Source: Sphaerisporangium krabiense
GTDB taxonomy: Bacteria > Actinomycetota > Actinomycetes > Streptosporangiales > Streptosporangiaceae
Length of the DNA stretch: 64,000 nucleotides
Direction: 5' to 3'
Assembly (NCBI RefSeq): GCF_014200435.1
Contig: NZ_JACHBR010000001.1
Coordinates: 4,061,501-4,125,500, forward strand
The position numbers and the translations under genes are program-made. Below, in pieces: positions 1-64,000 of this stretch. Position 1 is the stretch's first letter. Each line of letters opens with the position of its first letter. The notes under the pieces were generated by a model. That model was not told the DNA's origin, searched no databases, and saw only the letters and a program-made list of their open reading frames with translations.

Positions 1-422
1 ACGCCGGCGTAGTCGGCCAGGCGGCTCGCGGTGTCGCGGGCGAGCCAGCCGCCCTCGTCCTCCAGAGCCTGGGGGAGGTCCCAGTGGAAGAGCGTGGCCG
101 CCGGGACGATGCCCTGGGCGCACAGGCCGTCGACCAGCCGGTCATAGAAGTCGAGGCCCGCCTGGTTCACCGCGCCACGCCCGGCGGGGAGGATTCTCGG
201 CCACGAAATGGAGAAACGATAGGAGTTCACCCCCAGGGCGGCCATGAGCATGACATCCTCTGACCAGCGGTGGTAATGGTCGCACGCCATATCACCGGTG
301 TGGCCGTCCTTCACCTTGCCCGGCTCGTGGGCGAAGGTGTCCCAGATCGACAGGCCGCGGCCGTCGTCCGCCACGGCCCCCTCGATCTGGTATGACGCGG
401 TTGCGGTGCCCCAGAGGAACAT
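1..422 (-). CDS. GH1 beta-glucosidase, N-terminal part (cut by window edge)
   Basis: Reading leftwards from 422, the frame begins [17 protein letters not shown], the classic N-terminal strand of glycoside hydrolase family 1, and continues through [22 protein letters not shown] and TLFHWDLPQ, all GH1 landmarks. About 140 residues are present; the acid/base and nucleophile glutamates lie outside the window. The ATG at 422-420 is preceded by GGAGG at a good distance. GH1 enzymes hydrolyse beta-glucosides or related beta-glycosides in the cytoplasm. The nearby sugar importer and LacI repressor make a disaccharide-utilisation role plausible, although the LacI operator seen elsewhere is not found upstream of this gene. 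Confidence 0.93.
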
Positions 423-555
423 GATGGCCTCCTTGTGAGGAGCGTGGGCGAGGGTTCGGGCGGCGCCCTCACCCGTGCGGCCGAAGACGCGCCCGGCAGT
501 TATGAATACTGCTCATGTTATGTGGGTCACCTCGATACGGAGGGATGATGGGGGA

Positions 556-1212
556 ATGACGAACGTCTCGGCGGGGACGCTCCGCCGGCGCCCGGCTCAG
601 CGCCGCAGCGTGGAGCGGGTCGAGCGCATGCTCGACGAGTGCGCCCGCCTGCTCGACGAGGTGGGGTACGACGGTCTGACGACCAAGGAGGTCGCCCGCA
701 GGGCGGAGGTGCCGATCGGCACGTTCTACCAGTTCTTCCCCGACAAACAGGGGCTCGTGCGGGCGCTGGCGCTGCGCAACCTGGACGCCTTCCTCTCCCG
801 CCTGACCTCGCGGCTCGGCGAGGCGGAGGTCTCCGACTGGACCGGGGCGGTCGACCTGGCCGTGGACGAGTTCGTGGACATGAAGCGCACCATTCCCGGC
901 TTCGCGATCATGGACTTCGGCGAGATCCTGCCGACCCCGGCGGGGCCGCCGCTCAAGGGCACCGACCGCCTGCTGGACTCGACGCTGGAGAACAACGTCA
1001 TCGTCGCCGACCGCCTGCGGTCGCTGACCATCGAGCTGCTCGGCGCCCCGACGGGGCCGGCCCTGGACCGCGCGCTCATCGTGGCCGTGGAGGCCGCGGA
1101 CGCCGTGCTGAAGCTCGCCTTCCGCGCCCACCCGGGCGGCGACCCCGACCTCATCGCCGAGTGCAAACGGCTGGTCCGCACCTACCTCGCCGACCACCTG
1201 CCGGCCCGCTGA
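556..1212 (+). CDS. TetR family transcriptional regulator
   Basis: This 218-residue protein has an N-terminal TetR-type helix-turn-helix around residues 35-65, ending in the typical IGTFYQFFPDK segment, followed by a helical ligand domain with no recognisable specificity. The ATG at 556 is preferred over in-frame starts from 475 because the family domain begins directly after it and a G-rich ribosome-binding stretch precedes it. It is divergent from the GH1 gene; the 133-bp gap is comparatively AT-rich and could hold both promoters. The target is unknown. Confidence 0.88.
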   Translation: MTNVSAGTLRRRPAQRRSVERVERMLDECARLLDEVGYDGLTTKEVARRAEVPIGTFYQFFPDKQGLVRALALRNLDAFLSRLTSRLGEAEVSDWTGAVDLAVDEFVDMKRTIPGFAIMDFGEILPTPAGPPLKGTDRLLDSTLENNVIVADRLRSLTIELLGAPTGPALDRALIVAVEAADAVLKLAFRAHPGGDPDLIAECKRLVRTYLADHLPAR

Positions 1213-1218
1213 CCGGTG

Positions 1219-2148
1219 TCAGGCCAGCGAGGGGTCGTCCAGGCGGCCGAGCAGGTCCTGGTCCAGCTTGACCTCGCGGGCCCCGAGCATCTCGTCGAGC
1301 TGCGTGAGCGAGCTGACGCCGACGATCGGGACGATGTCCTGCGCCAGCAGCCAGGCGATCACCACCTGGTTCGGCGTGGCGCCGATCTCGCCGGCCACCT
1401 CGCGCAGCGCGGCCAGCCGCCGCGTCGTCCCCGGGTGGTCGTACTGCGCGGGGATCGGACGGTCCGCGCGGGTGTAGGCGCCGGAGAGCAGCGTGGAGTA
1501 GGTCCACAGCCGCAGCCCCTCGGCGCGCACGTAGCCGAGCGTCTCCTCGCCGACCTGCACGTGCGCGGACTCGTTCAGCCGCGCGCCGGGCCGGGGGCGC
1601 AGGTAGGAGTGCCGGAGCTGCACGTGCGTGTACGGCGCGAGGCCCGACGACAGCGCGAGGCCGCGCGCCCGCTCGATCCGCCACGCCGGGTGGTTGGACG
1701 CGCCGACGTGCCGCGCCTTGCCCTCGGCGACCAGCTCGCCGAAGACGCGGGCCTGCTCCTCCAGCGGCGTCGCGTGGTCCTCGATGTGGGCCCAGTAGAC
1801 GTCCACGTGGTCGGTGCCGAGCCTGCGCAGGCTGGCCTCGGCCGCCGCGCGGACGGCCGCGGGCGACAGCCCTTCGGCCGAGTCCAGGGTGCGCGCGCCG
1901 GGCACGGTGGGGCGGGCGCCGCACTTGGTGCTCACGATCATGCGGTCGCGGGCGCCACGGGAGGCGAGCCACCTGCCGATCGTGGTCTCGCTCTCGTCGC
2001 CGGTGCCGCCGTCGACCCAGAACGTGTAGTTGTCGGCCGTGTCCAGGACGGTGCCGCCGGCCTCGGCGAACCGGTCCAGGATGGCGAACGACGCCGCCTC
2101 GTCGAGGGTCGTGCCGAAGGGGATGGTGCCAAGTGCGATCTCGGTCAT
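1219..2148 (-). CDS. Aldo/keto reductase
   Basis: This 309-residue aldo/keto reductase is a TIM-barrel NADPH-dependent carbonyl reductase. The catalytic tetrad is visible: Asp36 in DTADNY, Tyr41, Lys75 in VSTKCG and His121 in YWAHIED. The C-terminal IVGVSSLTQLDEML segment is the usual cofactor-phosphate binding region. The ATG at 2148 is only seven bases from a -10-like element, so the transcript is probably leaderless. It is transcribed divergently from a MerR regulator through a mirrored promoter, so induction by the MerR ligand is likely. The substrate cannot be read from sequence. Confidence 0.9.
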   Translation of the reverse strand: MTEIALGTIPFGTTLDEAASFAILDRFAEAGGTVLDTADNYTFWVDGGTGDESETTIGRWLASRGARDRMIVSTKCGARPTVPGARTLDSAEGLSPAAVRAAAEASLRRLGTDHVDVYWAHIEDHATPLEEQARVFGELVAEGKARHVGASNHPAWRIERARGLALSSGLAPYTHVQLRHSYLRPRPGARLNESAHVQVGEETLGYVRAEGLRLWTYSTLLSGAYTRADRPIPAQYDHPGTTRRLAALREVAGEIGATPNQVVIAWLLAQDIVPIVGVSSLTQLDEMLGAREVKLDQDLLGRLDDPSLA

Positions 2149-2155
2149 GGCGGAC

Positions 2156-2222
2156 ACCCTGCACGCTGGAGTGGACTCCAGGTCAAACGGCTTGACCTGG
2201 AGTCCACTCCAGGTGCGATGCT
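2156..2222. promoter_or_regulatory. Mirrored divergent MerR-type promoters with paired operators
   Basis: Two 21-bp arms (2166-2186 and 2192-2212) are perfect inverted copies separated by 5 bp. Each arm contains TTGACC followed by the dyad CCTGGAGT-CC-ACTCCAG. On the plus strand TTGACC (2192-2197) is 19 bp from GATGCT (2217-2222); on the minus strand TTGACC (2186-2181) is 19 bp from CAGGGT (2161-2156). A dyad inside an over-long 19-bp spacer is the hallmark of MerR-family activation by DNA distortion. Each gene therefore seems to have its own MerR box. Confidence 0.85.
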
Positions 2223-2228
2223 CGACCG

Positions 2229-2642
2229 GTGAGCGTCTACACACCGGGACAGGTCGCGGAGGAGACCGGCTTCAGTCTGGACACTCTGCGGTACTACGAG
2301 CGCATCGGCCTGCTGGAGCCGATCGAGCGGAACTCCGCCGGGCAAAGGAGGTTCAACGACTCGCACCTGAGCTGGCTGACCATGGTCAGGTGCCTGCGCA
2401 CCACCGGCATGCCGATCGCCGAGATGGTGCGCTTCGCCCAGCTCGTCCGTGGCGGGGACGAGACGATCACCGACCGGATCGCGTTGCTGGAGGCCCATGA
2501 CCGCGAGGTGGAGGCTCAGATCGCCGAGCTGAAGGAGAAGCAGGCCGCGATCCAGCGGAAGATCGGCTACTACCGTGACGTGCTCGCGCTCGCCGCGAAC
2601 ACCCCCGTCTGCGACGGCGCCGCGCCGGCGCCGTCGCGCTGA
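2229..2642 (+). CDS. MerR family transcriptional regulator
   Basis: This 137-residue protein carries a MerR winged helix at residues 3-72 (YTPGQVAEETGFSLDTLRYYERIGLLEP) followed by a dimerising coiled coil (residues 80-120). It has no Cys cluster like SoxR or the metal sensors, so it probably senses an organic or electrophilic compound. The GTG start is six bases after the -10 of the 19-bp-spacer promoter, so translation should be leaderless. It faces the aldo/keto reductase, which it probably activates together with itself. Confidence 0.92.
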   Translation: MSVYTPGQVAEETGFSLDTLRYYERIGLLEPIERNSAGQRRFNDSHLSWLTMVRCLRTTGMPIAEMVRFAQLVRGGDETITDRIALLEAHDREVEAQIAELKEKQAAIQRKIGYYRDVLALAANTPVCDGAAPAPSR

Positions 2643-2690
2643 GCCGCCGCGGGACGCGCGCCTGAGGGGCCGGCGTCCGAGGGGCGCGGG

Positions 2691-4715
2691 TCAGGCCTGG
2701 GGAGCGCCGGTGCGGTCGCTGTAGGCACTGGCCTGGATGGAGTACAGGTCGGCGTACTGGCCGCCGAGGGCCATCAACGCCTCATGGGTGCCCTGCTCGA
2801 TCACCTTGCCGTGGTCGAGGACGTAGATGCGGTCGGCGTAGCGCACGCTGGCCAGGCGGTGGGTGATGAGCAGGACGGTGCGGCCGTCGGCGTGGCCGCG
2901 GATGCGCTCGAACAGGGCGTGCTCGGCGCGGGCGTCGAGCGCGGCCGTCGGCTCGTCACAGATGAGCAGCGGCGCGTCGCGGTAGAACCCGCGGGCCACG
3001 GCGATGCGCTGCCACTGGCCGCCCGAGGGCTCGTGCCCGTCCTTGAACCGGCGGTCGAGCAGGGTGCGGTAGCCGTGCGGCAGCTCGGCGATGACCTGGT
3101 CGGCCCCGGCGACCTCCGCCGACGCCCGCAGGGCCTCGGCGCCCTTCTCCAGGCCCATGGTGATGTTGTCCTTGGCGGTGAGCGGCCAGCGGGTGTGGTC
3201 CTGGGCGATGACCGCGATGTTGCGCCGGAGCTCCTCGGCGGGCACGCCGGCGAGGTCGGTGTCGTCCCACAGCACGCGTCCGCCGCCGGGCTCGTACAGG
3301 CCCGCGATGATCTTGGACAGCGTGGTCTTGCCCGAGCCGTTCTCGCCGACGAGGGCGACGACCTCGCCCCGCTCGATGTGGACCGAGACGTGGTCGAGGG
3401 CGGGCTCCTCCTTGCCGGGGTAGTGGAAGGTGACGTCCTCGACGGCGATGCGCCGGAAGGCCGGGGGAGCGGGGAGCGGGCGCGGCGGGCTCTGGCGGCG
3501 GCGCGCCTCGGCGCAGAAGTCCAGGAAGTCGGTGAAGTAGAGCCCCTCCTCGTACAGGCGGTTGGTGGCGTACATCAGGGTGGACAGGTAGCCCTGCCCG
3601 GAGCGGATCGCGAGGACGGCCGTGCCCGCGACGGCCAGCGGCACGGCGCCGACGGCGAGCAGCAGCCCGAGCGCGACGTAGACGATGCCGGTGCCGAGGC
3701 CGCCGAGCGCCTCGCCGATCACGCGCGCGAACGTCTGGCGCCGGGCCAGCCGCAGGACGACCTCCTGCTCGGCGTCCGCGACCTGGTCGTACAGGCGCAT
3801 GAGGAACGCGCGCATGGTGAACGAGCGGACCTCCGCGGCGGTCTCGCGCTCCGCCATGAGGTCGCTGAGGATCCATTTGCGCCGCCGCACGGGCATCAGC
3901 GCGTACATGGTCGTGTACCGCATGCGGGCCGAGCGGACGGCGGCCCACGCGTCGGGGATCACCGCGAGGACCAGCAGGGGCAGCAGGACGGGATGCAGGA
4001 TGCCGAGCACGCCCGCCGCGGCCGCGATGCCGATGAGGCCGGTGAGGACGTCGATCGCCGAGTCGACCACGGTGTCCACCATGGAGACGCCGCGCGAGCG
4101 GGCGCGCTGGAGCGAGTCGTGGAAGTCGGGGTCGTCGAAGGCGATGAGGTCGACCCGGCTGGTCAGGTCGTAGAGCTGGGTCTCGGCGATGCGGCCGACC
4201 TGGGGCTCCAGCCTGGACTGGGCCCAGCCGGCCCCGGCCTGCAGGGCGGTGCGCAGCGTGGCGGCGGCGCCGACGAGCAGCAGGCTGGGCAGGGCGGCCT
4301 TGACGCGGTCGGGGGTGGGCCCGGAGGAGAAGAGGGCCTGCAGCACGCCGGTGGTGGCGAGCAGCCCGAACGCGGTGAACACCCCGCCGAGCGCGCTGAG
4401 GGAGATGGTGGCCACGGTGTCGCGGGGGCTGGCCCGCCAGGCCATGCCGACGGCCTGGCCGATGAGGGCGGGGAGCCTGCGCGCCACGGTGAGGAAGCGG
4501 ACGCCGGACATGGTGGCGATGTGGGTGTGCCAGTCGCCGAAGGTCACCTCGCCGAGGTCGATCGCCTCGCCGGTGTCCGGCGAGTCGGGGCGCGTGCCAT
4601 TGGGCGGGGCGTCATTCGGCGCGGAGCCGTCGAGGCCGGGAGGACGCGCGGACGCCGCGGCGCGCGGCGTGCCGGAGTGGTCGGGATCGGGGGAATCCTG
4701 CGGGAGCTCGGCCAT
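2691..4715 (-). CDS. ABC transporter, fused membrane and ATPase half-transporter
   Basis: This is a 674-residue half-transporter. A hydrophilic N-terminal tail of about 80 residues is followed by a six-helix exporter-type membrane domain (about 85-380) and an ATPase domain (about 425-660). The ATPase shows Walker A GENGSGKTT (about residue 455), signature SGGQWQR (about 562), Walker B LLICDEPTAALDA and the H-loop histidine in LLITHRLA. It would act as a homodimer in the membrane; the substrate is unknown. Actinobacterial relatives often sit near peptide or natural-product genes. A short possible ORF lies 129 bp upstream on the same strand. Confidence 0.93.
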   Translation of the reverse strand: MAELPQDSPDPDHSGTPRAAASARPPGLDGSAPNDAPPNGTRPDSPDTGEAIDLGEVTFGDWHTHIATMSGVRFLTVARRLPALIGQAVGMAWRASPRDTVATISLSALGGVFTAFGLLATTGVLQALFSSGPTPDRVKAALPSLLLVGAAATLRTALQAGAGWAQSRLEPQVGRIAETQLYDLTSRVDLIAFDDPDFHDSLQRARSRGVSMVDTVVDSAIDVLTGLIGIAAAAGVLGILHPVLLPLLVLAVIPDAWAAVRSARMRYTTMYALMPVRRRKWILSDLMAERETAAEVRSFTMRAFLMRLYDQVADAEQEVVLRLARRQTFARVIGEALGGLGTGIVYVALGLLLAVGAVPLAVAGTAVLAIRSGQGYLSTLMYATNRLYEEGLYFTDFLDFCAEARRRQSPPRPLPAPPAFRRIAVEDVTFHYPGKEEPALDHVSVHIERGEVVALVGENGSGKTTLSKIIAGLYEPGGGRVLWDDTDLAGVPAEELRRNIAVIAQDHTRWPLTAKDNITMGLEKGAEALRASAEVAGADQVIAELPHGYRTLLDRRFKDGHEPSGGQWQRIAVARGFYRDAPLLICDEPTAALDARAEHALFERIRGHADGRTVLLITHRLASVRYADRIYVLDHGKVIEQGTHEALMALGGQYADLYSIQASAYSDRTGAPQA

Positions 4716-4844
4716 GCTCGCAGTGTGACCGGCCTCACCGACAGTTTAAAGACACGCTGGTAAACCGTGGCGTTTCGGTTGAAAGTCGCAATTACTTTGG
4801 CGGGTCCGCTATTTCGGCGGGCCCGCCGAAGCGCCCGGCCGGGG

Positions 4845-4988
4845 TCAGGACGGCCGAAGGGTGGGGTTCCATTCGAACGCGCCGCCCGAGGGCTCGGGAA
4901 GACGCGGGACGAGACGCTCGGCCTCCGCGTGCAGGGCGGCGATCAGGAGGAGTTCGAGGCCCAGGTCTTCGAGGTCGACGGTTTCCAA
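4845..4988 (-). CDS. Possible small ORF (47 residues), unrecognised
   Basis: A frame opening with TTG at 4988, eight bases after GGGAG, gives 47 residues: an acidic, Leu-rich first half (ETVDLEDLGLELLLIAALHA), then Pro-rich VPRLPEPSGGAFEWNP and a stop. About 83% of third positions are G or C, as in real genes here, and the composition is protein-like rather than Arg/Pro-rich as in shadow frames. It lies upstream of the ABC exporter in the same direction. It could be a small hypothetical protein, a peptide precursor or chance; no family is recognised and the TTG start is weak. Confidence 0.3.
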   Translation of the reverse strand: METVDLEDLGLELLLIAALHAEAERLVPRLPEPSGGAFEWNPTLRPS

Positions 4989-5791
4989 CTGAGGCTCCCG
5001 ATGTGAGATGGCTCACCGGCCGGGTGGCTCACCTGGGTGGCCGGTGCTCGTGGAATCTTACCTTCCGTGACGGCGATCCGCAGCCTTGACCTGCGTTGTT
5101 CACTCTTCGTGTGGATCAGGGGTGATCAATAGTACATCCTGGACATCTAATGACATAAGGGGTGAAAGCCGTGAATGGCGGAAGACGTGACCGTTCTCGG
5201 GGTGCGATCGATCTCCTCCTCACCGGGTGCTCCGCCTCACTGCCCGCCAGAACGCCCCTTATGCCGAAACCGCCGATGCCGCTCCGTGGCGGCTCTTCCG
5301 GCCGTCCGCGTCGCTTGATCAGAGCAGAGTAGCCAATGCGACGATAATCGCGGAAGGCGGGATTTCAATGAAGTTGTAGCGATTTCTTGACACTTAGTGG
5401 GGCAGCCCGTGGCGCCTTCGCCGCACTGCGCAAGTCAGGGGGCTGGTCAGGGGTGCGCTGCCCCGCCGCCGCCGCTTCGTCCTTCCTGATACATCAACAA
5501 AAACACGTCTATATCGTTCTGTCGGGCGGTATGGGATGGATTACAGGCGAATCCGGCATGAGTTGGGCGCGCTCCGTTATTTGGTGGAACACTTGCGTAA
5601 TGGCGCGCCCGCCGTTCCCCGGCCGGTCGCGCTCCGCCGCCGCCCCGCGTCCCCGGATGCCTGAGAAGCGCCGCGTGGCCCGCCGCACGGGTGAGGTCGC
5701 CTCGGAGGGGTGGAGACCGACCCCAGGGTCACGCGGTCGCGAGCCCGGGCACGGTGGCCTGCGGCCCCTGCCCGGGTTCGCCCCCGCCTGG
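4989..5791. other. About 800 bp without a convincing gene
   Basis: No frame here has convincing coding character. The stretch is locally AT-richer than its surroundings (around 5130-5170, 5300-5400 and 5490-5580), with several TTGAC-type hexamers and many short stop-rich frames. It probably holds promoters for the exporter side and downstream sequence of the pentapeptide gene, or remnants of decayed genes. No tRNA, insertion sequence or strong hairpin is seen. Confidence 0.5.
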
Positions 5792-6412
5792 TCAGTCCTG
5801 CCGCACGTCCACGCCGAGCGCGCTCGCGATCAGCACGGCCTGGTGCAGGTCCACGATCGCGCCCCGCAGGTCCACGGTCAGGGGCTCCAGCGAGGACAGG
5901 TCGCTGCCGCGCAGGTCGCACCGCAGGAAGCTCGCCTTCTCCAGCGACGAACCGGACAGGTCCACCCCGGTGAGCCGGCCGTCCGTGAACCGCGCGCCGG
6001 AGAGATCGGCTTCGCGCATGCGCAGGTCCATGAAGGTGGTGCCGCTCAGGTTCGCCCCGGCCAGCGCGGTGAACGACCAGTCGCCGCCCTCGACTCCGAG
6101 CAGGTCGAAGGTGCAGCCCTCGAACGCGCTGCCGACGAGCTTGCAGCCGGTGAAGTTCGCGTCGAAGAACGAGCAGCGCGAGAAGTGGCAGTTGACGAAG
6201 GCGCTGTCGGCGTGCCGCGAGGCGTTGAACCGGGCTCCCCGGAACACGCATTCGGTGAACACGGCGCCCTCGCCGGTGACCTCGGTCAGGTCGACGTCGA
6301 TGAAGGCGACGTTGGAGTGGTTCTGCCCGGAGATATCAAGATCGTCCCAGTCATCGGAGATGACGGAGGTGTGGGTCTCGGGAGGCTTGCGCCGGTGTGA
6401 ACGGTCAGGCAT
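5792..6412 (-). CDS. Pentapeptide-repeat protein
   Basis: This 206-residue protein is built of tandem five-residue units of the A(D/N)LxX type from about residue 30 to 190 (for example ADLSGARFTD, ANLSGTTFMD, SSLEKASFLRCDLRG), predicting a right-handed quadrilateral beta-helix. The family includes MfpA/Qnr DNA mimics that protect gyrase, but many members have unknown roles; there is no neighbouring topoisomerase or toxin gene to support a gyrase role. It is probably cytoplasmic, with no signal peptide or membrane segment. It is divergent from the sugar importer operon. Confidence 0.88.
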   Translation of the reverse strand: MPDRSHRRKPPETHTSVISDDWDDLDISGQNHSNVAFIDVDLTEVTGEGAVFTECVFRGARFNASRHADSAFVNCHFSRCSFFDANFTGCKLVGSAFEGCTFDLLGVEGGDWSFTALAGANLSGTTFMDLRMREADLSGARFTDGRLTGVDLSGSSLEKASFLRCDLRGSDLSSLEPLTVDLRGAIVDLHQAVLIASALGVDVRQD

Positions 6413-6573
6413 CGGCGGACCTCGGGGTGATGGCGGTCATGGGCCGATACTTCCACGCGGGTCCGACAGGCCCGCCGGCCCCGTCCGTCCCGGCGGGGAG
6501 ACGCCCCGGGGCCGCGCCGTACCCAGCCGTACCTGCCTATACCTGGCTATATGGAGACGTTATTCGCCTGCCC

Positions 6574-6625
6574 TTGACGCCTTCGCCCGACAGGTGCGTT
6601 GATTGCGTACCTGACAACGTTGTCA
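6574..6625 (+). promoter_or_regulatory. Importer promoter with LacI operator
   Basis: A perfect 14-bp palindrome TGACAACGTTGTCA occupies 6612-6625, just downstream of a plausible promoter (TTGACG 6574-6579, 18-bp spacer, GTTGAT 6598-6603). The same 14 bp recur at 14799-14812 in front of the LacI gene at 13739-14779. The central CG and the length are typical of LacI-family operators. A repressor here would sit over the transcription start of the importer operon. Confidence 0.85.
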
Positions 6626-6697
6626 CCGCGCCCCGACACGGCCGGGGCGTCACACGCTGACAGCGTCCCTCTGACCCCCCGAAGGGACGGGACAGAA

Positions 6698-7987
6698 ATG
6701 CGACGACGGTGGATGTCGGCCGTCGCGGTCACCGTGGCGGGCCTCCTCTCCCTGACCGCCTGCGGCGGCGGTGGCGATGGGAAGAGCGCCGGCGACGGCC
6801 AGGCGGCGAAGAAGCAGGTCGAGGTCTTCTCCTGGTGGACGGGCCCCGGCGAGGCGGACGGCCTGAAGGCCATGCGAGAGATCTTCGAGAAGCGGAACCC
6901 GGGCCTGACGTTCTTCGACGCCGCCGTCGCGGGCGGCTCGGGCGACAAGGCCCGCGCGCTGCTCTCCAGCAAGCTCCAGGCGAACCAGCCGCCCGACACC
7001 TTCCAGGGCCACGCGGGCGCCGAGCTCCAGGGCTACATCAAGGCCGGCAAGCTGGAACCGCTGAACGCGCTCTACGACGAGCTGAAGCTGAAGGAGGTCT
7101 TCCCGCAGCAGCTCGTCGACCAGATCACCTACAAGGGCAACGTCTATTCGGTGCCGGTGAACATCCACCGCTCCAACGTCCTGTGGTTCAACCCCAAGGT
7201 GCTGAAGGACGCGGGCGTCGCCGCCCCGCCGAAGACGATCGAGGAGTTCATCACGGCCCTGGAGGCGGTGAAGAGGACCAAGAAGATCCCGCTGTCGATC
7301 GGCTCGGAGTGGACGGTGGTCCACCTGCTGGAGAGCGTGCTGCTCGGCTCGCTCGGCACCGACGCCTACAACGCCCTGTGGACCCCGGGCGCCGACTGGT
7401 CGGCCCCGGCCCTCACCAAGGCGCTGGGGGACTTCAAGACGATCCTGTCCTACGCGGGCCCGGCGCAGGACGACTGGCAGCCCGCCTCCAAGCAGGTGGC
7501 CGACGGCGCGGCGGCGTTCAACGTCATGGGCGACTGGGCCTACGGCTACTTCCACAACCCGCCGGACGGCGGGCTCGGCAAGAAGTCCAAGGAGGACTTC
7601 GACTGGGTGGCCTCGCCCGGCACCGACGGCACGTTCATGTGGCTGTCGGACAGCTTCACCCTGCCCAAGGGCGCGCCGAACCGCGACGGCGCCCTCGCCT
7701 GGCTCAAGGTCGCCGCGAGCAAGGAGGGCCAGGACGCCTTCAACCCCAAGAAGGGCTCCATCCCGGCGCGCAAGGACGCCGACAAGGCGCTCTACACCGA
7801 CTACCTGGAGTGGGACCTGGCCCAGTGGGCGAACGGCAAGCTCGCCGGGTCCATCCAGCACGGCGTCGTCGCCAACGACGCGTGGAAGACGGCCATCACC
7901 GAGGCGGTCGGGCTGTTCCTGCAGAGCAAGGACGTGGCCAAGCTGCAGCAGGCGCTGGTCCAGGCCGCGCAGACCAACAACCAGTGA
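6698..7987 (+). CDS. Sugar ABC transporter substrate-binding lipoprotein
   Basis: This is a 429-residue solute-binding protein of the sugar (MalE/UgpB-like, family 1) type. A signal peptide ends in the lipobox LTAC with Cys22, followed by a Gly-rich linker, so it should be membrane-anchored outside the cell. EVFSWWTGPGEADGL and the later WLSDSFTLPKGAPN segment are typical of this family in actinobacteria. The ATG at 6698 is chosen because the signal peptide begins there after a GAAGGGACGG ribosome site. It is first in a three-gene importer operon (no ATPase encoded; a shared MsiK-like ATPase elsewhere is expected) under the LacI operator at 6612. Confidence 0.93.
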   Translation: MRRRWMSAVAVTVAGLLSLTACGGGGDGKSAGDGQAAKKQVEVFSWWTGPGEADGLKAMREIFEKRNPGLTFFDAAVAGGSGDKARALLSSKLQANQPPDTFQGHAGAELQGYIKAGKLEPLNALYDELKLKEVFPQQLVDQITYKGNVYSVPVNIHRSNVLWFNPKVLKDAGVAAPPKTIEEFITALEAVKRTKKIPLSIGSEWTVVHLLESVLLGSLGTDAYNALWTPGADWSAPALTKALGDFKTILSYAGPAQDDWQPASKQVADGAAAFNVMGDWAYGYFHNPPDGGLGKKSKEDFDWVASPGTDGTFMWLSDSFTLPKGAPNRDGALAWLKVAASKEGQDAFNPKKGSIPARKDADKALYTDYLEWDLAQWANGKLAGSIQHGVVANDAWKTAITEAVGLFLQSKDVAKLQQALVQAAQTNNQ

Positions 7988-8044
7988 CCACCCGGCCCGT
8001 GCCCGCGCGTGGCCGCGGGCACGGGCCGATCCTTGGGGGTATCC

Positions 8045-8950
8045 GTGTCACGCCTCAGAAGGTCGCGCCTCAAAAGGTGGCTGCCGGGCCTGCTCCTGGT
8101 GACGCCGTCGATCGTCCTGATCGCCGTCTTCGTGTACGGGATGCTCGGCTGGAACTTCCGGCTGGCCATGACCGACCAGCACGACGAGATCTCCGAGGGC
8201 AGCAGGTTCGTCGGGTTGGAGAACTTCGTCGCGCTCTGGGACCAGGAACGCTGGGGCCTGTCGGTCAGGCACGCGATCGTCTTCACGCTGGTGTTCGTGG
8301 GCGGCGCGCTGGCGCTCGGCTGGCTGCTCGCCTTCCTGATGGAGAAGGGGATCAAGGGCGAGGGCGGCTTCCGCACCGTCTACCTGTTCCCGATGGCCAT
8401 CTCGTTCGTGGCGACGGGCGTCGTGTGGCGGTGGCTGATGAACAGCGGCCAGGGGGAGCAGGCCGTCGGGCTGAACCGGCTCTTCCAGGCGGTCGGGCTG
8501 GGGTTCCTGGAGAACGACTGGTTCCGCGGGGAGACCTGGGGGATGGCCGCGATGGCGATCCCCGCCATCTGGCAGATGTCCGGATATGTCATGGCGCTGT
8601 TCCTGGCCGGCTTCCGCGGCGTGCCCGAGGAACTGCGCGAGGCCGCCCGGGTGGACGGCTGCCGGGAGTGGCAGGTCTACCGGTACGTCGTGTTCCCGTT
8701 CCTGCGCCCGGTCACGCTGTCCGCGCTGATCATCCTCGGGCACATCTCGCTCAAGGTGTTCGACCTCATCGTGTCGGTGTCCGGCAAGCAGATCATCACG
8801 GACGTGCCCGCCGTCTTCATGTGGGTCGCGGTGTTCGACGCGCACGACCCGGCCAAGGGCGCGACGATCGCCGCGTACATCGTGCTCGCCGTCGCCGTCT
8901 TCGTCGTCCCGTACCTGATCTGGAACGCCCGCAGGGAGAAGCGCTCATGA
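8045..8950 (+). CDS. Sugar ABC transporter permease (MalF-like)
   Basis: This 301-residue membrane protein has about six transmembrane helices and the cytoplasmic EAA loop EELREAARVDGCREW that docks the ATPase. The GTG at 8045 is preferred because TTGGGGGT lies five bases upstream; an in-frame GTG at 8009 would add residues unlike the family. It is the second gene of the importer and its stop overlaps the start of the next gene (ATGA). Confidence 0.92.
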   Translation: MSRLRRSRLKRWLPGLLLVTPSIVLIAVFVYGMLGWNFRLAMTDQHDEISEGSRFVGLENFVALWDQERWGLSVRHAIVFTLVFVGGALALGWLLAFLMEKGIKGEGGFRTVYLFPMAISFVATGVVWRWLMNSGQGEQAVGLNRLFQAVGLGFLENDWFRGETWGMAAMAIPAIWQMSGYVMALFLAGFRGVPEELREAARVDGCREWQVYRYVVFPFLRPVTLSALIILGHISLKVFDLIVSVSGKQIITDVPAVFMWVAVFDAHDPAKGATIAAYIVLAVAVFVVPYLIWNARREKRS

Positions 8951-9813
8951 CCACCACGGCCGTCGCGCAGAAGCCTCGCACCGCGCCGGTCGCGCGCGCG
9001 TCCCGCTGGCCCGTCTACCTGCGGTTCGTGCTGCTGCTCGGCTTCGTCCTGGTCTTCCTGCTCCCGATCTACGTGCTGCTGGTCACCAGCTTCAAGCCCC
9101 TGACCGAGGCGGACCCGAGCCAGGCGTGGAGCCTGCCCCGCGTGTGGACGACCGAGGCGTGGCGGGTCGCCTGGGAGAAGCTGCGGCCCGGCATCGCCAA
9201 CAGCTTCCTGCTGACGATCCCCGGGTCGCTGCTGTCGGCCGCGCTGGGGGCGATGAACGGGTTCGTGCTGTCCAAGTGGCGTTTCCCGGGCGCCGACGTG
9301 GTGTTCACGCTGTTCCTGTTCGGCATGTTCATCCCGTACCAGGGGGTGATGATCCCGCTCGTCCAGCTCATGGTGAGCCTGGACGTCTACGGCGGCATCC
9401 CCGGCCTCGTCCTCGCCCACGTGGTGTACGGCATCCCGATCTGCACACTGATCTTCCGCAACTACTACGTGACGATCCCGGACGAGCTGATGGAGGCCGC
9501 CCGCGTGGACGGCGCCGGCATGCTGCGGACCTTCTGGTCGATCGTGATCCCCGTCTCGGGCCCGGCCTTCGCCGTCGTGGTCATCTGGCAGTTCACCTCG
9601 CTGTGGAACGACTTCCTGTTCGCGGTGTTCCTGACCGGGCCCAGTTCGTGGCCCACGACCGTGATGCTCAACAACATCGCGGGCGCCCAGACCGTGCCCT
9701 ACAGCCAGCAGATGGCGGCGGCGATCCTGGCCTCGGTGCCGACGATGCTCGTGTACGTGCTGCTCGGACGCTTCTTCATGCGCGGGCTCATGGCGGGGGC
9801 GCTCAAGGGGTGA
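8947..9813 (+). CDS. Sugar ABC transporter permease (MalG-like)
   Basis: This 288-residue inner-membrane permease is the partner of the preceding gene, with which it overlaps by four bases. It has six predicted helices and the EAA motif DELMEAARVDGAGML. The C-terminal FFMRGLMAGALKG ending is typical of MalG/AraQ-type carbohydrate permeases. With the lipoprotein and a shared ATPase it would import a di- or oligosaccharide, consistent with the GH1 glycosidase at the window edge. Confidence 0.92.
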   Translation: MTTTAVAQKPRTAPVARASRWPVYLRFVLLLGFVLVFLLPIYVLLVTSFKPLTEADPSQAWSLPRVWTTEAWRVAWEKLRPGIANSFLLTIPGSLLSAALGAMNGFVLSKWRFPGADVVFTLFLFGMFIPYQGVMIPLVQLMVSLDVYGGIPGLVLAHVVYGIPICTLIFRNYYVTIPDELMEAARVDGAGMLRTFWSIVIPVSGPAFAVVVIWQFTSLWNDFLFAVFLTGPSSWPTTVMLNNIAGAQTVPYSQQMAAAILASVPTMLVYVLLGRFFMRGLMAGALKG

Positions 9814-9822
9814 GCCGCGGGC

Positions 9823-10812
9823 TCAGCCACCGTTCACCAGGGCGTCCCCGAGCGGCGTGCGGCGGTACAGCACGGAGCGCCCGACCCGCGCGCCGGTGAT
9901 CAGCCCGGCCTCGCGCAGCGCGGCCACGTGGTCGCCGGCCCCGCCGACGCTGAGCCCGAGCAGCGCCGCGAGCTGCGTCGTGGTCGCGGGGACCCGGAGC
10001 AGGACCTCGGCGCGGGTTCGCCCGATGAGCCGCTCCAGCCCCTTGGCCGGCACGGGCTCCGCGGCGATCCCGCGCGCCGTGTAGACCAGCGCGTACGGCC
10101 AGGCGTGCTCCAGGTAGGCGCCCACCCCGTAGCCGAAGACGCTCGGGACGAACAGCAGGCCCCGGCCGCCGAGCCGGTGCCGCTGGTCCTCGCCCGAGCT
10201 CTGCATGCGCACCCGGATGTCACCGGCCGGTCCTTCGGGGTGCCAGCGGACGTTGGGGCTGAGGTCATCCAGGGCCGCGGCCCACCCGTACGTCGCGAGG
10301 CGGCCCGCGCGCTGCACGACGTCGCGCTCCAGGATGGCCTGGAGGCGCGGCCATTCGGGCCGGACGATGGCCTGCCACGCGGCCTCCAGCACGTCGGCGA
10401 TCAGCGTCACCACGTCCGGCCGCTCCAGGACGGCCACCAGGTCCGCCGGCGCGGCCGGCCTGCCGAGCAGGTTCCGCGCGATCTCGTCCCTGGCCTGAGC
10501 CAGGGGCGTGGCGCGCATGACGGCCAGTTCGCTGTCGAACGCGACGTTCACCCCGGACGGCGGGGGAGCGATGAAGTCGGCGCTGTAGTCGCCGCGCCGG
10601 AACAGCACGGCCAGCGCGGCGAGCGCCGGCCTCTCCCGCAGCAGCCGCGCGTACGGCTCCCGCGCGCGCTCGGCCCACCGGCCGTGGACGCCCGGCTCCT
10701 GGTGGCCGGACAGGATGCGCAGCGCGTGCATGGTCTCGATCAGCGGCGAGACGGCGAACCGGCTGGCCATGACGTCCTGAGGGCCGACCTCGATGATCAG
10801 CACCTTACCCAT
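9823..10812 (-). CDS. ArsR-type winged-helix regulator with large N-terminal domain
   Basis: In this 329-residue protein the last 80 residues form an ArsR-like winged helix (TTTQLAALLGLSVGGAGDHVAALREAGLI). The first 240 residues match the layout of the actinobacterial ArsR-plus-DUF5937 family, whose N-terminal function is not known. No metal-binding Cys cluster is seen. The start MGKVLIIEVGPQDV at 10812 faces a major-facilitator exporter gene, and a dyad sits between the two, so it probably represses that transporter. Confidence 0.82.
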   Translation of the reverse strand: MGKVLIIEVGPQDVMASRFAVSPLIETMHALRILSGHQEPGVHGRWAERAREPYARLLRERPALAALAVLFRRGDYSADFIAPPPSGVNVAFDSELAVMRATPLAQARDEIARNLLGRPAAPADLVAVLERPDVVTLIADVLEAAWQAIVRPEWPRLQAILERDVVQRAGRLATYGWAAALDDLSPNVRWHPEGPAGDIRVRMQSSGEDQRHRLGGRGLLFVPSVFGYGVGAYLEHAWPYALVYTARGIAAEPVPAKGLERLIGRTRAEVLLRVPATTTQLAALLGLSVGGAGDHVAALREAGLITGARVGRSVLYRRTPLGDALVNGG

Positions 10813-10826
10813 GGGACAGTCCGGAC

Positions 10827-10846
10827 CTTTCGGCCATGGACGAAAG
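10827..10846. promoter_or_regulatory. Dyad operator candidate between ArsR-like and MFS genes
   Basis: CTTTCG and CGAAAG arms separated by 8 bp lie 15 bp from the regulator start. Their position next to the regulator gene suggests an autoregulatory and transporter-controlling operator. Only the short arms match perfectly. Confidence 0.45.
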
Positions 10847-10945
10847 CTTAGCCAAGCGCGGGACCGATGGCCGAGCATCGTCGTCGGCCGCCGGGGACGG
10901 CCGCGGCCATGTGACGGGCCCCGAGGGGCCGAGGGGAAGGTGCGG

Positions 10946-12196
10946 ATGAGCGAGGCGACGCCCGCGCGGCGGACGACGTTCGGCGAGGTGTTCGCCGTCG
11001 CGGAGTTCCGCGTGCTCTTCGGGAGCTTCGCGCTGCTCGTGGCGGGCGACACCGTCAAGATGCTGGCCTTCTCGGTGCTCATCTACACGCGCACCGGGTC
11101 GGCCGGGCTGTCGGCGCTGGCCTACATGAGCGGGTTCATCCCCTACGTCATCGGCGGCGTCTTTCTGCTCTCGCTGGCCGACCGGATGCGGCCCCGGCGG
11201 CTCATGGTGGTCGGCGAACTGGTCCGGGTCGCCGTCTGTCTGGCCCTGGCATTCGCCGGGCTGCCGGTCTGGGCGATGCTGGCGCTGGTCGTGACGACCG
11301 GGGCCCTGAGCCCCGTCTTCGGCGCGGCCCGCACGGCGGCGCTGCCCGAGCTGCTCCCCGGCGACGCCTTCGTGCTCGGCAGGTCCGTCCTGACCGTCAC
11401 CTCGGCGGGCGCGCAGATCGCCGGCCTGGCGGCGGGCGGCGCCGTCCTCACCGTCACCGGCCCCTCCGGAGCCCTGGTGATCACCGCCGTGCTGTCCGCG
11501 GCGAGCGCCCTGGTCCTGCGGGCCGGCCTGCCCGACCGTCCGCCCCGGACCGTCGGGACGGCGGCGCGGGGCCCCGTCCGGGCCACCCTGCGCGTCAACC
11601 GGCGTCTGCTGGCCGACCGGCGCGTGCGCGGCCTGCTGTTGTCGTCGTGGATTCCGGCCCTGTGCGTCGCGGGCGCGGAGGCCGTCGTCGTGCCCTACCT
11701 CAGCGAGCGGGGCGCGCCCTCGCAGGCCGGGCTCGTGCTCGCCGCCTTCGCGGCGGGGATGGCGGCCGGGGACTTCGCCGTGGGCCGCTTCGCCGCCCCC
11801 GCCCTGCGGGAACGGCTCTCCTTCCCGCTCGCGCTCGCGCTCGGGGCGCCGCTGATGGGGTTCGCCGCGCGTCCGGGCCTCGGCCTGTGCCTGGCGCTCG
11901 CCGTGCTGGCCGGAGGCTGCCTCGCCTACAACCTCGGCCTGCAGCGCAGGTTCGTCGACGCCGTGCCCGAGGAGACGCGCGGGCAGGCGTTCGGGCTGTT
12001 CACCTCGGGACAGATGAGCGGCCAGGGCCTCGGCGCCGCGCTCGCCGGAGCGCTGGCGGAGCTGGTGCCCGCCCACCTGGCCATCGCCCTGGCCGGCGCG
12101 GGGGCCACCCTCGCGGCGCTGGCGCTGGCGCGCCACCTGCGCCCCGAGACGCGGCCCGTCGCCGGGTCCCTGGCCACGGCGGAAAGCATAGAGTAG
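10946..12196 (+). CDS. Major facilitator superfamily transporter
   Basis: This 416-residue, 12-helix MFS protein has a GGVFLLSLADRMRPRRLM loop between helices 2 and 3, the family signature region. It resembles the drug-efflux or macrolide-efflux (MefA-like, MFS_1/MFS_3) group by length and by the N-terminal VFAVAEFRVLFGSFALLVAGD stretch. The ATG at 10946 follows GGGGAAGG. It is divergent from the ArsR-like regulator, a common regulator/efflux arrangement. The substrate is unknown. Confidence 0.88.
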   Translation: MSEATPARRTTFGEVFAVAEFRVLFGSFALLVAGDTVKMLAFSVLIYTRTGSAGLSALAYMSGFIPYVIGGVFLLSLADRMRPRRLMVVGELVRVAVCLALAFAGLPVWAMLALVVTTGALSPVFGAARTAALPELLPGDAFVLGRSVLTVTSAGAQIAGLAAGGAVLTVTGPSGALVITAVLSAASALVLRAGLPDRPPRTVGTAARGPVRATLRVNRRLLADRRVRGLLLSSWIPALCVAGAEAVVVPYLSERGAPSQAGLVLAAFAAGMAAGDFAVGRFAAPALRERLSFPLALALGAPLMGFAARPGLGLCLALAVLAGGCLAYNLGLQRRFVDAVPEETRGQAFGLFTSGQMSGQGLGAALAGALAELVPAHLAIALAGAGATLAALALARHLRPETRPVAGSLATAESIE

Positions 12197-12275
12197 CGAG
12201 CCGACTACTGTAAGTGACATCGAGGTGCGGGCACGATCGGAGCCGATGACCCCGAGCGGAACGGAAGATCCTCAG

Positions 12276-12662
12276 ATGCGCCTACGCACCCGTCTGGCCA
12301 TCATCGCCGGCGCCGGCGCCGCCGGCGTCGCCATGGCGCCCCCGTTCACCGTCCACGCCCCACCCGCGGGCGCCAAGGCGGCCAAGTGCCACGCGGCGAC
12401 CCGGGGCACGGTGACGAAGTACGGCAAGACCGTTTCTCCTGGCCTTCATGGCTTTCCCGGCTTCCCGGGGCGGTCCGAGAACGTGTCCTTCGTGGGCGCG
12501 GGCACCATCGCCAGCGCCTGCCTGCCGCACTGGCGCGCCTACCACGTCGGGCGCCTCTACCAGGTCGGCGGCGACTGGACGACCGGCGAGTGGGCCGCGG
12601 CCAAGTACTTCTACGACTACGGCGGCTTCTGGCTGGACGGCGAGGACCTGAGCCGGCGGTGA
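12276..12662 (+). CDS. Small secreted protein, unrecognised
   Basis: This 128-residue protein has a twin-basic N-terminus (MRLRTRLAIIAGAGAAGVAMA) that looks like a signal peptide cleaved around residues 30-36. The mature part has a Cys pair (KCHAAT and ASACLPHW) that could form a disulphide, and an aromatic C-terminal half (KYFYDYGGFWLDGEDL). No family is recognised. An in-frame ATG at 12246 also has a ribosome site and would lengthen the N-terminus by ten residues. It is convergent with the downstream oxidoreductase. Confidence 0.6.
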   Translation: MRLRTRLAIIAGAGAAGVAMAPPFTVHAPPAGAKAAKCHAATRGTVTKYGKTVSPGLHGFPGFPGRSENVSFVGAGTIASACLPHWRAYHVGRLYQVGGDWTTGEWAAAKYFYDYGGFWLDGEDLSRR

Positions 12663-12690
12663 CCCGCGCGGGACGCCTCCGGTCCTGGGG

Positions 12691-13659
12691 TCAGATCACG
12701 AGCAGGGTCTTGCCGAGCACGGCGCGGGACTCGATCGCCGCGTGCGCGTCCGCGGCGTCGGCGAGGGGGAAGGTGCACCCGATCACCGGTTCCAGGCGGC
12801 CCGCCGCCGCCTCCGCCAGGGCCCGCTCGGCCAGCCTCTTGCGTTCCGCCGGTTCGAGCTGAACGTCCTGGATGCCCCGCACCGTGACGCCGCGCCGCCG
12901 CGCCTCGTCCGGGTCGATCGCGCCGAACCCGCCACTCGACGCCCCGTGCGCGGAGATCCTCCCTCCGGACGCCGTGATCCCGAACGCCTCCCGCCCGATC
13001 TCGCCGCCGGCCCCGTCGAACACCGCCGACGGGCCCGCGCCGATCGCCGCGCGGACGCGGCCGGCCCACCCGGGCTCGGTGTAGTCGGCGGTGATCTCGG
13101 CGCCGAGGCCGCGGACCAGGTCGAGCTTCCGCTCCCCCCGGGCCGCCGCCGCCACGCGCGCCCCCGCGGCGCGCGCCAACTGGACGAGCAGGACGCCCAT
13201 GCCTCCGGCCGCCGCCGTGACCAGCACCCACTCACCCGCCTCCACCTCGGCCGCCTCGAACACCGACAGCGCCGTGACGCCGTCGTGCAGCAGCGCCGCC
13301 GCCTCCCACGTGCCGAGCCCGTGCGGCACGGGGATCAGCGCCTCGACCGGCGCGACGACCCGCTCGGCGTACCCTCCGCCTCCTCCGGTGCCCGCCGCGA
13401 CGACCCGTCCCCGCCACGATGCGTCCACGCCGTCCCCGACGGCCAGCACCCGTCCCGCCACCGCGCCCCCCGGCACGTACGGCGGCTCGACGGGGAACCA
13501 GTCGCGGCCCGATCCCTGCCGGATCTGCGTCTCGACGAACAAGGTGTCGGCCGCCTCGACGCCGATCACGACCTGGCCCGCCCCCGCCGCCGGATCGTCC
13601 ACCTCGGCCACCTTGAGCACCTCGGGCCCTCCGAACCGGGTCACCTGAACCACTCGCAC
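12691..13659 (-). CDS. Zinc-type medium-chain dehydrogenase / quinone oxidoreductase
   Basis: This 322-residue NADPH-dependent MDR protein of the quinone-oxidoreductase branch begins VRVVQVTRFGGPEVLKV, has a nucleotide-binding AAAGGMG motif around residue 150 and lacks the zinc-ligand cysteines, as usual for quinone or enone reductases. Several GTG codons could start it; 13659 fits homologous N-termini best. A MerR/SoxR-type promoter lies 40-70 bp upstream, suggesting induction by redox-active compounds. No regulator gene for it is adjacent. Confidence 0.87.
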   Translation of the reverse strand: MRVVQVTRFGGPEVLKVAEVDDPAAGAGQVVIGVEAADTLFVETQIRQGSGRDWFPVEPPYVPGGAVAGRVLAVGDGVDASWRGRVVAAGTGGGGGYAERVVAPVEALIPVPHGLGTWEAAALLHDGVTALSVFEAAEVEAGEWVLVTAAAGGMGVLLVQLARAAGARVAAAARGERKLDLVRGLGAEITADYTEPGWAGRVRAAIGAGPSAVFDGAGGEIGREAFGITASGGRISAHGASSGGFGAIDPDEARRRGVTVRGIQDVQLEPAERKRLAERALAEAAAGRLEPVIGCTFPLADAADAHAAIESRAVLGKTLLVI

Positions 13660-13698
13660 GCCGACCACACCCCTCACGCCGCTCCTTCTGCGGCCCCC

Positions 13699-13729
13699 AG
13701 TCTGGAACCTCAACAAATGTTGAGGTCAA
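13699..13729 (-). promoter_or_regulatory. SoxR/MerR-type promoter box
   Basis: On the minus strand TTGACC (13729-13724) and CAGACT (13704-13699) are separated by 19 bp, and the spacer contains the perfect dyad ACCTCAACA-TT-TGTTGAGGT (13726-13707). The layout is that of MerR-family activated promoters, and the CCTCAA/TTGAGG arms resemble boxes of actinobacterial SoxR, which is known to control quinone-oxidoreductase-like genes in Streptomyces. Confidence 0.75.
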
Positions 13730-13738
13730 GTCCGGCGC

Positions 13739-14779
13739 TCAGCCGGGCGGGAGCTCGCCGGACCCTCGGGGGATCAGGCGGGTGGGGAGAAGGAGGCGCT
13801 CGGGGGGCACGGCGTCGCCCGCCAGGCGGCGGAACAGCAGGCCGGCGGCGGCGCGGCCCAGGCCGGCCGGGTCCTGGGCGACGACGGTGACGGCCGGGGT
13901 GAGCAGGTCGGCGAGCTCGAAGTCATCGAAGCCGACGATGGCGAGGCCGCCGGTCGCGGACGGGCGGGCGCCGAGGGACTCTAGGGCGCGCAGCGCGGTG
14001 ACGGTGGTGCGGCCGTTGCCGGTGAACAGGGCCGTCGGCGGGTCGGGGAGGGCGAGCAGGCGGGTCAGGTCGGCGTGGACGCGGGCCTGCTCGGGGGTGC
14101 CCATCGCGACCAGCGCCGGATCGTACGGCAGGCCGGCCGCGGCGAGCGCGTCGCGGTAGCCGCGCAGCCGCTCCTCGGCGGTGAAGATCGCCGGGTTGTC
14201 GCCGAGGAAGGCGACGCGCCGGTGACCGTGCCCGATCAGGTGGGCGGTGCCCGCGCCCGCGCCGCCCGCGTTGTCGCACAGCACGGTGTCGACGTCCAGG
14301 CCGGGGCCCGCGGGGCGGTCGGCGAAGACGGCGCGGATGCCCGCGGTCAGCTCGGGGGCCAGGTATCCGTGGTCGGCCCCGGCGGGCACGATGATCAGGC
14401 CGTCCACGCGGCGGGCGCAGAAGGCCAGCACCAGCTCGCGCTCACGGCCGGGGTCCTCGCCGGAGGAGCCGGTGAAGACCAGCGAGCCGTTGCCGAGCGC
14501 GACGTCCTCCACGGCCCGGCTGAGCCCGGAGTAGAAGGGGTCGGCGACGTCCTCGATGACGAGCCCGATGCTGGCCGTGCGGCCCCGGCGCAGGTCGCGG
14601 GCGCCCTCGTTGCGGCGGTACCCGAGCAGCGCGATGGCGTGCCGCACGCGTTCCGCCGTGGCCGCGTTCACGCCCGGCTCGTCGTTGACCACGCGGGAGA
14701 CCGTCTTCAGGGCCACCCCCGCCCTCGCGGCGACGTCGTTCATGGTCGGACGCCTGCTCTCTGCCACGGGCAGCATCAT
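13739..14779 (-). CDS. LacI family transcriptional repressor (sugar importer)
   Basis: This 346-residue LacI-family protein has its helix-turn-helix at MNDVAARAGVALKTVSRVVND and a periplasmic-binding-like sugar domain from about residue 70. The start at 14779 is five bases from a -10-like hexamer (possible leaderless start); an in-frame GTG at 14767 is an alternative. The operator TGACAACGTTGTCA at 14799-14812 overlaps its own -35, and the identical site lies at the importer promoter (6612), so it probably represses both and is released by a sugar. Confidence 0.93.
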   Translation of the reverse strand: MMLPVAESRRPTMNDVAARAGVALKTVSRVVNDEPGVNAATAERVRHAIALLGYRRNEGARDLRRGRTASIGLVIEDVADPFYSGLSRAVEDVALGNGSLVFTGSSGEDPGRERELVLAFCARRVDGLIIVPAGADHGYLAPELTAGIRAVFADRPAGPGLDVDTVLCDNAGGAGAGTAHLIGHGHRRVAFLGDNPAIFTAEERLRGYRDALAAAGLPYDPALVAMGTPEQARVHADLTRLLALPDPPTALFTGNGRTTVTALRALESLGARPSATGGLAIVGFDDFELADLLTPAVTVVAQDPAGLGRAAAGLLFRRLAGDAVPPERLLLPTRLIPRGSGELPPG

Positions 14780-14784
14780 TCCGC

Positions 14785-14813
14785 ATCACGGCCGGGCGTG
14801 ACAACGTTGTCAA
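14785..14813 (-). promoter_or_regulatory. LacI autoregulatory promoter/operator
   Basis: Minus-strand TTGACA (14813-14808), a 17-bp spacer and CGTGAT (14790-14785) form the promoter; the palindrome TGACAACGTTGTCA (14799-14812) covers the -35 and part of the spacer. Identity with the site at 6612-6625 ties this regulator to the sugar importer. Confidence 0.85.
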
Positions 14814-14831
14814 CCCCGGTCACCCTACGGT

Positions 14832-15623
14832 TCAGGTGGCCTGTAAGGCGGTGCGGTGGGTGCCGGAGGTCGCCTGCAGGTCGGCCTCCACGCGCGCGGC
14901 GGTGGCGAGCAGCGGCGGCAGCAGGTCCCGGCGGGCGGACTGCATGGTGGTCCTGCTGGCGTGGGAGGAGACGTTGACGGCGGCGACCACGTGCCCGCTC
15001 CGGTCGCGGATCGGCGCGGCGATCGAGCGCAGGCCCTCCTCCAGCTCCTGGTCCACCATGGCCCAGCCCTGCGCGCGCACCCGGTCCAGCTCGGCGGTGA
15101 GGGACTCGCGCGTGGTGAGCGTGCGCCCGGTGTGCCGCTCCAGCGGGGCCTTGGCGAAGTACGCCTCCAGCTCGGCGGGCCGCAGCCAGGCCAGCAGCAC
15201 GCGCCCCATCGAGGTGCAGTGCGCGGGGAAGCGGGTGCCGATGCTGATCGTCACCCGCATGATGCGGGCGGTCGGCACCCGGGCCACGTACACGATGTCC
15301 GGCACGTCCAGCACCGACACCGAGGCCGACTCGTGCACCTCGGCGACCAGCCGCTCCAGGTGGGGATGCGCGACCTCGGGCAGGGACAGGCTGGACAGGT
15401 AGGCGTAGCCGAGCTCCAGGACGCGCGGGGACAGCGCGAACAGGCGGCCGTCGGTGCGGACGTACCCCAGCGAGACCAGCGTGAGCAGGAACCGGCGGGC
15501 GGCGGCGCGCGTGAGGCCGGTCGCGCGGGCCACCTCGCTCAGCGTGAGCTCGGGGGTCGTGGCGTCGAACGCCCGGATGACCGCGAGCCCCCTGGCCAGC
15601 GACTGGACGTACTCCTCCGCCAT
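14832..15623 (-). CDS. IclR family regulator (PcaR/PobR-like)
   Basis: This 263-residue protein has an N-terminal winged helix (residues 5-70, LTLSEVARATGLTRAAARRFLLTL) and the IclR effector domain after it. The opening EEYVQSLARGLAVIRAFD is characteristic of the beta-ketoadipate (PcaR/PcaU/PobR) branch, which senses aromatic acids. It is divergent from an SsuABC-like importer plus benzaldehyde-type dehydrogenase, and palindromes suited to a dimeric regulator lie between them. An aromatic-acid ligand is inference. Confidence 0.88.
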   Translation of the reverse strand: MAEEYVQSLARGLAVIRAFDATTPELTLSEVARATGLTRAAARRFLLTLVSLGYVRTDGRLFALSPRVLELGYAYLSSLSLPEVAHPHLERLVAEVHESASVSVLDVPDIVYVARVPTARIMRVTISIGTRFPAHCTSMGRVLLAWLRPAELEAYFAKAPLERHTGRTLTTRESLTAELDRVRAQGWAMVDQELEEGLRSIAAPIRDRSGHVVAAVNVSSHASRTTMQSARRDLLPPLLATAARVEADLQATSGTHRTALQAT

Positions 15624-15836
15624 GGTGGCCCCCTTTCGCGGTGACCGTTATACCAGTGCCACGGCCGGACCCTGTTCTTCCAGGGTTGTCCCGGGTTCTG
15701 TCACGGCCATCCCCGGTCGGCGGCGGCGAGGGGAATGAGGGGGGCGAGGCCTTCCCGCGCGCCGCGCTCCCCGTCGTGCGCCGGCCGTTCGATCGCGTCC
15801 GAGAGGGGTACGACCTCGGCCACGCCCATCTCCCCA

Positions 15837-15853
15837 TGTTCGTGAGACGAACA
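15837..15853. promoter_or_regulatory. IclR operator candidate 1
   Basis: A perfect 7+3+7 dyad TGTTCGT-GAG-ACGAACA. A second copy of the TTCGT-NNN-ACGAA core occurs at 15988-16002 in front of the importer, so the two sites probably bind the same protein, most simply the adjacent IclR regulator. Confidence 0.6.
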
Positions 15854-15967
15854 AACGTCCTCATAGTGGACGCTACTGACCCGATGGGGTCGGGTCAACA
15901 GAGGTCGGTGCGGCCGTGACACGGAACGTTGACGGCATGTGATCCAAAGGCGTAGCTTGCACTGAAC

Positions 15968-16002
15968 CGTTCTTGTGGAGAACGTTGGTTCGTTGAACGA
16001 AC
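15968..16002 (+). promoter_or_regulatory. Operator pair upstream of importer operon
   Basis: Two dyads adjoin. CGTTCT-TTGTG-like spacer-AGAACG (15968-15984; 6+5+6) is followed by GTTCGT-TGA-ACGAAC (15988-16002; 6+3+6), the latter sharing its core with the dyad at 15837. They lie 35-70 bp before the lipoprotein gene, where a repressor or activator would control the importer operon. Confidence 0.55.
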
Positions 16003-16037
16003 ATTTCTCGCCTGGACAACCCCCCTTGGAGTCGCTC

Positions 16038-17009
16038 ATGCGTCGCTCCGCTCGAATCTGTCTCGCGGTCGTCCTGCTGATATCGGCCGCGGCCTGCGGT
16101 TCCTCCGGCGACGGCCCGGCGTCCGGCGGGGGCGCCGGGAAGGCCGGAGGAAAGGACAAGGTGACCGCGGGCGTGATCGCCATCGTGGACACCGCGCCGA
16201 TCCACCTGGGCAAGGCCAAAGGCTTCTTCGACAAGCAGAACATCGACCTGACGATCACGCCCGTCCAGGGAGGCGCGGCCAGCGTCTCCGGCACGGTCGG
16301 CGGCCAGTTCCAGTTCGCGTTCGGCAACGTCACGTCCCTGCTGACCGCCGCCGAGCGCGGCCTGCCCCTCAAGGTGGTCGGCAACGGCGTCTCCTCCACC
16401 GGCGAGCAGGGCAAGGACTTCAGCGCCGTGCTGGTGAAGGCCGACAGCCCCATCAAGAGCGCCAAGGACCTGGTGGGCAAGCGCGTGTCGGTCAACCAGC
16501 AGCAGAACATCGGCGACACCACGATCCGCGCCTCGGTGCGCAAGGCCGGCGGCGACCCCTCGAAGGTCGAGTTCGTCGAACTGCCCTTCCCCGACGCCCC
16601 CGCGGCGTTGCAGGCCGGTCGCGTGGACGCGATCTGGGTGGTGGAGCCGTTCCTCAGCCAGGCCGTCGCGCAGGGCGCCCGCCCGATCGCCTGGAACTTC
16701 GCCGACGCCGCGCCGAACCTCACCGTGGCCATGTACTTCACCACCACCAAGACCGACCCCGGCCTGGTCACGCGGTTCAGGGCGGCGATGGACGAGTCGC
16801 TCCGGTACGCCGACACCCATCCGGACGAGGTACGCGACATCCTCAAGACCTACACCAAGATCGATCCCGGTGTGCTGGCGAAGATGAACCTCCCCCGATG
16901 GCCCACGCAGATCAACCGCGCGTCCGTCGAGGCCGTCGCCAAGGCCGCGCTCGGCGACGGGGTCCTGAAGCGCGAGCCCAACGTCGGCGCCCTGCTGCCG
17001 GCGTCATGA
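16038..17009 (+). CDS. ABC transporter substrate-binding lipoprotein (SsuA/TauA/NMT1 type)
   Basis: This 323-residue lipoprotein has a signal peptide ending at AAAC (Cys20). The fold is NMT1/SsuA-like: APIHLGKAKGFFDKQNIDLTI, then the VGKRVSVN and ALQAGRVDAIWVVEPF segments typical of binders for sulfonates, nitrate, thiamine precursors or aromatic acids. ATG 16038 follows TTGGAG. The gene leads a tightly overlapping operon (binding protein, two permeases, ATPase, then an aldehyde dehydrogenase), so an aromatic or other aldehyde-yielding substrate is likelier than a sulfonate; that is inference. Confidence 0.92.
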   Translation: MRRSARICLAVVLLISAAACGSSGDGPASGGGAGKAGGKDKVTAGVIAIVDTAPIHLGKAKGFFDKQNIDLTITPVQGGAASVSGTVGGQFQFAFGNVTSLLTAAERGLPLKVVGNGVSSTGEQGKDFSAVLVKADSPIKSAKDLVGKRVSVNQQQNIGDTTIRASVRKAGGDPSKVEFVELPFPDAPAALQAGRVDAIWVVEPFLSQAVAQGARPIAWNFADAAPNLTVAMYFTTTKTDPGLVTRFRAAMDESLRYADTHPDEVRDILKTYTKIDPGVLAKMNLPRWPTQINRASVEAVAKAALGDGVLKREPNVGALLPAS

Positions 17010-17785
17010 CGACGACGGCGGCGCGTGCCGCGTACGGCCTGGGCGGGTTCGCCTGCCTCCTCGTCGTCATGGAGGCGGCGCCCCGGCTGGGCCTGGTGGA
17101 CGCGCGCTTCCTGCCGCCCGCCTCGCGGATCCTCGCCGCCCTGGCGGACGAGCTGCGCACCGCCGAGCTGTGGACCGCGCTCGCCGAGACGCTGCGCGGG
17201 TGGGCGATCGGGCTGGCCATCGCGTTCTGCGCGGCCGTGCTCGCCGGGGTGGTGATCGACGCCGTGCCCGGGCTGCGCGCCGCGTCCCACTCCACGGTCG
17301 AGTTCCTGCGCCCGATCCCCTCGGTCGCGCTCATCCCGCTGGCCACGCTGCTGTTCGGCGCGTCGCTCGGGTCCACGCTGCTGCTGGTCGTGTACGCCTC
17401 GTTCTGGCAGGTGCTGATCCAGGTGCTGTACGGCGTGGCCGACGTGGACGCGGTGGCCGACGACACCGCCCGCTCCTACGGCCTGTCGCGCTGGTCGCGC
17501 GTCCGCCACGTCGTCTGGCCGACCGCGCTGCCGTACGTCATGACCGGCCTGCGCCTGGCCGCCGCCGTGGCGTTCATCCTCGCCGTCACCGCCGAACTGG
17601 TCATCGGCGGCCCCGGGCTCGGCCTGCGCATCCAGATCGCGCAGTCCAGCGGCGCGGTGGCCTCGATGTACGCGCTGGTGGTGCTGTCCGGGCTCGTCGG
17701 CATCGCCGTCAACCTGGGCGTGCGCGTGCTGGAGCGCCGGGTGCTGGCCTGGCACCCGTCCGTGCGCGGCGAGGCGGCCCCGTGA
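17006..17785 (+). CDS. ABC transporter permease 1 (SsuC type)
   Basis: This 259-residue BPD_transp_1 permease has about six helices and the cytoplasmic loop ADDTARSYGLSRWSRVRHVVWPTALP, the EAA-like ATPase contact of the SsuC/TauC family. It overlaps the lipoprotein by four bases and the next permease by four. Two different permease genes in a row imply a heterodimeric channel, whereas most Ssu systems use one permease as a homodimer. Confidence 0.9.
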   Translation: MTTTAARAAYGLGGFACLLVVMEAAPRLGLVDARFLPPASRILAALADELRTAELWTALAETLRGWAIGLAIAFCAAVLAGVVIDAVPGLRAASHSTVEFLRPIPSVALIPLATLLFGASLGSTLLLVVYASFWQVLIQVLYGVADVDAVADDTARSYGLSRWSRVRHVVWPTALPYVMTGLRLAAAVAFILAVTAELVIGGPGLGLRIQIAQSSGAVASMYALVVLSGLVGIAVNLGVRVLERRVLAWHPSVRGEAAP

Positions 17786-18543
17786 GCGCGGTCGCGCGGT
17801 GGGCGGCGCGCGTGCTCGGCCTGCCCGTGCTGCTGGTCCTCGCCTGGTGGGGCTACAGCGCGGTGTCGCAGAGCTTCTACGTCCCCGCGCCGCCGCAGGT
17901 CGCGCGGGCCTTCGCCGACACCTGGCTCTCCGAACGCCTGGTGGACGACGCGCTGCCCAGCGTGGCCCGCCTGCTGGCCGGGTACGCGCTCGCGGCCGTC
18001 CTCGGCGTGGGGCTCGGCGTGCCGATCGGGCTGTTCCCGCGGCTGCGCGCCGCGGCCGAGCCGGTGCTGGAGTTCTTCCGCGCCGTCCCGCCGCCCGTGC
18101 TCGTCCCGCTGATCATGCTGCTCGCGGGCATCGACGACACCATGAAGGTGCTCGTCATAGTCTCGGGGTGCGTGTGGCCGATCCTGCTGAACACCGTGGA
18201 GGGGGTGCGGGCGCTGGACGAGGTGCTCTCCGACACCTGCCGCATGTACGGCATGCGGACCGCCTCGCGCCTGCGCCACCTGGTGCTGCGCGGCGCCTCC
18301 CCGCAGATCATGGCCGGGCTGCGGCAGGCCCTCTCGGTCGGCATCATCCTCATGGTGATCAGCGAGATGTTCGCCAGCAGCAGCGGCCTCGGCTTCACCA
18401 TCGTGCTGTTCCAGCGCGGCTTCGCCATCCCCGAGATGTGGAGCGGCATCCTCCTGCTCGGCCTGCTCGGCTTCGGGCTGTCCGTGTTGCTGCGATGGTT
18501 CGAGCGCCGCGTCCTGTTCTGGCATGGGAGCCATCGTGCTTGA
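17782..18543 (+). CDS. ABC transporter permease 2 (SsuC type)
   Basis: This 253-residue SsuC/TauC-type permease (SDTCRMYGMRTASRLRHLVLRGASPQIMAG loop) is predicted to have six helices. Translation starts at GTG 17782, overlapping the previous stop. It is the second subunit of a heterodimeric importer channel. Confidence 0.9.
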   Translation: MSAVARWAARVLGLPVLLVLAWWGYSAVSQSFYVPAPPQVARAFADTWLSERLVDDALPSVARLLAGYALAAVLGVGLGVPIGLFPRLRAAAEPVLEFFRAVPPPVLVPLIMLLAGIDDTMKVLVIVSGCVWPILLNTVEGVRALDEVLSDTCRMYGMRTASRLRHLVLRGASPQIMAGLRQALSVGIILMVISEMFASSSGLGFTIVLFQRGFAIPEMWSGILLLGLLGFGLSVLLRWFERRVLFWHGSHRA

Positions 18544-19312
18544 GGTCACCGGCCTGAAGAAGGTCTACGAGAGCACCGGCAAGGAGGCGGTCGGCGATCT
18601 GAGCTTCCGGCTCGACGCCGGCGAGCTCGTCTGCGTGGTCGGCCCCTCCGGGTGCGGCAAGACCACGCTGCTGCGCTGCGTCGCCGGCCTGCTCGCCCCC
18701 ACGGCCGGCACGGTCCGCCTCGCCGGCGTGCCGGTCACCGGGCCGCCGGACGACATGGCCGTGGTCTTCCAGGAGTACGGCCGCAGCCTCTTCCCCTGGA
18801 TGAGCGTCCGGCGGAACGTCGAGCTGCCGCTCAAGGAGAAGGGGATCCCCCGGGCGCGGCGCGCGACGCTGGTGTCCACCGCGCTCGCCGCCGTCGGGCT
18901 GGCCGACGTGGCGGGCTCCTACCCCTGGCAGCTCTCCGGCGGCATGCAGCAGCGGGTGGCCATCGCCCGCGCCATGGCCTACGAGCCCTCCGTGCTGCTC
19001 ATGGACGAGCCGTTCGCCGCCGTCGACGCCCAGACCCGCGCGGAGCTGGAGGACCTGATCCTGCGCGTGCTGCCGGGCCTCGGCACCACCACGCTCTTCA
19101 TCACGCACGACATCGACGAGGCCATCTACCTCGGCGACCGCGTGATCGTCCTGTCGGCCTCGCCGACCGTCGTCCTGGACGACGTCAAGGTCGACCTGCC
19201 GTCCGAGCGCGACCAGCTCGCCACCCGCGCCCTGCCTCGCTTCGCCGAGCTGCGCGGCCACGTGTACGCGCGGATCCAGCGGGCCAAGGACGGCCCCGAG
19301 AACGCCCGGTGA
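18536..19312 (+). CDS. ABC transporter ATP-binding protein (SsuB type)
   Basis: This 258-residue ATPase has Walker A GPSGCGKTT, Q-loop VFQEYGRSLFPWM, signature LSGGMQQR, Walker B LLMDEPFAAVDA and switch His in FITHDIDEA, all typical of SsuB/TauB. GTG 18536 is preferred because GGGAG lies five bases upstream; an ATG at 18524 is also in frame. It energises the two preceding permeases. Confidence 0.92.
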   Translation: MLEVTGLKKVYESTGKEAVGDLSFRLDAGELVCVVGPSGCGKTTLLRCVAGLLAPTAGTVRLAGVPVTGPPDDMAVVFQEYGRSLFPWMSVRRNVELPLKEKGIPRARRATLVSTALAAVGLADVAGSYPWQLSGGMQQRVAIARAMAYEPSVLLMDEPFAAVDAQTRAELEDLILRVLPGLGTTTLFITHDIDEAIYLGDRVIVLSASPTVVLDDVKVDLPSERDQLATRALPRFAELRGHVYARIQRAKDGPENAR

Positions 19313-19354
19313 GCTCCTGGCCACCGGTGATGCACCATGGAAAGGGGAATCATC

Positions 19355-20815
19355 GTGGAACTTCTCGACCCTAAGGTCTGGTCGGGGTCGGTGTTCGGCG
19401 GCGCCTGGACCGCCTCGCGCGCCGGGGACGCCCCGGTCGTCGCGCCGGCGACGGGCGCCGAGATCGGCCGGGCGGGCCTCGCCGGGGCCGCCGACATCGC
19501 CGAGGCGGCCGCCCGCGCCGCCACCGCCCAGCGCGACTGGGCCGCCGCGTCGTTCGAGGACCGGGCGGCCGTGCTCCGCCGCGCCGGGCGCCTGTTCGAG
19601 GAGCACGCCGAAGAGATCCATTGGTGGCTCGTCCGCGAGTCGGGCGCGGTCCCCGGCAAGGCGGGCTTCGAGACCCACGTCGCCGCCCAGGAATGCTACG
19701 AGGCCGCCGCGACCGCCTCCCAGCCCATGGGCGAGATCCTCCCGACGGCCAAGAAGCGGCTCAGCCTGGCCCGCCGCGTCCCCGCCGGGGTGGTCGGCGT
19801 GATCGCGCCGTTCAACGCGCCGCTGATCCTCGGCATCCGCTCGGTCGCCCCCGCCCTGGCCCTCGGCAACGCGGTCGTGTTCAAGCCCGACCCGCGCACC
19901 GCGGTCTGCGGCGGCGTCGTCATCGCCCGCGTCTTCGAGGAGGCGGGCCTGCCCCCCGGCGTCCTGCACATGCTGCCCGGCGGCCCCGAGGCCGGCGAGG
20001 CGCTGGTCGCCGACCCCAACGTCCGCGTCATCTCGTTCACCGGCTCCACCGCCGCGGGCAGGAAGGTCGGCGAGCTCGGCGCGCGGCACCTCAAGCGCGT
20101 CCACCTGGAGCTCGGCGGCAACTCCGCGCTCATCGTCCTCGACGACGCCGACCTCGACCTCGCCGTCTCCGCCGGGGCCTGGGGCTCGTTCTTCCACCAG
20201 GGCCAGATCTGCATGACCTCCGGCCGCCACCTCGTCCACTCCTCGATCAAGGACGCCTACGTCGAGCGGCTCGCCGCCAAGGCCGACGGCATGCCGGTCG
20301 GCGACCCCGCCACCGCCGAGGTCGCGCTCGGCCCGCTCATCGACGAACGCCAGCGCGACAAGGTGCACGCGCTGGTCACCGGCAGCGTCGAGGGCGGCGC
20401 ACGGCTGGCCTCGGGCGGCACCTACGAGGGCCTGTTCTACCGGCCGACCGTCCTGGACGACCTCACCACCGCCGCCCCCGCCTACGCACAGGAGGTCTTC
20501 GGCCCGGTCGCCCCGGTCATGCCGTTCTCGTCCCTGGAGGAGGCCGCGGCACTGGCCTCCGACGGCGAGTACGGCCTGTCACTCGGCATCCTCACCCGCG
20601 ACCCCATGAAGGGCCTGGCCCTCTCCGACCTCATCCCGACCGGCATCGTCCACATCAACGACCAGACCGTCGACGACGAGGCCGTCGCCCCCTTCGGCGG
20701 CGTCGCCGCCTCAGGCACCGGCTCCAGATTCGGCGGCACCCACGCGAACATCGAGGCCTTCACCGAGACCCGCTGGGTCACCATGCAGGGCGACATCGCC
20801 CGCTACCCCTTCTAG
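19355..20815 (+). CDS. Aldehyde dehydrogenase (benzaldehyde dehydrogenase-like)
   Basis: This 486-residue NAD(P)-dependent aldehyde dehydrogenase has catalytic Cys286 in GQICMTSGR and the general base Glu in HLELGGNSALIV. The GGTHANIEAFTETRWVT C-terminus is typical of benzaldehyde/vanillin dehydrogenases. GTG 19355 has AAGGGGA six bases upstream. It lies 42 bp after the importer ATPase, probably in the same operon, so it may oxidise an aldehyde made from the imported compound. A related dehydrogenase sits at the far end of the window (63726). Confidence 0.9.
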   Translation: MELLDPKVWSGSVFGGAWTASRAGDAPVVAPATGAEIGRAGLAGAADIAEAAARAATAQRDWAAASFEDRAAVLRRAGRLFEEHAEEIHWWLVRESGAVPGKAGFETHVAAQECYEAAATASQPMGEILPTAKKRLSLARRVPAGVVGVIAPFNAPLILGIRSVAPALALGNAVVFKPDPRTAVCGGVVIARVFEEAGLPPGVLHMLPGGPEAGEALVADPNVRVISFTGSTAAGRKVGELGARHLKRVHLELGGNSALIVLDDADLDLAVSAGAWGSFFHQGQICMTSGRHLVHSSIKDAYVERLAAKADGMPVGDPATAEVALGPLIDERQRDKVHALVTGSVEGGARLASGGTYEGLFYRPTVLDDLTTAAPAYAQEVFGPVAPVMPFSSLEEAAALASDGEYGLSLGILTRDPMKGLALSDLIPTGIVHINDQTVDDEAVAPFGGVAASGTGSRFGGTHANIEAFTETRWVTMQGDIARYPF

Positions 20816-20988
20816 GACCTCATCCCGGCCGTGAGCGAAGGCCGGAACCTGCGATTCCTTCGAGTGGTCAGGCGAACACGACCGGTGTCCACGCCGTGCC
20901 GACCCGGAGCGCGAGTTCCGGCTGGAGCTCACCCCGCGACATCGGTTATCGATGGTGATCGGCGTGTCGCGCAGCGTAACATCGCCAT

Positions 20989-22074
20989 GTGATCGCTCTT
21001 CAGTGGTTCATGGCGGGGGTCGTCGCCTTGGCGCCTGGGGCTCCGGGGCTCGACTCGGTCGCGTATCCCCTTGTCATCGGGCATCGGGGCGCGTGCGCCT
21101 ATCGGCCTGAGCACACCGTGGCCGCCTACCGGGTCGCGGTTGAGGCGGGGGCCGACTATATCGAGCCGGATCTGGTTTCCACCAAGGATCATGTGCTGGT
21201 CGTCCGGCATGAGAACGAGATCTCGCAGACCACTGATGTGGCCGCGCATCCGGAGTTCGCGGGGCGTAGGACCGGCAAGAGTGTGGACGGGCGGCGGCTC
21301 GACGGGTGGTTCACCGAGGACTTCACGTTGGCCGAACTGCGTACTCTGCGCGCGGTCGAGCGTCTGCCCGCGTTGCGGCCTGGGAGCGCCGCGTTCGGCG
21401 GTACGGGCACGATCATGACGTTCGACGAGGTCGTGGCGTTGGCGCGGCGGTCGGGGGTCGGCGTGTATCCCGAGACCAAGCATCCGGGGTACTTCGCCTC
21501 CATCGGGCTTCCCCTGGAGGAGCCCATGCTCGCCACGCTCGCGCGGTACGGGTGGACCGAGCGGACCGATCCGGTGTTCGTCCAGTCGTTCGAGACCGCG
21601 AACCTGCGGGCGCTGCGCGGGAGGACCCGGCTGCGGCTGATCCAGCTCCTGGAGGCGACCGGCGCGCCGCGCGATCTGGTCGTCGCGGGGGACTCGCGCA
21701 CCTACCGGGACCTGGCTACTCCCGCGGGGCTGCGCGAGATCGCGTCCTACGCCGACGGCGTCGGCGTGCACACGAACCTGGTCGCGCCCGTGGACGCCCG
21801 CGGCGCGCTCGGGGCGCCGACGACGCTGGTCGCCGACGCGCACCGGGCGGGTCTGGACGTGCACGTCTGGACGGTCCGGCCGGAGAACGTCTACCTACCC
21901 GCGCCGTTCAGGAAGGGGGACCCGGCGGCCCCGGGGTACGCCGCCGCGCACGGCGACGTGGCCGGGTGGCTCGCGCGGCTGTACGGCCTGGGGGTCGACG
22001 GCGTGTTCGCCGACGACCCGGGCGTGGCCGTGCGAACGCGCGACGCGCTCGCACGGCCGGTTCAGACCCTCTAG
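20989..22074 (+). CDS. Glycerophosphodiester phosphodiesterase
   Basis: This 361-residue GDPD-family enzyme hydrolyses glycerophosphodiesters to glycerol-3-phosphate and an alcohol. The metal and catalytic motifs are present: GHRGACAYRPEHT near residue 32, EPDLVSTKDHVLVVRHE and later GVYPETKHP and the C-terminal GVFADDPG. A hydrophobic first 20 residues suggest export. GTG 20989 lies six bases after TAACAT, so the mRNA is probably leaderless. Its TAG stop shares the palindrome CTAG with the stop of the convergent dioxygenase gene. Codon use is slightly less GC-biased in the first part (more T at third positions). Confidence 0.9.
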   Translation: MIALQWFMAGVVALAPGAPGLDSVAYPLVIGHRGACAYRPEHTVAAYRVAVEAGADYIEPDLVSTKDHVLVVRHENEISQTTDVAAHPEFAGRRTGKSVDGRRLDGWFTEDFTLAELRTLRAVERLPALRPGSAAFGGTGTIMTFDEVVALARRSGVGVYPETKHPGYFASIGLPLEEPMLATLARYGWTERTDPVFVQSFETANLRALRGRTRLRLIQLLEATGAPRDLVVAGDSRTYRDLATPAGLREIASYADGVGVHTNLVAPVDARGALGAPTTLVADAHRAGLDVHVWTVRPENVYLPAPFRKGDPAAPGYAAAHGDVAGWLARLYGLGVDGVFADDPGVAVRTRDALARPVQTL

Positions 22075-22580
22075 ACCAGGGCCTCCGCGTCGAGTTGGCG
22101 TAGTTCGTCGGCGTAGCTGACCGAGACGCGGCGCATCACGCCGTCCTCGCTGATCGAGTACTGGCCGAGGCGCCACAGCGGGGGAGAGTAGGCGTGGATC
22201 GACACGCTATGTGCCGAGTGCCCGTTGATGCGGTGGATGTGCTCGGGGCCGAACGACAGGGATTCGCCCTCCGACACCAGCGTCTCGACGTGCGTGCCGC
22301 CGATGCGCGGGTTGGACTCCTGCAGGGTGCCCGCGACCACCCGGACCGCGCCCGAGGACACGTCGTGGTCGTGCCAGCCGGTGTCGTCCTCGGGGCGCCA
22401 ACAGATGAGCCAGACGTCCACGAAGGAATCGCGGTGGAGGGAGGCGTAGTGGCGGGCCTCTCCGGTGTCGCCGAACGCCACGTGGTGCGACCACAGGTCC
22501 GGCCGGGCGGCGAGTTCTTCGACGAGGTCGCGCAGTTCACGCTTGTCGAGGAATCGCTCCGGCAGGGATTCCCAGCTCAT
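22071..22580 (-). CDS. Cysteine dioxygenase-like cupin
   Basis: This 169-residue cupin matches bacterial cysteine dioxygenase type I, a non-haem iron enzyme oxidising cysteine (or a related thiol) to the sulfinate. The HDHDVSSGAVRVVAG histidines and HSVSIHAYSPPL, including the conserved Tyr, are visible. It overlaps the upstream amidohydrolase by four bases (ATGA), so both are co-transcribed. 3-Mercaptopropionate dioxygenase is an alternative activity. Confidence 0.82.
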   Translation of the reverse strand: MSWESLPERFLDKRELRDLVEELAARPDLWSHHVAFGDTGEARHYASLHRDSFVDVWLICWRPEDDTGWHDHDVSSGAVRVVAGTLQESNPRIGGTHVETLVSEGESLSFGPEHIHRINGHSAHSVSIHAYSPPLWRLGQYSISEDGVMRRVSVSYADELRQLDAEALV

Positions 22581-23476
22581 CGGGGCACGGCTCCTTTCGT
22601 GTCGAGCAGGCGGGAAGGGTTGGTGACCGCGATCGTGTGCTCGGCCGCCTCGCCGAGCAGGGTTCGCGGTGGGGACGCGTACGGCGCGTCCGAGCCGAGG
22701 ACGACGACCTCGACGCCGACCGCGCGGGTGATCGCGTCGATCGCCTGGTGGCCGTAGGAGGACGTCTCCAGGAAGGCGTCCGGGTCCACGGCGCCCCGCG
22801 AGGACCCGCCCCTGGCCATGTACCGCTCCACGTGCAGGGGGGCGAGCCCGGCGAGCAGGGCGAAGCAGACGCGCAGCCGCGGGTGGCGGGGCCGTCCGAA
22901 CGCGCGGAAGGCGTACCAGGCGGCGTGCATCTGCTGGACGTACGGGACGACCGCGGGCCACCAGGCGGGGCTCTCGGACGTCGAGGCGGGGCCGGGGTGG
23001 ACGAACAGGGGCAGGTCCCGGTCCTCCAGCAGGTCCAGCAAGGGGGCGGCGCGGGTGTATCCGGCGGCGTCCGGCAGGGCCGTCGCCGGGAGTTGCAGGC
23101 CCGCGAACCCGGCGTCCAGGGCCTTGGCCGTCAGGACGGGGTCGGGCTCGGTGACGCAGGTGGCGGCCCAGGCGCGCAGCGACGCGGGCAGCTCCCGCGC
23201 GCCCTCGTGGAAGGCGTCGATCAGGGGCCACGCCTCCTCGGGAGGCAGGTGTTCGACGCCGAGCGGGCTGGACAGGGACACGAGCGCGAGGTCGATGCCG
23301 TGCGCGCGGTTGAACTCCAGCCGCCGGCCGGGGTCGTGGCCGCGCGGATCCACCTCGTACGGCGGCTCGCCGTCGAGGTGCAGCGTCCAGCCGTCGAGGT
23401 ACGGCGGCCGTGCCCGCCGGCGCAGCGCCTCGGCGAAGCCCGGTGTCCAGATGTGCTGGTGCACGTCGATGCCCAT
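22577..23476 (-). CDS. Amidohydrolase family protein
   Basis: This 299-residue amidohydrolase-2 (TIM-barrel) protein starts MGIDVHQHIWTP with the metal-binding HxH; later LFVHPGP and SSYGHQAIDAI fit the second histidine and the C-terminal metal/substrate region. The ATG at 23476 has a strong GGGAGGTG ribosome site; an in-frame GTG-like start four codons earlier is less likely. It is paired with a cysteine dioxygenase-like gene. The substrate is unknown; decarboxylases and hydrolases of this family act on aromatic or heterocyclic acids. Confidence 0.82.
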   Translation of the reverse strand: MGIDVHQHIWTPGFAEALRRRARPPYLDGWTLHLDGEPPYEVDPRGHDPGRRLEFNRAHGIDLALVSLSSPLGVEHLPPEEAWPLIDAFHEGARELPASLRAWAATCVTEPDPVLTAKALDAGFAGLQLPATALPDAAGYTRAAPLLDLLEDRDLPLFVHPGPASTSESPAWWPAVVPYVQQMHAAWYAFRAFGRPRHPRLRVCFALLAGLAPLHVERYMARGGSSRGAVDPDAFLETSSYGHQAIDAITRAVGVEVVVLGSDAPYASPPRTLLGEAAEHTIAVTNPSRLLDTKGAVPR

Positions 23477-23493
23477 GTCACCTCCCATAGGTC

Positions 23494-23526
23494 ACTATAT
23501 CCGACAATCCCTATCGACATTGTCGG
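23494..23526 (-). promoter_or_regulatory. Promoter of amidohydrolase operon with inverted repeat
   Basis: A minus-strand -10 TATAGT (23499-23494) lies 17 bp before the ATG. Upstream, CCGACAAT (23501-23508) and ATTGTCGG (23519-23526) form a perfect 8-bp inverted repeat with a 10-bp spacer across the -35 region, a likely repressor site. Confidence 0.55.
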
Positions 23527-23545
23527 CATTGCTCAGGAGGGGTCT

Positions 23546-23584
23546 GTGAACCGGTTCACTGATACGTTTCAGTGAACCGCTTCA
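23546..23584. promoter_or_regulatory. Three phased LacI-type operators
   Basis: Three dyads follow one another with centres 13 bp apart: GTGAACCGGTTCAC (23546-23559, perfect), CTGATACGTTTCAG (23559-23572, one mismatch) and TGAACCGCTTCA (23573-23584, one mismatch). All have the central CG of LacI-family operators and lie between the amidohydrolase operon and the LacI gene that starts at 23656. Confidence 0.7.
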
Positions 23585-23655
23585 GAAGCGCCTCGTCAAC
23601 AGTCCGCCACGCGCGTATCCCCTCGCAGAGCCGCGATTGCGCCTAAGCTGAAGTG

Positions 23656-24666
23656 ATGTCGCGATCCCAGCCCCGCAAGCGCGCGACGATCCGCGAGGTG
23701 GCCCAGGCGACCGGCCTGTCACCCGCCGCGGTGTCGTACGCGCTGCGCGGCATGCAGGTCTCGGAGGAGACCATCGAGCGGGTCCGTCAGGCCGCCGCCG
23801 AGCTGGGGTACGAGGCGGACCCGATCGCCCGCGCCCTCGCCAGCGGGCGCACCGGCATGATCGGTCTGCTGTGCGGCTCGCTGGAGGACCTGTGGCAGCA
23901 GTCCCTGGCGATCGGCATCGGCAGGGCCCTGCGCGACAAGGACCGCTACGCGCTGATCCTCGACGCGGCGGGAGACCCGGCCCGCGAGCGCGTGCTGGCC
24001 GGTCAGCTACGCGACCAGCGCGTGGACGGCATGATCGTCCAGCCTGTCGACCCCGCGGCGCCCATGTGGGCCCAGCTCGCCGAGACCGTGCCGGTCGTCG
24101 CCATCGGCGACTCGCTCGCCGGCGCCAGGACCGCAGGCGAGGTGGTCTTCGACAACCGCGCCGGCGTCACGCTGGCCCTGGAATACCTGCGCGCCCGCGG
24201 CCACCGTCGCGTCGCCGTCCTCACCCCGACCCGGCCGAGCACACCCGACCGTCCCGCCGACCTGCACGTCATCGCCGAGGCCGACCGGCTGGGCCTCGAC
24301 ATCACGGTCGTCAACGCGCCCCACGGGCTTCCCGCGATCACCGACACCGCCCGGACGCTGCTCGCCGCGGACTCCCGGCCCACGGCGGCGTTCTGCTTCT
24401 CCGACTTCATCGCCTACGGGGTGTACGCGGCGGCGGCCGAGGCGGGGCTGCGCGTGCCGGAGGACATCTCGGTCATGGGCTACGACGACCATCCGATGTC
24501 CGGCCTGCTCACCCCGGGCCTGACCAGCGTCAACTGGGACATCGACGGCATCGTCCGGGCCGCCGTCCGGCTGGTGGCCGCGGCGGCGGACGGGCAGCCG
24601 CGCAGGCGCCGGGTCATGCAGGCCCCCGAGCTCCGCGAGCGCGGCTCGGTGCTGAGCCGCGGCTGA
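23656..24666 (+). CDS. LacI family transcriptional regulator
   Basis: This 336-residue LacI-family repressor has its helix-turn-helix at ATIREVAQATGLSPAAVSYALRG and an effector domain from about residue 65. The ATG at 23656 lies six bases after TAAGCT (23644-23649), suggesting a leaderless start; GTG 23653 is an alternative. It faces the amidohydrolase/cysteine dioxygenase operon across a triple operator and so probably controls that operon and itself. The ligand is not evident. Confidence 0.92.
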   Translation: MSRSQPRKRATIREVAQATGLSPAAVSYALRGMQVSEETIERVRQAAAELGYEADPIARALASGRTGMIGLLCGSLEDLWQQSLAIGIGRALRDKDRYALILDAAGDPARERVLAGQLRDQRVDGMIVQPVDPAAPMWAQLAETVPVVAIGDSLAGARTAGEVVFDNRAGVTLALEYLRARGHRRVAVLTPTRPSTPDRPADLHVIAEADRLGLDITVVNAPHGLPAITDTARTLLAADSRPTAAFCFSDFIAYGVYAAAAEAGLRVPEDISVMGYDDHPMSGLLTPGLTSVNWDIDGIVRAAVRLVAAAADGQPRRRRVMQAPELRERGSVLSRG

Positions 24667-24701
24667 TCCGCCGCCCCGGGGGCCGGTTCTCCTGGTCTTC
24701 C

Positions 24702-25079
24702 TCAGTCGTCGTTGAGGCCGAGCAGCATGTCCAGCAGCCAGCTGATGACGCCCACGAGCAGGGCCCCGAGCAAGGCGGCCCAGAAGCCCTCGACGTGGAA
24801 CGGCAGGTTGAGCTGGGTGGCGATCCAGCTTGTCAGCAGCAGGAGGCAGGCGTTCACCACCAGGGCGAACAGTCCCAGCGTGAGCACATAGAAGGCGCAG
24901 CCGATCGTCTTGATGATCGGCTTGAGTACGGCGTTGACGAGGCCGAATATGAGCGCGACGGCGACGAGGGTGCCCACCGTCCGCGTGGCGGTGGTGTCCT
25001 TCACCGTGATCCCGTCGATCAGCTGCGTGGCCGCCCAGAGGGCGCCCGCGACCACAAGGATCTTGAGGATGATCTTCAC
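24702..25079 (-). CDS. Phage holin family 4-like small membrane protein
   Basis: This 125-residue protein has four hydrophobic helices (ILKILVVAGALWAATQLI, VALIFGLVNAVL, FYVLTLGLFALVVNACLLLL, FWAALLGALLVGVISWLLDMLL). The layout and the NAVLKPIIK segment match the 'phage holin family 4' proteins common in actinobacterial chromosomes. Despite the name, these are ordinary chromosomal membrane proteins of unknown role, and no phage genes are near. GTG 25079 is chosen because the family N-terminus starts there. Confidence 0.8.
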   Translation of the reverse strand: MKIILKILVVAGALWAATQLIDGITVKDTTATRTVGTLVAVALIFGLVNAVLKPIIKTIGCAFYVLTLGLFALVVNACLLLLTSWIATQLNLPFHVEGFWAALLGALLVGVISWLLDMLLGLNDD

Positions 25080-25238
25080 ACAGCCGATGGTCCCATGGGT
25101 CGCCCGTGCCGCGATAGGGCAGGGGTGCCCGGCACCCCAGGTCGGCATCGATTTCGTGCGGACGGTGGTGATCGTCTTGTCCCGCGATCTGCATATCCCG
25201 CTGATCGTGGGGAAAGGGGTGGAAAGGGGTGATACTCA

Positions 25239-25514
25239 ATGGATCAGGATGAATTGGAGTCGCTGTCGCCCAGGGAGCTGCACGACAGGGCGGTGCACTA
25301 CGCGGTCTCGCACGGCGACTTCGGCTTCCTGTGGGACCTGCTGAAGGCCATCCCCGCCGCCGAGGCGGCGAGCGGTCACACCGACGAGGCCGCGAGCGAC
25401 CTCAGCCGGGTGTCCGCGCTGCTCAGCGACGCGGTCGCCTCCGGCGAAGGCGATCTCGGCGAGGCGCTCCGCCCCGTCTACGTCGCCTACCTGTCCAAAC
25501 ACCCGGACGCCTGA
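25239..25514 (+). CDS. Small conserved-looking hypothetical protein
   Basis: This 91-residue acidic, helical protein (DELESLSPRELHDRAVHYAVSHGDFGFLWDLLKAIPAAEA) has a GGGGTG ribosome site. No domain is recognised. It lies 30 bp before an OsmC gene, which seems to have its own promoter. Confidence 0.75.
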   Translation: MDQDELESLSPRELHDRAVHYAVSHGDFGFLWDLLKAIPAAEAASGHTDEAASDLSRVSALLSDAVASGEGDLGEALRPVYVAYLSKHPDA

Positions 25515-25544
25515 CCAGGCGTCCACCGGCTCTAGGCTCCTGCC

Positions 25545-25943
25545 ATGGCATCGGTGAATGTTGAGCGAACAGACGGCGGCTTCGTGGCCCGCAACGCCCG
25601 CGGCGCGGAGGTCGCCATCGGCGGTGGCGACGACCAGGGGGTCTTCACCCCCGTCGAGCTCCTGCTCGCCGCGGTGGGCGGCTGCAACATCGTCACGGTG
25701 GAGCCCCTCACCGCCCAGCGCGACCACCGGCTCGTGCGCCTGGCCATGACCGTCCAGGCCGACAAGGCCGAGTCCAACCTGCTCGGCACGGTCACCATCA
25801 CCTACGACGTCGAGCTTCCCGAGGGCGACGACAAGGCCGGCGAGGTGTACCGCGCGGTGGCGCGGCGGGTGCACGAGAAGTACTGCACCGTGAGCCGCAC
25901 CCTCCAGGAGGGCGTCGAGGTCGCGCTCGAACTGCCTGAATAG
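25545..25943 (+). CDS. OsmC family protein
   Basis: This 132-residue OsmC/Ohr-type protein has the two reactive cysteines of thiol peroxidases in the expected places: one in the central helix (AAVGGCNIVTVEPLT) and one in EKYCTVSRTL. It probably reduces organic hydroperoxides in the cytoplasm. The ATG is six bases after TAGGCT (25533-25538), with CTGACC 16 bp further upstream, so it appears leaderless. Confidence 0.88.
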   Translation: MASVNVERTDGGFVARNARGAEVAIGGGDDQGVFTPVELLLAAVGGCNIVTVEPLTAQRDHRLVRLAMTVQADKAESNLLGTVTITYDVELPEGDDKAGEVYRAVARRVHEKYCTVSRTLQEGVEVALELPE

Positions 25944-26106
25944 CCGCCTGCGTTTCCGGGTCCATCCGTACCCGGTCAACCCCTGGGACTCTGACCGAAT
26001 CTATACCCTGCGATGACGAGCAGCTCAGGCCCCGGTATGTAGTGTTAAGGCAGGTCACAAGGGATGCGACCGGCATCCGGCGGGGCCTGCGAGATCTTTT
26101 CTGAAA

Positions 26107-26222
26107 GGACGCGGTGGGGGACCGCGTCCGTCAGCGGGACCGCCCGATGCGTTTGGGGGAAGGCATCGGCGCTGGACCGTTTGAGATCGGGGCCGGGCAG
26201 GCGGGGGACTGCCCGGCCCCGA
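26107..26222 (-). ncRNA. 6C-like small RNA candidate
   Basis: Three strong hairpins stand in a row. Read on the minus strand each loop carries a run of five C: stem 26222-26209/26200-26187 (14 bp, loop TCCCCCGC), stem 26169-26163/26150-26144 (7 bp, loop CTTCCCCCAAAC) and stem 26129-26122/26114-26107 (8 bp, loop TCCCCCA), the last followed by TTTC. Actinobacterial 6C RNAs are defined by consecutive hairpins with C-rich loops, so this is a good but unproven match; runs here are five rather than six C. No protein frame fits the stretch. Confidence 0.5.
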
Positions 26223-26560
26223 CACATTTCCCCCACCTTTCACTCACCCCCGTGCCCCTCGCCGGTCCCCGCGGGCCCGGCGTGGCCGCGCTCTCGCGCC
26301 TCTCGCGCGACGACATCCCTTGGGACGTGACGACACCGTCCTCTTTACTTACCGTCTTTACCCGCCATGCCCCTGGAGGGGCCTGCGGCCGGGGTGGGTT
26401 GCCGTCAGCGGGTGTCCGAAACGAGAAGTTCCTGCACATCAGGTAGATCTTCTAATACTTTCGGGGGATAACGTTGGCTTTGTCCTGACTAAGTGGGTAA
26501 GGTCTTAACCCAAGACGGGCGGTGACCTGGTCTTCAGCCCGAAGGCCGCCGTCCGCAGTC
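26223..26560. other. Non-coding stretch between 6C-like RNA and riboswitch
   Basis: About 340 bp without a convincing frame. It probably contains the promoter of the riboswitch-controlled transcript (the AT-richer part around 26440-26475) and, from about 26500, the start of its structured leader. Confidence 0.5.
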
Positions 26561-26696
26561 GAGTCTCCAAGGCCGTACGAGGCCGAGGGGAGCCGGGGAC
26601 CCACGTCCTTTGGGGTGAATCCGCGCCAGCGGTAGGGAGCTACTCCAAGCCCGAACCCGTCAGCTAACCCGGTAGACGTGATTGGAGAGGAGACCG
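26561..26696 (+). promoter_or_regulatory. ydaO/yuaA-type cyclic di-AMP riboswitch
   Basis: Conserved blocks of the ydaO aptamer occur in order: GGGGAGCCGGGGACCCA near 26590, GGGGTGAATC near 26615, GGTAGGGAGCTACTCC near 26632 and CCCGAACCCGTCAGCTAACC near 26650. GAGTCTCC at the left end can pair with GGAGAGGAGAC at the right to close the element. It lies about 310 bp before a secreted RlpA-like gene; in actinobacteria these switches usually turn off cell-wall remodelling genes when c-di-AMP is high. Confidence 0.9.
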
Positions 26697-27009
26697 AGTG
26701 GAGCACCCCACTCCGCGGAGCCCATTCCCCGGGCTACCATAAGCCCCGGATCTTCGCCGTCAGAAGCGGCGGACAAGTCGGCTCGTAGCAGCCGTCCACC
26801 GGGCGACATCTTCGCACTCGCCCTCTGTGACGTCGTGGCGAGAACGCCACAGCCCTACTTGCACCTGCTTGCACCACACGGAACGCGCCGGTACGGCGAT
26901 GGGCCCATGGCCCCGCCGACCCCTAGAGACAGCGCTTTCCACCCCCGTACCGGCGCCCGGCGCGCCCGGAGTGCGGCCTTTGTCTTCTGATGAAAGATCC
27001 GATCTCCCC

Positions 27010-27633
27010 ATGACTTCTTTCGCGGTACCCCCTACCTGGCGACCGATGTCCTGTATTCTCGGCGCCTGCCTCGCAGCCACCACCGCCTTCGGCGCCACCA
27101 CCGTCGCGGCCCACGCCGACGACACCGCTCCGACGCCCGTCGCGACCGTCGAGGTCGGCAAGCCCATCCTGCTCAAGGGCTCCACCAAGGCCTCCTACTT
27201 CTGGGACGACGCCTCCGGGCGCATGGGGGACACCGGCCTCCCCGCCATCGGCAAGCCGATGCAGAAGGGCCTGTTCGCCAGCCCGAGCTGGCCGCTCGGC
27301 ACCGAGGGATACGTGTTCTACAAGGGCAAGAAGGCCCCGTTCTTCATCGGCGACCGCGGCCCCGGCATCCCCTCCAACAGCGGCGTGATGCTCGACATCG
27401 ACGGCAAGACCTTCGCGGAGCTGACCGGCGGCGCCTTCAGCGACACCACGCTCACCGTCAAGGGCTTCGACGCCGGCCACATCAACGTCGAGTACGTGAT
27501 CACCAAGTGGGGCGACGGCGTCGGCAAGAAGAACTACCCGGTCCCGTTCTCGACCGGCGCCTGGGGCGTCCGCGACGCTAAGCCGGCGTCCCCGCCCCCC
27601 ACCCCCGTCACCCTCGCCGGCCAAGGCGGCTGA
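27010..27633 (+). CDS. Secreted double-psi beta-barrel (RlpA-like) protein
   Basis: This 207-residue protein has an N-terminal signal peptide (hydrophobic GACLAATTAFGATTVAAHA, cleavage near residue 35). The mature part has the layout of an RlpA/barwin-like double-psi beta-barrel (FIGDRGPGIPSNSGVMLDID, then GHINVEYVITKWG). The C-terminus is Pro-rich. Such proteins act in the cell wall as lytic transglycosylase-like or expansin-like factors. The preceding c-di-AMP riboswitch fits wall remodelling and osmotic control. Confidence 0.8.
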   Translation: MTSFAVPPTWRPMSCILGACLAATTAFGATTVAAHADDTAPTPVATVEVGKPILLKGSTKASYFWDDASGRMGDTGLPAIGKPMQKGLFASPSWPLGTEGYVFYKGKKAPFFIGDRGPGIPSNSGVMLDIDGKTFAELTGGAFSDTTLTVKGFDAGHINVEYVITKWGDGVGKKNYPVPFSTGAWGVRDAKPASPPPTPVTLAGQGG

Positions 27634-27648
27634 CGCCCCCGAGATCGC

Positions 27649-27672
27649 GGAGCCCCCGATCGGCGGGGCTCC
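27649..27672 (+). terminator. Hairpin terminator after RlpA-like gene
   Basis: GGAGCCCC and GGGGCTCC form an 8-bp perfect stem with an 8-base loop, 16 bp after the stop codon. There is no U-run, as is common in high-GC actinobacteria. Confidence 0.55.
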
Positions 27673-27746
27673 CCGCGAGGCCCGGCTACGCCCGCCGCCC
27701 GATGTGCGGAGCCACGCGGGGACTGCTAAAGTCGCCGTAGCCGAAT

Positions 27747-27820
27747 GCGCCGCTAGCTCAGTTGGTTAGAGCAGCTGACTCTTAATCAGCGGGTCCGGGG
27801 TTCGAGTCCCTGGCGGCGCA
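27747..27820 (+). tRNA. tRNA-Lys (anticodon CTT)
   Basis: A complete cloverleaf: acceptor GCGCCGC/GCGGCGC (7 bp), D arm with AGCTCAGTTGGTTAGAGC, anticodon stem GCTGA/TCAGC with loop CTCTTAA (anticodon CTT), and T arm with GGTTCGAGTCC. The CCA end is not encoded (discriminator A is followed by CCGG). Confidence 0.97.
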
Positions 27821-27825
27821 CCGGA

Positions 27826-27857
27826 AGAAGGCCCAGGTCGTACGACCTGGGCCTTCT
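27826..27857. terminator. Strong palindromic terminator after tRNA-Lys
   Basis: A 32-bp perfect palindrome centred on GTAC (arms AGAAGGCCCAGGTCGT) followed by CATTT. It could stop transcripts from both sides, separating the tRNA from the RiPP cluster. Confidence 0.85.
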
Positions 27858-28005
27858 CATTTCCGCCGGTCATGCGATCGTTGCCAAGAGATCTGTTGGA
27901 GCCCGAGGGTCAGGTGTACCCGAAAGTCGGGTGTCTCGGGCTCCCGGAACATCGTCGGTGATCTGGCCGCCATGGAAGGGCCGCGATGGCCGTGGCGGTG
28001 CCCGG

Positions 28006-28821
28006 TCAGGTCGAGGTGTGCGCGTGAGAGACGAGAGAGCAGCGCAGGTGGCGCAGGGCGTCTTCGGCCCGGTTGAGAATGGCCGAGTGGATGGCCTGGA
28101 GATCCGGTCCCGGCTCGACGCCGAGGTCGCCCACCAGGACCGCGCGGGCTTGGCCGAAGGTGTCCAGCGCGCCGACCAGATCTCCGGCGAAGTAGCAGGC
28201 CCGGGCCAGTTGTCCCCACGAACGTTCTCGGTAGGGGTGGTGGGCGAGAACGGCCCGGATGTGGGGGATGAGCACGCTGTGCCGTCCCAGTTGCAGGCGG
28301 ACCTCGGTGAGATCCTCCTGCGCCGCGACCCGTAGCCGGTTGTGGGCCCCCAGCCATTCCATGAGGCTGCCGGCGCCGGACACGTCAGGGCCTCCGGCCG
28401 GTCCGCGCCACAGGGCCAGTGCGGCCGACAGCTTGGCCTCCGCCTCCCGCACCTCGTTGGTCGCCAGCGCGGTCTGGCCGTCGTCGAGGAGCCGGTGGAA
28501 GACGAACAGGTCGATCTCGCTGGGGGAGATGTTGAGGCGGTAGCCGCCGCTGCCCTTGCCACCGCGGACGGAGGTGACCGTCTCGCTGCACACTCCGGCG
28601 TGACGGAGGATCTTGCGTAGGTGACTGATGTAGGTGCGGATGTTGCTCGCCGCGCCGCTCGGGACCTGGTCCCAGATCAAGGTGGCGAGCTGTTCTTGCG
28701 TGACTTCCTGCCCGACGTGCAGCGTGAGGGCTGCCAGTACGCTGCGGGCTCGATGTTCCAGGGCTTGGGTTCGCTCTTCTTCGCCATGAACGACGACGGG
28801 GCCTAAGAGGCCGATGAGCAT
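28006..28821 (-). CDS. SARP-family activator (AfsR/DnrI type) of RiPP cluster
   Basis: This 271-residue protein has an OmpR-type winged helix (residues about 10-95: TQEQLATLIWDQVPSGAASNIRTYISHLRKIL) followed by a bacterial transcriptional activation domain (about 100-250; LDTFGQARAVLVGDLGVEPGPDLQAIHSAIL). That is the minimal SARP layout of pathway-specific activators of natural-product genes in actinomycetes. It is divergent from the YcaO gene of the RiPP cluster and is its likely switch. Confidence 0.9.
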   Translation of the reverse strand: MLIGLLGPVVVHGEEERTQALEHRARSVLAALTLHVGQEVTQEQLATLIWDQVPSGAASNIRTYISHLRKILRHAGVCSETVTSVRGGKGSGGYRLNISPSEIDLFVFHRLLDDGQTALATNEVREAEAKLSAALALWRGPAGGPDVSGAGSLMEWLGAHNRLRVAAQEDLTEVRLQLGRHSVLIPHIRAVLAHHPYRERSWGQLARACYFAGDLVGALDTFGQARAVLVGDLGVEPGPDLQAIHSAILNRAEDALRHLRCSLVSHAHTST

Positions 28822-29148
28822 GCTCTATTCACCCCTGTCAATATCGGTTGCGGTGTCAAAATACGCATTGTTGCCAGCACGGATGTCAGTATGAGGACAG
28901 CCGTGTGAACGCCGCAAGCGCTCGACCGGCTTGTCTACGGGGCGTACGCATCTGATTCCATACGGTCTGAGCTGCTGGTATCTGAGGCCAGGCCCATGGC
29001 CGCCCCGGCACCGAACGCCCCGGCCGCTCCCGTGAACCCCTCGCCCGGCGAATGGTCATGCGTTCGCCATGCGGATCATGAGGATGATGGTGACCGCATC
29101 GCGATCAAGGATGCGCCCTGGCATCGATGCTGATCAGGAGCGTGCTGC
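28822..29148. promoter_or_regulatory. Control region between SARP and YcaO genes
   Basis: The first 70 bp contain three same-direction TGTCA-type elements (TGTCAATA 28836, TGTCAAAA 28854, TGTCAGTA 28884). SARP proteins bind direct heptamer repeats, but the spacings here (18 and 30 bp) are not the usual 11 or 22, so assignment is tentative. The region also contains the short frame at 28996. Confidence 0.35.
28996..29133 (+). CDS. Possible small ORF before YcaO gene
   Basis: ATG 28996 with an upstream GAGG opens a 45-residue frame: a Pro/Ala-rich start (MAAPAPNAPAAPVNPSPGEW), then an acidic part (ADHEDDGDRIAIKD) and a C-terminal APWHRC. It ends 15 bp before the YcaO start on the same strand. 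It has two Cys and no similarity to the six precursor leaders. It may be a real small protein of the cluster or chance. Confidence 0.3.
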   Translation: MAAPAPNAPAAPVNPSPGEWSCVRHADHEDDGDRIAIKDAPWHRC

Positions 29149-30516
29149 ATGAGGTTGTTCGAGGCGGCTCCACGGGGGACGAGCGTTCCCGCCTCGCTGG
29201 CGAGCATGGGAAGGCTGGTGTCGGCCTACGGCCTGGTGTCCACGCTGAGCTGGCTGCCCGTCACCGAAGGGGAGAGTAGTTTCCCCATCTTCTCTGGATC
29301 GTTGGGCAATCCGGGCGCGGTACTGGCCGCGCACCGGGATTGGGAGCACGACCCGTCGTCCGGCAATTTCGACGGCGCGGGCGGAGCACTGGACCCGGAG
29401 ATCGCCGCCCATCTGGCGGTGGCCGAATCGCTGGAGCGCTACAGCTCGTGCGCCTGGCACCCGGACGCGACGATCTGGGCCACCGCGGAGGAGCTGGGCG
29501 AGGACTGCATCCCGCCGGACGGCTGGCCGAGCCTGTCCCGGCGTGAGTACGCCGACCCCAGGTGCGGGCTGGTGCCCCCGGACCCGAGGATTCCGCTGCG
29601 CTGGGTGGAGGCGTACTCCCTGACCAGGGGCCGCAAGGTGTACGTCCCCGCGTCGCAGGTGTATTTGAAGTACCCGCCGGAGTCGGCCGCCGAGCGCCAC
29701 GTCCACCCGATCTCGACCGGGTGCGCCGCCCACTCCGAGCCGATCGCCGCGGTGGTCAACGGACTGCTGGAGGTGGTGGAGCGCGATTCGATCTCCCTCA
29801 CCTGGCTGCAGCGGCTGCGCCTGCCCCGCCTGGAGTTCGACCTCGGCGAACTGGCCCCGGAGCACCGGGCGTTCGCCGAGCGCGCCGCGAACCACAACAC
29901 CCGGGCCGTGATGTTCGACGCGACCACCGACCTCGGCATCCCGGTGATCTACGGGCTGGTGCTGGCCGACCACGATCCGGTGATCGCCCAGACGGTGGTG
30001 GCCACCTGCGATGTCGACCCGGGCCGGGCCATCGCCAAGTGGTACAGGGAGGCGGCCTCGCTGCGGATCGCGCTGCGGGCGCTGGCGGGTGACGAGAGGA
30101 ATCCGAACGTGGCCCCGGAGGACACGCTGAGCGTGACCGGGGGCGCCCTGCTGGCCGGCTCGCCGGACAAGCGGCATCTGTTCGACTTCCTGCTGGAGGG
30201 GGATCGGCCGGTCCACCGCCTGGCCGACCTGCCCACTCCGCCCGCCGGGGCCGGCGACCGCCAGGTGCTGGCCTGGCTGCTCGAACGGTTGCACGCCGCG
30301 GGCTGCGAGGTGGTGGTGGCCGACATCACCACCGACGAGGCCCGCCAGGTCGGGGCGCACGTGGTGCGGGTGATGGTGCCGCAGGCGATGCCGCTGAGCT
30401 TCATGCACCGTGCCCGCTACCTGGGACACCCGCGCCTGTACGAGGCTCCCGCGGCGATGGGCCACCCGGTGCACGCCGAGGCCGACGTCAACCCCCACCC
30501 CCAGCCGTTCGCCTGA
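29149..30516 (+). CDS. YcaO cyclodehydratase of RiPP cluster
   Basis: This 455-residue YcaO protein is the ATP-dependent enzyme that turns Cys/Ser/Thr of a precursor peptide into thiazoline/oxazoline rings. ATP/Mg-binding elements are present: AVAESLERYSS near residue 90 and NGLLEVVERDSISLTW near residue 205. The C-terminus PHPQPFA keeps the Pro-rich tail that reaches the active site in azoline-forming YcaOs. It needs an E1-like partner, supplied by the next two genes. GGAG lies nine bases before the ATG. Confidence 0.92.
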   Translation: MRLFEAAPRGTSVPASLASMGRLVSAYGLVSTLSWLPVTEGESSFPIFSGSLGNPGAVLAAHRDWEHDPSSGNFDGAGGALDPEIAAHLAVAESLERYSSCAWHPDATIWATAEELGEDCIPPDGWPSLSRREYADPRCGLVPPDPRIPLRWVEAYSLTRGRKVYVPASQVYLKYPPESAAERHVHPISTGCAAHSEPIAAVVNGLLEVVERDSISLTWLQRLRLPRLEFDLGELAPEHRAFAERAANHNTRAVMFDATTDLGIPVIYGLVLADHDPVIAQTVVATCDVDPGRAIAKWYREAASLRIALRALAGDERNPNVAPEDTLSVTGGALLAGSPDKRHLFDFLLEGDRPVHRLADLPTPPAGAGDRQVLAWLLERLHAAGCEVVVADITTDEARQVGAHVVRVMVPQAMPLSFMHRARYLGHPRLYEAPAAMGHPVHAEADVNPHPQPFA

Positions 30517-30538
30517 TCGACCGCGTAAGGAGAGCCGT

Positions 30539-31186
30539 ATGCCGCCTGACCTGCGTCGCCATGCCCTGATCCTCGCCTCCGGCCCGTTCGGGCACGCGGT
30601 CGCCGACCGGCTGCGCTCGAGAGAACTGCCGGAACTGGACGAGGTGACGGTGCAGCCGGCCGACCACGGCACGCATCCCAGCCTGTGGCCCCGCGCCGAC
30701 CTGCTGGTCTTCGCCACCTCACACGAGCGGCCGCGCGTCAGCGAGGCGATCGACGAGAAGGCGTTCATCTGGCGCCTGCCGTGGCTGGAGATCTGCGCCG
30801 AGCCGACCGAGGTGAGGGTCGGCCCGGTGGTCACCCCCGGCCGTACCGCCTGCCACCGGTGTTTCGTCAACCGGCGTCACCAGCACCGGCGCTCGATCTT
30901 CACCCCGGCCGCCGGCGACGAGCATCCGACCGGGTTCGCCGCCCACCATGTCGGGATCACCGCGGCTCTGGCCCGTCAGGCGATCGCCGAGGCTCTGGAC
31001 GGCCCGGCCGGGGGCGCGATCGGGGGCACGGTGCGCCGCCTGAACCTGGTCACCGGCGCCTTGGGCTCGTCCGCCGTCGTGGCGGGGGACCGCTGCCCCC
31101 GCTGCAGAGGAACGTCGGACAGCGAGGAACTGTGGCGCGAGCTCGCCGAGGCGACGCGGGCGGCCACCGGAAGGGCGGGTGCGTGA
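30539..31186 (+). CDS. Small E1/ThiF-like cyclodehydratase partner
   Basis: This 215-residue Rossmann-like protein (ALILASGPFGHAVADRLR) has two CxxC pairs (CHRC near residue 104 and CPRC near 185) that would bind structural zinc as in the ocin-ThiF/TOMM C-proteins. It lacks an obvious adenylation loop. In azole-peptide systems such proteins present the leader-bound precursor to YcaO. AAGGAGA precedes the ATG, and its stop overlaps the next start (TGATG). It is the shorter of two paralogous partners here. Confidence 0.75.
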   Translation: MPPDLRRHALILASGPFGHAVADRLRSRELPELDEVTVQPADHGTHPSLWPRADLLVFATSHERPRVSEAIDEKAFIWRLPWLEICAEPTEVRVGPVVTPGRTACHRCFVNRRHQHRRSIFTPAAGDEHPTGFAAHHVGITAALARQAIAEALDGPAGGAIGGTVRRLNLVTGALGSSAVVAGDRCPRCRGTSDSEELWRELAEATRAATGRAGA

Positions 31187-32802
31187 TGGCGGACGATGTT
31201 CTGACGGCCGAGCGGATCGGCGCCGTCGCGAAGTGGGACCCCCAACTGCGCATCCCGGTCAGACCCCGGGTCCGGCGCGGCCTGGTGATCGCGGTCGGGG
31301 CCGGCGAGGTGGCCGTGGAGGGAGGCCCGAAGCGGCAGCTCTTCCGCGGGGCCTCGGCGACCGAGTTCCTGCCCAGGCTGCTGGAGGCGTGTACCGGCGA
31401 GCGGTCGCATGCCCGGCTGGCCGAGGAGCTGGAGGTCCCCGAGGAGATCGTCTTCAAGGCGCTGTCGCTGCTGTGGACGTGCGGCGTGGTGGAGGAGGCC
31501 GCTCCGGAGACGCCCCTTTCCGCGCCGGTGCCTGATCCCTTGGCGGACGTGCTGTCGCGGCTGGGCGATTCGACCGGCGCCAACCCGGCGTGGGAGCAGG
31601 CCGTGGCGCGGCTGCGGTCGGCGCGGGTGGAGGCGTTCGGCGACCCCGAGCTGATCCGCCTGCTGGACGCCGAGTTGTCGGACTCGCTGACGATCCAGCC
31701 TGCCGCCGACGTCGTGCCGAGGGCGGACACCACGTTCGTGGTCAGCCTGGGCATGGCCGGCCGCGAACTGGCCGAGCACTGTTGGGACAAGAACATCCCC
31801 CTGCTCCGGCTGCGCCTGTCCGGCCGCCGGGCGATCCTCGGCCCGCTCACCCAGCCGGGCCTCAGCCCGTGCCTCGACTGCCAGGCCGCCGAGGACGGGC
31901 TGGACGAGCGGGACGCGACGGCGGCGGACGCCGGGCTGGCGGTGGCGCTGTTCGCCCGCGAGCTGTTCGCGCTCATCTCGCGGGCCGTCCCCTCGACGCT
32001 GCCGATCCGGTGGCGCTCGGTCGACCTGGAGACCCTCGGCCACGCGGAGTTGTCGGCGGCGACCAGGCCGGGCTGCCCCCGCTGCTCGATCGCCGGTGGC
32101 CCGGCGGCGGAGCGGGCGTCGCTCGCGGCACGCTACGAGGCGGCGGTGAGCCTTCCACCGAAGGCGTTCGCCGACATCAAGGCCCACCAGATGCATTACA
32201 AGCCGTCGAACATCGCCCTGCAGAGCAGGTCGAAGACCTGGCCGGTCGCGCCGTGCGTCGCCCTGCCCGTGCCGCGACCCGAACGGCTGGCCGACCCCAC
32301 CCCCTCCGGGAAGATCACCGGGGAGGAAACGGCGCTGTTGCTCGCCACGGTCGCGGGAATCCAGGGCGTCAACGATCAAAGGGTGCAGCGGTGGACCGCC
32401 TCGGGCGGCAACATCGGCTCGGTCACCGCCTACGCGGCGGTGCGGGACGTGCCGGGGATCGAGCCGGGCCTCTACGGCTACGTCCTGTCGGAGCAGCGGC
32501 TGGCGTGGCTGTCGCCCGAGGTCGGCGCGGTGGGCGGGGACGCGCCGTTGACGATGGTGCTGACCGGCGACTTCGCCAAGGTCGCCCAGAAGTACGGCCC
32601 CTTCGCGCTCCGCATCGTGCTCCTGGACTCCGGCTGCGCGCAGGCGACCGCCCGCGAGGTGGGCGGGGCTCTCGGCCTGCGCCTGGACTTCCGGCTCCAC
32701 TGGGATGACGCCTCGATCGGCCATGCCCTGAACGTCAGGCCCGACAGCGAGCCGATCACGGCCGTGATCGACTTCTCGACCCCGATCGGAGGCGCCCGGT
32801 GA
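31186..32802 (+). CDS. RRE/ThiF-like protein fused to SagB-like nitroreductase half
   Basis: This 538-residue protein has three parts. Residues about 15-105 look like a PqqD-type peptide-recognition winged helix (LFRGASATEFLPRLLEAC, LAEELEVPEEIVFKALSLLW). Residues about 160-320 are ThiF-like with CLDC and CPRC zinc pairs. From about 325 the sequence resembles SagB-type nitroreductases (QMHYKPSNIALQSR, GIEPGLYGYV). It would bind the leader peptides and support cyclodehydration, and might also contribute to azoline oxidation; whether the C-terminal half binds FMN is unclear. Confidence 0.75.
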   Translation: MADDVLTAERIGAVAKWDPQLRIPVRPRVRRGLVIAVGAGEVAVEGGPKRQLFRGASATEFLPRLLEACTGERSHARLAEELEVPEEIVFKALSLLWTCGVVEEAAPETPLSAPVPDPLADVLSRLGDSTGANPAWEQAVARLRSARVEAFGDPELIRLLDAELSDSLTIQPAADVVPRADTTFVVSLGMAGRELAEHCWDKNIPLLRLRLSGRRAILGPLTQPGLSPCLDCQAAEDGLDERDATAADAGLAVALFARELFALISRAVPSTLPIRWRSVDLETLGHAELSAATRPGCPRCSIAGGPAAERASLAARYEAAVSLPPKAFADIKAHQMHYKPSNIALQSRSKTWPVAPCVALPVPRPERLADPTPSGKITGEETALLLATVAGIQGVNDQRVQRWTASGGNIGSVTAYAAVRDVPGIEPGLYGYVLSEQRLAWLSPEVGAVGGDAPLTMVLTGDFAKVAQKYGPFALRIVLLDSGCAQATAREVGGALGLRLDFRLHWDDASIGHALNVRPDSEPITAVIDFSTPIGGAR

Positions 32803-33554
32803 GCGGACCGCTGGACCTGGCGACCGAACTGATGACCTCCTTCTCCGCGCCGCCGCCCGCGCGGGCCGGCCAGGTGCGCCGCGACAGGCCGGACCGGGCC
32901 GGCCTGGGAGACACGATCACCTTCCCGGTGACCGGCCACCCCCGCTCGGACCTGCTGAGCACGCTACGGCGGCGCCACTCCACCCGGTTCTACTCCGGCG
33001 AGGCGGTCGACGCCCGCCTGCTGGCCGACGTGCTCGCCCGCGGCCTGGTCGACGACGCCGACTCCTGGGCCGCCGAGCACGAGTGCTGCCCGTTGAGCCT
33101 CGACGTCGTCGCCTTCCGGGTGGACGGGCTGGAGAGCGGCATGTACGCCCTGGATCCGCTCGCCTTGTCCTTCACCGCCCTGGCGCCGCTGCCCCCGCGG
33201 GAGGCGCTGCGCGACATGACGATCCAGAGCGAGTTCTGCGACTCGGCCGCGATCATCACCGTCACCGGTGACCTGGAGCACGCGGCCGAGACGCACGGCG
33301 GGCACGGCTACCGGATGCTGATGACCCGTGCCGGAGCCGCCGCCTACGCGGCGTGGCTGGAGGCGGTCGCCTGCGGCCTGGTCGGCACGGTGTTCGCCGG
33401 GTTCATCCCCTCCTCCGTGCGCGTTCCGCTGCACTGCGACGGGTCCTCCCGCCACCAGCTGTTCGCCCTGGCCCTCGGTACTCCGGCCGGGGCGAACCCC
33501 GAGATCGGCGCCGGCGGAACGGCCGCCGGCCACGACGCCTCTGAAAGGAGGTGA
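32799..33554 (+). CDS. SagB-type nitroreductase (azoline dehydrogenase)
   Basis: This 251-residue nitroreductase-fold protein has LRRRHSTRFYSGEAVD near the start of its FMN-binding domain, DMTIQSEFCDSAAIITVTGD and RMLMTRAGAAAYAAWLEAVACGLVGTVFAGF. SagB-type enzymes use FMN to oxidise thiazolines/oxazolines to aromatic azoles. It starts at GTG 32799, overlapping the previous stop, and its own stop lies inside the AAGGAGGTGA ribosome site of the first precursor gene, so translation of enzyme and precursor may be coupled. Confidence 0.85.
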   Translation: MSGPLDLATELMTSFSAPPPARAGQVRRDRPDRAGLGDTITFPVTGHPRSDLLSTLRRRHSTRFYSGEAVDARLLADVLARGLVDDADSWAAEHECCPLSLDVVAFRVDGLESGMYALDPLALSFTALAPLPPREALRDMTIQSEFCDSAAIITVTGDLEHAAETHGGHGYRMLMTRAGAAAYAAWLEAVACGLVGTVFAGFIPSSVRVPLHCDGSSRHQLFALALGTPAGANPEIGAGGTAAGHDASERR

Positions 33555-33559
33555 CACGC

Positions 33560-33724
33560 ATGGCAGAGAAGCTCGACCTGTACGCGCTGGGTGACTCGCT
33601 GGAGCTGGAGACCCTCGCCGAGGGCGCCGCGCTGGCGTCGGTATCCAGCGGTGGCACGGCGTCCACGGCTTCGTGTCCGGCCACCAGCGCCTCCTCGCTG
33701 TCCTGCTTCTCCAGCTACACCTGA
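33560..33724 (+). CDS. RiPP precursor peptide 1
   Basis: This 54-residue precursor has a leader starting MAEKLDLYALGDSLELETL and ending about EGAALA, and a core from about SVSSGG rich in Ser/Thr with Cys39 and Cys49. The stretch TASTASCPATSASSLS is identical to precursor 6. The core ends CFSSYT. A near-perfect ribosome site (AAGGAGGTGA) precedes the ATG. It is the first of six tandem precursor genes between the dehydrogenase and protease genes; its ring and dehydration substrates would be the Cys/Ser/Thr residues. Confidence 0.88.
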   Translation: MAEKLDLYALGDSLELETLAEGAALASVSSGGTASTASCPATSASSLSCFSSYT

Positions 33725-33744
33725 TCGGCAAGGAGGTGATTGTG

Positions 33745-33912
33745 ATGGCCCTCGACCTGCACGCCGTCGAACTGCCCGACGGCGCCCTGTCGAGCGAGCG
33801 GATGCCGGACGGAGTGGCGCTGGGCACCTACAGCTCGATGTCCACGGTCGGCACGATGAGCTGCCCGGTCAGTTCTGCGACCTGCGCCATGACGGTCGGG
33901 TGCGCGGGCTGA
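33745..33912 (+). CDS. RiPP precursor peptide 2
   Basis: This 55-residue precursor has a leader with LDLHAVELPDG, close to precursor 3, ending about DGVALG. The core TYSSMSTVGTMSCPVSSATC has three cysteines with the tail TVGCAG, the most Cys-rich of the set, and contains Met. The shared SCP is at residues 39-41. AAGGAGGTGATT precedes the ATG. It lies 20 bp after precursor 1. Confidence 0.87.
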   Translation: MALDLHAVELPDGALSSERMPDGVALGTYSSMSTVGTMSCPVSSATCAMTVGCAG

Positions 33913-33935
33913 CCGCGCCCCACCAGGAGGTATCC

Positions 33936-34106
33936 ATGCACTCGCTCGACCTGCACGCGGTGGAGCTGCCCGCGGACGGACTGCTCATCGAGAACATGCC
34001 GGAAGCGGCGGCACTGGCCACGTGGGGCACCTCGGGAACCGCGTCGACCGCCAGTTGTCCCTTCAGCACCGCGAGCACGGCGATGACCGCCGGAACCGCG
34101 AGCTGA
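33936..34106 (+). CDS. RiPP precursor peptide 3
   Basis: This 56-residue precursor has a leader LDLHAVELPADGLLIENMP ending about EAAALA. The core TWGTSGTASTASCPFSTAST has one cysteine (in SCP) and ends AMTAGTAS, so nearly all modifiable residues are Ser/Thr. CAGGAGG precedes the ATG. The ELP(x)-(x)-AAAL leader end is shared with precursor 5. Confidence 0.87.
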   Translation: MHSLDLHAVELPADGLLIENMPEAAALATWGTSGTASTASCPFSTASTAMTAGTAS

Positions 34107-34138
34107 AAGCGCCTTTTCCCAGAAGGGGGGTGAACACC

Positions 34139-34297
34139 ATGAAGCTCGAACTTTACGCCATCGACGGCGACCTCGGCATCGAGGAACTGCCGCAGGCCAA
34201 CGCGCTCGGCAGCTGGTTCTGCGCCAGCTCCGCCTCGACCGCGTCGTGCCCCGGCACCTCGGCGGCGACCGCCAGCACCGCTTCGACCTTCGGCTGA
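34139..34297 (+). CDS. RiPP precursor peptide 4
   Basis: This 52-residue precursor has a leader LELYAIDGDLGIEELPQ, nearly the same as precursor 6, ending about NALG. The core begins SWFCASSASTASCPGTS, with cysteines at 28 and 37, and ends TASTFG. A G-run (AAGGGGGGTG) serves as ribosome site. Confidence 0.87.
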   Translation: MKLELYAIDGDLGIEELPQANALGSWFCASSASTASCPGTSAATASTASTFG

Positions 34298-34339
34298 TCC
34301 ATGCCGGCACTTCACACGATCCGAAAGGGAGGTCACACG

Positions 34340-34486
34340 ATGTCTCACCACTTCGACCTGTACGCGCTGGACGTCGAACTGCCCGTCGAGCCGTTGCCGG
34401 AGGCCGCCGCACTGGGCGTGCCCATCTCGACGCTGGGGACCTTGGGGTGTCCCGCCAGCACCGTAGGCACCTGGGCCTGCCGTTAG
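34340..34486 (+). CDS. RiPP precursor peptide 5
   Basis: This 48-residue precursor is the shortest and most divergent. Its leader is FDLYALDVELPVEPLPEAAALG; the core VPISTLGTLGCPASTVGTW ends in ACR. It keeps the invariant Cys-Pro and a second Cys next to the C-terminus, is less Ser/Thr-rich and contains Leu, Ile and Trp, reminiscent in composition of goadsporin. GGGAGGT precedes the ATG. Confidence 0.87.
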   Translation: MSHHFDLYALDVELPVEPLPEAAALGVPISTLGTLGCPASTVGTWACR

Positions 34487-34573
34487 TCCCGCCAGGCGGG
34501 CACACCGCCTGAGAAGCGGCGGACGAGCCTGACACCAGGCCGGCCGCCAAATCCCCGTAGGGAGGTGACCACC

Positions 34574-34738
34574 ATGTCCGACCGGTTCGAGCTGTACGCC
34601 CTGGACCAAGACCTCGGCATCGAGGAGCTGCCGCAAGGCGACGCGCTGGGCTGTTTCGCGTGCGCGGCCACCGCGTCGACGGCGTCGTGCCCGGCGACCT
34701 CGGCGTCCAGCCTCAGCACCTCGTCGACCTACGGCTGA
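34574..34738 (+). CDS. RiPP precursor peptide 6
   Basis: This 54-residue precursor has a leader FELYALDQDLGIEELPQ, like precursor 4, ending about GDALG. The core starts CFACAATASTASCP with cysteines at 27, 30 and 39; its central 16 residues equal those of precursor 1, and it ends STSSTYG. GGGAGGTGACC precedes the ATG. It is last of the array, 87 bp after precursor 5. Confidence 0.88.
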   Translation: MSDRFELYALDQDLGIEELPQGDALGCFACAATASTASCPATSASSLSTSSTYG

Positions 34739-34831
34739 TCCCCCGGGCGAGACGCGCCGGCATCGGCCGGTCGCCGCACGGCGCCGTCCCGCCCGGAGCC
34801 GCCTGCGTGACGACGCGAAAGACGTCGCAGG

Positions 34832-34857
34832 TCGGGGCCACCTAACCATGGCCCCGA
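34832..34857 (+). terminator. Hairpin between precursor array and processing genes
   Basis: TCGGGGCCA and TGGCCCCGA form a perfect 9-bp stem with loop CCTAACCA, 94 bp after the last precursor and 110 bp before the protease gene. In peptide clusters such hairpins often act as partial terminators or 3' stabilisers that make precursor mRNA more abundant than enzyme mRNA. Confidence 0.6.
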
Positions 34858-34966
34858 TCTGCGGCGCAACTCCTCGACCGGGGGTCGCCGCACCCCACAG
34901 GCGGCGGTTCCCGGTGCCCGCACGTGCGCCGCACCACTCCATGCCCTCATCGCGGAGGATCCACCC

Positions 34967-36070
34967 GTGCCCATCGCCTCGCCGAGACTCCGCCAGGAGC
35001 TCGAGGTCATCCGCGGAATGGACGACATTCCGCTGATCTTCGACCCGGTGACCGGCAGCTACCATCGCATCACCCGCGCGGGCGAGGTGGTGCTCTCCTA
35101 TCTCGACGGCTCCCGCACCCGCGAGGAGCTGGTCGAGCTGTTCGCCGGCGACGACACCGGCCACGCGGAGAAGCTCCGCGCTCAGATCGACGGCTTTCTG
35201 GCCACGCTGGAGTCGTCCGGGCTGCTGGACGGCACCGGTCCGCCGCCGGGTGCCGGGCAGGCGGGCAGGCGCGTCAAGACCTCCCGGATGATGCCGCGCG
35301 TCGTGATCACCAGGAAGCTGCCGGTGCTCCTGGAGCCCGTGGCGGGCGTGCTGCGCCGGATGTCCGCCACCGTGCTGGTGGGCGTCTTCGCCGTGGGCGC
35401 GATCGCCGGTTTCTGCCTGGGCCTCACCACGCTGTTCACCAGGATGCCGAACCTGACGCACATCATCGGGCCGCCGTTCCTCGTGGCCGCCGCCCTGCAG
35501 TTGCTGCTGGTGCTGTGCCACGAGACCTGCCACGCCCTGGTGGCGCAGGTGCTGAAGGTGCCGGTGCGCGGGCTCGGGGTGGCGCTGCTGTTCTACTTCA
35601 TGCCGGTGGCGTACGTGGACCGCACCGACGCCTACCGGCACAAGGGCAAGGGCGGCCGGATCACGCTGGCCATGGCGGGCGTCATGTCCGACGGCTGGTG
35701 GTGCGGCGTCGTCGGCCTGGTCGCGCTGAACACGCACGGCTTCGTGCAGCAGTCGCTGGCCTTCCTGCTCGCCATGCAGCTCATGGGCCTGGTGATCAAC
35801 CTGAATCCGTTGTTGCCTTCCGACGGTTTCGTGGCGCTGGAGACCGCGTTCGGGTCGGTGGACGCCCGGGGCCGCGCGTTCACGCTGATCAAGAGCCGTC
35901 TGCTCCGGCGTGAGCCGCCGGCCTATCTGGCGGCGCTGTCGCGCGGGAAGCGGGCCGGGCTGACGCTGTACGGCGCGATCTCGGCCGCCTACACCTGCCT
36001 GGTGGCCTACGGCGCGTTCCGGGGCGTCCCGGCCGTGGTGGGGATGGCCGTCAAGGCGGTGCAGGGATGA
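34967..36070 (+). CDS. PqqD-type RRE fused to M50 membrane metalloprotease
   Basis: This 367-residue protein has an N-terminal domain (residues about 5-90: PLIFDPVTGSYHRITRAGEVVLSYLDGSRTREEL) resembling PqqD, the RiPP leader recognition element. Then follow several membrane helices with the site-2-protease motifs HETCH (about residues 185-189) and NLNPLLPSDG (about 278-287), which ligate zinc. A leader-binding domain joined to an intramembrane protease suggests it cleaves the leaders during maturation or export. The GTG start follows CGGAGGATCC. It overlaps the LanB gene by four bases. Confidence 0.85.
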   Translation: MPIASPRLRQELEVIRGMDDIPLIFDPVTGSYHRITRAGEVVLSYLDGSRTREELVELFAGDDTGHAEKLRAQIDGFLATLESSGLLDGTGPPPGAGQAGRRVKTSRMMPRVVITRKLPVLLEPVAGVLRRMSATVLVGVFAVGAIAGFCLGLTTLFTRMPNLTHIIGPPFLVAAALQLLLVLCHETCHALVAQVLKVPVRGLGVALLFYFMPVAYVDRTDAYRHKGKGGRITLAMAGVMSDGWWCGVVGLVALNTHGFVQQSLAFLLAMQLMGLVINLNPLLPSDGFVALETAFGSVDARGRAFTLIKSRLLRREPPAYLAALSRGKRAGLTLYGAISAAYTCLVAYGAFRGVPAVVGMAVKAVQG

Positions 36071-38529
36071 CCGGCGCCACCGCGGGCGGCGGGCGGCGTC
36101 CGGTCCTGTCCGGGCCGGTGATGACGCGCGTGGGCGGGGTGCCGGTCGACGCGCTGGACATCGTCGGCGAGCCGACCCGGCGGCTGCTCGCGGACGTGGC
36201 CCGCACGGGGCGGCGGCTGGCGGAACTGGCCGGCCCGCTCAACGACGCCCTGTACGCCGTGGTCCCGCGGCTGGACGACGATGTGGCGCTGCGGCGCGAG
36301 GTGCTCGCGGGCAGGCGCGCCCTGCACCGGCTGCGAACCCCGCGATGGACGCCGGAGACGATCGAGAAGGTCGTCACCCTGCTGGACGAGCCCGCCGGTG
36401 ACCTGCTGCGGACGTGGGTGCGTCTGTCGCAAGAGCGGACCGCCACGCTCGGCGAACTCTCCGTCCAGGTGGAGCACGACCGGGAGGCCGCCCTGCGGAT
36501 CCTGCGCGCCGCCCTCGACGACCCGGGCGTCATGGCATCGATGGCGATCGCCGCACCCGACTGGGTGCGGCACGGCAAGATGGAGGCGGCCACGCCGCGC
36601 ACCGTGAAGACGTTGTACTCCTACGTCTCCCGGGCCGCCGTGAAGACCAGCCCGTTCTCGGGGCTCACCACGGTGGGCGTGGCCGGGGCCAGGGCGGAGG
36701 GGCGGGCGCTGAGCCGCACCGCCGTCGCCCTGGCGATGCTCGCCGCGCAGCGTCTGGCCCGCGACCCGGCCACCGCCGCGCTGCTCCGCTACCGGGGCGC
36801 CCCCGTCCGGCCCGGCGGGCGCGACGCGCCGGGCGGGCTGTTGCTGCACGGCGAGACCGTCAATGCCGGCGGGGTGGTGTGGCGGTCGGATCGGGTGATG
36901 GAGGCCGACCACGCGGCGCCGTGGCTGGCCGGTCTTCCCGGCGGGGACCTCACGCTGGCGACGGTGCTGGACCACCTGGGCGGGGCCGATCCGTTCGCCC
37001 GGTTCCGCCGCCTGCTGGACGCCGGCGTGCTGACGATCGTGCAGCCGTGGCGGCAGGGCGAGGATCCGCTGGCCGTGCTGGCCACGCTCATGGACGGCGT
37101 TCCCGCCGGCCCGATCGGCGCGGACGAGCTGCGCGCCGCCCACACGCGCGGGGCACAGGCCAATCGGGCGAGCGCGAAGGAAAGGCTGGCGGCGCTGGCG
37201 GACCTGGACCGGTTCGCCCGCGCCTGGGCGCGGCCCTCCCACGGCAGACCCGCCCCGTCGGCGTTGCTGTACGAGGACCGCGAGGCCGATGGCGACCTGC
37301 CCGACGTCACCGCGCACGAGCCGGTCGCGGAGGACCTGCGGGCGCTGGGCGAGAGGATGCGGCCCGCCATCTTCCGATCTCACGTCTACGACCTGCTGGT
37401 GGACTCCTTCGTCGCCGAGTTCGGGGCGGGCGGGGTGTGCGATGATCCGCTGGGATTCCTCCTGCGGCTGTCGATCGAGCGTGACGCCAACCCGCCGCTG
37501 GACGCCGCGATCGCCGCCGACCTCACCCGCCGCGGTGACCCGGGGGAGCGGGCCTGGCTCCCGGTGGGGCCCACCAGCGCCCCGCCGTCCGCCGCGGTGC
37601 TGTTCCAGCTCGCCGCCGACGGCCACGACAGCGTGGCACGCGGAAACCACCGGTTGGTGGTCAACCAGTTCAGCGCGGGCGGCGGCGGCCTGTTCAGCCG
37701 GTTCACCGGCCTGCTGGGAGAAGGGTTCCGGGACCGGCTGCGCGAGCACGTCATCGCCACGCGGCCGGGTGTGGCGTGCCGGGAGTTCGTGGTCTGGAGT
37801 GACTGCAACACCGCCCAGGCCATGTGCGGCGGGTTGTTGCCGCCACTGCTGCTTCCGGGCGAACCGGCCGCCGAGCACGCGATCACGCTGGATGACACCC
37901 GCCTGGTGCACGACGCGGCGACGGACACCCTGTCGCTGGTGGACCTGGCCGGCGAGCCGATCGGCCTGGCGTACCTGGGGCTGGTCCCGCAGCACACGCT
38001 GCAGTCCTATGTGCGGCTGCTGGCGGTGCTGGCCGACCCGTGGGTGAACGGCTCCTCCGATTCCGACTACACGATGACCCGGATGCCGGAGCTGATGGCG
38101 GGATGCCACCCCGAGCAGGTGGTCGCGCTGCCGCGGGTGAGCGAGGGGCGGCTGGTGCTGCGGCGTGCCTCCTGGCTCGCGCCGGTCGCCTCGCTGCCGC
38201 TGCCCCGGGCGGGTGAGTCGGACGCGGATCTGGTGGTGCGGATGGACGCCTTCCGCCGCGCGCACGGAATGCCGGAGGAGGTGTTCGTCCACCAGGTGGG
38301 CGGCCAGGGCTTCTACAGCGCCGCGCACCGCAAGCCGCTGTGGGCCTCGTGGGTCTCTCCGACCTCCGGCGCGGTGCTCGCCGGGTGGCTGGACGCCGCC
38401 ACCACGCACGTCCGGATCACCGAGGCGCTGCCGGACCGCCGGATGCAGCCGCAGCGAGACGACCAGGGGAGACGGCGGGCGAGCGAGCACGCGGCGGTCC
38501 TGGTCTGGCCCAAGGAGCACACCCCATGA
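36067..38529 (+). CDS. LanB-type dehydratase, glutamylation part
   Basis: This 820-residue lantibiotic-dehydratase N-terminal (glutamylation) family protein contains the family segments SYVSRAAVKTSPFSGLTTVG and NHRLVVNQFSAGGGGLFSRF. It lacks the C-terminal elimination domain, which is encoded by the next gene. Such split LanBs (as in goadsporin and thiopeptide pathways) use glutamyl-tRNA to glutamylate Ser/Thr of the core. It overlaps the genes on both sides by four bases, so the protease, dehydratase and eliminase are translated together. Confidence 0.9.
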   Translation: MTGATAGGGRRPVLSGPVMTRVGGVPVDALDIVGEPTRRLLADVARTGRRLAELAGPLNDALYAVVPRLDDDVALRREVLAGRRALHRLRTPRWTPETIEKVVTLLDEPAGDLLRTWVRLSQERTATLGELSVQVEHDREAALRILRAALDDPGVMASMAIAAPDWVRHGKMEAATPRTVKTLYSYVSRAAVKTSPFSGLTTVGVAGARAEGRALSRTAVALAMLAAQRLARDPATAALLRYRGAPVRPGGRDAPGGLLLHGETVNAGGVVWRSDRVMEADHAAPWLAGLPGGDLTLATVLDHLGGADPFARFRRLLDAGVLTIVQPWRQGEDPLAVLATLMDGVPAGPIGADELRAAHTRGAQANRASAKERLAALADLDRFARAWARPSHGRPAPSALLYEDREADGDLPDVTAHEPVAEDLRALGERMRPAIFRSHVYDLLVDSFVAEFGAGGVCDDPLGFLLRLSIERDANPPLDAAIAADLTRRGDPGERAWLPVGPTSAPPSAAVLFQLAADGHDSVARGNHRLVVNQFSAGGGGLFSRFTGLLGEGFRDRLREHVIATRPGVACREFVVWSDCNTAQAMCGGLLPPLLLPGEPAAEHAITLDDTRLVHDAATDTLSLVDLAGEPIGLAYLGLVPQHTLQSYVRLLAVLADPWVNGSSDSDYTMTRMPELMAGCHPEQVVALPRVSEGRLVLRRASWLAPVASLPLPRAGESDADLVVRMDAFRRAHGMPEEVFVHQVGGQGFYSAAHRKPLWASWVSPTSGAVLAGWLDAATTHVRITEALPDRRMQPQRDDQGRRRASEHAAVLVWPKEHTP

Positions 38530-39371
38530 GCGCACGTCAGGACTGGTGGTACGTCCGCGCCTATCCCGGCGACGCGACGCTGATGGACCGGGCGGCCGAG
38601 ACGCTGCTGCCGTGGCTGCGCGATCTGGCGGCCCGCGAGGGGGCCGACCGGTGGTTCTTCGTCCGCTATTGGGATCTCACCGGCCACCACCTGCGGCTGC
38701 GGCTGCGGCTCGGCGCCGATGCCGCCGACCGGCTGCACGGCCGCCTGGACGACGTGGTGGGCCTGCTGCGAGGTCTCCCGGCCGCCGGGGAGGCCCGGCG
38801 GCTGGTGACGGGCGCGGCGCCGATGGGGACGGGCGGCGCCAGGCACGCCACGACCTGCCTGTACGCGCCGGAGCTGGCCAAGTACGGCGGCACGCGCGGG
38901 GTCGGCCTGGCCGAGGAGCTGTTCACCGCGTCCAGCGCGTGGATCGCCGGTAACTCCCTCATCGGCTTCGACCAGCCGGGCGCGCGGGCGCGGCTGGCGG
39001 TGACGTTCATGCGAGGGCTGATCGAGGCCGCGCTGCCCGCGGCCGGGCACCAGGAGTTCTGGGCGGCGCACCGCCGCCAGTGGGGCGGTCAGCTGCGCGT
39101 GCTGGTGCGCACCCAGCCGGAGCTGAACGCCTTGCTGGGCCGGGTGGCCGACGGCGTCGCGCAGGCCGAGGACGTCACCGGCCGGCTGCGGCACGGCCTG
39201 GACGAGCACGTCGGGCAGGTGGTGGCGGCGCTCGACCGGGCCGAGAGGGAGGACAACCCGGTGCCCCGGCCGGTGCTGCTCCTGCACTACCTGCACATGG
39301 AGATGAACCGCTGGGGGTTCGTCCCCGCCGAGGAGTGCGGCCTCGGCGTCCTCGCCGCCTCCACTGGCTGA
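38526..39371 (+). CDS. SpaB_C-domain protein (glutamate elimination)
   Basis: This 281-residue 'thiopeptide-type bacteriocin biosynthesis' protein has WWYVRAYPGDATLMDRAAETLLPWL at its start, then WFFVRYWDLTGHHLRLRL and LLHYLHMEMNRWGF at the end, as in the SpaB_C family. Members either eliminate glutamate to give dehydroalanine/dehydrobutyrine or perform pyridine-forming cyclisation in thiopeptides. As the only such gene here, paired with a LanB that needs an eliminase, elimination is the simpler assignment. Confidence 0.85.
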   Translation: MSARQDWWYVRAYPGDATLMDRAAETLLPWLRDLAAREGADRWFFVRYWDLTGHHLRLRLRLGADAADRLHGRLDDVVGLLRGLPAAGEARRLVTGAAPMGTGGARHATTCLYAPELAKYGGTRGVGLAEELFTASSAWIAGNSLIGFDQPGARARLAVTFMRGLIEAALPAAGHQEFWAAHRRQWGGQLRVLVRTQPELNALLGRVADGVAQAEDVTGRLRHGLDEHVGQVVAALDRAEREDNPVPRPVLLLHYLHMEMNRWGFVPAEECGLGVLAASTG

Positions 39372-39381
39372 ATTCCGCTCC

Positions 39382-39419
39382 GGCAAGTAGTTGCCGCTTT
39401 GGAAAGTACTTGTCAGAAT
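39382..39419 (+). promoter_or_regulatory. Exporter promoter with two operator-like repeats
   Basis: TTGCCG (39391-39396), a 17-bp spacer and CAGAAT (39414-39419) make a good promoter. Two related elements, CAAGTAGTTG (39384-39393) and AAAGTACTTG (39403-39412), start 19 bp apart; the second has the perfect core AAGTACTT and the first sits inside GGCAA-GTAG-TTGCC. The exporter operon can therefore be controlled apart from the biosynthetic genes, perhaps by its own last gene. Confidence 0.65.
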
Positions 39420-39465
39420 GGAACACGGTAAGCGTTCCCTGACGTGAAGAGCCGGGAGGAAACCC

Positions 39466-40418
<953 letters not shown>

Positions 40419-40419
<1 letters not shown>

Positions 40420-41183
40420 TGTCCGTCGTGACGCGTGAACTGATCGGATTGCACCGCCGCGAGCTGATGCGCGACAAGCGCTACTTCTGGTTCGCCCTGT
40501 TCTTTCCGTTCGGCATGATGGCCATCTTCCTGGCGATCGGCAGGCTCATGCCCAGAACGGAGGGCGCCCCGAACTTCCTCCAGCTCCTCACCCCGATGGC
40601 GCTGTTCCTGGCGGTCACCTCCACCTCGCTCATCGTCACCTCAGGGTCGCTGGCGAACATGCGCGCCAAGGGCGCGCTGCGGTTGCTGGGCACCACCCCG
40701 GTCGGCCGCGGACGCCTGCTGGCCACCCACATGGTGGTGCGGATCGGCATGCTCCTCGTCCAGGCCGCGGCCCTGCTGGCGATCGCCACCGTGGCCGCCG
40801 ACCTGGACCCGGGGCGCGTCCCGGTCCTGTTCGGCGTCACCTTGCTGGGAATGGTCATGTTCGGCGGGATCGGCTACCTGATCGGCGGCCGGATGAACTC
40901 GCCGGACGCGGCGACGAACGTCGGCAACGTGGTCCAGCTGGCCGCCCTGTTCCTGTCCGGCCTGGCCTTCCCGCTCTCGTTGATGCCCGACGCCGTGGCG
41001 AGCGTGTTGCGCATGCTGCCGACGACGTTCTTCGCCGACCTTCTGCTCGGCCAGATGCCCGGCGCGTCCCCTTATCATCCATCGTGGCTGTCGATCGTCG
41101 TGGTCGTCGGGACCGGCCTGCTCGCCGCCGCGGTCGCGATCGGCACCTTCAAATGGGACCAGGGGGAGGGACGCCGCGCATGA
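40419..41183 (+). CDS. ABC-2 type permease
   Basis: This 254-residue ABC-2 permease has six hydrophobic helices and the LRLLGTTPVGRGRLLATH and NVVQLAALFLSGLAFPLSLMPD segments usual for DrrB-like exporters. ATG 40419 overlaps the ATPase stop (CGTGATG). It is the membrane channel of the cluster exporter. Confidence 0.9.
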
Positions 41184-41608
41184 GCGAGGACGGCAACGCC
41201 CGGGAGTCGCTGGACCAGGCCGCCTACCTGGCCGGCCGGCTGCGCGCGCAGGGCCGCTGGCACCTGTGGGGCATCGCCCTGCTCGGTGTGATCGTCTTCG
41301 TGGCGATCCTCGCCAGCGGCATGCTGCTGGAGCAGCCCGCCCAGCTGTCGGGGTTCATGGTGGCGCTGGTCGCCATGATGCTGATGGTGATCTACACCAG
41401 CACCCGCCGGGTGATCCCGCGCCACCACAAGATCCTTTATTCGGTCGCCTTCCCCCTCGGCGCGCTGTTGATGGCCCTGACCACGACGCTGGGGCCGGTG
41501 CTCTTCCCGCACGTGCTGTGGTGGTGGACGGCCGGCGCGACCGCCTCGACCCTGCCGTACTGGGCCGTCATCGTCGCCAACCGGGTCACCGGCGACCGGG
41601 CCGGATGA
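41180..41608 (+). CDS. Small four-helix membrane protein
   Basis: This 142-residue protein has a short soluble N-terminus and four hydrophobic helices (WGIALLGVIVFVAILASGMLL, SGFMVALVAMMLMVIY, ILYSVAFPLGALLMALTTTL, LWWWTAGATASTLPYWAVIVA). No family is recognised with certainty. It is co-translated (ATGA overlaps) between the exporter permease and a small regulator; membrane/regulator pairs of this size accompany DrrAB-like exporters in actinobacteria and may sense or protect the membrane. Confidence 0.75.
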   Translation: MSEDGNARESLDQAAYLAGRLRAQGRWHLWGIALLGVIVFVAILASGMLLEQPAQLSGFMVALVAMMLMVIYTSTRRVIPRHHKILYSVAFPLGALLMALTTTLGPVLFPHVLWWWTAGATASTLPYWAVIVANRVTGDRAG

Positions 41609-41904
41609 TGATCCACCCCCGCAAGGACCTCGACCCGGTCATCCACGCGCCGGTGCGGTTCTCCATCATGGCGGCGCTGGCGGCGGTGGACGAGGTGGAC
41701 TTCAAGACCCTCGCCGAGGCGATCGAGGTGTCGGACTCGGTGCTGTCCAAGCAGCTGTCGGTGCTGACCGACGCCGGGTACGTCAAGCCGCGCAAGATGT
41801 TCGTCGGCAAGTTCCCCCGCACCTACGCCGCGCTCACCGGCGCGGGCCGCACGGCCTGGACCCAGCACCTGACGGCCCTGCGGGAGATCGCGGGAGACCT
41901 CTGA
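41605..41904 (+). CDS. Small winged-helix regulator of exporter operon
   Basis: This 99-residue protein is a single winged helix (HAPVRFSIMAALAAVDEVDFKTLAEAIEVSDSVLSKQLSVLTDAGYV) of the MarR/ArsR-like 'transcriptional regulator' family common beside ABC exporters. It is last in the exporter operon with a four-base overlap. It may bind the repeats at 39384-39412 and autoregulate the operon. Confidence 0.85.
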   Translation: MMIHPRKDLDPVIHAPVRFSIMAALAAVDEVDFKTLAEAIEVSDSVLSKQLSVLTDAGYVKPRKMFVGKFPRTYAALTGAGRTAWTQHLTALREIAGDL

Positions 41905-42008
41905 CCCCCTGCGCCGGCCGGGGAGCGGTCGGGTCCACGGGCCGGGCGCGCACTCGACACCCTGCCTCGCGGATGGCTGCGGATCGGCGGCCGGTTCGTG
42001 ATGCTTCT

Positions 42009-43172
42009 CTAGTCCTTGGGCCAGTGGCCCGCGAGGCGGGCGATGCGCAGGCCCGCGTGCAGGTCCAGGCGGAGCGCGCTGTCGGTGATGTCGTAGCCGA
42101 CGATCTCCCTGATGCGGTCCAGCCGGTAATAGAGCGTGCTGCGGTGGACGCTCAGCCGCCGGGCCGTGCCCTGGATCTCGCCGCCGCACTCCAGGTACGC
42201 CTCCAGCGTCCCCGCCAGCTCGACCCCGTGCGGCGACGCCAGGAGCCGCTGCACCGCGACCGGAAAGTCCTCCCGGGTCAGCCGTTCCAGCGGTAGCTGC
42301 AGCAGCAGCCGGTCGAGCCCGAGATCCGCCCAGAAGACCCGTTTCCCGTACCGCTGTGGGTCGAGCCGGGAGGCCCGGCAGGCGAGCCGTGCCTCCCGAT
42401 AGGAGTCGACGGCCCCCGCCAGCGTCGGCTTCACGCTGCCCACCCCGGCGACGATGTCCTGCAGCCGAGGCCCGAAGAGCGCCCGATCGAGCCTCTCCCG
42501 ATTGACCGGACGCGGAAAGAGAACGACCCCGTCGAGCCCGAGCACGGCTCCGGCGATTTTCACGGTCGTGGCCCGCGCGGTGAATTCGAGAGTCGCTTCC
42601 ACGGCCAGCCGGGTGAGCGATCTCGGAAGCGTGTCCGGAGCCTGGCAGACGAGCACGGAATAGTGTTCGACGTCCTCGATGAGCCCTTCGCTCACCAGGG
42701 TTTCCGCGGCCTGCCGCCGCCCCGCCGGCGAATCCCCGAGAAGCGCGGAGAGGAGCAGCTTGGAATGCTCCGTACGGTGCCTGAGGTCGGAGATCCGCAG
42801 CGCCATCAATACTCCGATCTCGGTGGCCGCGGATTCGAGCGCACTCAGATCGTCCGCCGTCGGCTCCCGATCTTCGACGTGGTAGACATAGCCCACCAAC
42901 TGCCTTTCATGCCGGAGCGGCAGAACCACGCGCGCCCCGTTCTCCCCGTCGTCCCCGAGCCGCACCGGACGCGTGGCGGCCCACAGGTTGTGCTCCTTCA
43001 CCAGGGCGTCCGTCAGGGGGCTCGCCGACTCCGCGAGCAGCTGGGCGAGGCGCCCCCGGCGTGTGGCGTTGTCATGGATGCTGTACGCCACCGGCTTCAG
43101 GTCGCGGTCGAGCACCACCAGCGCGACGCCCAGGCGGTCGGCCAGATCCTGGAGCTTGTCATCGAGGCTCAT
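42009..43172 (-). CDS. PucR/CdaR-type transcriptional regulator
   Basis: This 387-residue regulator ends with the PucR C-terminal helix-turn-helix (GGEIQGTARRLSVHRSTLYYRLDRIREIVG); the N-terminal 170 residues are GAF-like. PucR members in actinobacteria control catabolic genes. ATG 43172 fits the family start. It is divergent from the aromatic-degradation operon that begins at 43456 and so probably controls it. It does not belong to the RiPP cluster by function. Confidence 0.87.
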   Translation of the reverse strand: MSLDDKLQDLADRLGVALVVLDRDLKPVAYSIHDNATRRGRLAQLLAESASPLTDALVKEHNLWAATRPVRLGDDGENGARVVLPLRHERQLVGYVYHVEDREPTADDLSALESAATEIGVLMALRISDLRHRTEHSKLLLSALLGDSPAGRRQAAETLVSEGLIEDVEHYSVLVCQAPDTLPRSLTRLAVEATLEFTARATTVKIAGAVLGLDGVVLFPRPVNRERLDRALFGPRLQDIVAGVGSVKPTLAGAVDSYREARLACRASRLDPQRYGKRVFWADLGLDRLLLQLPLERLTREDFPVAVQRLLASPHGVELAGTLEAYLECGGEIQGTARRLSVHRSTLYYRLDRIREIVGYDITDSALRLDLHAGLRIARLAGHWPKD

Positions 43173-43455
43173 CGGCGGTCCTCTCCCTCCGACATATGGT
43201 CTGATCACCGCCGGTGAATCGGCGACAGATCGTCCGAAGCGCGTCCGCGTGCCGCCCATCTACGGTTACCGATATAGCACATCGACGCAACGTGCGGAGT
43301 GAGGGCGGTAACGCCGTCGCCGCGCCCCCCGGCCACGGTCGACCCCCGCCGCCTGGGCGATACGGCGAATACTCACATCCGCTGATCACGCCTGCGCGAA
43401 CACTCGGCCCACGCTGAGCGGATTCCATGCAGGATTGGGAAGGAAACTGATTCAC
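43173..43455. promoter_or_regulatory. Divergent control region, PucR gene and aromatic operon
   Basis: This 283-bp intergenic region lies between the divergent regulator and operon. A short dyad CGCCG-GTGAAT-CGGCG lies near 43207-43224, and AT-richer patches at 43185-43205 and 43262-43285 could be promoters. No unambiguous operator or hairpin is seen. Confidence 0.4.
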
Positions 43456-44298
43456 GTGGCCGAGACCACTGAGCGGACCGTTACCACCAACGGCTATTCC
43501 ACTTTCTTTCTGGACTCCGGTGACGAGGCTAAGGAAGCGGTGATATTGCTGCACGGCGGCGGCCCCGGCGCCAACGCCGCGTCGAACTGGCGCGGGTTCG
43601 TCCCGGCCCTGTCGGACGAATACCGGGTTCTCGCCCCGGACCTCGTCGGCTACGGCCGTACCGACCACCCCGAGGATATGCCAAGCAGCCTCATCGGCTG
43701 GCTGCGCATGCGCGTGGACCAGGTGCTGGCCCTCATGGACGCCCACGGCATCGAGCAGGCCCACCTGGTCGGCAACTCGATGGGCGGCGCCCTCGCGATG
43801 CACCTGGTCATGGCGGCCCCGGAGCGCGTCCGCAAGGTCTCTCTCATGGGCAGCGCGGGCGGTCACTCGCAGCCGACGCCCGAGGTCATGCGGATGGTCT
43901 CGTTCTACAAGGATCCCTCGCTCAGCGCCCTGGAGAACCTGACGAAATGGTTCGTCCACGACGAGAACGAGCTCGGGGCGTCGATCGCGGCCATCGCCGA
44001 GGAGCGGCACAAGGAGATCATGCGGCCGGAGATCCGCCGCTCGTACGAGTGCTTCTTCTCCTCCTCCCCTGCCGAGGCCGCGGTGCCGCCGTCGGCGCTG
44101 CGCCGGATGGCGCACCCGTTCCTCCTCGTGCACGGTCGCGAGGACCGGTTCGTGACGCCCGACTCCAGCGTGTACCTCCAGCGGCATCTGCCCAACGCGG
44201 AACTGCACATCTTCCCGCGCTGCGGCCACTGGGTGCAGATCGAGCGGGCCGACGCCTACGCGGTCCTCCTCCGGAACTTCCTCAAGGCAGCGAACTGA
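43456..44298 (+). CDS. Alpha/beta hydrolase, meta-cleavage product hydrolase type
   Basis: This 280-residue alpha/beta hydrolase of the MhpC/BphD group cleaves C-C bonds in ring-fission products. The oxyanion region LHGGGPGANAASNW, nucleophile GNSMGGA (Ser), acid HGREDRFV (Asp) and base CGHWVQIE (His) are all visible. GTG 43456 is chosen, with GGAAGGAAA upstream. It is first in an operon with a type I extradiol dioxygenase, the enzyme that makes its substrate. Confidence 0.9.
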   Translation: MAETTERTVTTNGYSTFFLDSGDEAKEAVILLHGGGPGANAASNWRGFVPALSDEYRVLAPDLVGYGRTDHPEDMPSSLIGWLRMRVDQVLALMDAHGIEQAHLVGNSMGGALAMHLVMAAPERVRKVSLMGSAGGHSQPTPEVMRMVSFYKDPSLSALENLTKWFVHDENELGASIAAIAEERHKEIMRPEIRRSYECFFSSSPAEAAVPPSALRRMAHPFLLVHGREDRFVTPDSSVYLQRHLPNAELHIFPRCGHWVQIERADAYAVLLRNFLKAAN

Positions 44299-44316
44299 CC
44301 GTTAGGAGCCAGACAG

Positions 44317-45177
44317 ATGGACATCAAGCAGCTCGGATACCTCGGCCTGTCCGCACGCGAGCCGGACGCGTTCACCACCTACGCCACCGACATCCTCGGC
44401 ATGCAGCGGGTCGCGGGTGAGGACAACGCCACCCACTTCCGCATCGACGACCGCCACCACCGCATCACCGTCGAGGCGTCCGACCGTGACGGCGGCGCGT
44501 ACTACGGCTGGGAGCTCGCCGACGCCGACGCGCTCCGCGCCGCGATGGACGAGCTCAGCGACCACGGTGTCATCGCCCGGCCGGCGTCGCAGCGCGAACT
44601 GGAGATCCGCCGCGTCGCCGGAATGGTCCACTTCCTCGACCCGGCCGGCAACCGCGTCGAGCTCTTCCACGGCGCCACGACCGGTGAGGGCGAGTTCACC
44701 TCGGCCCGCGACCTCGACCGCTTCATCACCGGTGAGCTCGGCCTCGGCCACGTGGTCCTCGCCAGCCCGGACGTGGCCGCCCAGCAGCGGTTCTACACGG
44801 ACGTGCTCGGCTTCAAGATCAGCGACACCATGCGCACGCCGTTCCAGGCCACGTTCCTGCACACCAACCCGCGCCACCACAGCATCGCGTTCGTGGACGG
44901 CCCGTTCTTCGGCATCGACCAGCCGTTCCTGCACCACTTCATGCTGGAGGTCCCCGACATGGACGAGGTCGGGCGCACCTACGACCTGGTCCTGGACCGC
45001 GACGTCCCCGTCACGATGACGCTCGGCCGGCACAGCAACGACCAGATGTTCTCCTTCTACGCCGAGTCTCCCGTCGGCGTGCACACGGAGTTCGGCAGCG
45101 GCGGAGTCCTCATCGACGACGCGACTTGGGAGGTCACCGAAATCCCCGGCCCGGACCTCTGGGGCCACCGTCACTAG
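44317..45177 (+). CDS. Type I extradiol ring-cleavage dioxygenase
   Basis: This 286-residue two-domain vicinal oxygen chelate protein is like 2,3-dihydroxybiphenyl or catechol 2,3-dioxygenase. The Fe(II) facial triad is visible in the C-terminal domain: His in GLGHVVLASPD, His in PFLHHFMLEV and Glu in VGVHTEFGSGG. It opens a catechol ring next to the hydroxyls. The ring-fission product would pass to the preceding hydrolase. Confidence 0.92.
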   Translation: MDIKQLGYLGLSAREPDAFTTYATDILGMQRVAGEDNATHFRIDDRHHRITVEASDRDGGAYYGWELADADALRAAMDELSDHGVIARPASQRELEIRRVAGMVHFLDPAGNRVELFHGATTGEGEFTSARDLDRFITGELGLGHVVLASPDVAAQQRFYTDVLGFKISDTMRTPFQATFLHTNPRHHSIAFVDGPFFGIDQPFLHHFMLEVPDMDEVGRTYDLVLDRDVPVTMTLGRHSNDQMFSFYAESPVGVHTEFGSGGVLIDDATWEVTEIPGPDLWGHRH

Positions 45178-45195
45178 CTCTTCGGAGAAAAGATC

Positions 45196-46932
45196 ATGGA
45201 GACCGAAGTCCTGATCGTCGGCGCCGGTCCGGCCGGAGCCGCGGCGTCCGCGTTGCTGTCGACCTACGGCATCGCGAACGTGGTGATCAACAAGTACCCG
45301 AGCGTGTCGAACACGCCGCGCGCGCACATCACCAACCAGCGGGGCGTCGAGGTGTTCCGCGACCTCGGCCTCGAGGGGGAGGTGGTCAAGAACGCCACCC
45401 CCCAGCACCTCATGGGCGAGCACGTGTACGGCACCAGCCTCGCGGGACGCGAGCTCGGCCGGCTGCGCACCTGGTACACCCACCCGCACTTCAAGGCCGA
45501 GCACGACCTGGCCAGCCCGTCCGCGGTCTGCGACCTGCCGCAGCACATCCTCGAGCCGATCCTGCTCAACGCGGCCGCCGCCCGCGGCTCGTCCGTGCGC
45601 TTCAACACCGAGCTGCTCACGTTCACGCAGGACGACGACGGCGTGACCGCCGTGGTCAAGGACCGGCTGACCGGGGGCCGGCACGAGATCCGCGCCAAGT
45701 ACCTGATCGGCGCGGACGGCGGCAACTCGACCGTCGTCGAGCAGCTCGGCCTGCCGCTGGTCGGCAAGATGGGCCTCGGCGGCTCGATCAACGTCGTCTT
45801 CGAGGCGGACCTGTCGCGTTTCGCCGAGCATCGTCCGGGCGACATGTACTGGTTCATCCAGCCGGGCGTCGGCCACGACGGCAACGGCATCGGCGTGCTC
45901 CGCATGGTCCGCCCGTGGACGCGCTGGATCGGCGTCTGGGGATACGACGTCGCCGCCGGGGAGCCCTCGCTCACCGAGGCGGACGGCGTCCGCATCGCCC
46001 ACCAGCTGATCGGCGACGACACGGTGCCCGTGAAGGTCGAGTCGATCTCCACCTGGGCCGTCAACGACGTGTACGCGACCGACAACATGAAGGGCCGCGT
46101 CTTCTGCGTCGGCGACGCGGTTCACCGGCACTCACCGATGAACGGCCTCGGCTCGAACACGTCCATGCAGGACAGCTACAACCTGTGCTGGAAGCTCATG
46201 ATGGTGCTGCGCGGGCAGGCGGCGCCTTCGCTGCTCGACAGCTACCGCGAGGAGCGGCTGCCGGTCGCCAAGCAGATCGTGCAGCGGGCCAAGAAGAGCG
46301 ACGGGCTCATGCCGCACCTGTTCATGGCGCTCCAGTTGCCGCCCGCGTCCGACGCGCAGGCGCTGCGCGACGCGCTCGACGCGCTCGACGCGCCCACCCC
46401 CGAGGCCACCGAGCGCCGCCGGGCCTTCGACGCCGCGCTGCACGCGACGATCATGTGTTTCAACACGCACGGCGTCGAGACGAACCAGCACTACACCTCC
46501 GGCGCGATCGTCTCCGACGGCACGCCGGACCAGGCGGCGCCGCGCGACGAGGAGATCTACTACTTCGCGACCAGCCGCCCCGGCCGCCACCTGCCACATG
46601 TCTGGGTGACCCGCGACCAGCACCGCGTCTCGACGTTCGACCTGTGCGGACGCGGCCGGTTCACGCTGCTCACCGGCATCAACGGGGCGGCCTGGCGCGA
46701 CGCGGCCGAGCTGGTCTCCAAGCGCTTCGGCGTCCCGCTGCGGGTGCACTCCATCGGCCGCGGCTGCGACTACGAGGACAGCTACGGCGACTACCAGACG
46801 ATGTCCGAGGTCGGCGAGGACGGCGTCCTGCTGATCCGCCCTGACCACATGGTCGCCTGGCGGGCGGCCTCGGCGACCGAGGACCCCGAGGCGACCCTGG
46901 CCGAGGTCATGGCCGAGATTCTGGGCAGGTGA
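45196..46932 (+). CDS. Class A FAD-dependent aromatic hydroxylase
   Basis: This 578-residue FAD_binding_3 monooxygenase is similar in layout to MhpA and TfdB phenol/propionate hydroxylases. GAGPAGAAAS binds FAD near residue 9; GADGGNS near 170 and GRVFCVGDAVHRHSPMNGLG near 300 are the DG and GD motifs; the last 150 residues form a thioredoxin-like dimer domain. It would make the catechol used by the extradiol dioxygenase. ATG 45196 is 18 bp after that gene. Confidence 0.9.
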   Translation: METEVLIVGAGPAGAAASALLSTYGIANVVINKYPSVSNTPRAHITNQRGVEVFRDLGLEGEVVKNATPQHLMGEHVYGTSLAGRELGRLRTWYTHPHFKAEHDLASPSAVCDLPQHILEPILLNAAAARGSSVRFNTELLTFTQDDDGVTAVVKDRLTGGRHEIRAKYLIGADGGNSTVVEQLGLPLVGKMGLGGSINVVFEADLSRFAEHRPGDMYWFIQPGVGHDGNGIGVLRMVRPWTRWIGVWGYDVAAGEPSLTEADGVRIAHQLIGDDTVPVKVESISTWAVNDVYATDNMKGRVFCVGDAVHRHSPMNGLGSNTSMQDSYNLCWKLMMVLRGQAAPSLLDSYREERLPVAKQIVQRAKKSDGLMPHLFMALQLPPASDAQALRDALDALDAPTPEATERRRAFDAALHATIMCFNTHGVETNQHYTSGAIVSDGTPDQAAPRDEEIYYFATSRPGRHLPHVWVTRDQHRVSTFDLCGRGRFTLLTGINGAAWRDAAELVSKRFGVPLRVHSIGRGCDYEDSYGDYQTMSEVGEDGVLLIRPDHMVAWRAASATEDPEATLAEVMAEILGR

Positions 46933-46942
46933 GCTAAGCCTT

Positions 46943-48529
46943 ATGCGAATCGCGGTGGTGGGCGGGGGCCCCGGCGGGCTGTTCTTCGCCACTCTCATGA
47001 AACAGGCGAGCCCGGCCGCCGAGGTGACGGTCTTCGAGCGCAACCGCGCCGACGACACGTTCGGCTTCGGGGTGGTCTTCTCCGACCGCACGTTGGAGGC
47101 CATCCACGAGGCCGACCCCGTCCTCCGCCGCGCCCTGACCGACCACGGCCGGCACTGGGACGAGATCGAGGTCCGGCTGAAGGGGGAGCGCGTCCGGTGC
47201 GGCGGGAACGGCATGGCCGCCGTGGTCCGCCGCACCCTGCTCCTGCTGCTCACGGAGCGCGCCCGCGAGGTGGGGGCGACGCTGCGCTTCTCGACCGAGG
47301 CGCGGCTGTCCGACCTGGCGGAGTACGACCTGGTCGTGGCGGCGGACGGAGCCGCGTCCAAGATCCGGGAAGAGATCGGGGCCGACCTGGGCGCGGACGT
47401 CGAGACGGCCACGGCCAGATTCATCTGGTTCGGTACGGACCACCTGTTCGACGGCCTGACGTTCATTCACGAACGCGGCCCGGACGGCGTCTTCGCGGTC
47501 CACGGCTACCCCATCTCGGATGCCATGTCGACGTTCATCGTCGAAGCCGATGAGGCGACGTGGCGGCGCGCCGGACTGGACGAGTTCGACACCTCGCAGC
47601 CGCCGGGCCCGAGCGACCTTCGCTCGAAGGAGTACCTGGAGAATCTGTTCGCCGGCCAGATCGAGGGCGGGCGGCTCCTCACCAACAACTCCCGGTGGGC
47701 GGCCTTCCGGACCCGGCGGACGCGGCAGTGGCACACGATGGCCCCGCGTCCGGTGGTCTTCCTGGGGGACGCCGTCCACACCGCGCACTTCTCCGTGGGC
47801 TCCGGGACGAAAATGGCCATGGAGGACGCGATCGCGCTGGCCCGGGCGTTGACCACGCACACGGATCTGGCGATGGCGTTGAGCGCGTACGAGAAGGCGG
47901 CCCAGCCCTCGGTCCGCCGCATCCAGGACTCCGCCCGCCCGAGCCTCTCCTGGTGGGAGCACTTCGGCGCCTACCACGACGCCTTCGAACCGTGGCAGTT
48001 CGCGTACCACTTCCTGTCCCGGAGCATCTCCGACGGGCGGCTGGCCCGCCGCGCCCCCGAGTACGTGGACTCGGTCCACCGGGCGTGGCGCGCCGCGCAC
48101 GGCGCCGACCCGCTGGACACTCCGCTCCTGACCGCCGCGTGGACCACCCCGGCCCGCCTGGTCCGCATCCGGTCCGGCGCCGACGGCCGCCCGGCCGCGA
48201 TCGACGGCACGCCCGGTCTGCCGCTGTCGGCGGATCCGGTGCCCGGCGTCTGGGGCGCCCTGCTGACCGCGCCGGACAGCGAGGCGGACCTGCCCCCGCT
48301 TCTCGCCCGGCTGGGCGAGCTCACCAAGCCGGCCGGACCGACGGGGCCGGACGCTCCCGTGCTGGTCGCCGTCCACGGTGGCACCCCGCTGACCCGCACC
48401 CTCCTCTGTGAGCGCGCACGGCTGGGCGCCGGCCTGCCCGCCCTGGCGATCGAACCCGACGCCGACCTCGATCGCGCCGTCACCGCCGTCCTCTCCGGCC
48501 GCGCCGACCTCGTAGGAGTGCCCGCATGA
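46943..48529 (+). CDS. Salicylyl-CoA 5-hydroxylase-like flavoprotein with shortened tail
   Basis: In this 528-residue protein residues 1-390 are a PHBH-type flavin hydroxylase (VVGGGPGGLFFATLMKQ, TFGFGVVFSDRTLEAI, VVFLGDAVHTAHFSVGSGTKMAMEDA) of the salicylyl-CoA/2-aminobenzoyl-CoA hydroxylase group. Larger relatives (about 770-790 residues) carry a C-terminal Old Yellow Enzyme barrel. Here the remaining 135 residues are mostly unlike it, but TPLTRTLLCERARLGAGLPA and AVTAVLSGRADLVGVP at the end recall the last strands of that barrel. An acyl-CoA substrate is supported by the ligase genes that follow. Confidence 0.8.
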   Translation: MRIAVVGGGPGGLFFATLMKQASPAAEVTVFERNRADDTFGFGVVFSDRTLEAIHEADPVLRRALTDHGRHWDEIEVRLKGERVRCGGNGMAAVVRRTLLLLLTERAREVGATLRFSTEARLSDLAEYDLVVAADGAASKIREEIGADLGADVETATARFIWFGTDHLFDGLTFIHERGPDGVFAVHGYPISDAMSTFIVEADEATWRRAGLDEFDTSQPPGPSDLRSKEYLENLFAGQIEGGRLLTNNSRWAAFRTRRTRQWHTMAPRPVVFLGDAVHTAHFSVGSGTKMAMEDAIALARALTTHTDLAMALSAYEKAAQPSVRRIQDSARPSLSWWEHFGAYHDAFEPWQFAYHFLSRSISDGRLARRAPEYVDSVHRAWRAAHGADPLDTPLLTAAWTTPARLVRIRSGADGRPAAIDGTPGLPLSADPVPGVWGALLTAPDSEADLPPLLARLGELTKPAGPTGPDAPVLVAVHGGTPLTRTLLCERARLGAGLPALAIEPDADLDRAVTAVLSGRADLVGVPA

Positions 48530-50599
48530 CACAGACCAGGACGCCCGGCCCGCTGAACGCGCTCTTCGCGCCACGCGGCATCGCGATCGTCGGGGCGTCG
48601 CGGAACCCGGCGAAGCTCGGGGCCGCGATGGCCCGTTCGCTAGAGGGCTTCGCCGCGGCGGGTGGTCACCTGGCCCTGGTGAACGGACGCGACGACACCA
48701 TGTATCCGTCGATCGGCGCCGCGTCCGCCGACGGCCCGATCGACCTCGCGGTGCTCTGCGTTCCCGCCGCCGCCTGCGCCGCCATCCTCGCCGAAGCGGC
48801 CGGCGCGGGCGTACGGGCCGCGCTCGTCTGTGGCGGAGGCTTCGCGGAGGTCGCCGACGGGCAGGGCGCCGAGCATCAGCGCCGCCTCACCGAGATCGCC
48901 CGCGCCACCGGCATCCGGGTGCTCGGCCCGAACACCAGCGGATTCCTGGTGCCCGGCGCGCACCTGACGGCGAGCTTCGTCCCCGGAACGTCCCGCGTGC
49001 CGTCCGGCGGCGTCGCGGTCGTCGCGGCGAGCGGCGGCGTCAACCACGCGCTGGCGTTCGCGCTCGCCGAAGCCGGGCACGGCATCAGCCTGGCCGTCGG
49101 CCTGGGCAACGGGGCCGACGTGACGGCGCCCGACGTCCTCGACCATCTCGCCGGCGATCCGGACACGACGGCCGTGGCCCTGCACGTCGAGACGGTGGCG
49201 GACGGCCCGCGGCTGATCGCCGCCGTGCGGCGCCTGACCGCCCGGCGGCCCGTGGTGGCCCTGGTGGTCGGGCGTAGCGACGTGGGCGCCTTCGCCGCCT
49301 CGCACACGGGCGCGCTCGCCACGTCCTGGCGGTCCACCCGCGCCGCGCTCGCCCAGGCGGGCGCCGTCCTCGTCGGGGACGAACGGGAACTGGTGGACGC
49401 CGTGGGCGCCCTCGCGGTGACGCGAGCCCGCGCGGCCGGCGATCCGGGCGTGGGCGTCGTCACCGCCCAGGCGGGTCCGGGGCTGCTCCTGCTCGACAAC
49501 CTCCAGGGGCGCTCGATCGCCGTCCCCGAACTGACCCGCCACACCCAGGACGGGATCGCGGCACTGCTGCCGCCACTGACCTACCAGCGCAACCCGGTGG
49601 ACACCGGTCGCCCGGGCCCGGCGATGAGCGGCGTCCTCAAGGCCGTCGGCGCCGACCCCGGTGTGGACATCGTCGCCGCGTACGCCCTGCACGAGCCGGG
49701 CGCGGTCGACCTGGTCGCCGCCGCACGAGCGGGCCGGACCGACGGCGTCCCCCTGGTCCTCGGCCTGGGCGGGACGGGCGAGGCCGTCGCCCGGGACCGG
49801 GACGCGCTGCGGGCCGCCGGAATCGCCGTGGCCGGTGATCCCGCCGGAGTCGCCGCCGCGACCGCCGCGCTCGTCGCGGACGCCCGCGCCCGCTCGATCG
49901 GCGGCGGCGAGCCCGCGGCCCCTGGCGCGGTCGTCGAGGTGGCCGACGACTACGACGAGGGCCAGGCCAAGGACCTCCTCGACCACCTGGGCATCGCGAC
50001 CATGCCCCGCCGCCGCTGCGCCACCCGTTCCGCCGCGCACGAGGCGTTCGACGCGCTCGGCGGCGATGACGGCGACGGCGGCGTCCGCCCCGTCGCGGCG
50101 AAACTGCTCGACGCCGCGGTGCTCCACAAGACCGAGATCGGCGGCGTCCATCTCGGCATCACCGGCCACCAGGCCCTGGACGCGGCACTCGACCGCCTCG
50201 ACGCGGCAGGCGCCCGCCGCTACCTGATCGAGGCGATGGCGCCGCCCGGGATCGACCTGATCGTCGGCGCGCGCCGCGACCCGGTGTTCGGCCCCGTCGT
50301 CCTCGTCGGCCTCGGCGGCACCGTCGCGGAAGCGCTGGCCGACGTCGCGGTCCGCCTGGCGCCGCTGTCCGTGGAGGAGGCGAGCGGCATGCCGTCGGAA
50401 CTCTCCGGACGTGCCCTGCTCGCCGGATGGCGCGGCGGCCCGGTCCTGGCGCCACGCGCGCTCGGCGAGGTCGTGGCCGCCCTCGGCGGCCTGCTCGCCG
50501 CCAACCCGCGCATCGACGAGATCGAGATCAACCCGTTGCGGCTGACGCGCACAGGTCTGATCGCCCTGGACGCCGTCATCCTCACGAGAAAGGCCGACG

Positions 50600-50619
<20 letters not shown>
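48526..50619 (+). CDS. ADP-forming acyl-CoA synthetase (aryl-CoA/feruloyl type)
   Basis: This 697-residue one-chain acyl-CoA synthetase (NDP-forming) has a CoA-binding Rossmann domain (LFAPRGIAIVGASRNPAKLGAAM), succinyl-CoA-ligase-like middle domains and an ATP-grasp C-terminal domain (VADDYDEGQAKDLLDHLGIATMP, ending EIEINPLRL). The family includes aryl-CoA synthetases such as FerA of Sphingobium. It overlaps the previous gene by four bases and could activate the aromatic acid to CoA. Confidence 0.87.
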
Positions 50620-52297
<1,678 letters not shown>

Positions 52298-52298
52298 C

Positions 52299-52315
52299 CC
52301 GGGCCACCCGCCCGG
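52299..52315 (+). terminator. Short GC hairpin between convergent operons
   Basis: CCGGGC and GCCCGG with a 5-base loop directly follow the ligase stop, in the 52-bp gap before the convergent flavin reductase gene. It is a weak candidate terminator. Confidence 0.4.
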
Positions 52316-52349
52316 CGCCGCGCCGGCCCGCCGGGGGCTGTGCGCACGC

Positions 52350-53330
52350 TCATGCGGGTTCTCCTTCGCCGGGTTCCTCGCAGCACAACCGGCTGCCCAC
52401 GACGGCCAGGTGCGCGGTCATCGCCTCGCGGGCCCGCACGGCCTCGCCCGCGGCGATGGCGTCGTAGATCTCCTGGTGGGCGGCGAGGGTGCGCCGGGTG
52501 GCGGTGGGGTTGGTGCCCGTGGCGTAGTGCGCGTGCCGGGACCTGGCCAGGGCCTGGAGGGAGGCGGCGATGGCCGGGTTGCCGCTGGCGGCGCCGAGCG
52601 CGGCGTGGAAGCGCACCGACCGCTCGGTGAAGCGCTCGGCCGAGGCCACCGCCTCGCGTGCGGCGTCGAGCGCCTCCTTCAGCGCGCCGAGCCCTTCCGG
52701 CGAGCGGCGGAAGGCGGCCAGCTCGGCGGCGGCGGGCTCCAGCGCGTGCTGGGCCTCGATGAGCTGGTGCGGCGTCAGGCCGTCGGCGTGCAGGCGGGCC
52801 GACAGGGCGTCGGCGAAGGTCTCGACCCGGGCGGGGACGCCCTCGTCGGCCGGGTCCAGCCGCCGGTAGCCGCCGGACCAGTACAGCAATGGCGTCGCCG
52901 TCCCGGAGCCGGCCGCCACCACCTCGCCGATGAGGATCTGGTGGTCGCCGCCGGGCAGGATCGCGTGCAGCCGGGTGTCGAACCAGCTCAGGCAGTCCGC
53001 GACGATCGGCGCTCCGGTCGCCTGGGCGACCGTGGGCACGCCGGGGAAGGCGCCCGCGGCCCGGCCGCGGCCGCGGGTGGAGAAGTACTGGGACACCTCG
53101 CGCTGGTCGCCGGCGAGCACGCTGACGGCGAAGCACCCGGTCGCGGCCACCTCGTCGAGGAACGGGCTGTAGCCGTTGATCGAGACGGTGACCAGCAGCG
53201 GGTTCAGCGACAGGGAGACGAACGAGGTCGCCGTGATGCCGTACAGGTGCTCGCCGTCGCTGGTGGTCACGACGGTGACGCCCGAGGCGAAGCTCCCCGC
53301 GGCGCGGCGGAAGTCGTCGGCGAGGCTCAT
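52350..53330 (-). CDS. Flavin reductase fused to FCD ligand-binding domain
   Basis: In this 326-residue protein residues 1-155 are a flavin-reductase (HpaC-like) domain: FASGVTVVTTSDGEHLYGITATSF, NPLLVTVSINGYSP and LSWFDTRLHAILPGGDHQILIGEV. Residues about 180-320 are an FCD domain as in GntR/FadR regulators (LIEAQHALEPAAAELAAFRRS, FHAALGAASGNPAIAASLQAL, HQEIYDAIAAGEAVRAREAMTAHL), but the DNA-binding helix-turn-helix is absent. It would supply reduced flavin to the HpaB-like oxygenase at 57288. The FCD part may sense the aromatic substrate, comparable with the MarR-like tail of the C1 reductase of Acinetobacter 4-hydroxyphenylacetate hydroxylase. Confidence 0.85.
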   Translation of the reverse strand: MSLADDFRRAAGSFASGVTVVTTSDGEHLYGITATSFVSLSLNPLLVTVSINGYSPFLDEVAATGCFAVSVLAGDQREVSQYFSTRGRGRAAGAFPGVPTVAQATGAPIVADCLSWFDTRLHAILPGGDHQILIGEVVAAGSGTATPLLYWSGGYRRLDPADEGVPARVETFADALSARLHADGLTPHQLIEAQHALEPAAAELAAFRRSPEGLGALKEALDAAREAVASAERFTERSVRFHAALGAASGNPAIAASLQALARSRHAHYATGTNPTATRRTLAAHQEIYDAIAAGEAVRAREAMTAHLAVVGSRLCCEEPGEGEPA

Positions 53331-53938
53331 GGCAGTTCCGGCAGGTCGCGCATGCCGTACAGGTCGAGGGTGAGCTCGCCCTCGCGCAGCCGGGCCATGA
53401 ACGCCTCCTCCTTGGCCACCCGCTCGCGCCCGGCGGCCAGCACGCCGGGGACGACGGCCTCCGGCAGCACGACGATGCCGTCCTCGTCGGCCACCACGAG
53501 GTCGCCGGTCCGCACCGGGCGCCCGCGCATCACGATGGGCGCGCCGACGGTGCCCCGCCAGCGCTTGCCGGTGCCGCGGATCGCGATGTGGGTGCCGAAG
53601 GCGGGGAAGCCCAGCTCGCGCAATCGCGCGGTGTCGCGGACGCCGCCGTCGATGACCAGCCCGGCGACGCCGCGCGCCTCGGCCGCGACGGCGAGCACCT
53701 CGCCCCAGTACCCGAACCGCGCGCCGCCGGCGTCCACGACCAGCACGTCGCCCGGCTCGGCCTCCTCCAGCGCCCAGTGCAGCGGCAGGTTGTCGCCCTC
53801 GGCGGCCTGCACGGTCAGCGCCCGGCCCGCCACGCGGGCGCCGGGCCAGACGGGCCGGAAGGCCGGGTCGAGGTCGCAGGGCAGGCCGGAGGCCTCGAAC
53901 AGGGTGGCCGTCCCCAGCTCCAGCGGCTCGGCGGTCAT
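53327..53938 (-). CDS. RraA/LigK-fold protein 1
   Basis: This 203-residue RraA-like fold protein has the GVAGLVIDGGVRD motif (Arg-Asp that positions substrate and metal in 4-carboxy-4-hydroxy-2-oxoadipate/HMG aldolases). It is the most divergent and shortest of three neighbouring paralogues. It overlaps genes on both sides by four bases. An aldolase or decarboxylase in the gallate/protocatechuate 4,5-cleavage route is likely; a regulatory RraA role is unlikely. Confidence 0.8.
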   Translation of the reverse strand: MTAEPLELGTATLFEASGLPCDLDPAFRPVWPGARVAGRALTVQAAEGDNLPLHWALEEAEPGDVLVVDAGGARFGYWGEVLAVAAEARGVAGLVIDGGVRDTARLRELGFPAFGTHIAIRGTGKRWRGTVGAPIVMRGRPVRTGDLVVADEDGIVVLPEAVVPGVLAAGRERVAKEEAFMARLREGELTLDLYGMRDLPELP

Positions 53939-54585
53939 GGCGTCTCCTTGCGCTGGAGGTTGTGGTAGCCGTGCGCCGCGCGGGCCTCGGCGATGGTCGC
54001 GCCGTCCAGGGCCATGCGCAGGATGGCGTCCTCGCGGGCGGCGATGCCCTCCGCGATCTCCAGGACCCGCTCCTCGCAGTCGCGCGGCACGGCGAGCACG
54101 CCGTCCTGGTCGCCGAGGATCAGGTCGCCCGGCCGTACCTGCACGCCGCCGATCGTGACCGGCCCCTGCACCTCGGCGACCTCGACGCGGTCCTTGCCGG
54201 TGCGCATGAAGCGGCCCCGGCTGTAGACGGGGTAGCCCAGGCCGAGCGCCCGGTGCACGTCGCGGCAGACGCCGTCGATGACCGTCCCCGCCACGCCGCG
54301 CGCGTGCGCGACGGCGGTGAGGATGTCGCCCCACACCGTGCAGTCGGCGCGTCCGGCGTTGTCGAGCACGACGACCCCGCCCGGGGGCACGTCGTCGAGG
54401 TAGTCGCCGACCGTGCCCGGCGGGTCGCCCGCCGGGACGTAGCGCACGGTGTAGGCGCGCCCGGCCAGCGACCGGCCGGGCCCGAGCGGCGCGATGCCGA
54501 GCAGGCTGCCCGGCCGTCCCAGCTTGTCCAGCGCGTCGGAGACGGTGGCGGTGGACAGCGCGGCGAAGCGCTCCTCCAGGGTCAT
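53935..54585 (-). CDS. RraA/LigK-fold protein 2
   Basis: This 216-residue RraA-family paralogue has VVVLDNAGRADCTVWGDIL and GVAGTVIDGVCRDVHRA, containing the conserved Arg-Asp pair, and GVQVRPGDLILGDQDGVLAVP. It is probably an oxaloacetate-forming aldolase or decarboxylase of the ring-cleavage pathway. It is translationally coupled with its neighbours (ATGA overlaps). Confidence 0.82.
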   Translation of the reverse strand: MTLEERFAALSTATVSDALDKLGRPGSLLGIAPLGPGRSLAGRAYTVRYVPAGDPPGTVGDYLDDVPPGGVVVLDNAGRADCTVWGDILTAVAHARGVAGTVIDGVCRDVHRALGLGYPVYSRGRFMRTGKDRVEVAEVQGPVTIGGVQVRPGDLILGDQDGVLAVPRDCEERVLEIAEGIAAREDAILRMALDGATIAEARAAHGYHNLQRKETP

Positions 54586-55244
54586 GAGGTCACCTCCGGG
54601 GTGATCGTGGGGAACTGGGAGTCGTGCATGACGTCGACGACGCCGCGGCCCGAGCGCACCGCCTCGGCCATGGCGGCCTCGCGCGCGGCGATCCGCCCGG
54701 CCAGCTCCAGCACGCGCCCGAGCTCGGCCGCGGGCACGAAGACGACGCCGTTGCGGTCGGCGATCACGTAGTCGCCGCCGCACACCCGCACTCCGCCGAT
54801 CTGCACGGGGACGTCCATGTCCTCCTGCACGATCCGGCCCCTGGCGCTGACCGTCACCGCCGCGCGGGCGAACAGCGGCAGGTCCAGGGCCTCGCAGTCC
54901 TGCACGTCGCGGCAGGCGCCGTCGACGATCACCCCGGCCACGCCGCGCCGCCCGGCGGCCTCGGCCAGCAGGCCGCCCCAGCAGGAGACGTCCGTGCGGC
55001 CGTGGTTGTCGATGACGACCACGTCGCCGGGCTCGGCGATCGCGACCAGCGGGGTGGCGATGTGCGTGGCGGGACCGGCGCCGGACCTGGGCGCGGCCTT
55101 GACGGTGCGCACCCGGCCGGCCATGACGCGGCCGACCGGCCACATCGGGGCGAGGCCGGTGACCGCGCCGGGCAGGCCGAGGGTGTCCAGGGCGTCGGAG
55201 ACGGCGCACGCGTCCAGGGCGCGCAGCCGGTCGAGGTCGCTCAT
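54582..55244 (-). CDS. RraA/LigK-fold protein 3
   Basis: This 220-residue RraA-family paralogue has VVVIDNHGRTDVSCWGGLLAEAA and GVAGVIVDGACRDVQDCEAL with the conserved Arg-Asp, then GDYVIADRNGVVFVP. It lies next to the LigB-type dioxygenase gene, with which it overlaps by four bases, and is the best LigK (4-carboxy-4-hydroxy-2-oxoadipate aldolase) candidate by position; sequence alone does not separate the three. Confidence 0.83.
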   Translation of the reverse strand: MSDLDRLRALDACAVSDALDTLGLPGAVTGLAPMWPVGRVMAGRVRTVKAAPRSGAGPATHIATPLVAIAEPGDVVVIDNHGRTDVSCWGGLLAEAAGRRGVAGVIVDGACRDVQDCEALDLPLFARAAVTVSARGRIVQEDMDVPVQIGGVRVCGGDYVIADRNGVVFVPAAELGRVLELAGRIAAREAAMAEAVRSGRGVVDVMHDSQFPTITPEVTS

Positions 55245-56257
55245 CGGGTGCTCTCCCAGGTCACGAAGCCCATGGCGTTGCCGGTGCCGGCCTCGGTGCG
55301 GTAGCAGGGCTGGTAGTCGGCGCTCGCGACGCGCAGGCCGGTCTCGGCGGCGATCCCGGCCACGACGATCCAGTTGCGCAGTTCGGAGGTGCCCGAGCGC
55401 ATCTGCGCGGCGGGCAGCCCGGCGAGGAACGCCTCGTCGCCGTCCTCCAGGGCCTTGAGGAACGCCCGGTCGAGCTCCTCGTCGACGACGAAGTGCGACA
55501 GCCCGCCGGAGGCGACGACGCCGACGCGCAGGTCGCCGGGGAAGGTGACGAGGGCGCGGCCGAGCGCCTTGCCGAACTGGAGGCAGCGGCGGGCGGAGGG
55601 CGGGTTGGGCTCGTAGAAGGTGTTGACGAACACCGGCACCATCGGCACGGCCGAGGACTCGCCCATGATGCGCTGGTAGACGAACCCGTAGCCGTGCGGG
55701 ACGCCGTGGTTGCCGTAGCGGCCGGCGGGCAGCGCGCGCGAGGCGGCCACGTCGAAGCCGTCGTCCACGGCCCGCTCGATCAGGTGCCGGGCCAGCGCGG
55801 GATGGCAGGGCCGGGTGATCGGCCGGTCCGGCACGTCGCCGAGCGCCGCCTCGGCCAGGCCCGGCTGCATGGCGTCGAGCTGCTCGGCGGTGAAGGGCAC
55901 GTGCGCGACGTCGTCTCCCCAGTAGACGGCGAAGCCGGGCAGCAGCGCGTCGTCGTAGATCTCCTTGTGGTCGCTGCTGACGATCACGACCACGTCGACC
56001 TCGGCGGCGGCCAGGTGCGCGCCGAGCCGGTCCATCGCCGCCTGGCTCGCGTCCCAGCGGCGTTCCTGGACCTCGGGCGCGCACTCGGCGGCGAAGTCGG
56101 GCCGCGCGGCGCGCAGCTCGTCGAAGGTGTAGCGGCGGCCGCGGAACTCCAGGGCGGAACTGCGGCGGTCGGCGACGCCGCGCTCGGCCCAGCGCGCGGG
56201 CGGCGTCTTGAGCTGGGGGCCGTGCGAGGTGCCGATCGCGGTGACAACGGTTGCCAT
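55241..56257 (-). CDS. LigB-type (class III) extradiol dioxygenase
   Basis: This 338-residue LigB-superfamily ring-cleavage dioxygenase carries conserved metal and catalytic histidines in AIGTSHGPQL near residue 12, VIVSSDHKEIYDD near 85 and CHPALARHLIE near 150, and PMVPVFVNTFYEPNPPSARR fits the family. A single chain without a separate LigA subunit resembles gallate or protocatechuate 4,5-type enzymes. With LigJ-like and LigK-fold neighbours the product is probably 4-oxalomesaconate or a close analogue. Confidence 0.88.
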   Translation of the reverse strand: MATVVTAIGTSHGPQLKTPPARWAERGVADRRSSALEFRGRRYTFDELRAARPDFAAECAPEVQERRWDASQAAMDRLGAHLAAAEVDVVVIVSSDHKEIYDDALLPGFAVYWGDDVAHVPFTAEQLDAMQPGLAEAALGDVPDRPITRPCHPALARHLIERAVDDGFDVAASRALPAGRYGNHGVPHGYGFVYQRIMGESSAVPMVPVFVNTFYEPNPPSARRCLQFGKALGRALVTFPGDLRVGVVASGGLSHFVVDEELDRAFLKALEDGDEAFLAGLPAAQMRSGTSELRNWIVVAGIAAETGLRVASADYQPCYRTEAGTGNAMGFVTWESTR

Positions 56258-56268
56258 GAGCGTGCCTC

Positions 56269-57273
56269 TCAGAGCCGGAACAGCGCGGCGGCGTTCTTGT
56301 GGAAGATCGCCTCCCGGTCGGCCTCGGTGAACGAGTCGATGTCGCGGACCAGCAGGTGGATGTCGTCGAACCAGCGGCCGTTCTCCGGGTTGCGCTGCGA
56401 CCCGGTGCCGGGCTTCTCGGTGCCGAACAGGCAGCGCTCCACTCCGACGACCTTGACCAGCAGCTCGATGGCCTCCTGGGTGTAGAGGCAGGTGTCGAAC
56501 CACAGGCGGCGCAGCTTGTCGAGGTACGGCGTGCCGCCCGCCCGCACCCCGGACGGCAGGAACCGGCCCACCTGGTAGGGGACGGCCCCGCCGCCGTGCG
56601 AGACGACGATCTTCAGGTCGGGGAAGTCCTTGAGCACGTCGGAGGACAGCAGGCTCCAGATCGCGACCGTCTCCTCCTGGATGAAGTGCAGGCTGTACGG
56701 CTCGCGGGCGGGCGGGCGGCAGCCGGCCGCGTGGATGAGGGCCGGCACGTCCAGCTCGCACAGCGCCTCGTAGACCGGATACCAGTACCGGTCGCCCAGC
56801 GCGGGCGGCACGGCCGTGCCCTCGTGCGGGTCGGGGTTGAGCAGCGCGCCCACGAACCCCAGCTCGGTGACGGTGCGGCGGAGCTCGCCCACCCACTCCT
56901 CCGGCTTGAGGTCCGGCGACTGCGGCAGGCCGGCGACGCCGCGGAAGCGGCCGTCGAACAGCTCGCCGGTGCGGTGGATGATGTTGTTGGTCTCCTCGGT
57001 GAACCAGCGCACGATCTTGGCGGGCTGCTCGCTGTGCATCATCTGGTACGGGCGCGGGGAGATGAGCTGCACGTCCACCCCGGCGCCGTCGATGTGGTCG
57101 AGGTGCGAGACGTCGCCGAAGCTCGGGTGCGGCTCGTGGTGGACCTCGCGGATGCGGTCGTCGCTGATGGCCGGCGCCTTGCCGCCGTGCGCGCCGCGGT
57201 GCGAGAGAAGATTGGCCTTCCAGGCGTACAGCTCGTTGGGCGCGGTCACGTGACCGTGCACGTCGATGATCAT
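56269..57273 (-). CDS. LigJ-like 4-oxalomesaconate hydratase (amidohydrolase fold)
   Basis: This 334-residue amidohydrolase-2 protein starts MIIDVHGHVTAPNELYAWKA; LigJ hydratases share this fold, length and opening. Metal-ligand histidines appear in DVHGH, ALIHAAG and VVSHGGGAVPYQVGR. LigJ hydrates 4-oxalomesaconate to 4-carboxy-4-hydroxy-2-oxoadipate, which LigK-type aldolases split. Its place just upstream of the dioxygenase and three RraA-fold genes fits. A decarboxylase of the same fold (gamma-resorcylate type) is the alternative. Confidence 0.82.
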   Translation of the reverse strand: MIIDVHGHVTAPNELYAWKANLLSHRGAHGGKAPAISDDRIREVHHEPHPSFGDVSHLDHIDGAGVDVQLISPRPYQMMHSEQPAKIVRWFTEETNNIIHRTGELFDGRFRGVAGLPQSPDLKPEEWVGELRRTVTELGFVGALLNPDPHEGTAVPPALGDRYWYPVYEALCELDVPALIHAAGCRPPAREPYSLHFIQEETVAIWSLLSSDVLKDFPDLKIVVSHGGGAVPYQVGRFLPSGVRAGGTPYLDKLRRLWFDTCLYTQEAIELLVKVVGVERCLFGTEKPGTGSQRNPENGRWFDDIHLLVRDIDSFTEADREAIFHKNAAALFRL

Positions 57274-57287
57274 GATGTCCTCTCGGG

Positions 57288-58745
57288 TCAGGCGTGCAGC
57301 GGGGCGGAGATCAGCTCGGTCAGGCGGGCGTCCACCTCCGAGCGGTCATAGGTGCGCAGCAGGCGCGTGCGGCCCGCGCCCGGGTCGCCCCGGTGCAGGT
57401 ACTCGTAGAGCTCCTGGCGGCTGCCGAAGCCGTCGCCGACCAGCTCCCACGCCACCCGGAACAGCCGGGCCTTGCGGTCCACGTCGATGTCGTGGCCGCG
57501 CATGTACTTCTCCAGGAACGGCCGCAGCTCGGGGGCGGCCAGGTCGGCCTCGGTGGGCTGCATGATGAGCCCCGACGCGCCGATGCGGCGCACCAGCTCC
57601 ACCACCCGGGCCGAGACGTCGGCCGACCAGAAGCCCAGGCCGTAGCTGGGGGCCGGGGCCAGCAGCCCGCCGGGGGTGGTCACGGCCGACGCCTCGGCGC
57701 CGGCGATGCCGAGCCGCAGCGTCTCGGCGTAGGAGATCAGCTCGCCCACGTTCTCCTGGATGCCGCGGAAGGCGTTGACGCCGATGCTCTCGGCCAGCAT
57801 GGCGGCCACGGAGACGAACAGCCTGAGCCGCTCGTGGAAGCGGATGTGCGTGCTCTGCATGCTCCAGGCGTTGAGCCGGCTCAGCCCCTTGACGGCCAGC
57901 AGGTTGTTCTCCAGCAGGAACAGCCGCTCCCAGGGGATCTCCACGTCGTCGAAGAACAGCATGGCGTCCTGCTCGTCGAAGCGACGGCCGAGCGGGTGGC
58001 TGTGCCCGTTGCCGCGCTCGCCCAGCGGCTCGCGGCAGAGGATCTTCAGGCCCTTGGCGTTCATCGGCAGCGCGAACCACAGCACGAACTCCTCCGCGCC
58101 GCGCATCGCGGTGACCGCGTTGAGGTAGACGAGCACCTCGTGCGAGAACGGGGCCAGCGTGGCGAGCTGCTTGGCGCCGCGGATCACCACGCCGCGCTCG
58201 TTCTTCTCCACCACCCGCAGCGCCAGGTCCGGGTCGTCGAGGGGGCTGGCGCTCCGGTCGATCTGAGGGTCGCCGAGGGCGTGGGTGAGCACCAGGTCGT
58301 GCTCCATGGCGTAGCGGTGGTAGTTGACGGCGTTGGCGCCGAACCCCTCGCGCTCCCGCTCCAGCTCCTCGTGGTAGTCGTACAGGCCGACCACGACGTT
58401 GGCCATGAAGTCGGGGGAGCGGCCGAGCTGGCCGAGGCTCTCCCGCATCCACCACTCCGAGGCGGCGAACTTGGCCCGCAGCTCCTCGCGGGTGCGCGGC
58501 AGCGCGTAGGAGCGGCTGACCGGGTTGCCGGTCTCCGGCGAGAGGAAGGTGTTCAGCTCGCGGTCGGCCTCGCTCTCGATGCGCAGGTCGAAGAGGCGGG
58601 CGAACTCGTCCACCACGCCGCGGAAGGCGGGGTGCTCGGCGACGTTGGCCACCCGCTCCCCGGCCAGCCAGACCTCGCGCCCGTCGTCCAGGCTCGCGCG
58701 GTAACGCTCTCCGGTCATCACGCCGAGCGCGTTGCTGATGTCCAT
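57288..58745 (-). CDS. HpaB-like flavin-dependent aromatic hydroxylase (oxygenase component)
   Basis: This 485-residue protein is of the 4-hydroxyphenylacetate 3-monooxygenase (HpaB) family, an acyl-CoA-dehydrogenase-like FADH2-using hydroxylase: MTGERYRASLDDGREVWLAGERV at the start, then SRSYALPRTREELRAKF, FFDDVEIPWERLFLLEN and DPGAGRTRLLRTYDR at the end. It needs a separate flavin reductase, supplied by the fusion gene at 52350. It probably adds an ortho hydroxyl to a phenolic acid ahead of ring cleavage. AAGGGGGACC precedes the ATG. Confidence 0.9.
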   Translation of the reverse strand: MDISNALGVMTGERYRASLDDGREVWLAGERVANVAEHPAFRGVVDEFARLFDLRIESEADRELNTFLSPETGNPVSRSYALPRTREELRAKFAASEWWMRESLGQLGRSPDFMANVVVGLYDYHEELEREREGFGANAVNYHRYAMEHDLVLTHALGDPQIDRSASPLDDPDLALRVVEKNERGVVIRGAKQLATLAPFSHEVLVYLNAVTAMRGAEEFVLWFALPMNAKGLKILCREPLGERGNGHSHPLGRRFDEQDAMLFFDDVEIPWERLFLLENNLLAVKGLSRLNAWSMQSTHIRFHERLRLFVSVAAMLAESIGVNAFRGIQENVGELISYAETLRLGIAGAEASAVTTPGGLLAPAPSYGLGFWSADVSARVVELVRRIGASGLIMQPTEADLAAPELRPFLEKYMRGHDIDVDRKARLFRVAWELVGDGFGSRQELYEYLHRGDPGAGRTRLLRTYDRSEVDARLTELISAPLHA

Positions 58746-58776
58746 ATGGTCCCCCTTGTGAATGCGGTGTCGTCGG

Positions 58777-60009
58777 TCAGGTAAGTGCGGTGCGGGAGTA
58801 TCCGGCGACGGCCTGGTAGCCCTCGCCGATGCTCCTGATCTCCTCCGGCGTGATCACGTCCTCGATCCGCTCGAACGGACGGTCGCCGGTGCGCTCGTAG
58901 ACCTCGCGCAGCAGCGCGTCGGGCGGGTTGGCCCGGTTGGTGAGCACCACCCGGGAGGTGGCGGGCACCCGTTCGGCCTCGTAGGCGCGCAGCGCCCGGC
59001 ACGGGTCCCCCGCGGCCAGGCGCTCGGCCAGCACCCGGGCGTCGAGGATGGCCTGGGCGGCGCCGTTGGAGCCGCGCGGCACCATCGGGTGCGCCGCGTC
59101 GCCGAGCAGCGTGACCCGGCCCTCGCCCCAGTGCGGCAGCGGGTCCTGGTCCACCATCGGGTACTCCAGCACCTCGTCGGCCGCCCGGATCATGGCGGGC
59201 ACGTCGAGCCAGTCGAAGCGCCAGTCCTCGAACGGCCCGATGAAGTCCTCGACCAGGCCGGGACGGTTCCAGTCGCGGACGTCGCGGATCGGGCCCTCGA
59301 CCTCGGCCACCCAGTTGACGAGCTGGTCGCCGCGCTCGTTCACCCGGTCGCGGATCGGATAGATCACCATCTTCCCGGTGGCCAGCCAGCCCGCGCGCAC
59401 CATGCTGGCCCCGGTGAGGAAGCGCGGCCACACGGTGGTGCCGCGCCACATCATGTAGCCCGTGTAGCGCGGGGCGGCGCCGGCGTGGAACTGCGCGCGC
59501 ACGACCGAGTGGACGCCGTCCGCGGCCACGACCACGTCGCCGCGCACCGTGGAGGCCGAGCCGTCGGGGTGCCGGACGTGCGCGGTGGCCGAGCGGTCGT
59601 CCTGGGTGACGTGGGTGGCCCGGTGGCCGAGCAGCACCGCGTCCGGGCCGAGCCGCTCGTGGACGGCGGCCAGCAGCACCTGCTGCAGGTCGCCCCGGTG
59701 GACGGAGAACTGCGGCCAGTCGTACCCGGCGTGGCGGCCGGCGGGCTCGCGGGCGATGAGCTGGCCGAAGCGGTTGAAGAAGGCCGACTCGCGCGTGGTG
59801 ACGGCGACCTCGGCCAGCGCCGGCTCCAGGCCGAGCCCGGCCAGGTTGCGGGTGGCGTGCGGCAGCAGGTTGATGCCCACGCCGAGCGCGGCCAGGCGCG
59901 GCACGGCCTCCAGGACGACGCACTCGATCCCGGCCCGGTGCAGTTCGAGCGCCAGGGTCAGTCCTCCGATCCCTGCGCCGAGCACCACGGCCCTGGTCTT
60001 GGTCGCCAT
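58777..60009 (-). CDS. FAD-dependent hydroxylase (salicylate/3-hydroxybenzoate hydroxylase type)
   Basis: This 410-residue class A flavoprotein has FAD-binding GAGIGGLTLALELHRAGI near residue 10, DG motif VVAADGVHSVVR near 155 and GD motif GRVTLLGDAAHPMVPRGSNGAAQA near 290. Similar proteins hydroxylate salicylate, 3-hydroxybenzoate or 6-hydroxynicotinate. It is a second ring hydroxylase in the operon besides the HpaB-like one; the position it attacks is not evident. Confidence 0.88.
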   Translation of the reverse strand: MATKTRAVVLGAGIGGLTLALELHRAGIECVVLEAVPRLAALGVGINLLPHATRNLAGLGLEPALAEVAVTTRESAFFNRFGQLIAREPAGRHAGYDWPQFSVHRGDLQQVLLAAVHERLGPDAVLLGHRATHVTQDDRSATAHVRHPDGSASTVRGDVVVAADGVHSVVRAQFHAGAAPRYTGYMMWRGTTVWPRFLTGASMVRAGWLATGKMVIYPIRDRVNERGDQLVNWVAEVEGPIRDVRDWNRPGLVEDFIGPFEDWRFDWLDVPAMIRAADEVLEYPMVDQDPLPHWGEGRVTLLGDAAHPMVPRGSNGAAQAILDARVLAERLAAGDPCRALRAYEAERVPATSRVVLTNRANPPDALLREVYERTGDRPFERIEDVITPEEIRSIGEGYQAVAGYSRTALT

Positions 60010-60116
60010 CTGCGGCTCTCTCCTTTCTGGTGGCCACGCGGCGGGCCGCGCCGTTTCCGGGCAGCACCGCATGGCCCGGCGGCGCGGGGCGCCCGCGGGA
60101 AGTGGTGGTGGTGTGC

Positions 60117-61160
60117 TCAGGCGGTCCTGAGCAGCGCCTTGAGCGCGGTGCCGCCGTCCATCGCGGCGTAGCCGTCGGCCACGTCGTCCAGGTCGAGCAC
60201 CAGGTCGACGAGCGGCGAGGGATCCAGGCGGCCCGCCGCGACGTCCTCGATGAGACCGGGCAGGTAGTGCCGGGCCGGGGCGACGCCACCGGCCAGGCGG
60301 AGCTGCTTGCCGAACAGCCGCATCGGGGCGATCTCCCGCACGCCGTGCGGCACGCCGACGAAGCCGACCGAGGCGGCGGGCCCGGCGACGGCGAGCGCGG
60401 TGTCGAAGGCGGCCTGCATGCCGACGCACTCCACGACCCGCTGCGGGGATCGCCCGCCGAGCGCGTCGCGCACCCGCTCGGCCACGTCCTCCTCGTCCCG
60501 CGAGACGTGCAGCGTGGCGGCCCCGGCCGCCTCGGCCACCTTGAGCCGCCGCGGCTGCTCGCCGAGCAGCAGCACCTCGGCGGCCCCGGCGCGGCGGGCC
60601 GCCATCGCCGCGGAGATGCCCACCGCGCCGTCGCCGATCACCGCCACCAGGTCGCCGGGCTCGACCCCGGCCAGCGTGACGCCGTGCGTGCCGGTCGCGA
60701 ACACGTCGCACAGCGGGATCAGCCGCCGCGCCAGCTCGTCGTCCAGCTCCCCGGCGCCGTACGGCAGGGGGACGAGCGTGGCGTCCGCGTACGGCACCCG
60801 GATCCGCTGCGCCTGCGCGCCCGCCCAGTCCTTGCCCCAGATGCCGGCCCGCGCGCACAGCGGTTGCAGCCCGCGCCGGCACTCGGCGCAGTCGCCCTCG
60901 GCGAACAGGAACGGGGCGATCACCGCGTCCCCCGGCCGTACCCCGGTGACCCCGGATCCGACCTCGCGCACCGTGCCGAGGAACTCGTGCCCGATGCCGC
61001 CCTCGCCGTGCGGGACGAGCCCGCGGAAGCTCCACAGGTCGGAGCCGCAGATGCCCGCGTAGGCGATGTCCACGATCGCGTCGCCGGGGTCGGCCGGCCG
61101 GGGCTCGGGCACCTCCCGGACGCCCATGGTCCCCGGCGCGCTCAGCCAAGCCGTCCGCAT
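60117..61160 (-). CDS. Zinc-dependent alcohol dehydrogenase
   Basis: This 347-residue medium-chain dehydrogenase has GICGSDLWSFRG and GIGHEFLGTV supplying the catalytic zinc Cys/His/Glu and VIGDGAVGISAAMAARRAGA the NAD(P) site. The structural-zinc loop GDCAECRRGLQPLC has three of the usual four cysteines, so that zinc may be lost. It probably oxidises a benzylic or other alcohol to the aldehyde used by the aldehyde dehydrogenase upstream in the operon. Confidence 0.9.
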   Translation of the reverse strand: MRTAWLSAPGTMGVREVPEPRPADPGDAIVDIAYAGICGSDLWSFRGLVPHGEGGIGHEFLGTVREVGSGVTGVRPGDAVIAPFLFAEGDCAECRRGLQPLCARAGIWGKDWAGAQAQRIRVPYADATLVPLPYGAGELDDELARRLIPLCDVFATGTHGVTLAGVEPGDLVAVIGDGAVGISAAMAARRAGAAEVLLLGEQPRRLKVAEAAGAATLHVSRDEEDVAERVRDALGGRSPQRVVECVGMQAAFDTALAVAGPAASVGFVGVPHGVREIAPMRLFGKQLRLAGGVAPARHYLPGLIEDVAAGRLDPSPLVDLVLDLDDVADGYAAMDGGTALKALLRTA

Positions 61161-61173
61161 GACCGTCGCCCCC

Positions 61174-62355
61174 TCAGCCCGCGTGCACGGTGGTCGGCAG
61201 CGCGTCGAGGCCGCGGATGAGCTGGTTCAGGCGCCGCCGCGGCGTGCCCACCTCGAAGCGGGCCACCCGCCGGGCCAGCGCGGCGAGCACGGAGTGCCCT
61301 TCCAGGCGGGCCAGGCCCTGGCCGGCGCAGCCGTGCATGCCGTACCCGAAGGCGAGGTGGTCCACGGGGTTGCGCCGCACGTCGAAACGCTCGGGATCGT
61401 CCCACTTGCGCTCGTCGCGGTTGGCGGAGGCGTAGAGCATCATGACCCGCGAGCCCTCGGCCAGGGTCTGGCCGTCCAGCTCGACGTCGCGGGTGGCGAC
61501 GCGGCAGAAGAACTGCAGCGGGGACTCGATGCGCAGCACCTCGTTCAGCGCGGCGGGGATCAGCGACGGGTCCTGGCGCACCAGGTCCCACTGCTCGGGG
61601 TGCTCGGCGAAGTAGTAGACGGCGTTGCTGATCGCGTTGATGGTGGTGTCCAGGCCCGCGGTGACGTAGGCCGACATCAGCGGCACGCACGACTCCTGCT
61701 TGATCAGGCCCTGCGCGGCGGCGTCGTAGATGGCGCGGCCCATGCTGCCGGGGGTGAGCGCGCCGGGCTCGATGCCGGACAGGTAGGCGAGCTGGTCCTG
61801 CAGCAGCGGGAAGGCGGCGTCGGTGCGGGGTCCGGGCGGGCCGCTGGCGGAGAACGCCGCGTCGGCCCAGCCGAGCACCTTGTCACGGCCGTCCTGCGGC
61901 AGGCCGATCAGGTCCAGCACGATCATGATCGGGAAGGCGCGGGCCAGGTCGGCCACCGCGTCGAAGGAACCGCGCTCGACCAGCGGGGCGACCAGCTCGT
62001 CGGCGCGGCGCTCGATGTCGGCGCGCAGGTCCCTGAGGGCCTTCGGCGACAGGCGGGCGGCCAGGACGTTGCGCAGCGTGTCGTGCTCGGGCGGGTCGGT
62101 GGCGATGATCATGCCCTGGGTGGCGGCGTTGGCCAGGTCGTTCAGGCCGATGCCGCGGGCGGAGCTGAAGGACTCCCAGTCGCCGAGCGCGCCGCGCACG
62201 TCGGCGTAGCGGCCCATCGCCCAGGCGCCGTAGCGGGGGAGGTGGACGGCGGGCGCGGTGTCCCGGATCCGCCGGTAGAGGGGGAACGGGTCGGTGAGCG
62301 CGGCGTCGCTGAACAGGTCGAGGTCGAGGGCGGGGCCCTCCGCGAGGCTGGTCAT
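61174..62355 (-). CDS. Cytochrome P450 (CYP199-like, aromatic acid)
   Basis: This 393-residue class I P450 has I-helix AYVTAGLDTTINAI (oxygen activation), ExxR in LNEVLRIESP, haem-Cys loop FGYGMHGCAGQGLARLEG and the C-terminal PRRRLNQLIRGLDALPT. The CAGQGLARLEG run and the partner genes (ferredoxin, reductase, aldehyde dehydrogenase) recall CYP199-type para-substituted benzoate oxidases, which demethylate methoxybenzoates. It overlaps the reductase gene by four bases. Confidence 0.9.
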   Translation of the reverse strand: MTSLAEGPALDLDLFSDAALTDPFPLYRRIRDTAPAVHLPRYGAWAMGRYADVRGALGDWESFSSARGIGLNDLANAATQGMIIATDPPEHDTLRNVLAARLSPKALRDLRADIERRADELVAPLVERGSFDAVADLARAFPIMIVLDLIGLPQDGRDKVLGWADAAFSASGPPGPRTDAAFPLLQDQLAYLSGIEPGALTPGSMGRAIYDAAAQGLIKQESCVPLMSAYVTAGLDTTINAISNAVYYFAEHPEQWDLVRQDPSLIPAALNEVLRIESPLQFFCRVATRDVELDGQTLAEGSRVMMLYASANRDERKWDDPERFDVRRNPVDHLAFGYGMHGCAGQGLARLEGHSVLAALARRVARFEVGTPRRRLNQLIRGLDALPTTVHAG

Positions 62356-63506
62356 CCTGTGGTCCTTTCGGGGACGGGGGCGGCCGCGAGCTTGCGCAGC
62401 TTGACCACGGGCATGCGGTGGTTGACGGTGGCGGCGGCGACGGTCGCGCCGTCGCGGGTCCACTGGAGCAGGGCGCTGCCCTCCTCCATCGAGCCGGTGA
62501 CGACGTGGGTCTCGCAGCCGGGGAGGATCCGGCCGCAGATCTTGATGTCGAGGCCCCACTGCTCGGTCCAGTAGTAGGGCGAGGGACGGTACTCGGGCGC
62601 CTCGTCCCCTTTGAGCAGGGCGAGCGCGGCGGCCCTCGCCTGGTCGATGGCGCTGCCCCAGTGCGGCGAGCGGCGCGGCAGATCGGTGTGGTCGCTGACG
62701 CGGGTGACGACGTCGCCGGCGGCGACGACGCCCGGGGCCACCCGGCAGCGCTCGTCGACCAGCAGCCCGCCTGGCCCGCCGAGGCCGGAACCGGCCAGCC
62801 ACTCCACGTTCGGCAGGTCGCCGGCCGCGGTGACGATCACGTCCGCCTCCAGCGGGGCGCCGTCGCCGGTGAGGACGGCGGTGGCGGGCGTGCCCGCGAG
62901 CCGCACGCCGTCAGGGGCGTGGACCAGCCGCACGCCGGCGGCGAGCGCCGCCCGCGTCATGTGCCCGGCCAGGAAGGCGCCGAACTGGCGGACCAGGGGA
63001 GGGTCCCGGTCCACGACCGTGACGTCCAGGCCGAGGCCCCGGGCGGTGGAGGCGATCTCCATGCCGAGGAAGCCGCCGCCGACGATCACGACCGAGCGCG
63101 CGGTGGTGAGGCTCTCGCGCAGGCGCAGCGCGTCGTCCAGGTCGCGCACCACCAGCTCGCCCGCCTCGGGCGGACCGAGCCGGCGGGCCCGGGCGCCGGA
63201 GGCCACCACCAGGCCGTCGTAGGGCAGCTCCTCGCCGCCCTCCAGCAGCACCCGGCGGCGGCCGAGGTCCAGGCCGCGCGCCCGCGTCTTCGGGCGGAAG
63301 TCCAGGTCGGCGCGCAGCGGCGCCATGAACACCGAGTCGACGCTCTCGGTGCCCTTGAGCATCCCCTTGGACAGGGGCGGGCGGACGTACGGGGCGTGCC
63401 GCTCGTCGCTCACGATGGTGATCGGGCCGTCGTGACCCTGCTGCCGCAGCGCGTCGGCGGCGGTGACGGCGGCGATGGAGCCGCCGACGATGACGACGTC
63501 GCGCAT
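62352..63506 (-). CDS. FAD-dependent ferredoxin reductase
   Basis: This 384-residue pyridine-nucleotide-disulfide-type reductase (BphA4/putidaredoxin-reductase group) has FAD site VIVGGSIAAVTAADALRQ, RPPLSKGMLKG, NAD site VVIVGGGFLGMEIASTARGLG and VVAAGDVV with a C-terminal reductase domain. It passes electrons from NAD(P)H to the ferredoxin encoded just upstream. ATG 63506 overlaps the ferredoxin stop by one base. Confidence 0.92.
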   Translation of the reverse strand: MRDVVIVGGSIAAVTAADALRQQGHDGPITIVSDERHAPYVRPPLSKGMLKGTESVDSVFMAPLRADLDFRPKTRARGLDLGRRRVLLEGGEELPYDGLVVASGARARRLGPPEAGELVVRDLDDALRLRESLTTARSVVIVGGGFLGMEIASTARGLGLDVTVVDRDPPLVRQFGAFLAGHMTRAALAAGVRLVHAPDGVRLAGTPATAVLTGDGAPLEADVIVTAAGDLPNVEWLAGSGLGGPGGLLVDERCRVAPGVVAAGDVVTRVSDHTDLPRRSPHWGSAIDQARAAALALLKGDEAPEYRPSPYYWTEQWGLDIKICGRILPGCETHVVTGSMEEGSALLQWTRDGATVAAATVNHRMPVVKLRKLAAAPVPERTTG

Positions 63507-63697
63507 CACGGCGCCAGCTTGAGCGCGGCGACCGGGCACACCCGCACGGCGGCCTCGGCGTCGGCGCGCTCGTCCTGTCCGACCTGCTCCGTCAGAACCG
63601 TCAGCTCGCCCTCGTCGTCCAGCTCCAGCAGGTGGGGGGCGGCCTCGGCGCAGAACCCGTAACCCTCGCAGCGGGCCTCGTCGACGATGATCCTCAT
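63506..63697 (-). CDS. P450-associated ferredoxin with Tyr in cluster motif
   Basis: This 63-residue ferredoxin has the motif CEGYGFC followed later by VCPVAAL. In ordinary 4Fe-4S ferredoxins the middle position is Cys; here it is Tyr, giving CxxYxxC(n)CP, as in actinobacterial P450 partners that hold 3Fe-4S or variant 4Fe-4S clusters. The rest is acidic. It carries electrons from the reductase to the P450. Confidence 0.9.
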   Translation of the reverse strand: MRIIVDEARCEGYGFCAEAAPHLLELDDEGELTVLTEQVGQDERADAEAAVRVCPVAALKLAP

Positions 63698-63725
63698 GTC
63701 AGCACCTCTCTTCGGCGTTCGGCGG

Positions 63726-64000
63726 TCAGACGGGGTAGGCGTGCGGCGTGGACCGTGCGGTCACCCACTGCCAGTAGGTGAACTCGTCCAGGTTCCAGTG
63801 GCCGCCGTAGCGGCCGCCGTTGCCCGAGGCCCCCATGCCGCCCATGGGGACGTGCGCGGCGTCGTTGATGGTCTGGCCGTTGACGTGCACCATCCCGGTG
63901 CGCAGCCGGTCGGCCAGCGCGAGCCCGCGCGCCATGTCCCGGGTGTGGACGGCCGCGGACAGCCCGTAGGAGGTGCGGTTCGCCAGCTCGGCGGCCTCCT
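63726..64000 (-). CDS. Aldehyde dehydrogenase, C-terminal part (cut by window edge)
   Basis: About 90 C-terminal residues are present: EAAELANRTSYGLSAAVHTR, then GMVHVNGQTINDAAHVPMGG and GGRYGGHWNLDEFTYWQWVT, the end of an NAD(P)-dependent benzaldehyde/vanillin-type dehydrogenase. The catalytic Cys lies beyond the edge. It is upstream of the ferredoxin in the same operon and resembles the ALDH at 19355 in its ending. It probably makes the aromatic acid used by the P450. Confidence 0.92.
   Translation of the reverse strand, partial: EAAELANRTSYGLSAAVHTRDMARGLALADRLRTGMVHVNGQTINDAAHVPMGGMGASGNGGRYGGHWNLDEFTYWQWVTARSTPHAYPV

Follow-up and report, generated by a model that had tools for sequence, protein, structure and literature searches.

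A putative goadsporin-type RiPP cluster of Sphaerisporangium krabiense with six tandem precursor genes and a recurring set of core types

Introduction

Goadsporin, encoded by the god cluster of Streptomyces sp. TP-A0584, has one structural gene (godA) and combines azoles with dehydroalanine (PMC5303826). The cluster contains YcaO, dehydrogenase and split LanB genes, the cyclodehydratase being a fused protein (PMC4603692), as well as an ABC transporter carrying a peptidase domain (GodB) and a GNAT acetyltransferase.

Daptide clusters contain several precursors each and an RRE-dependent intramembrane protease, and some combinations of daptides are more haemolytic than the single peptides (PMC10036551); daptide precursors end in an invariant Thr. 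Dehydrazoles, such as carnazolamide, unite azoles with dehydroamino acids in a single peptide (PMC10676384) and involve a DUF4135 LanM-type dehydratase.

The locus described here lies in a 64,000-nucleotide stretch of the Sphaerisporangium krabiense genome (contig NZ_JACHBR010000001.1, positions 4,061,501 to 4,125,500), referred to as the window. The system is real and its parts are ordinary, their combination being unusual; the novelty lies in core types that are retained as a set.

The precursor genes

As claimed in a preliminary description of the locus, six tandem precursor genes lie at 33560 to 34738 inside one RiPP enzyme set, and all six open reading frames were located:

33560 to 33724, forward strand: precursor 1, alpha type, 54 aa (NF033482, 55.8 bits)
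33745 to 33912, forward strand: precursor 2, beta type, 55 aa (41.8 bits)
33936 to 34106, forward strand: precursor 3, beta type, second copy, 56 aa (39.8 bits)
34139 to 34297, forward strand: precursor 4, gamma/delta group, labelled gamma by us, 52 aa (72.6 bits)
34340 to 34486, forward strand: precursor 5, divergent, without clear orthologue and alone in the core clustering, 48 aa (28.0 bits)
34574 to 34738, forward strand: precursor 6, gamma/delta group, labelled delta by us, 54 aa (68.9 bits)

Each of the six has an ATG start and a purine-rich ribosome site, and each contains the leader pattern [LF][DE]L[YH]A, the AL[GA] motif and a Cys-Pro. The ELP also ascribed to the leader is present in five precursors, at no fixed position, but is missing from precursor 1. 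The intergenic gaps are exactly 20, 23, 32, 42 and 87 bp, although their steady rise is not a conserved property: among the 17 clusters compared it is found only in the window and in one other locus (L073, with three gaps), and it was dropped as a meaningful pattern. The cores contain between one and three Cys and differ in their Ser/Thr content, and precursors 1 to 6 end in T, G, S, G, R and G. A scan for consensus promoters and terminators, with a tool limited to sigma-70 types, returned 0 and 2 sites, not above shuffled sequence.

No Pfam family matched any of the six peptides. In the search against known families that had been proposed, all six exceed the 25-bit cut-off of NCBIfam NF033482, named "thiocillin family RiPP" (28.0 to 72.6 bits), and they are the only places over this cut-off in the 8.5-Mb genome; none of 14 control genomes gave a match. 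A seventh, sub-cut-off match (23.5 bits, G000:C1:1584346-1584429) lies within a 493-codon open frame and is probably due to chance.

Contrary to what had been supposed, the family is not wholly undescribed: NF033482 covers every precursor of the array, and a tree legend in PMC8442711 (2021) names YcaO proteins linked to it. The words "thiocillin family RiPP" are also used with a Bacillus gene in PMC10327441 and occur in PMC11381294. Beyond the mention in PMC8442711, no literature on these clusters or on the recurring core types was found among open-licence papers, judged largely by title and start of abstract.

Putative modification, processing and export genes

The precursors are surrounded by the following genes:

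28006 to 28821, reverse strand: SARP/BTAD regulator, divergent from the cluster, of doubtful membership (PF03704, PF00486)
29149 to 30516, forward strand: YcaO cyclodehydratase, C-terminus NPHPQPFA (PF02624, 222.1 bits; TIGR03604, 337.4 bits, cut-off 219.25)
30539 to 31186, forward strand: leader-binding protein, ocin-ThiF-like (TIGR03882, 45 bits, cut-off 36.9)
31186 to 32802, forward strand: leader-binding region fused to a SagB-type dehydrogenase (TIGR03605, 52.8 bits, below the cut-off of 78.4; TIGR03882, 36.8 bits, just under 36.9)
32799 to 33554, forward strand: second nitroreductase-like (SagB-type) protein (PF00881, 28.4 bits, cut-off 23.5; TIGR03605, just 23.7 of 78.4 bits)
34967 to 36070, forward strand: PqqD/RRE-like domain fused to an M50-type site-2 protease (PF05402, 23.8 bits, cut-off 23.4; NF041824, 98.8 bits, below the cut-off of 300)
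36067 to 38529, forward strand: LanB glutamylation protein, 820 aa (PF04738; nearest solved chain 9jhq)
38526 to 39371, forward strand: SpaB_C protein, the presumed partner for glutamate elimination (PF14028; TIGR03891, 88.7 bits, cut-off 48.45; NF045556, 12.4 of 325 bits)
39466 to 40419, forward strand: ABC transporter ATPase (PF00005, PF13304)
40416 to 41183, forward strand: ABC-2 permease (PF12698, PF01061)
41180 to 41608, forward strand: small protein conserved in clade I, without a family assignment (no model scored close to its cut-off)
41605 to 41904, forward strand: ArsR-like regulator (NF033788, 38.4 bits, below the cut-off of 55)

The YcaO, ThiF-like, SagB, LanB, SpaB_C and protease genes are thus arranged around the array as previously stated, with the SagB-type matches below or near curated cut-offs, and the family matches bear out RiPP precursors served by a single enzyme set with genes for azole and dehydro chemistry. 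The trio typical of goadsporin clusters (YcaO, dehydrogenase and split LanB) is present, its SagB-type match being under the curated cut-off, and the azole and dehydroalanine logic of goadsporin would be shared as far as the genes indicate. In contrast to the fused cyclodehydratase of the god cluster, the YcaO protein here is discrete. A PxPxP-type C-terminus is a mark of azoline-forming YcaO proteins, and such an end was found in 15 of the 16 sequences read, including that of the window, the remaining one (L052) ending in NPHLQPFA.

The SagB fusion and the second nitroreductase-like protein may form an unequal pair. The fusion has no Pfam match; its K469-Y470, which we equate with the SagB-type catalytic Lys-Tyr, is invariant in all seven aligned sequences. 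By eye, the second protein lacks a Lys-Tyr pair at the position corresponding to that of the fused SagB.

The RRE-fused protein is read as a site-2 protease because of its motifs (HETCH and NPLLPSDG in the window; HExxH and NPLxPSDG in every one of 16 sequences examined, the window included) and its sub-cut-off match to the daptide protease model NF041824, and it is the probable leader peptidase. Whereas GodB combines ABC transport with a peptidase domain, Pfam finds no peptidase domain in the ABC ATPase of this cluster, where the RRE-site-2 protease stands instead. An RRE-fused site-2 protease and several precursors per cluster are features held in common with daptides; the modifying enzymes are different and the invariant C-terminal Thr has no counterpart, and a daptide assignment was rejected on the protease score (98.8 of 300 bits) and the varied C-termini.

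A combination of azoles and dehydroamino acids, predicted here from the genes alone, would also be shared with the dehydrazoles. A dehydrazole assignment was rejected since Lant_dehydr_N and SpaB_C proteins, that is, a split LanB, take the place of the LanM-type dehydratase, with no DUF4135 among the ten proteins scanned with Pfam. The GNAT acetyltransferase of the god cluster had no match among the scanned genes of this one. Goadsporin-type clusters carry an extra SRP54 gene for self-resistance; a scan of the genome found one ffh over the cut-off and a second place of 213.8 bits, about 50 kb from the cluster, which is possibly FtsY.

Putative dehydration chemistry and possible ring closure

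The nearest solved chain to LanB is a goadsporin biosynthetic protein (9jhq, E 9.1e-50), followed by a lantibiotic dehydratase domain protein (6ec7, E 3.7e-17). A SpaB_C profile matched MibB (5ehk, 2.7e-12), a thiopeptide-type bacteriocin domain protein (9g04, 8.9e-7) and NisB (0.002), and more weakly 7oj1 (0.062) and TsrE (7cww, 0.41); none of the six matching entries is named a pyridine synthase.

The family names, both that of NF033482 and the thiopeptide-type TIGR03891, would point to a thiopeptide, in which a pyridine from [4+2] cycloaddition closes the cores, but the enzyme set does not support such a reading. The genome (G000) contains a single TIGR03891 gene, and this SpaB_C protein is needed for elimination; in five of 11 relatives (G237, G239, G240, G334 and G241, where both hits fall within a single gene) the sole TIGR03891 gene is likewise the one beside LanB, the remaining six having more elsewhere. 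The SpaB_C protein scores 12.4 of 325 bits against the pyridine synthase model NF045556, and the cores have no common Ser at one starting place. Scanning the genome with NF045556 gave no match, which adds little because the controls were also silent, leaving the scan without a positive control. By its genes the cluster is not that of a thiopeptide, and with the SpaB_C gene single in this genome and in five of 11 relatives, we rejected the thiopeptide reading as very improbable.

A linear, goadsporin-like product is inferred from the gene content. Against linearity, lanthionine rings could be formed: the genome has four LanC-like places outside the cluster, of which the nearest on the same contig is about 0.65 Mb away. 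With none of the four close to the cluster, a lanthipeptide reading was set aside. These LanC-like genes, together with the uncontrolled pyridine synthase scan, lower our confidence in the explanation preferred below.

Related clusters and array size

The system is rare. NF033482 exceeds its cut-off in four of 60 genomes (G000 itself, G006 of the same genus, G015 and G001, the last with one place of 26.9 bits). The LanB protein was matched in 94 of 345 genomes of the order, of which twelve, this genome included, scored above 390 bits and the next 196; identity among the aligned members of the high-scoring group is 36–61%. A contig search added to the picture with 14 named loci, and two partial matches, with identities of 27.3% and 30.3%, came from a plasmid search with LanB. 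The genera of the 17 clusters compared, whose members were chosen by LanB and not by their precursors, include Sphaerisporangium, Nonomuraea, Streptomyces, Kitasatospora, Planobispora, Planomonospora and Streptosporangium.

Precursors aside, each of the nine genes from YcaO to the ABC permease was matched in all 16 relatives. The ABC genes lie upstream of YcaO in L052 and in the six loci of clade II, and downstream elsewhere. The small protein at 41180 to 41608 is matched in ten of ten clade-I relatives (weakest E 3e-4, in L052), and the ArsR-like regulator in nine (54–69% identity), being absent from L077. For the SARP regulator, the stretch examined before YcaO gave no match in the relatives; in eight loci (L074, L076 and L078–L083) matches lie on the far side, more than 16 kb away.

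All 17 clusters have several precursors, 83 in total: four in six clusters, five in seven and six in four, as counted with a profile grown from the six of the window (E < 0.01), with start codons set by a script rule and with two near-duplicate loci (L050 and L074) included. Several precursors are the rule here and not an oddity. The six-member array had been called unusual, which holds against goadsporin with its one structural gene but not among its own relatives, where six is one state in a range of four to six.

Cys-Pro occurs in 76 of the 83 precursors, the exceptions being L077_3 and six short clade-II peptides. A precursor of L077 at 7815 to 7970 combines the usual leader with a very Cys-rich core lacking Cys-Pro. 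The short precursor-like genes (33–35 aa, with a stub core and no Cys-Pro) are present in all six clade-II clusters and might be leader-only decoys or regulators:

L078, 7740 to 7844: short precursor-like gene
L079, 7620 to 7724: short precursor-like gene
L080, 7635 to 7742: short precursor-like gene
L081, 7800 to 7901: short precursor-like gene
L082, 7666 to 7773: short precursor-like gene
L083, 8019 to 8123: short precursor-like gene

At nine more distant LanB loci (L060–L068), precursor-like hits with E < 0.001 were found in L061 (two), L063 (three) and L068 (one) and in none of the other six, where precursors could be missed because the profile was built from the six of the window. The three genes of L063 (16819 to 17167, in the same-genus genome G008) have a different leader, and the LanB relative, 32% identical, lies some 9 kb from them.

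Conservation of core types

Unlabelled clustering of the cores of 43 precursors from nine clade-I loci into six clusters gave an alpha cluster of 9, a beta cluster of 11 and a gamma/delta cluster of 20, each drawn from all nine loci and the last with at least two members from each, leaving precursor 5, L077_3 and L077_5 as singletons; with only four or five clusters, alpha stays together with gamma/delta. In trees, alpha forms a clade with 99% bootstrap and beta is split off with 87%, or 88% when precursor 5 is added, whilst gamma and delta have no supported separation and L052_1 joins the alpha clade at just 65% and 42%. When 36 of the 43 precursors were compared under four labels that we set ourselves, with seven extras dropped, core identity was 73.9% within a type across loci against 48.1% between types of one locus. 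Of 288 best matches in another locus, 274 shared the type when judged by core and 195 when judged by leader, a partly circular count.

Over five Streptomyces and Kitasatospora loci, core dN/dS is 0.19 for alpha, 0.22 for beta, 0.22 for gamma and 0.34 for delta, and over nine loci it is 0.25–0.47, values from short peptides and from pooled pairs that are not independent. The corresponding leader values for the five loci are 0.18, 0.51, 0.32 and 1.05, so that the alpha leader is as constrained as the alpha core. Gamma and delta leaders are 68.1% alike within a locus and 53.1% between loci, whereas for their cores the values are 59.6 and 59.2, as if the leaders were exchanged or homogenised within a locus and the cores held apart.

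The array had been described as a library, which is doubtful because core types recur across genera with low dN/dS. A relaxed library, in which duplicated precursors drift apart while sharing one tolerant enzyme set and give varied products with no required combination, would account for the range of four to six copies, for extra copies in five of the nine clade-I loci (window precursors 3 and 5, L070_5, L071_5, L072_1, L077_3 and L077_5), three of them singletons, and for the likeness of gamma and delta leaders within loci, as expected of exchange between neighbours. It is nevertheless unlikely, given that alpha and beta cores are present in nine of nine clade-I loci, across four named genera and with low core dN/dS, and that no cluster of the 17 has fewer than four precursors.

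The recurring types and low dN/dS make a fixed product of several components more likely than a free-running library, and the retention of four to six precursors in related clusters suggests that this product is a set and not one compound. Several observations stand against such a fixed set. The six clade-II loci have a precursor set of their own, mostly in the same gene order, and matching clade I with clade II types one to one gave no clean match; gamma and delta are unseparated, alpha parts from them at six clusters but not at four or five, L052_1 is weakly alpha, the alpha leader is no less constrained than the alpha core, the delta leader has a dN/dS near 1, and the three singletons are what a diversifying array would give.

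Proposed pathway and product

The preferred explanation, which we consider probable, is a goadsporin-type RiPP pathway that would simultaneously make several linear peptides as a fixed set. From the genes, their families, their synteny and the recurrence of core types, we infer the reactions, cut site, export and purpose of the blend as follows. The leader-binding proteins would bind the [LF][DE]L[YH]A leader common to all six, after which YcaO would form azolines by cyclising Cys and part of the Ser/Thr; oxidation of these to azoles would fall to the SagB-type proteins. LanB would glutamylate other Ser/Thr using Glu-tRNA, with SpaB_C eliminating the glutamate to leave dehydroamino acids. The RRE-site-2 protease would cut the leader near AL[GA], and the ABC pair could export the peptides or protect the cell. 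Since distinct precursor types have been retained, a defined blend is the probable product, and its peptides might act together or on different targets.

A stricter form of this proposal, held only as a tentative possibility, is an obligate multi-component family of linear azole and dehydroamino-acid peptides, with at least three or four orthologous peptides needed together and retained across several genera. Alternatively, several conserved peptides could have separate jobs (for example antibiotic, signal or decoy) and form no joint blend, which would suit the differences in Cys number and Ser/Thr between the window cores and the conservation of each type individually; no observation here parts separate jobs from a blend, and we regard the former as somewhat unlikely.

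Returning to the fixed set, joint action of the conserved types would make this a goadsporin-like system with a defined peptide cocktail and would offer a direct test of why RiPP clusters retain several precursors, a multi-component question made testable by the retained core types. If the enzymes act on all six precursors, one cell would present six natural substrates on which to follow how YcaO and LanB share Ser/Thr.

Adjoining region

Beyond the cluster, the window from 43435 to 58745 looks like an aromatic-compound catabolic region (ten open reading frames of 43435 to 62571 were scanned), with genes for an alpha/beta hydrolase, a BphC-type dioxygenase, FAD hydroxylases, CoA-ligase-type proteins and HpaB.
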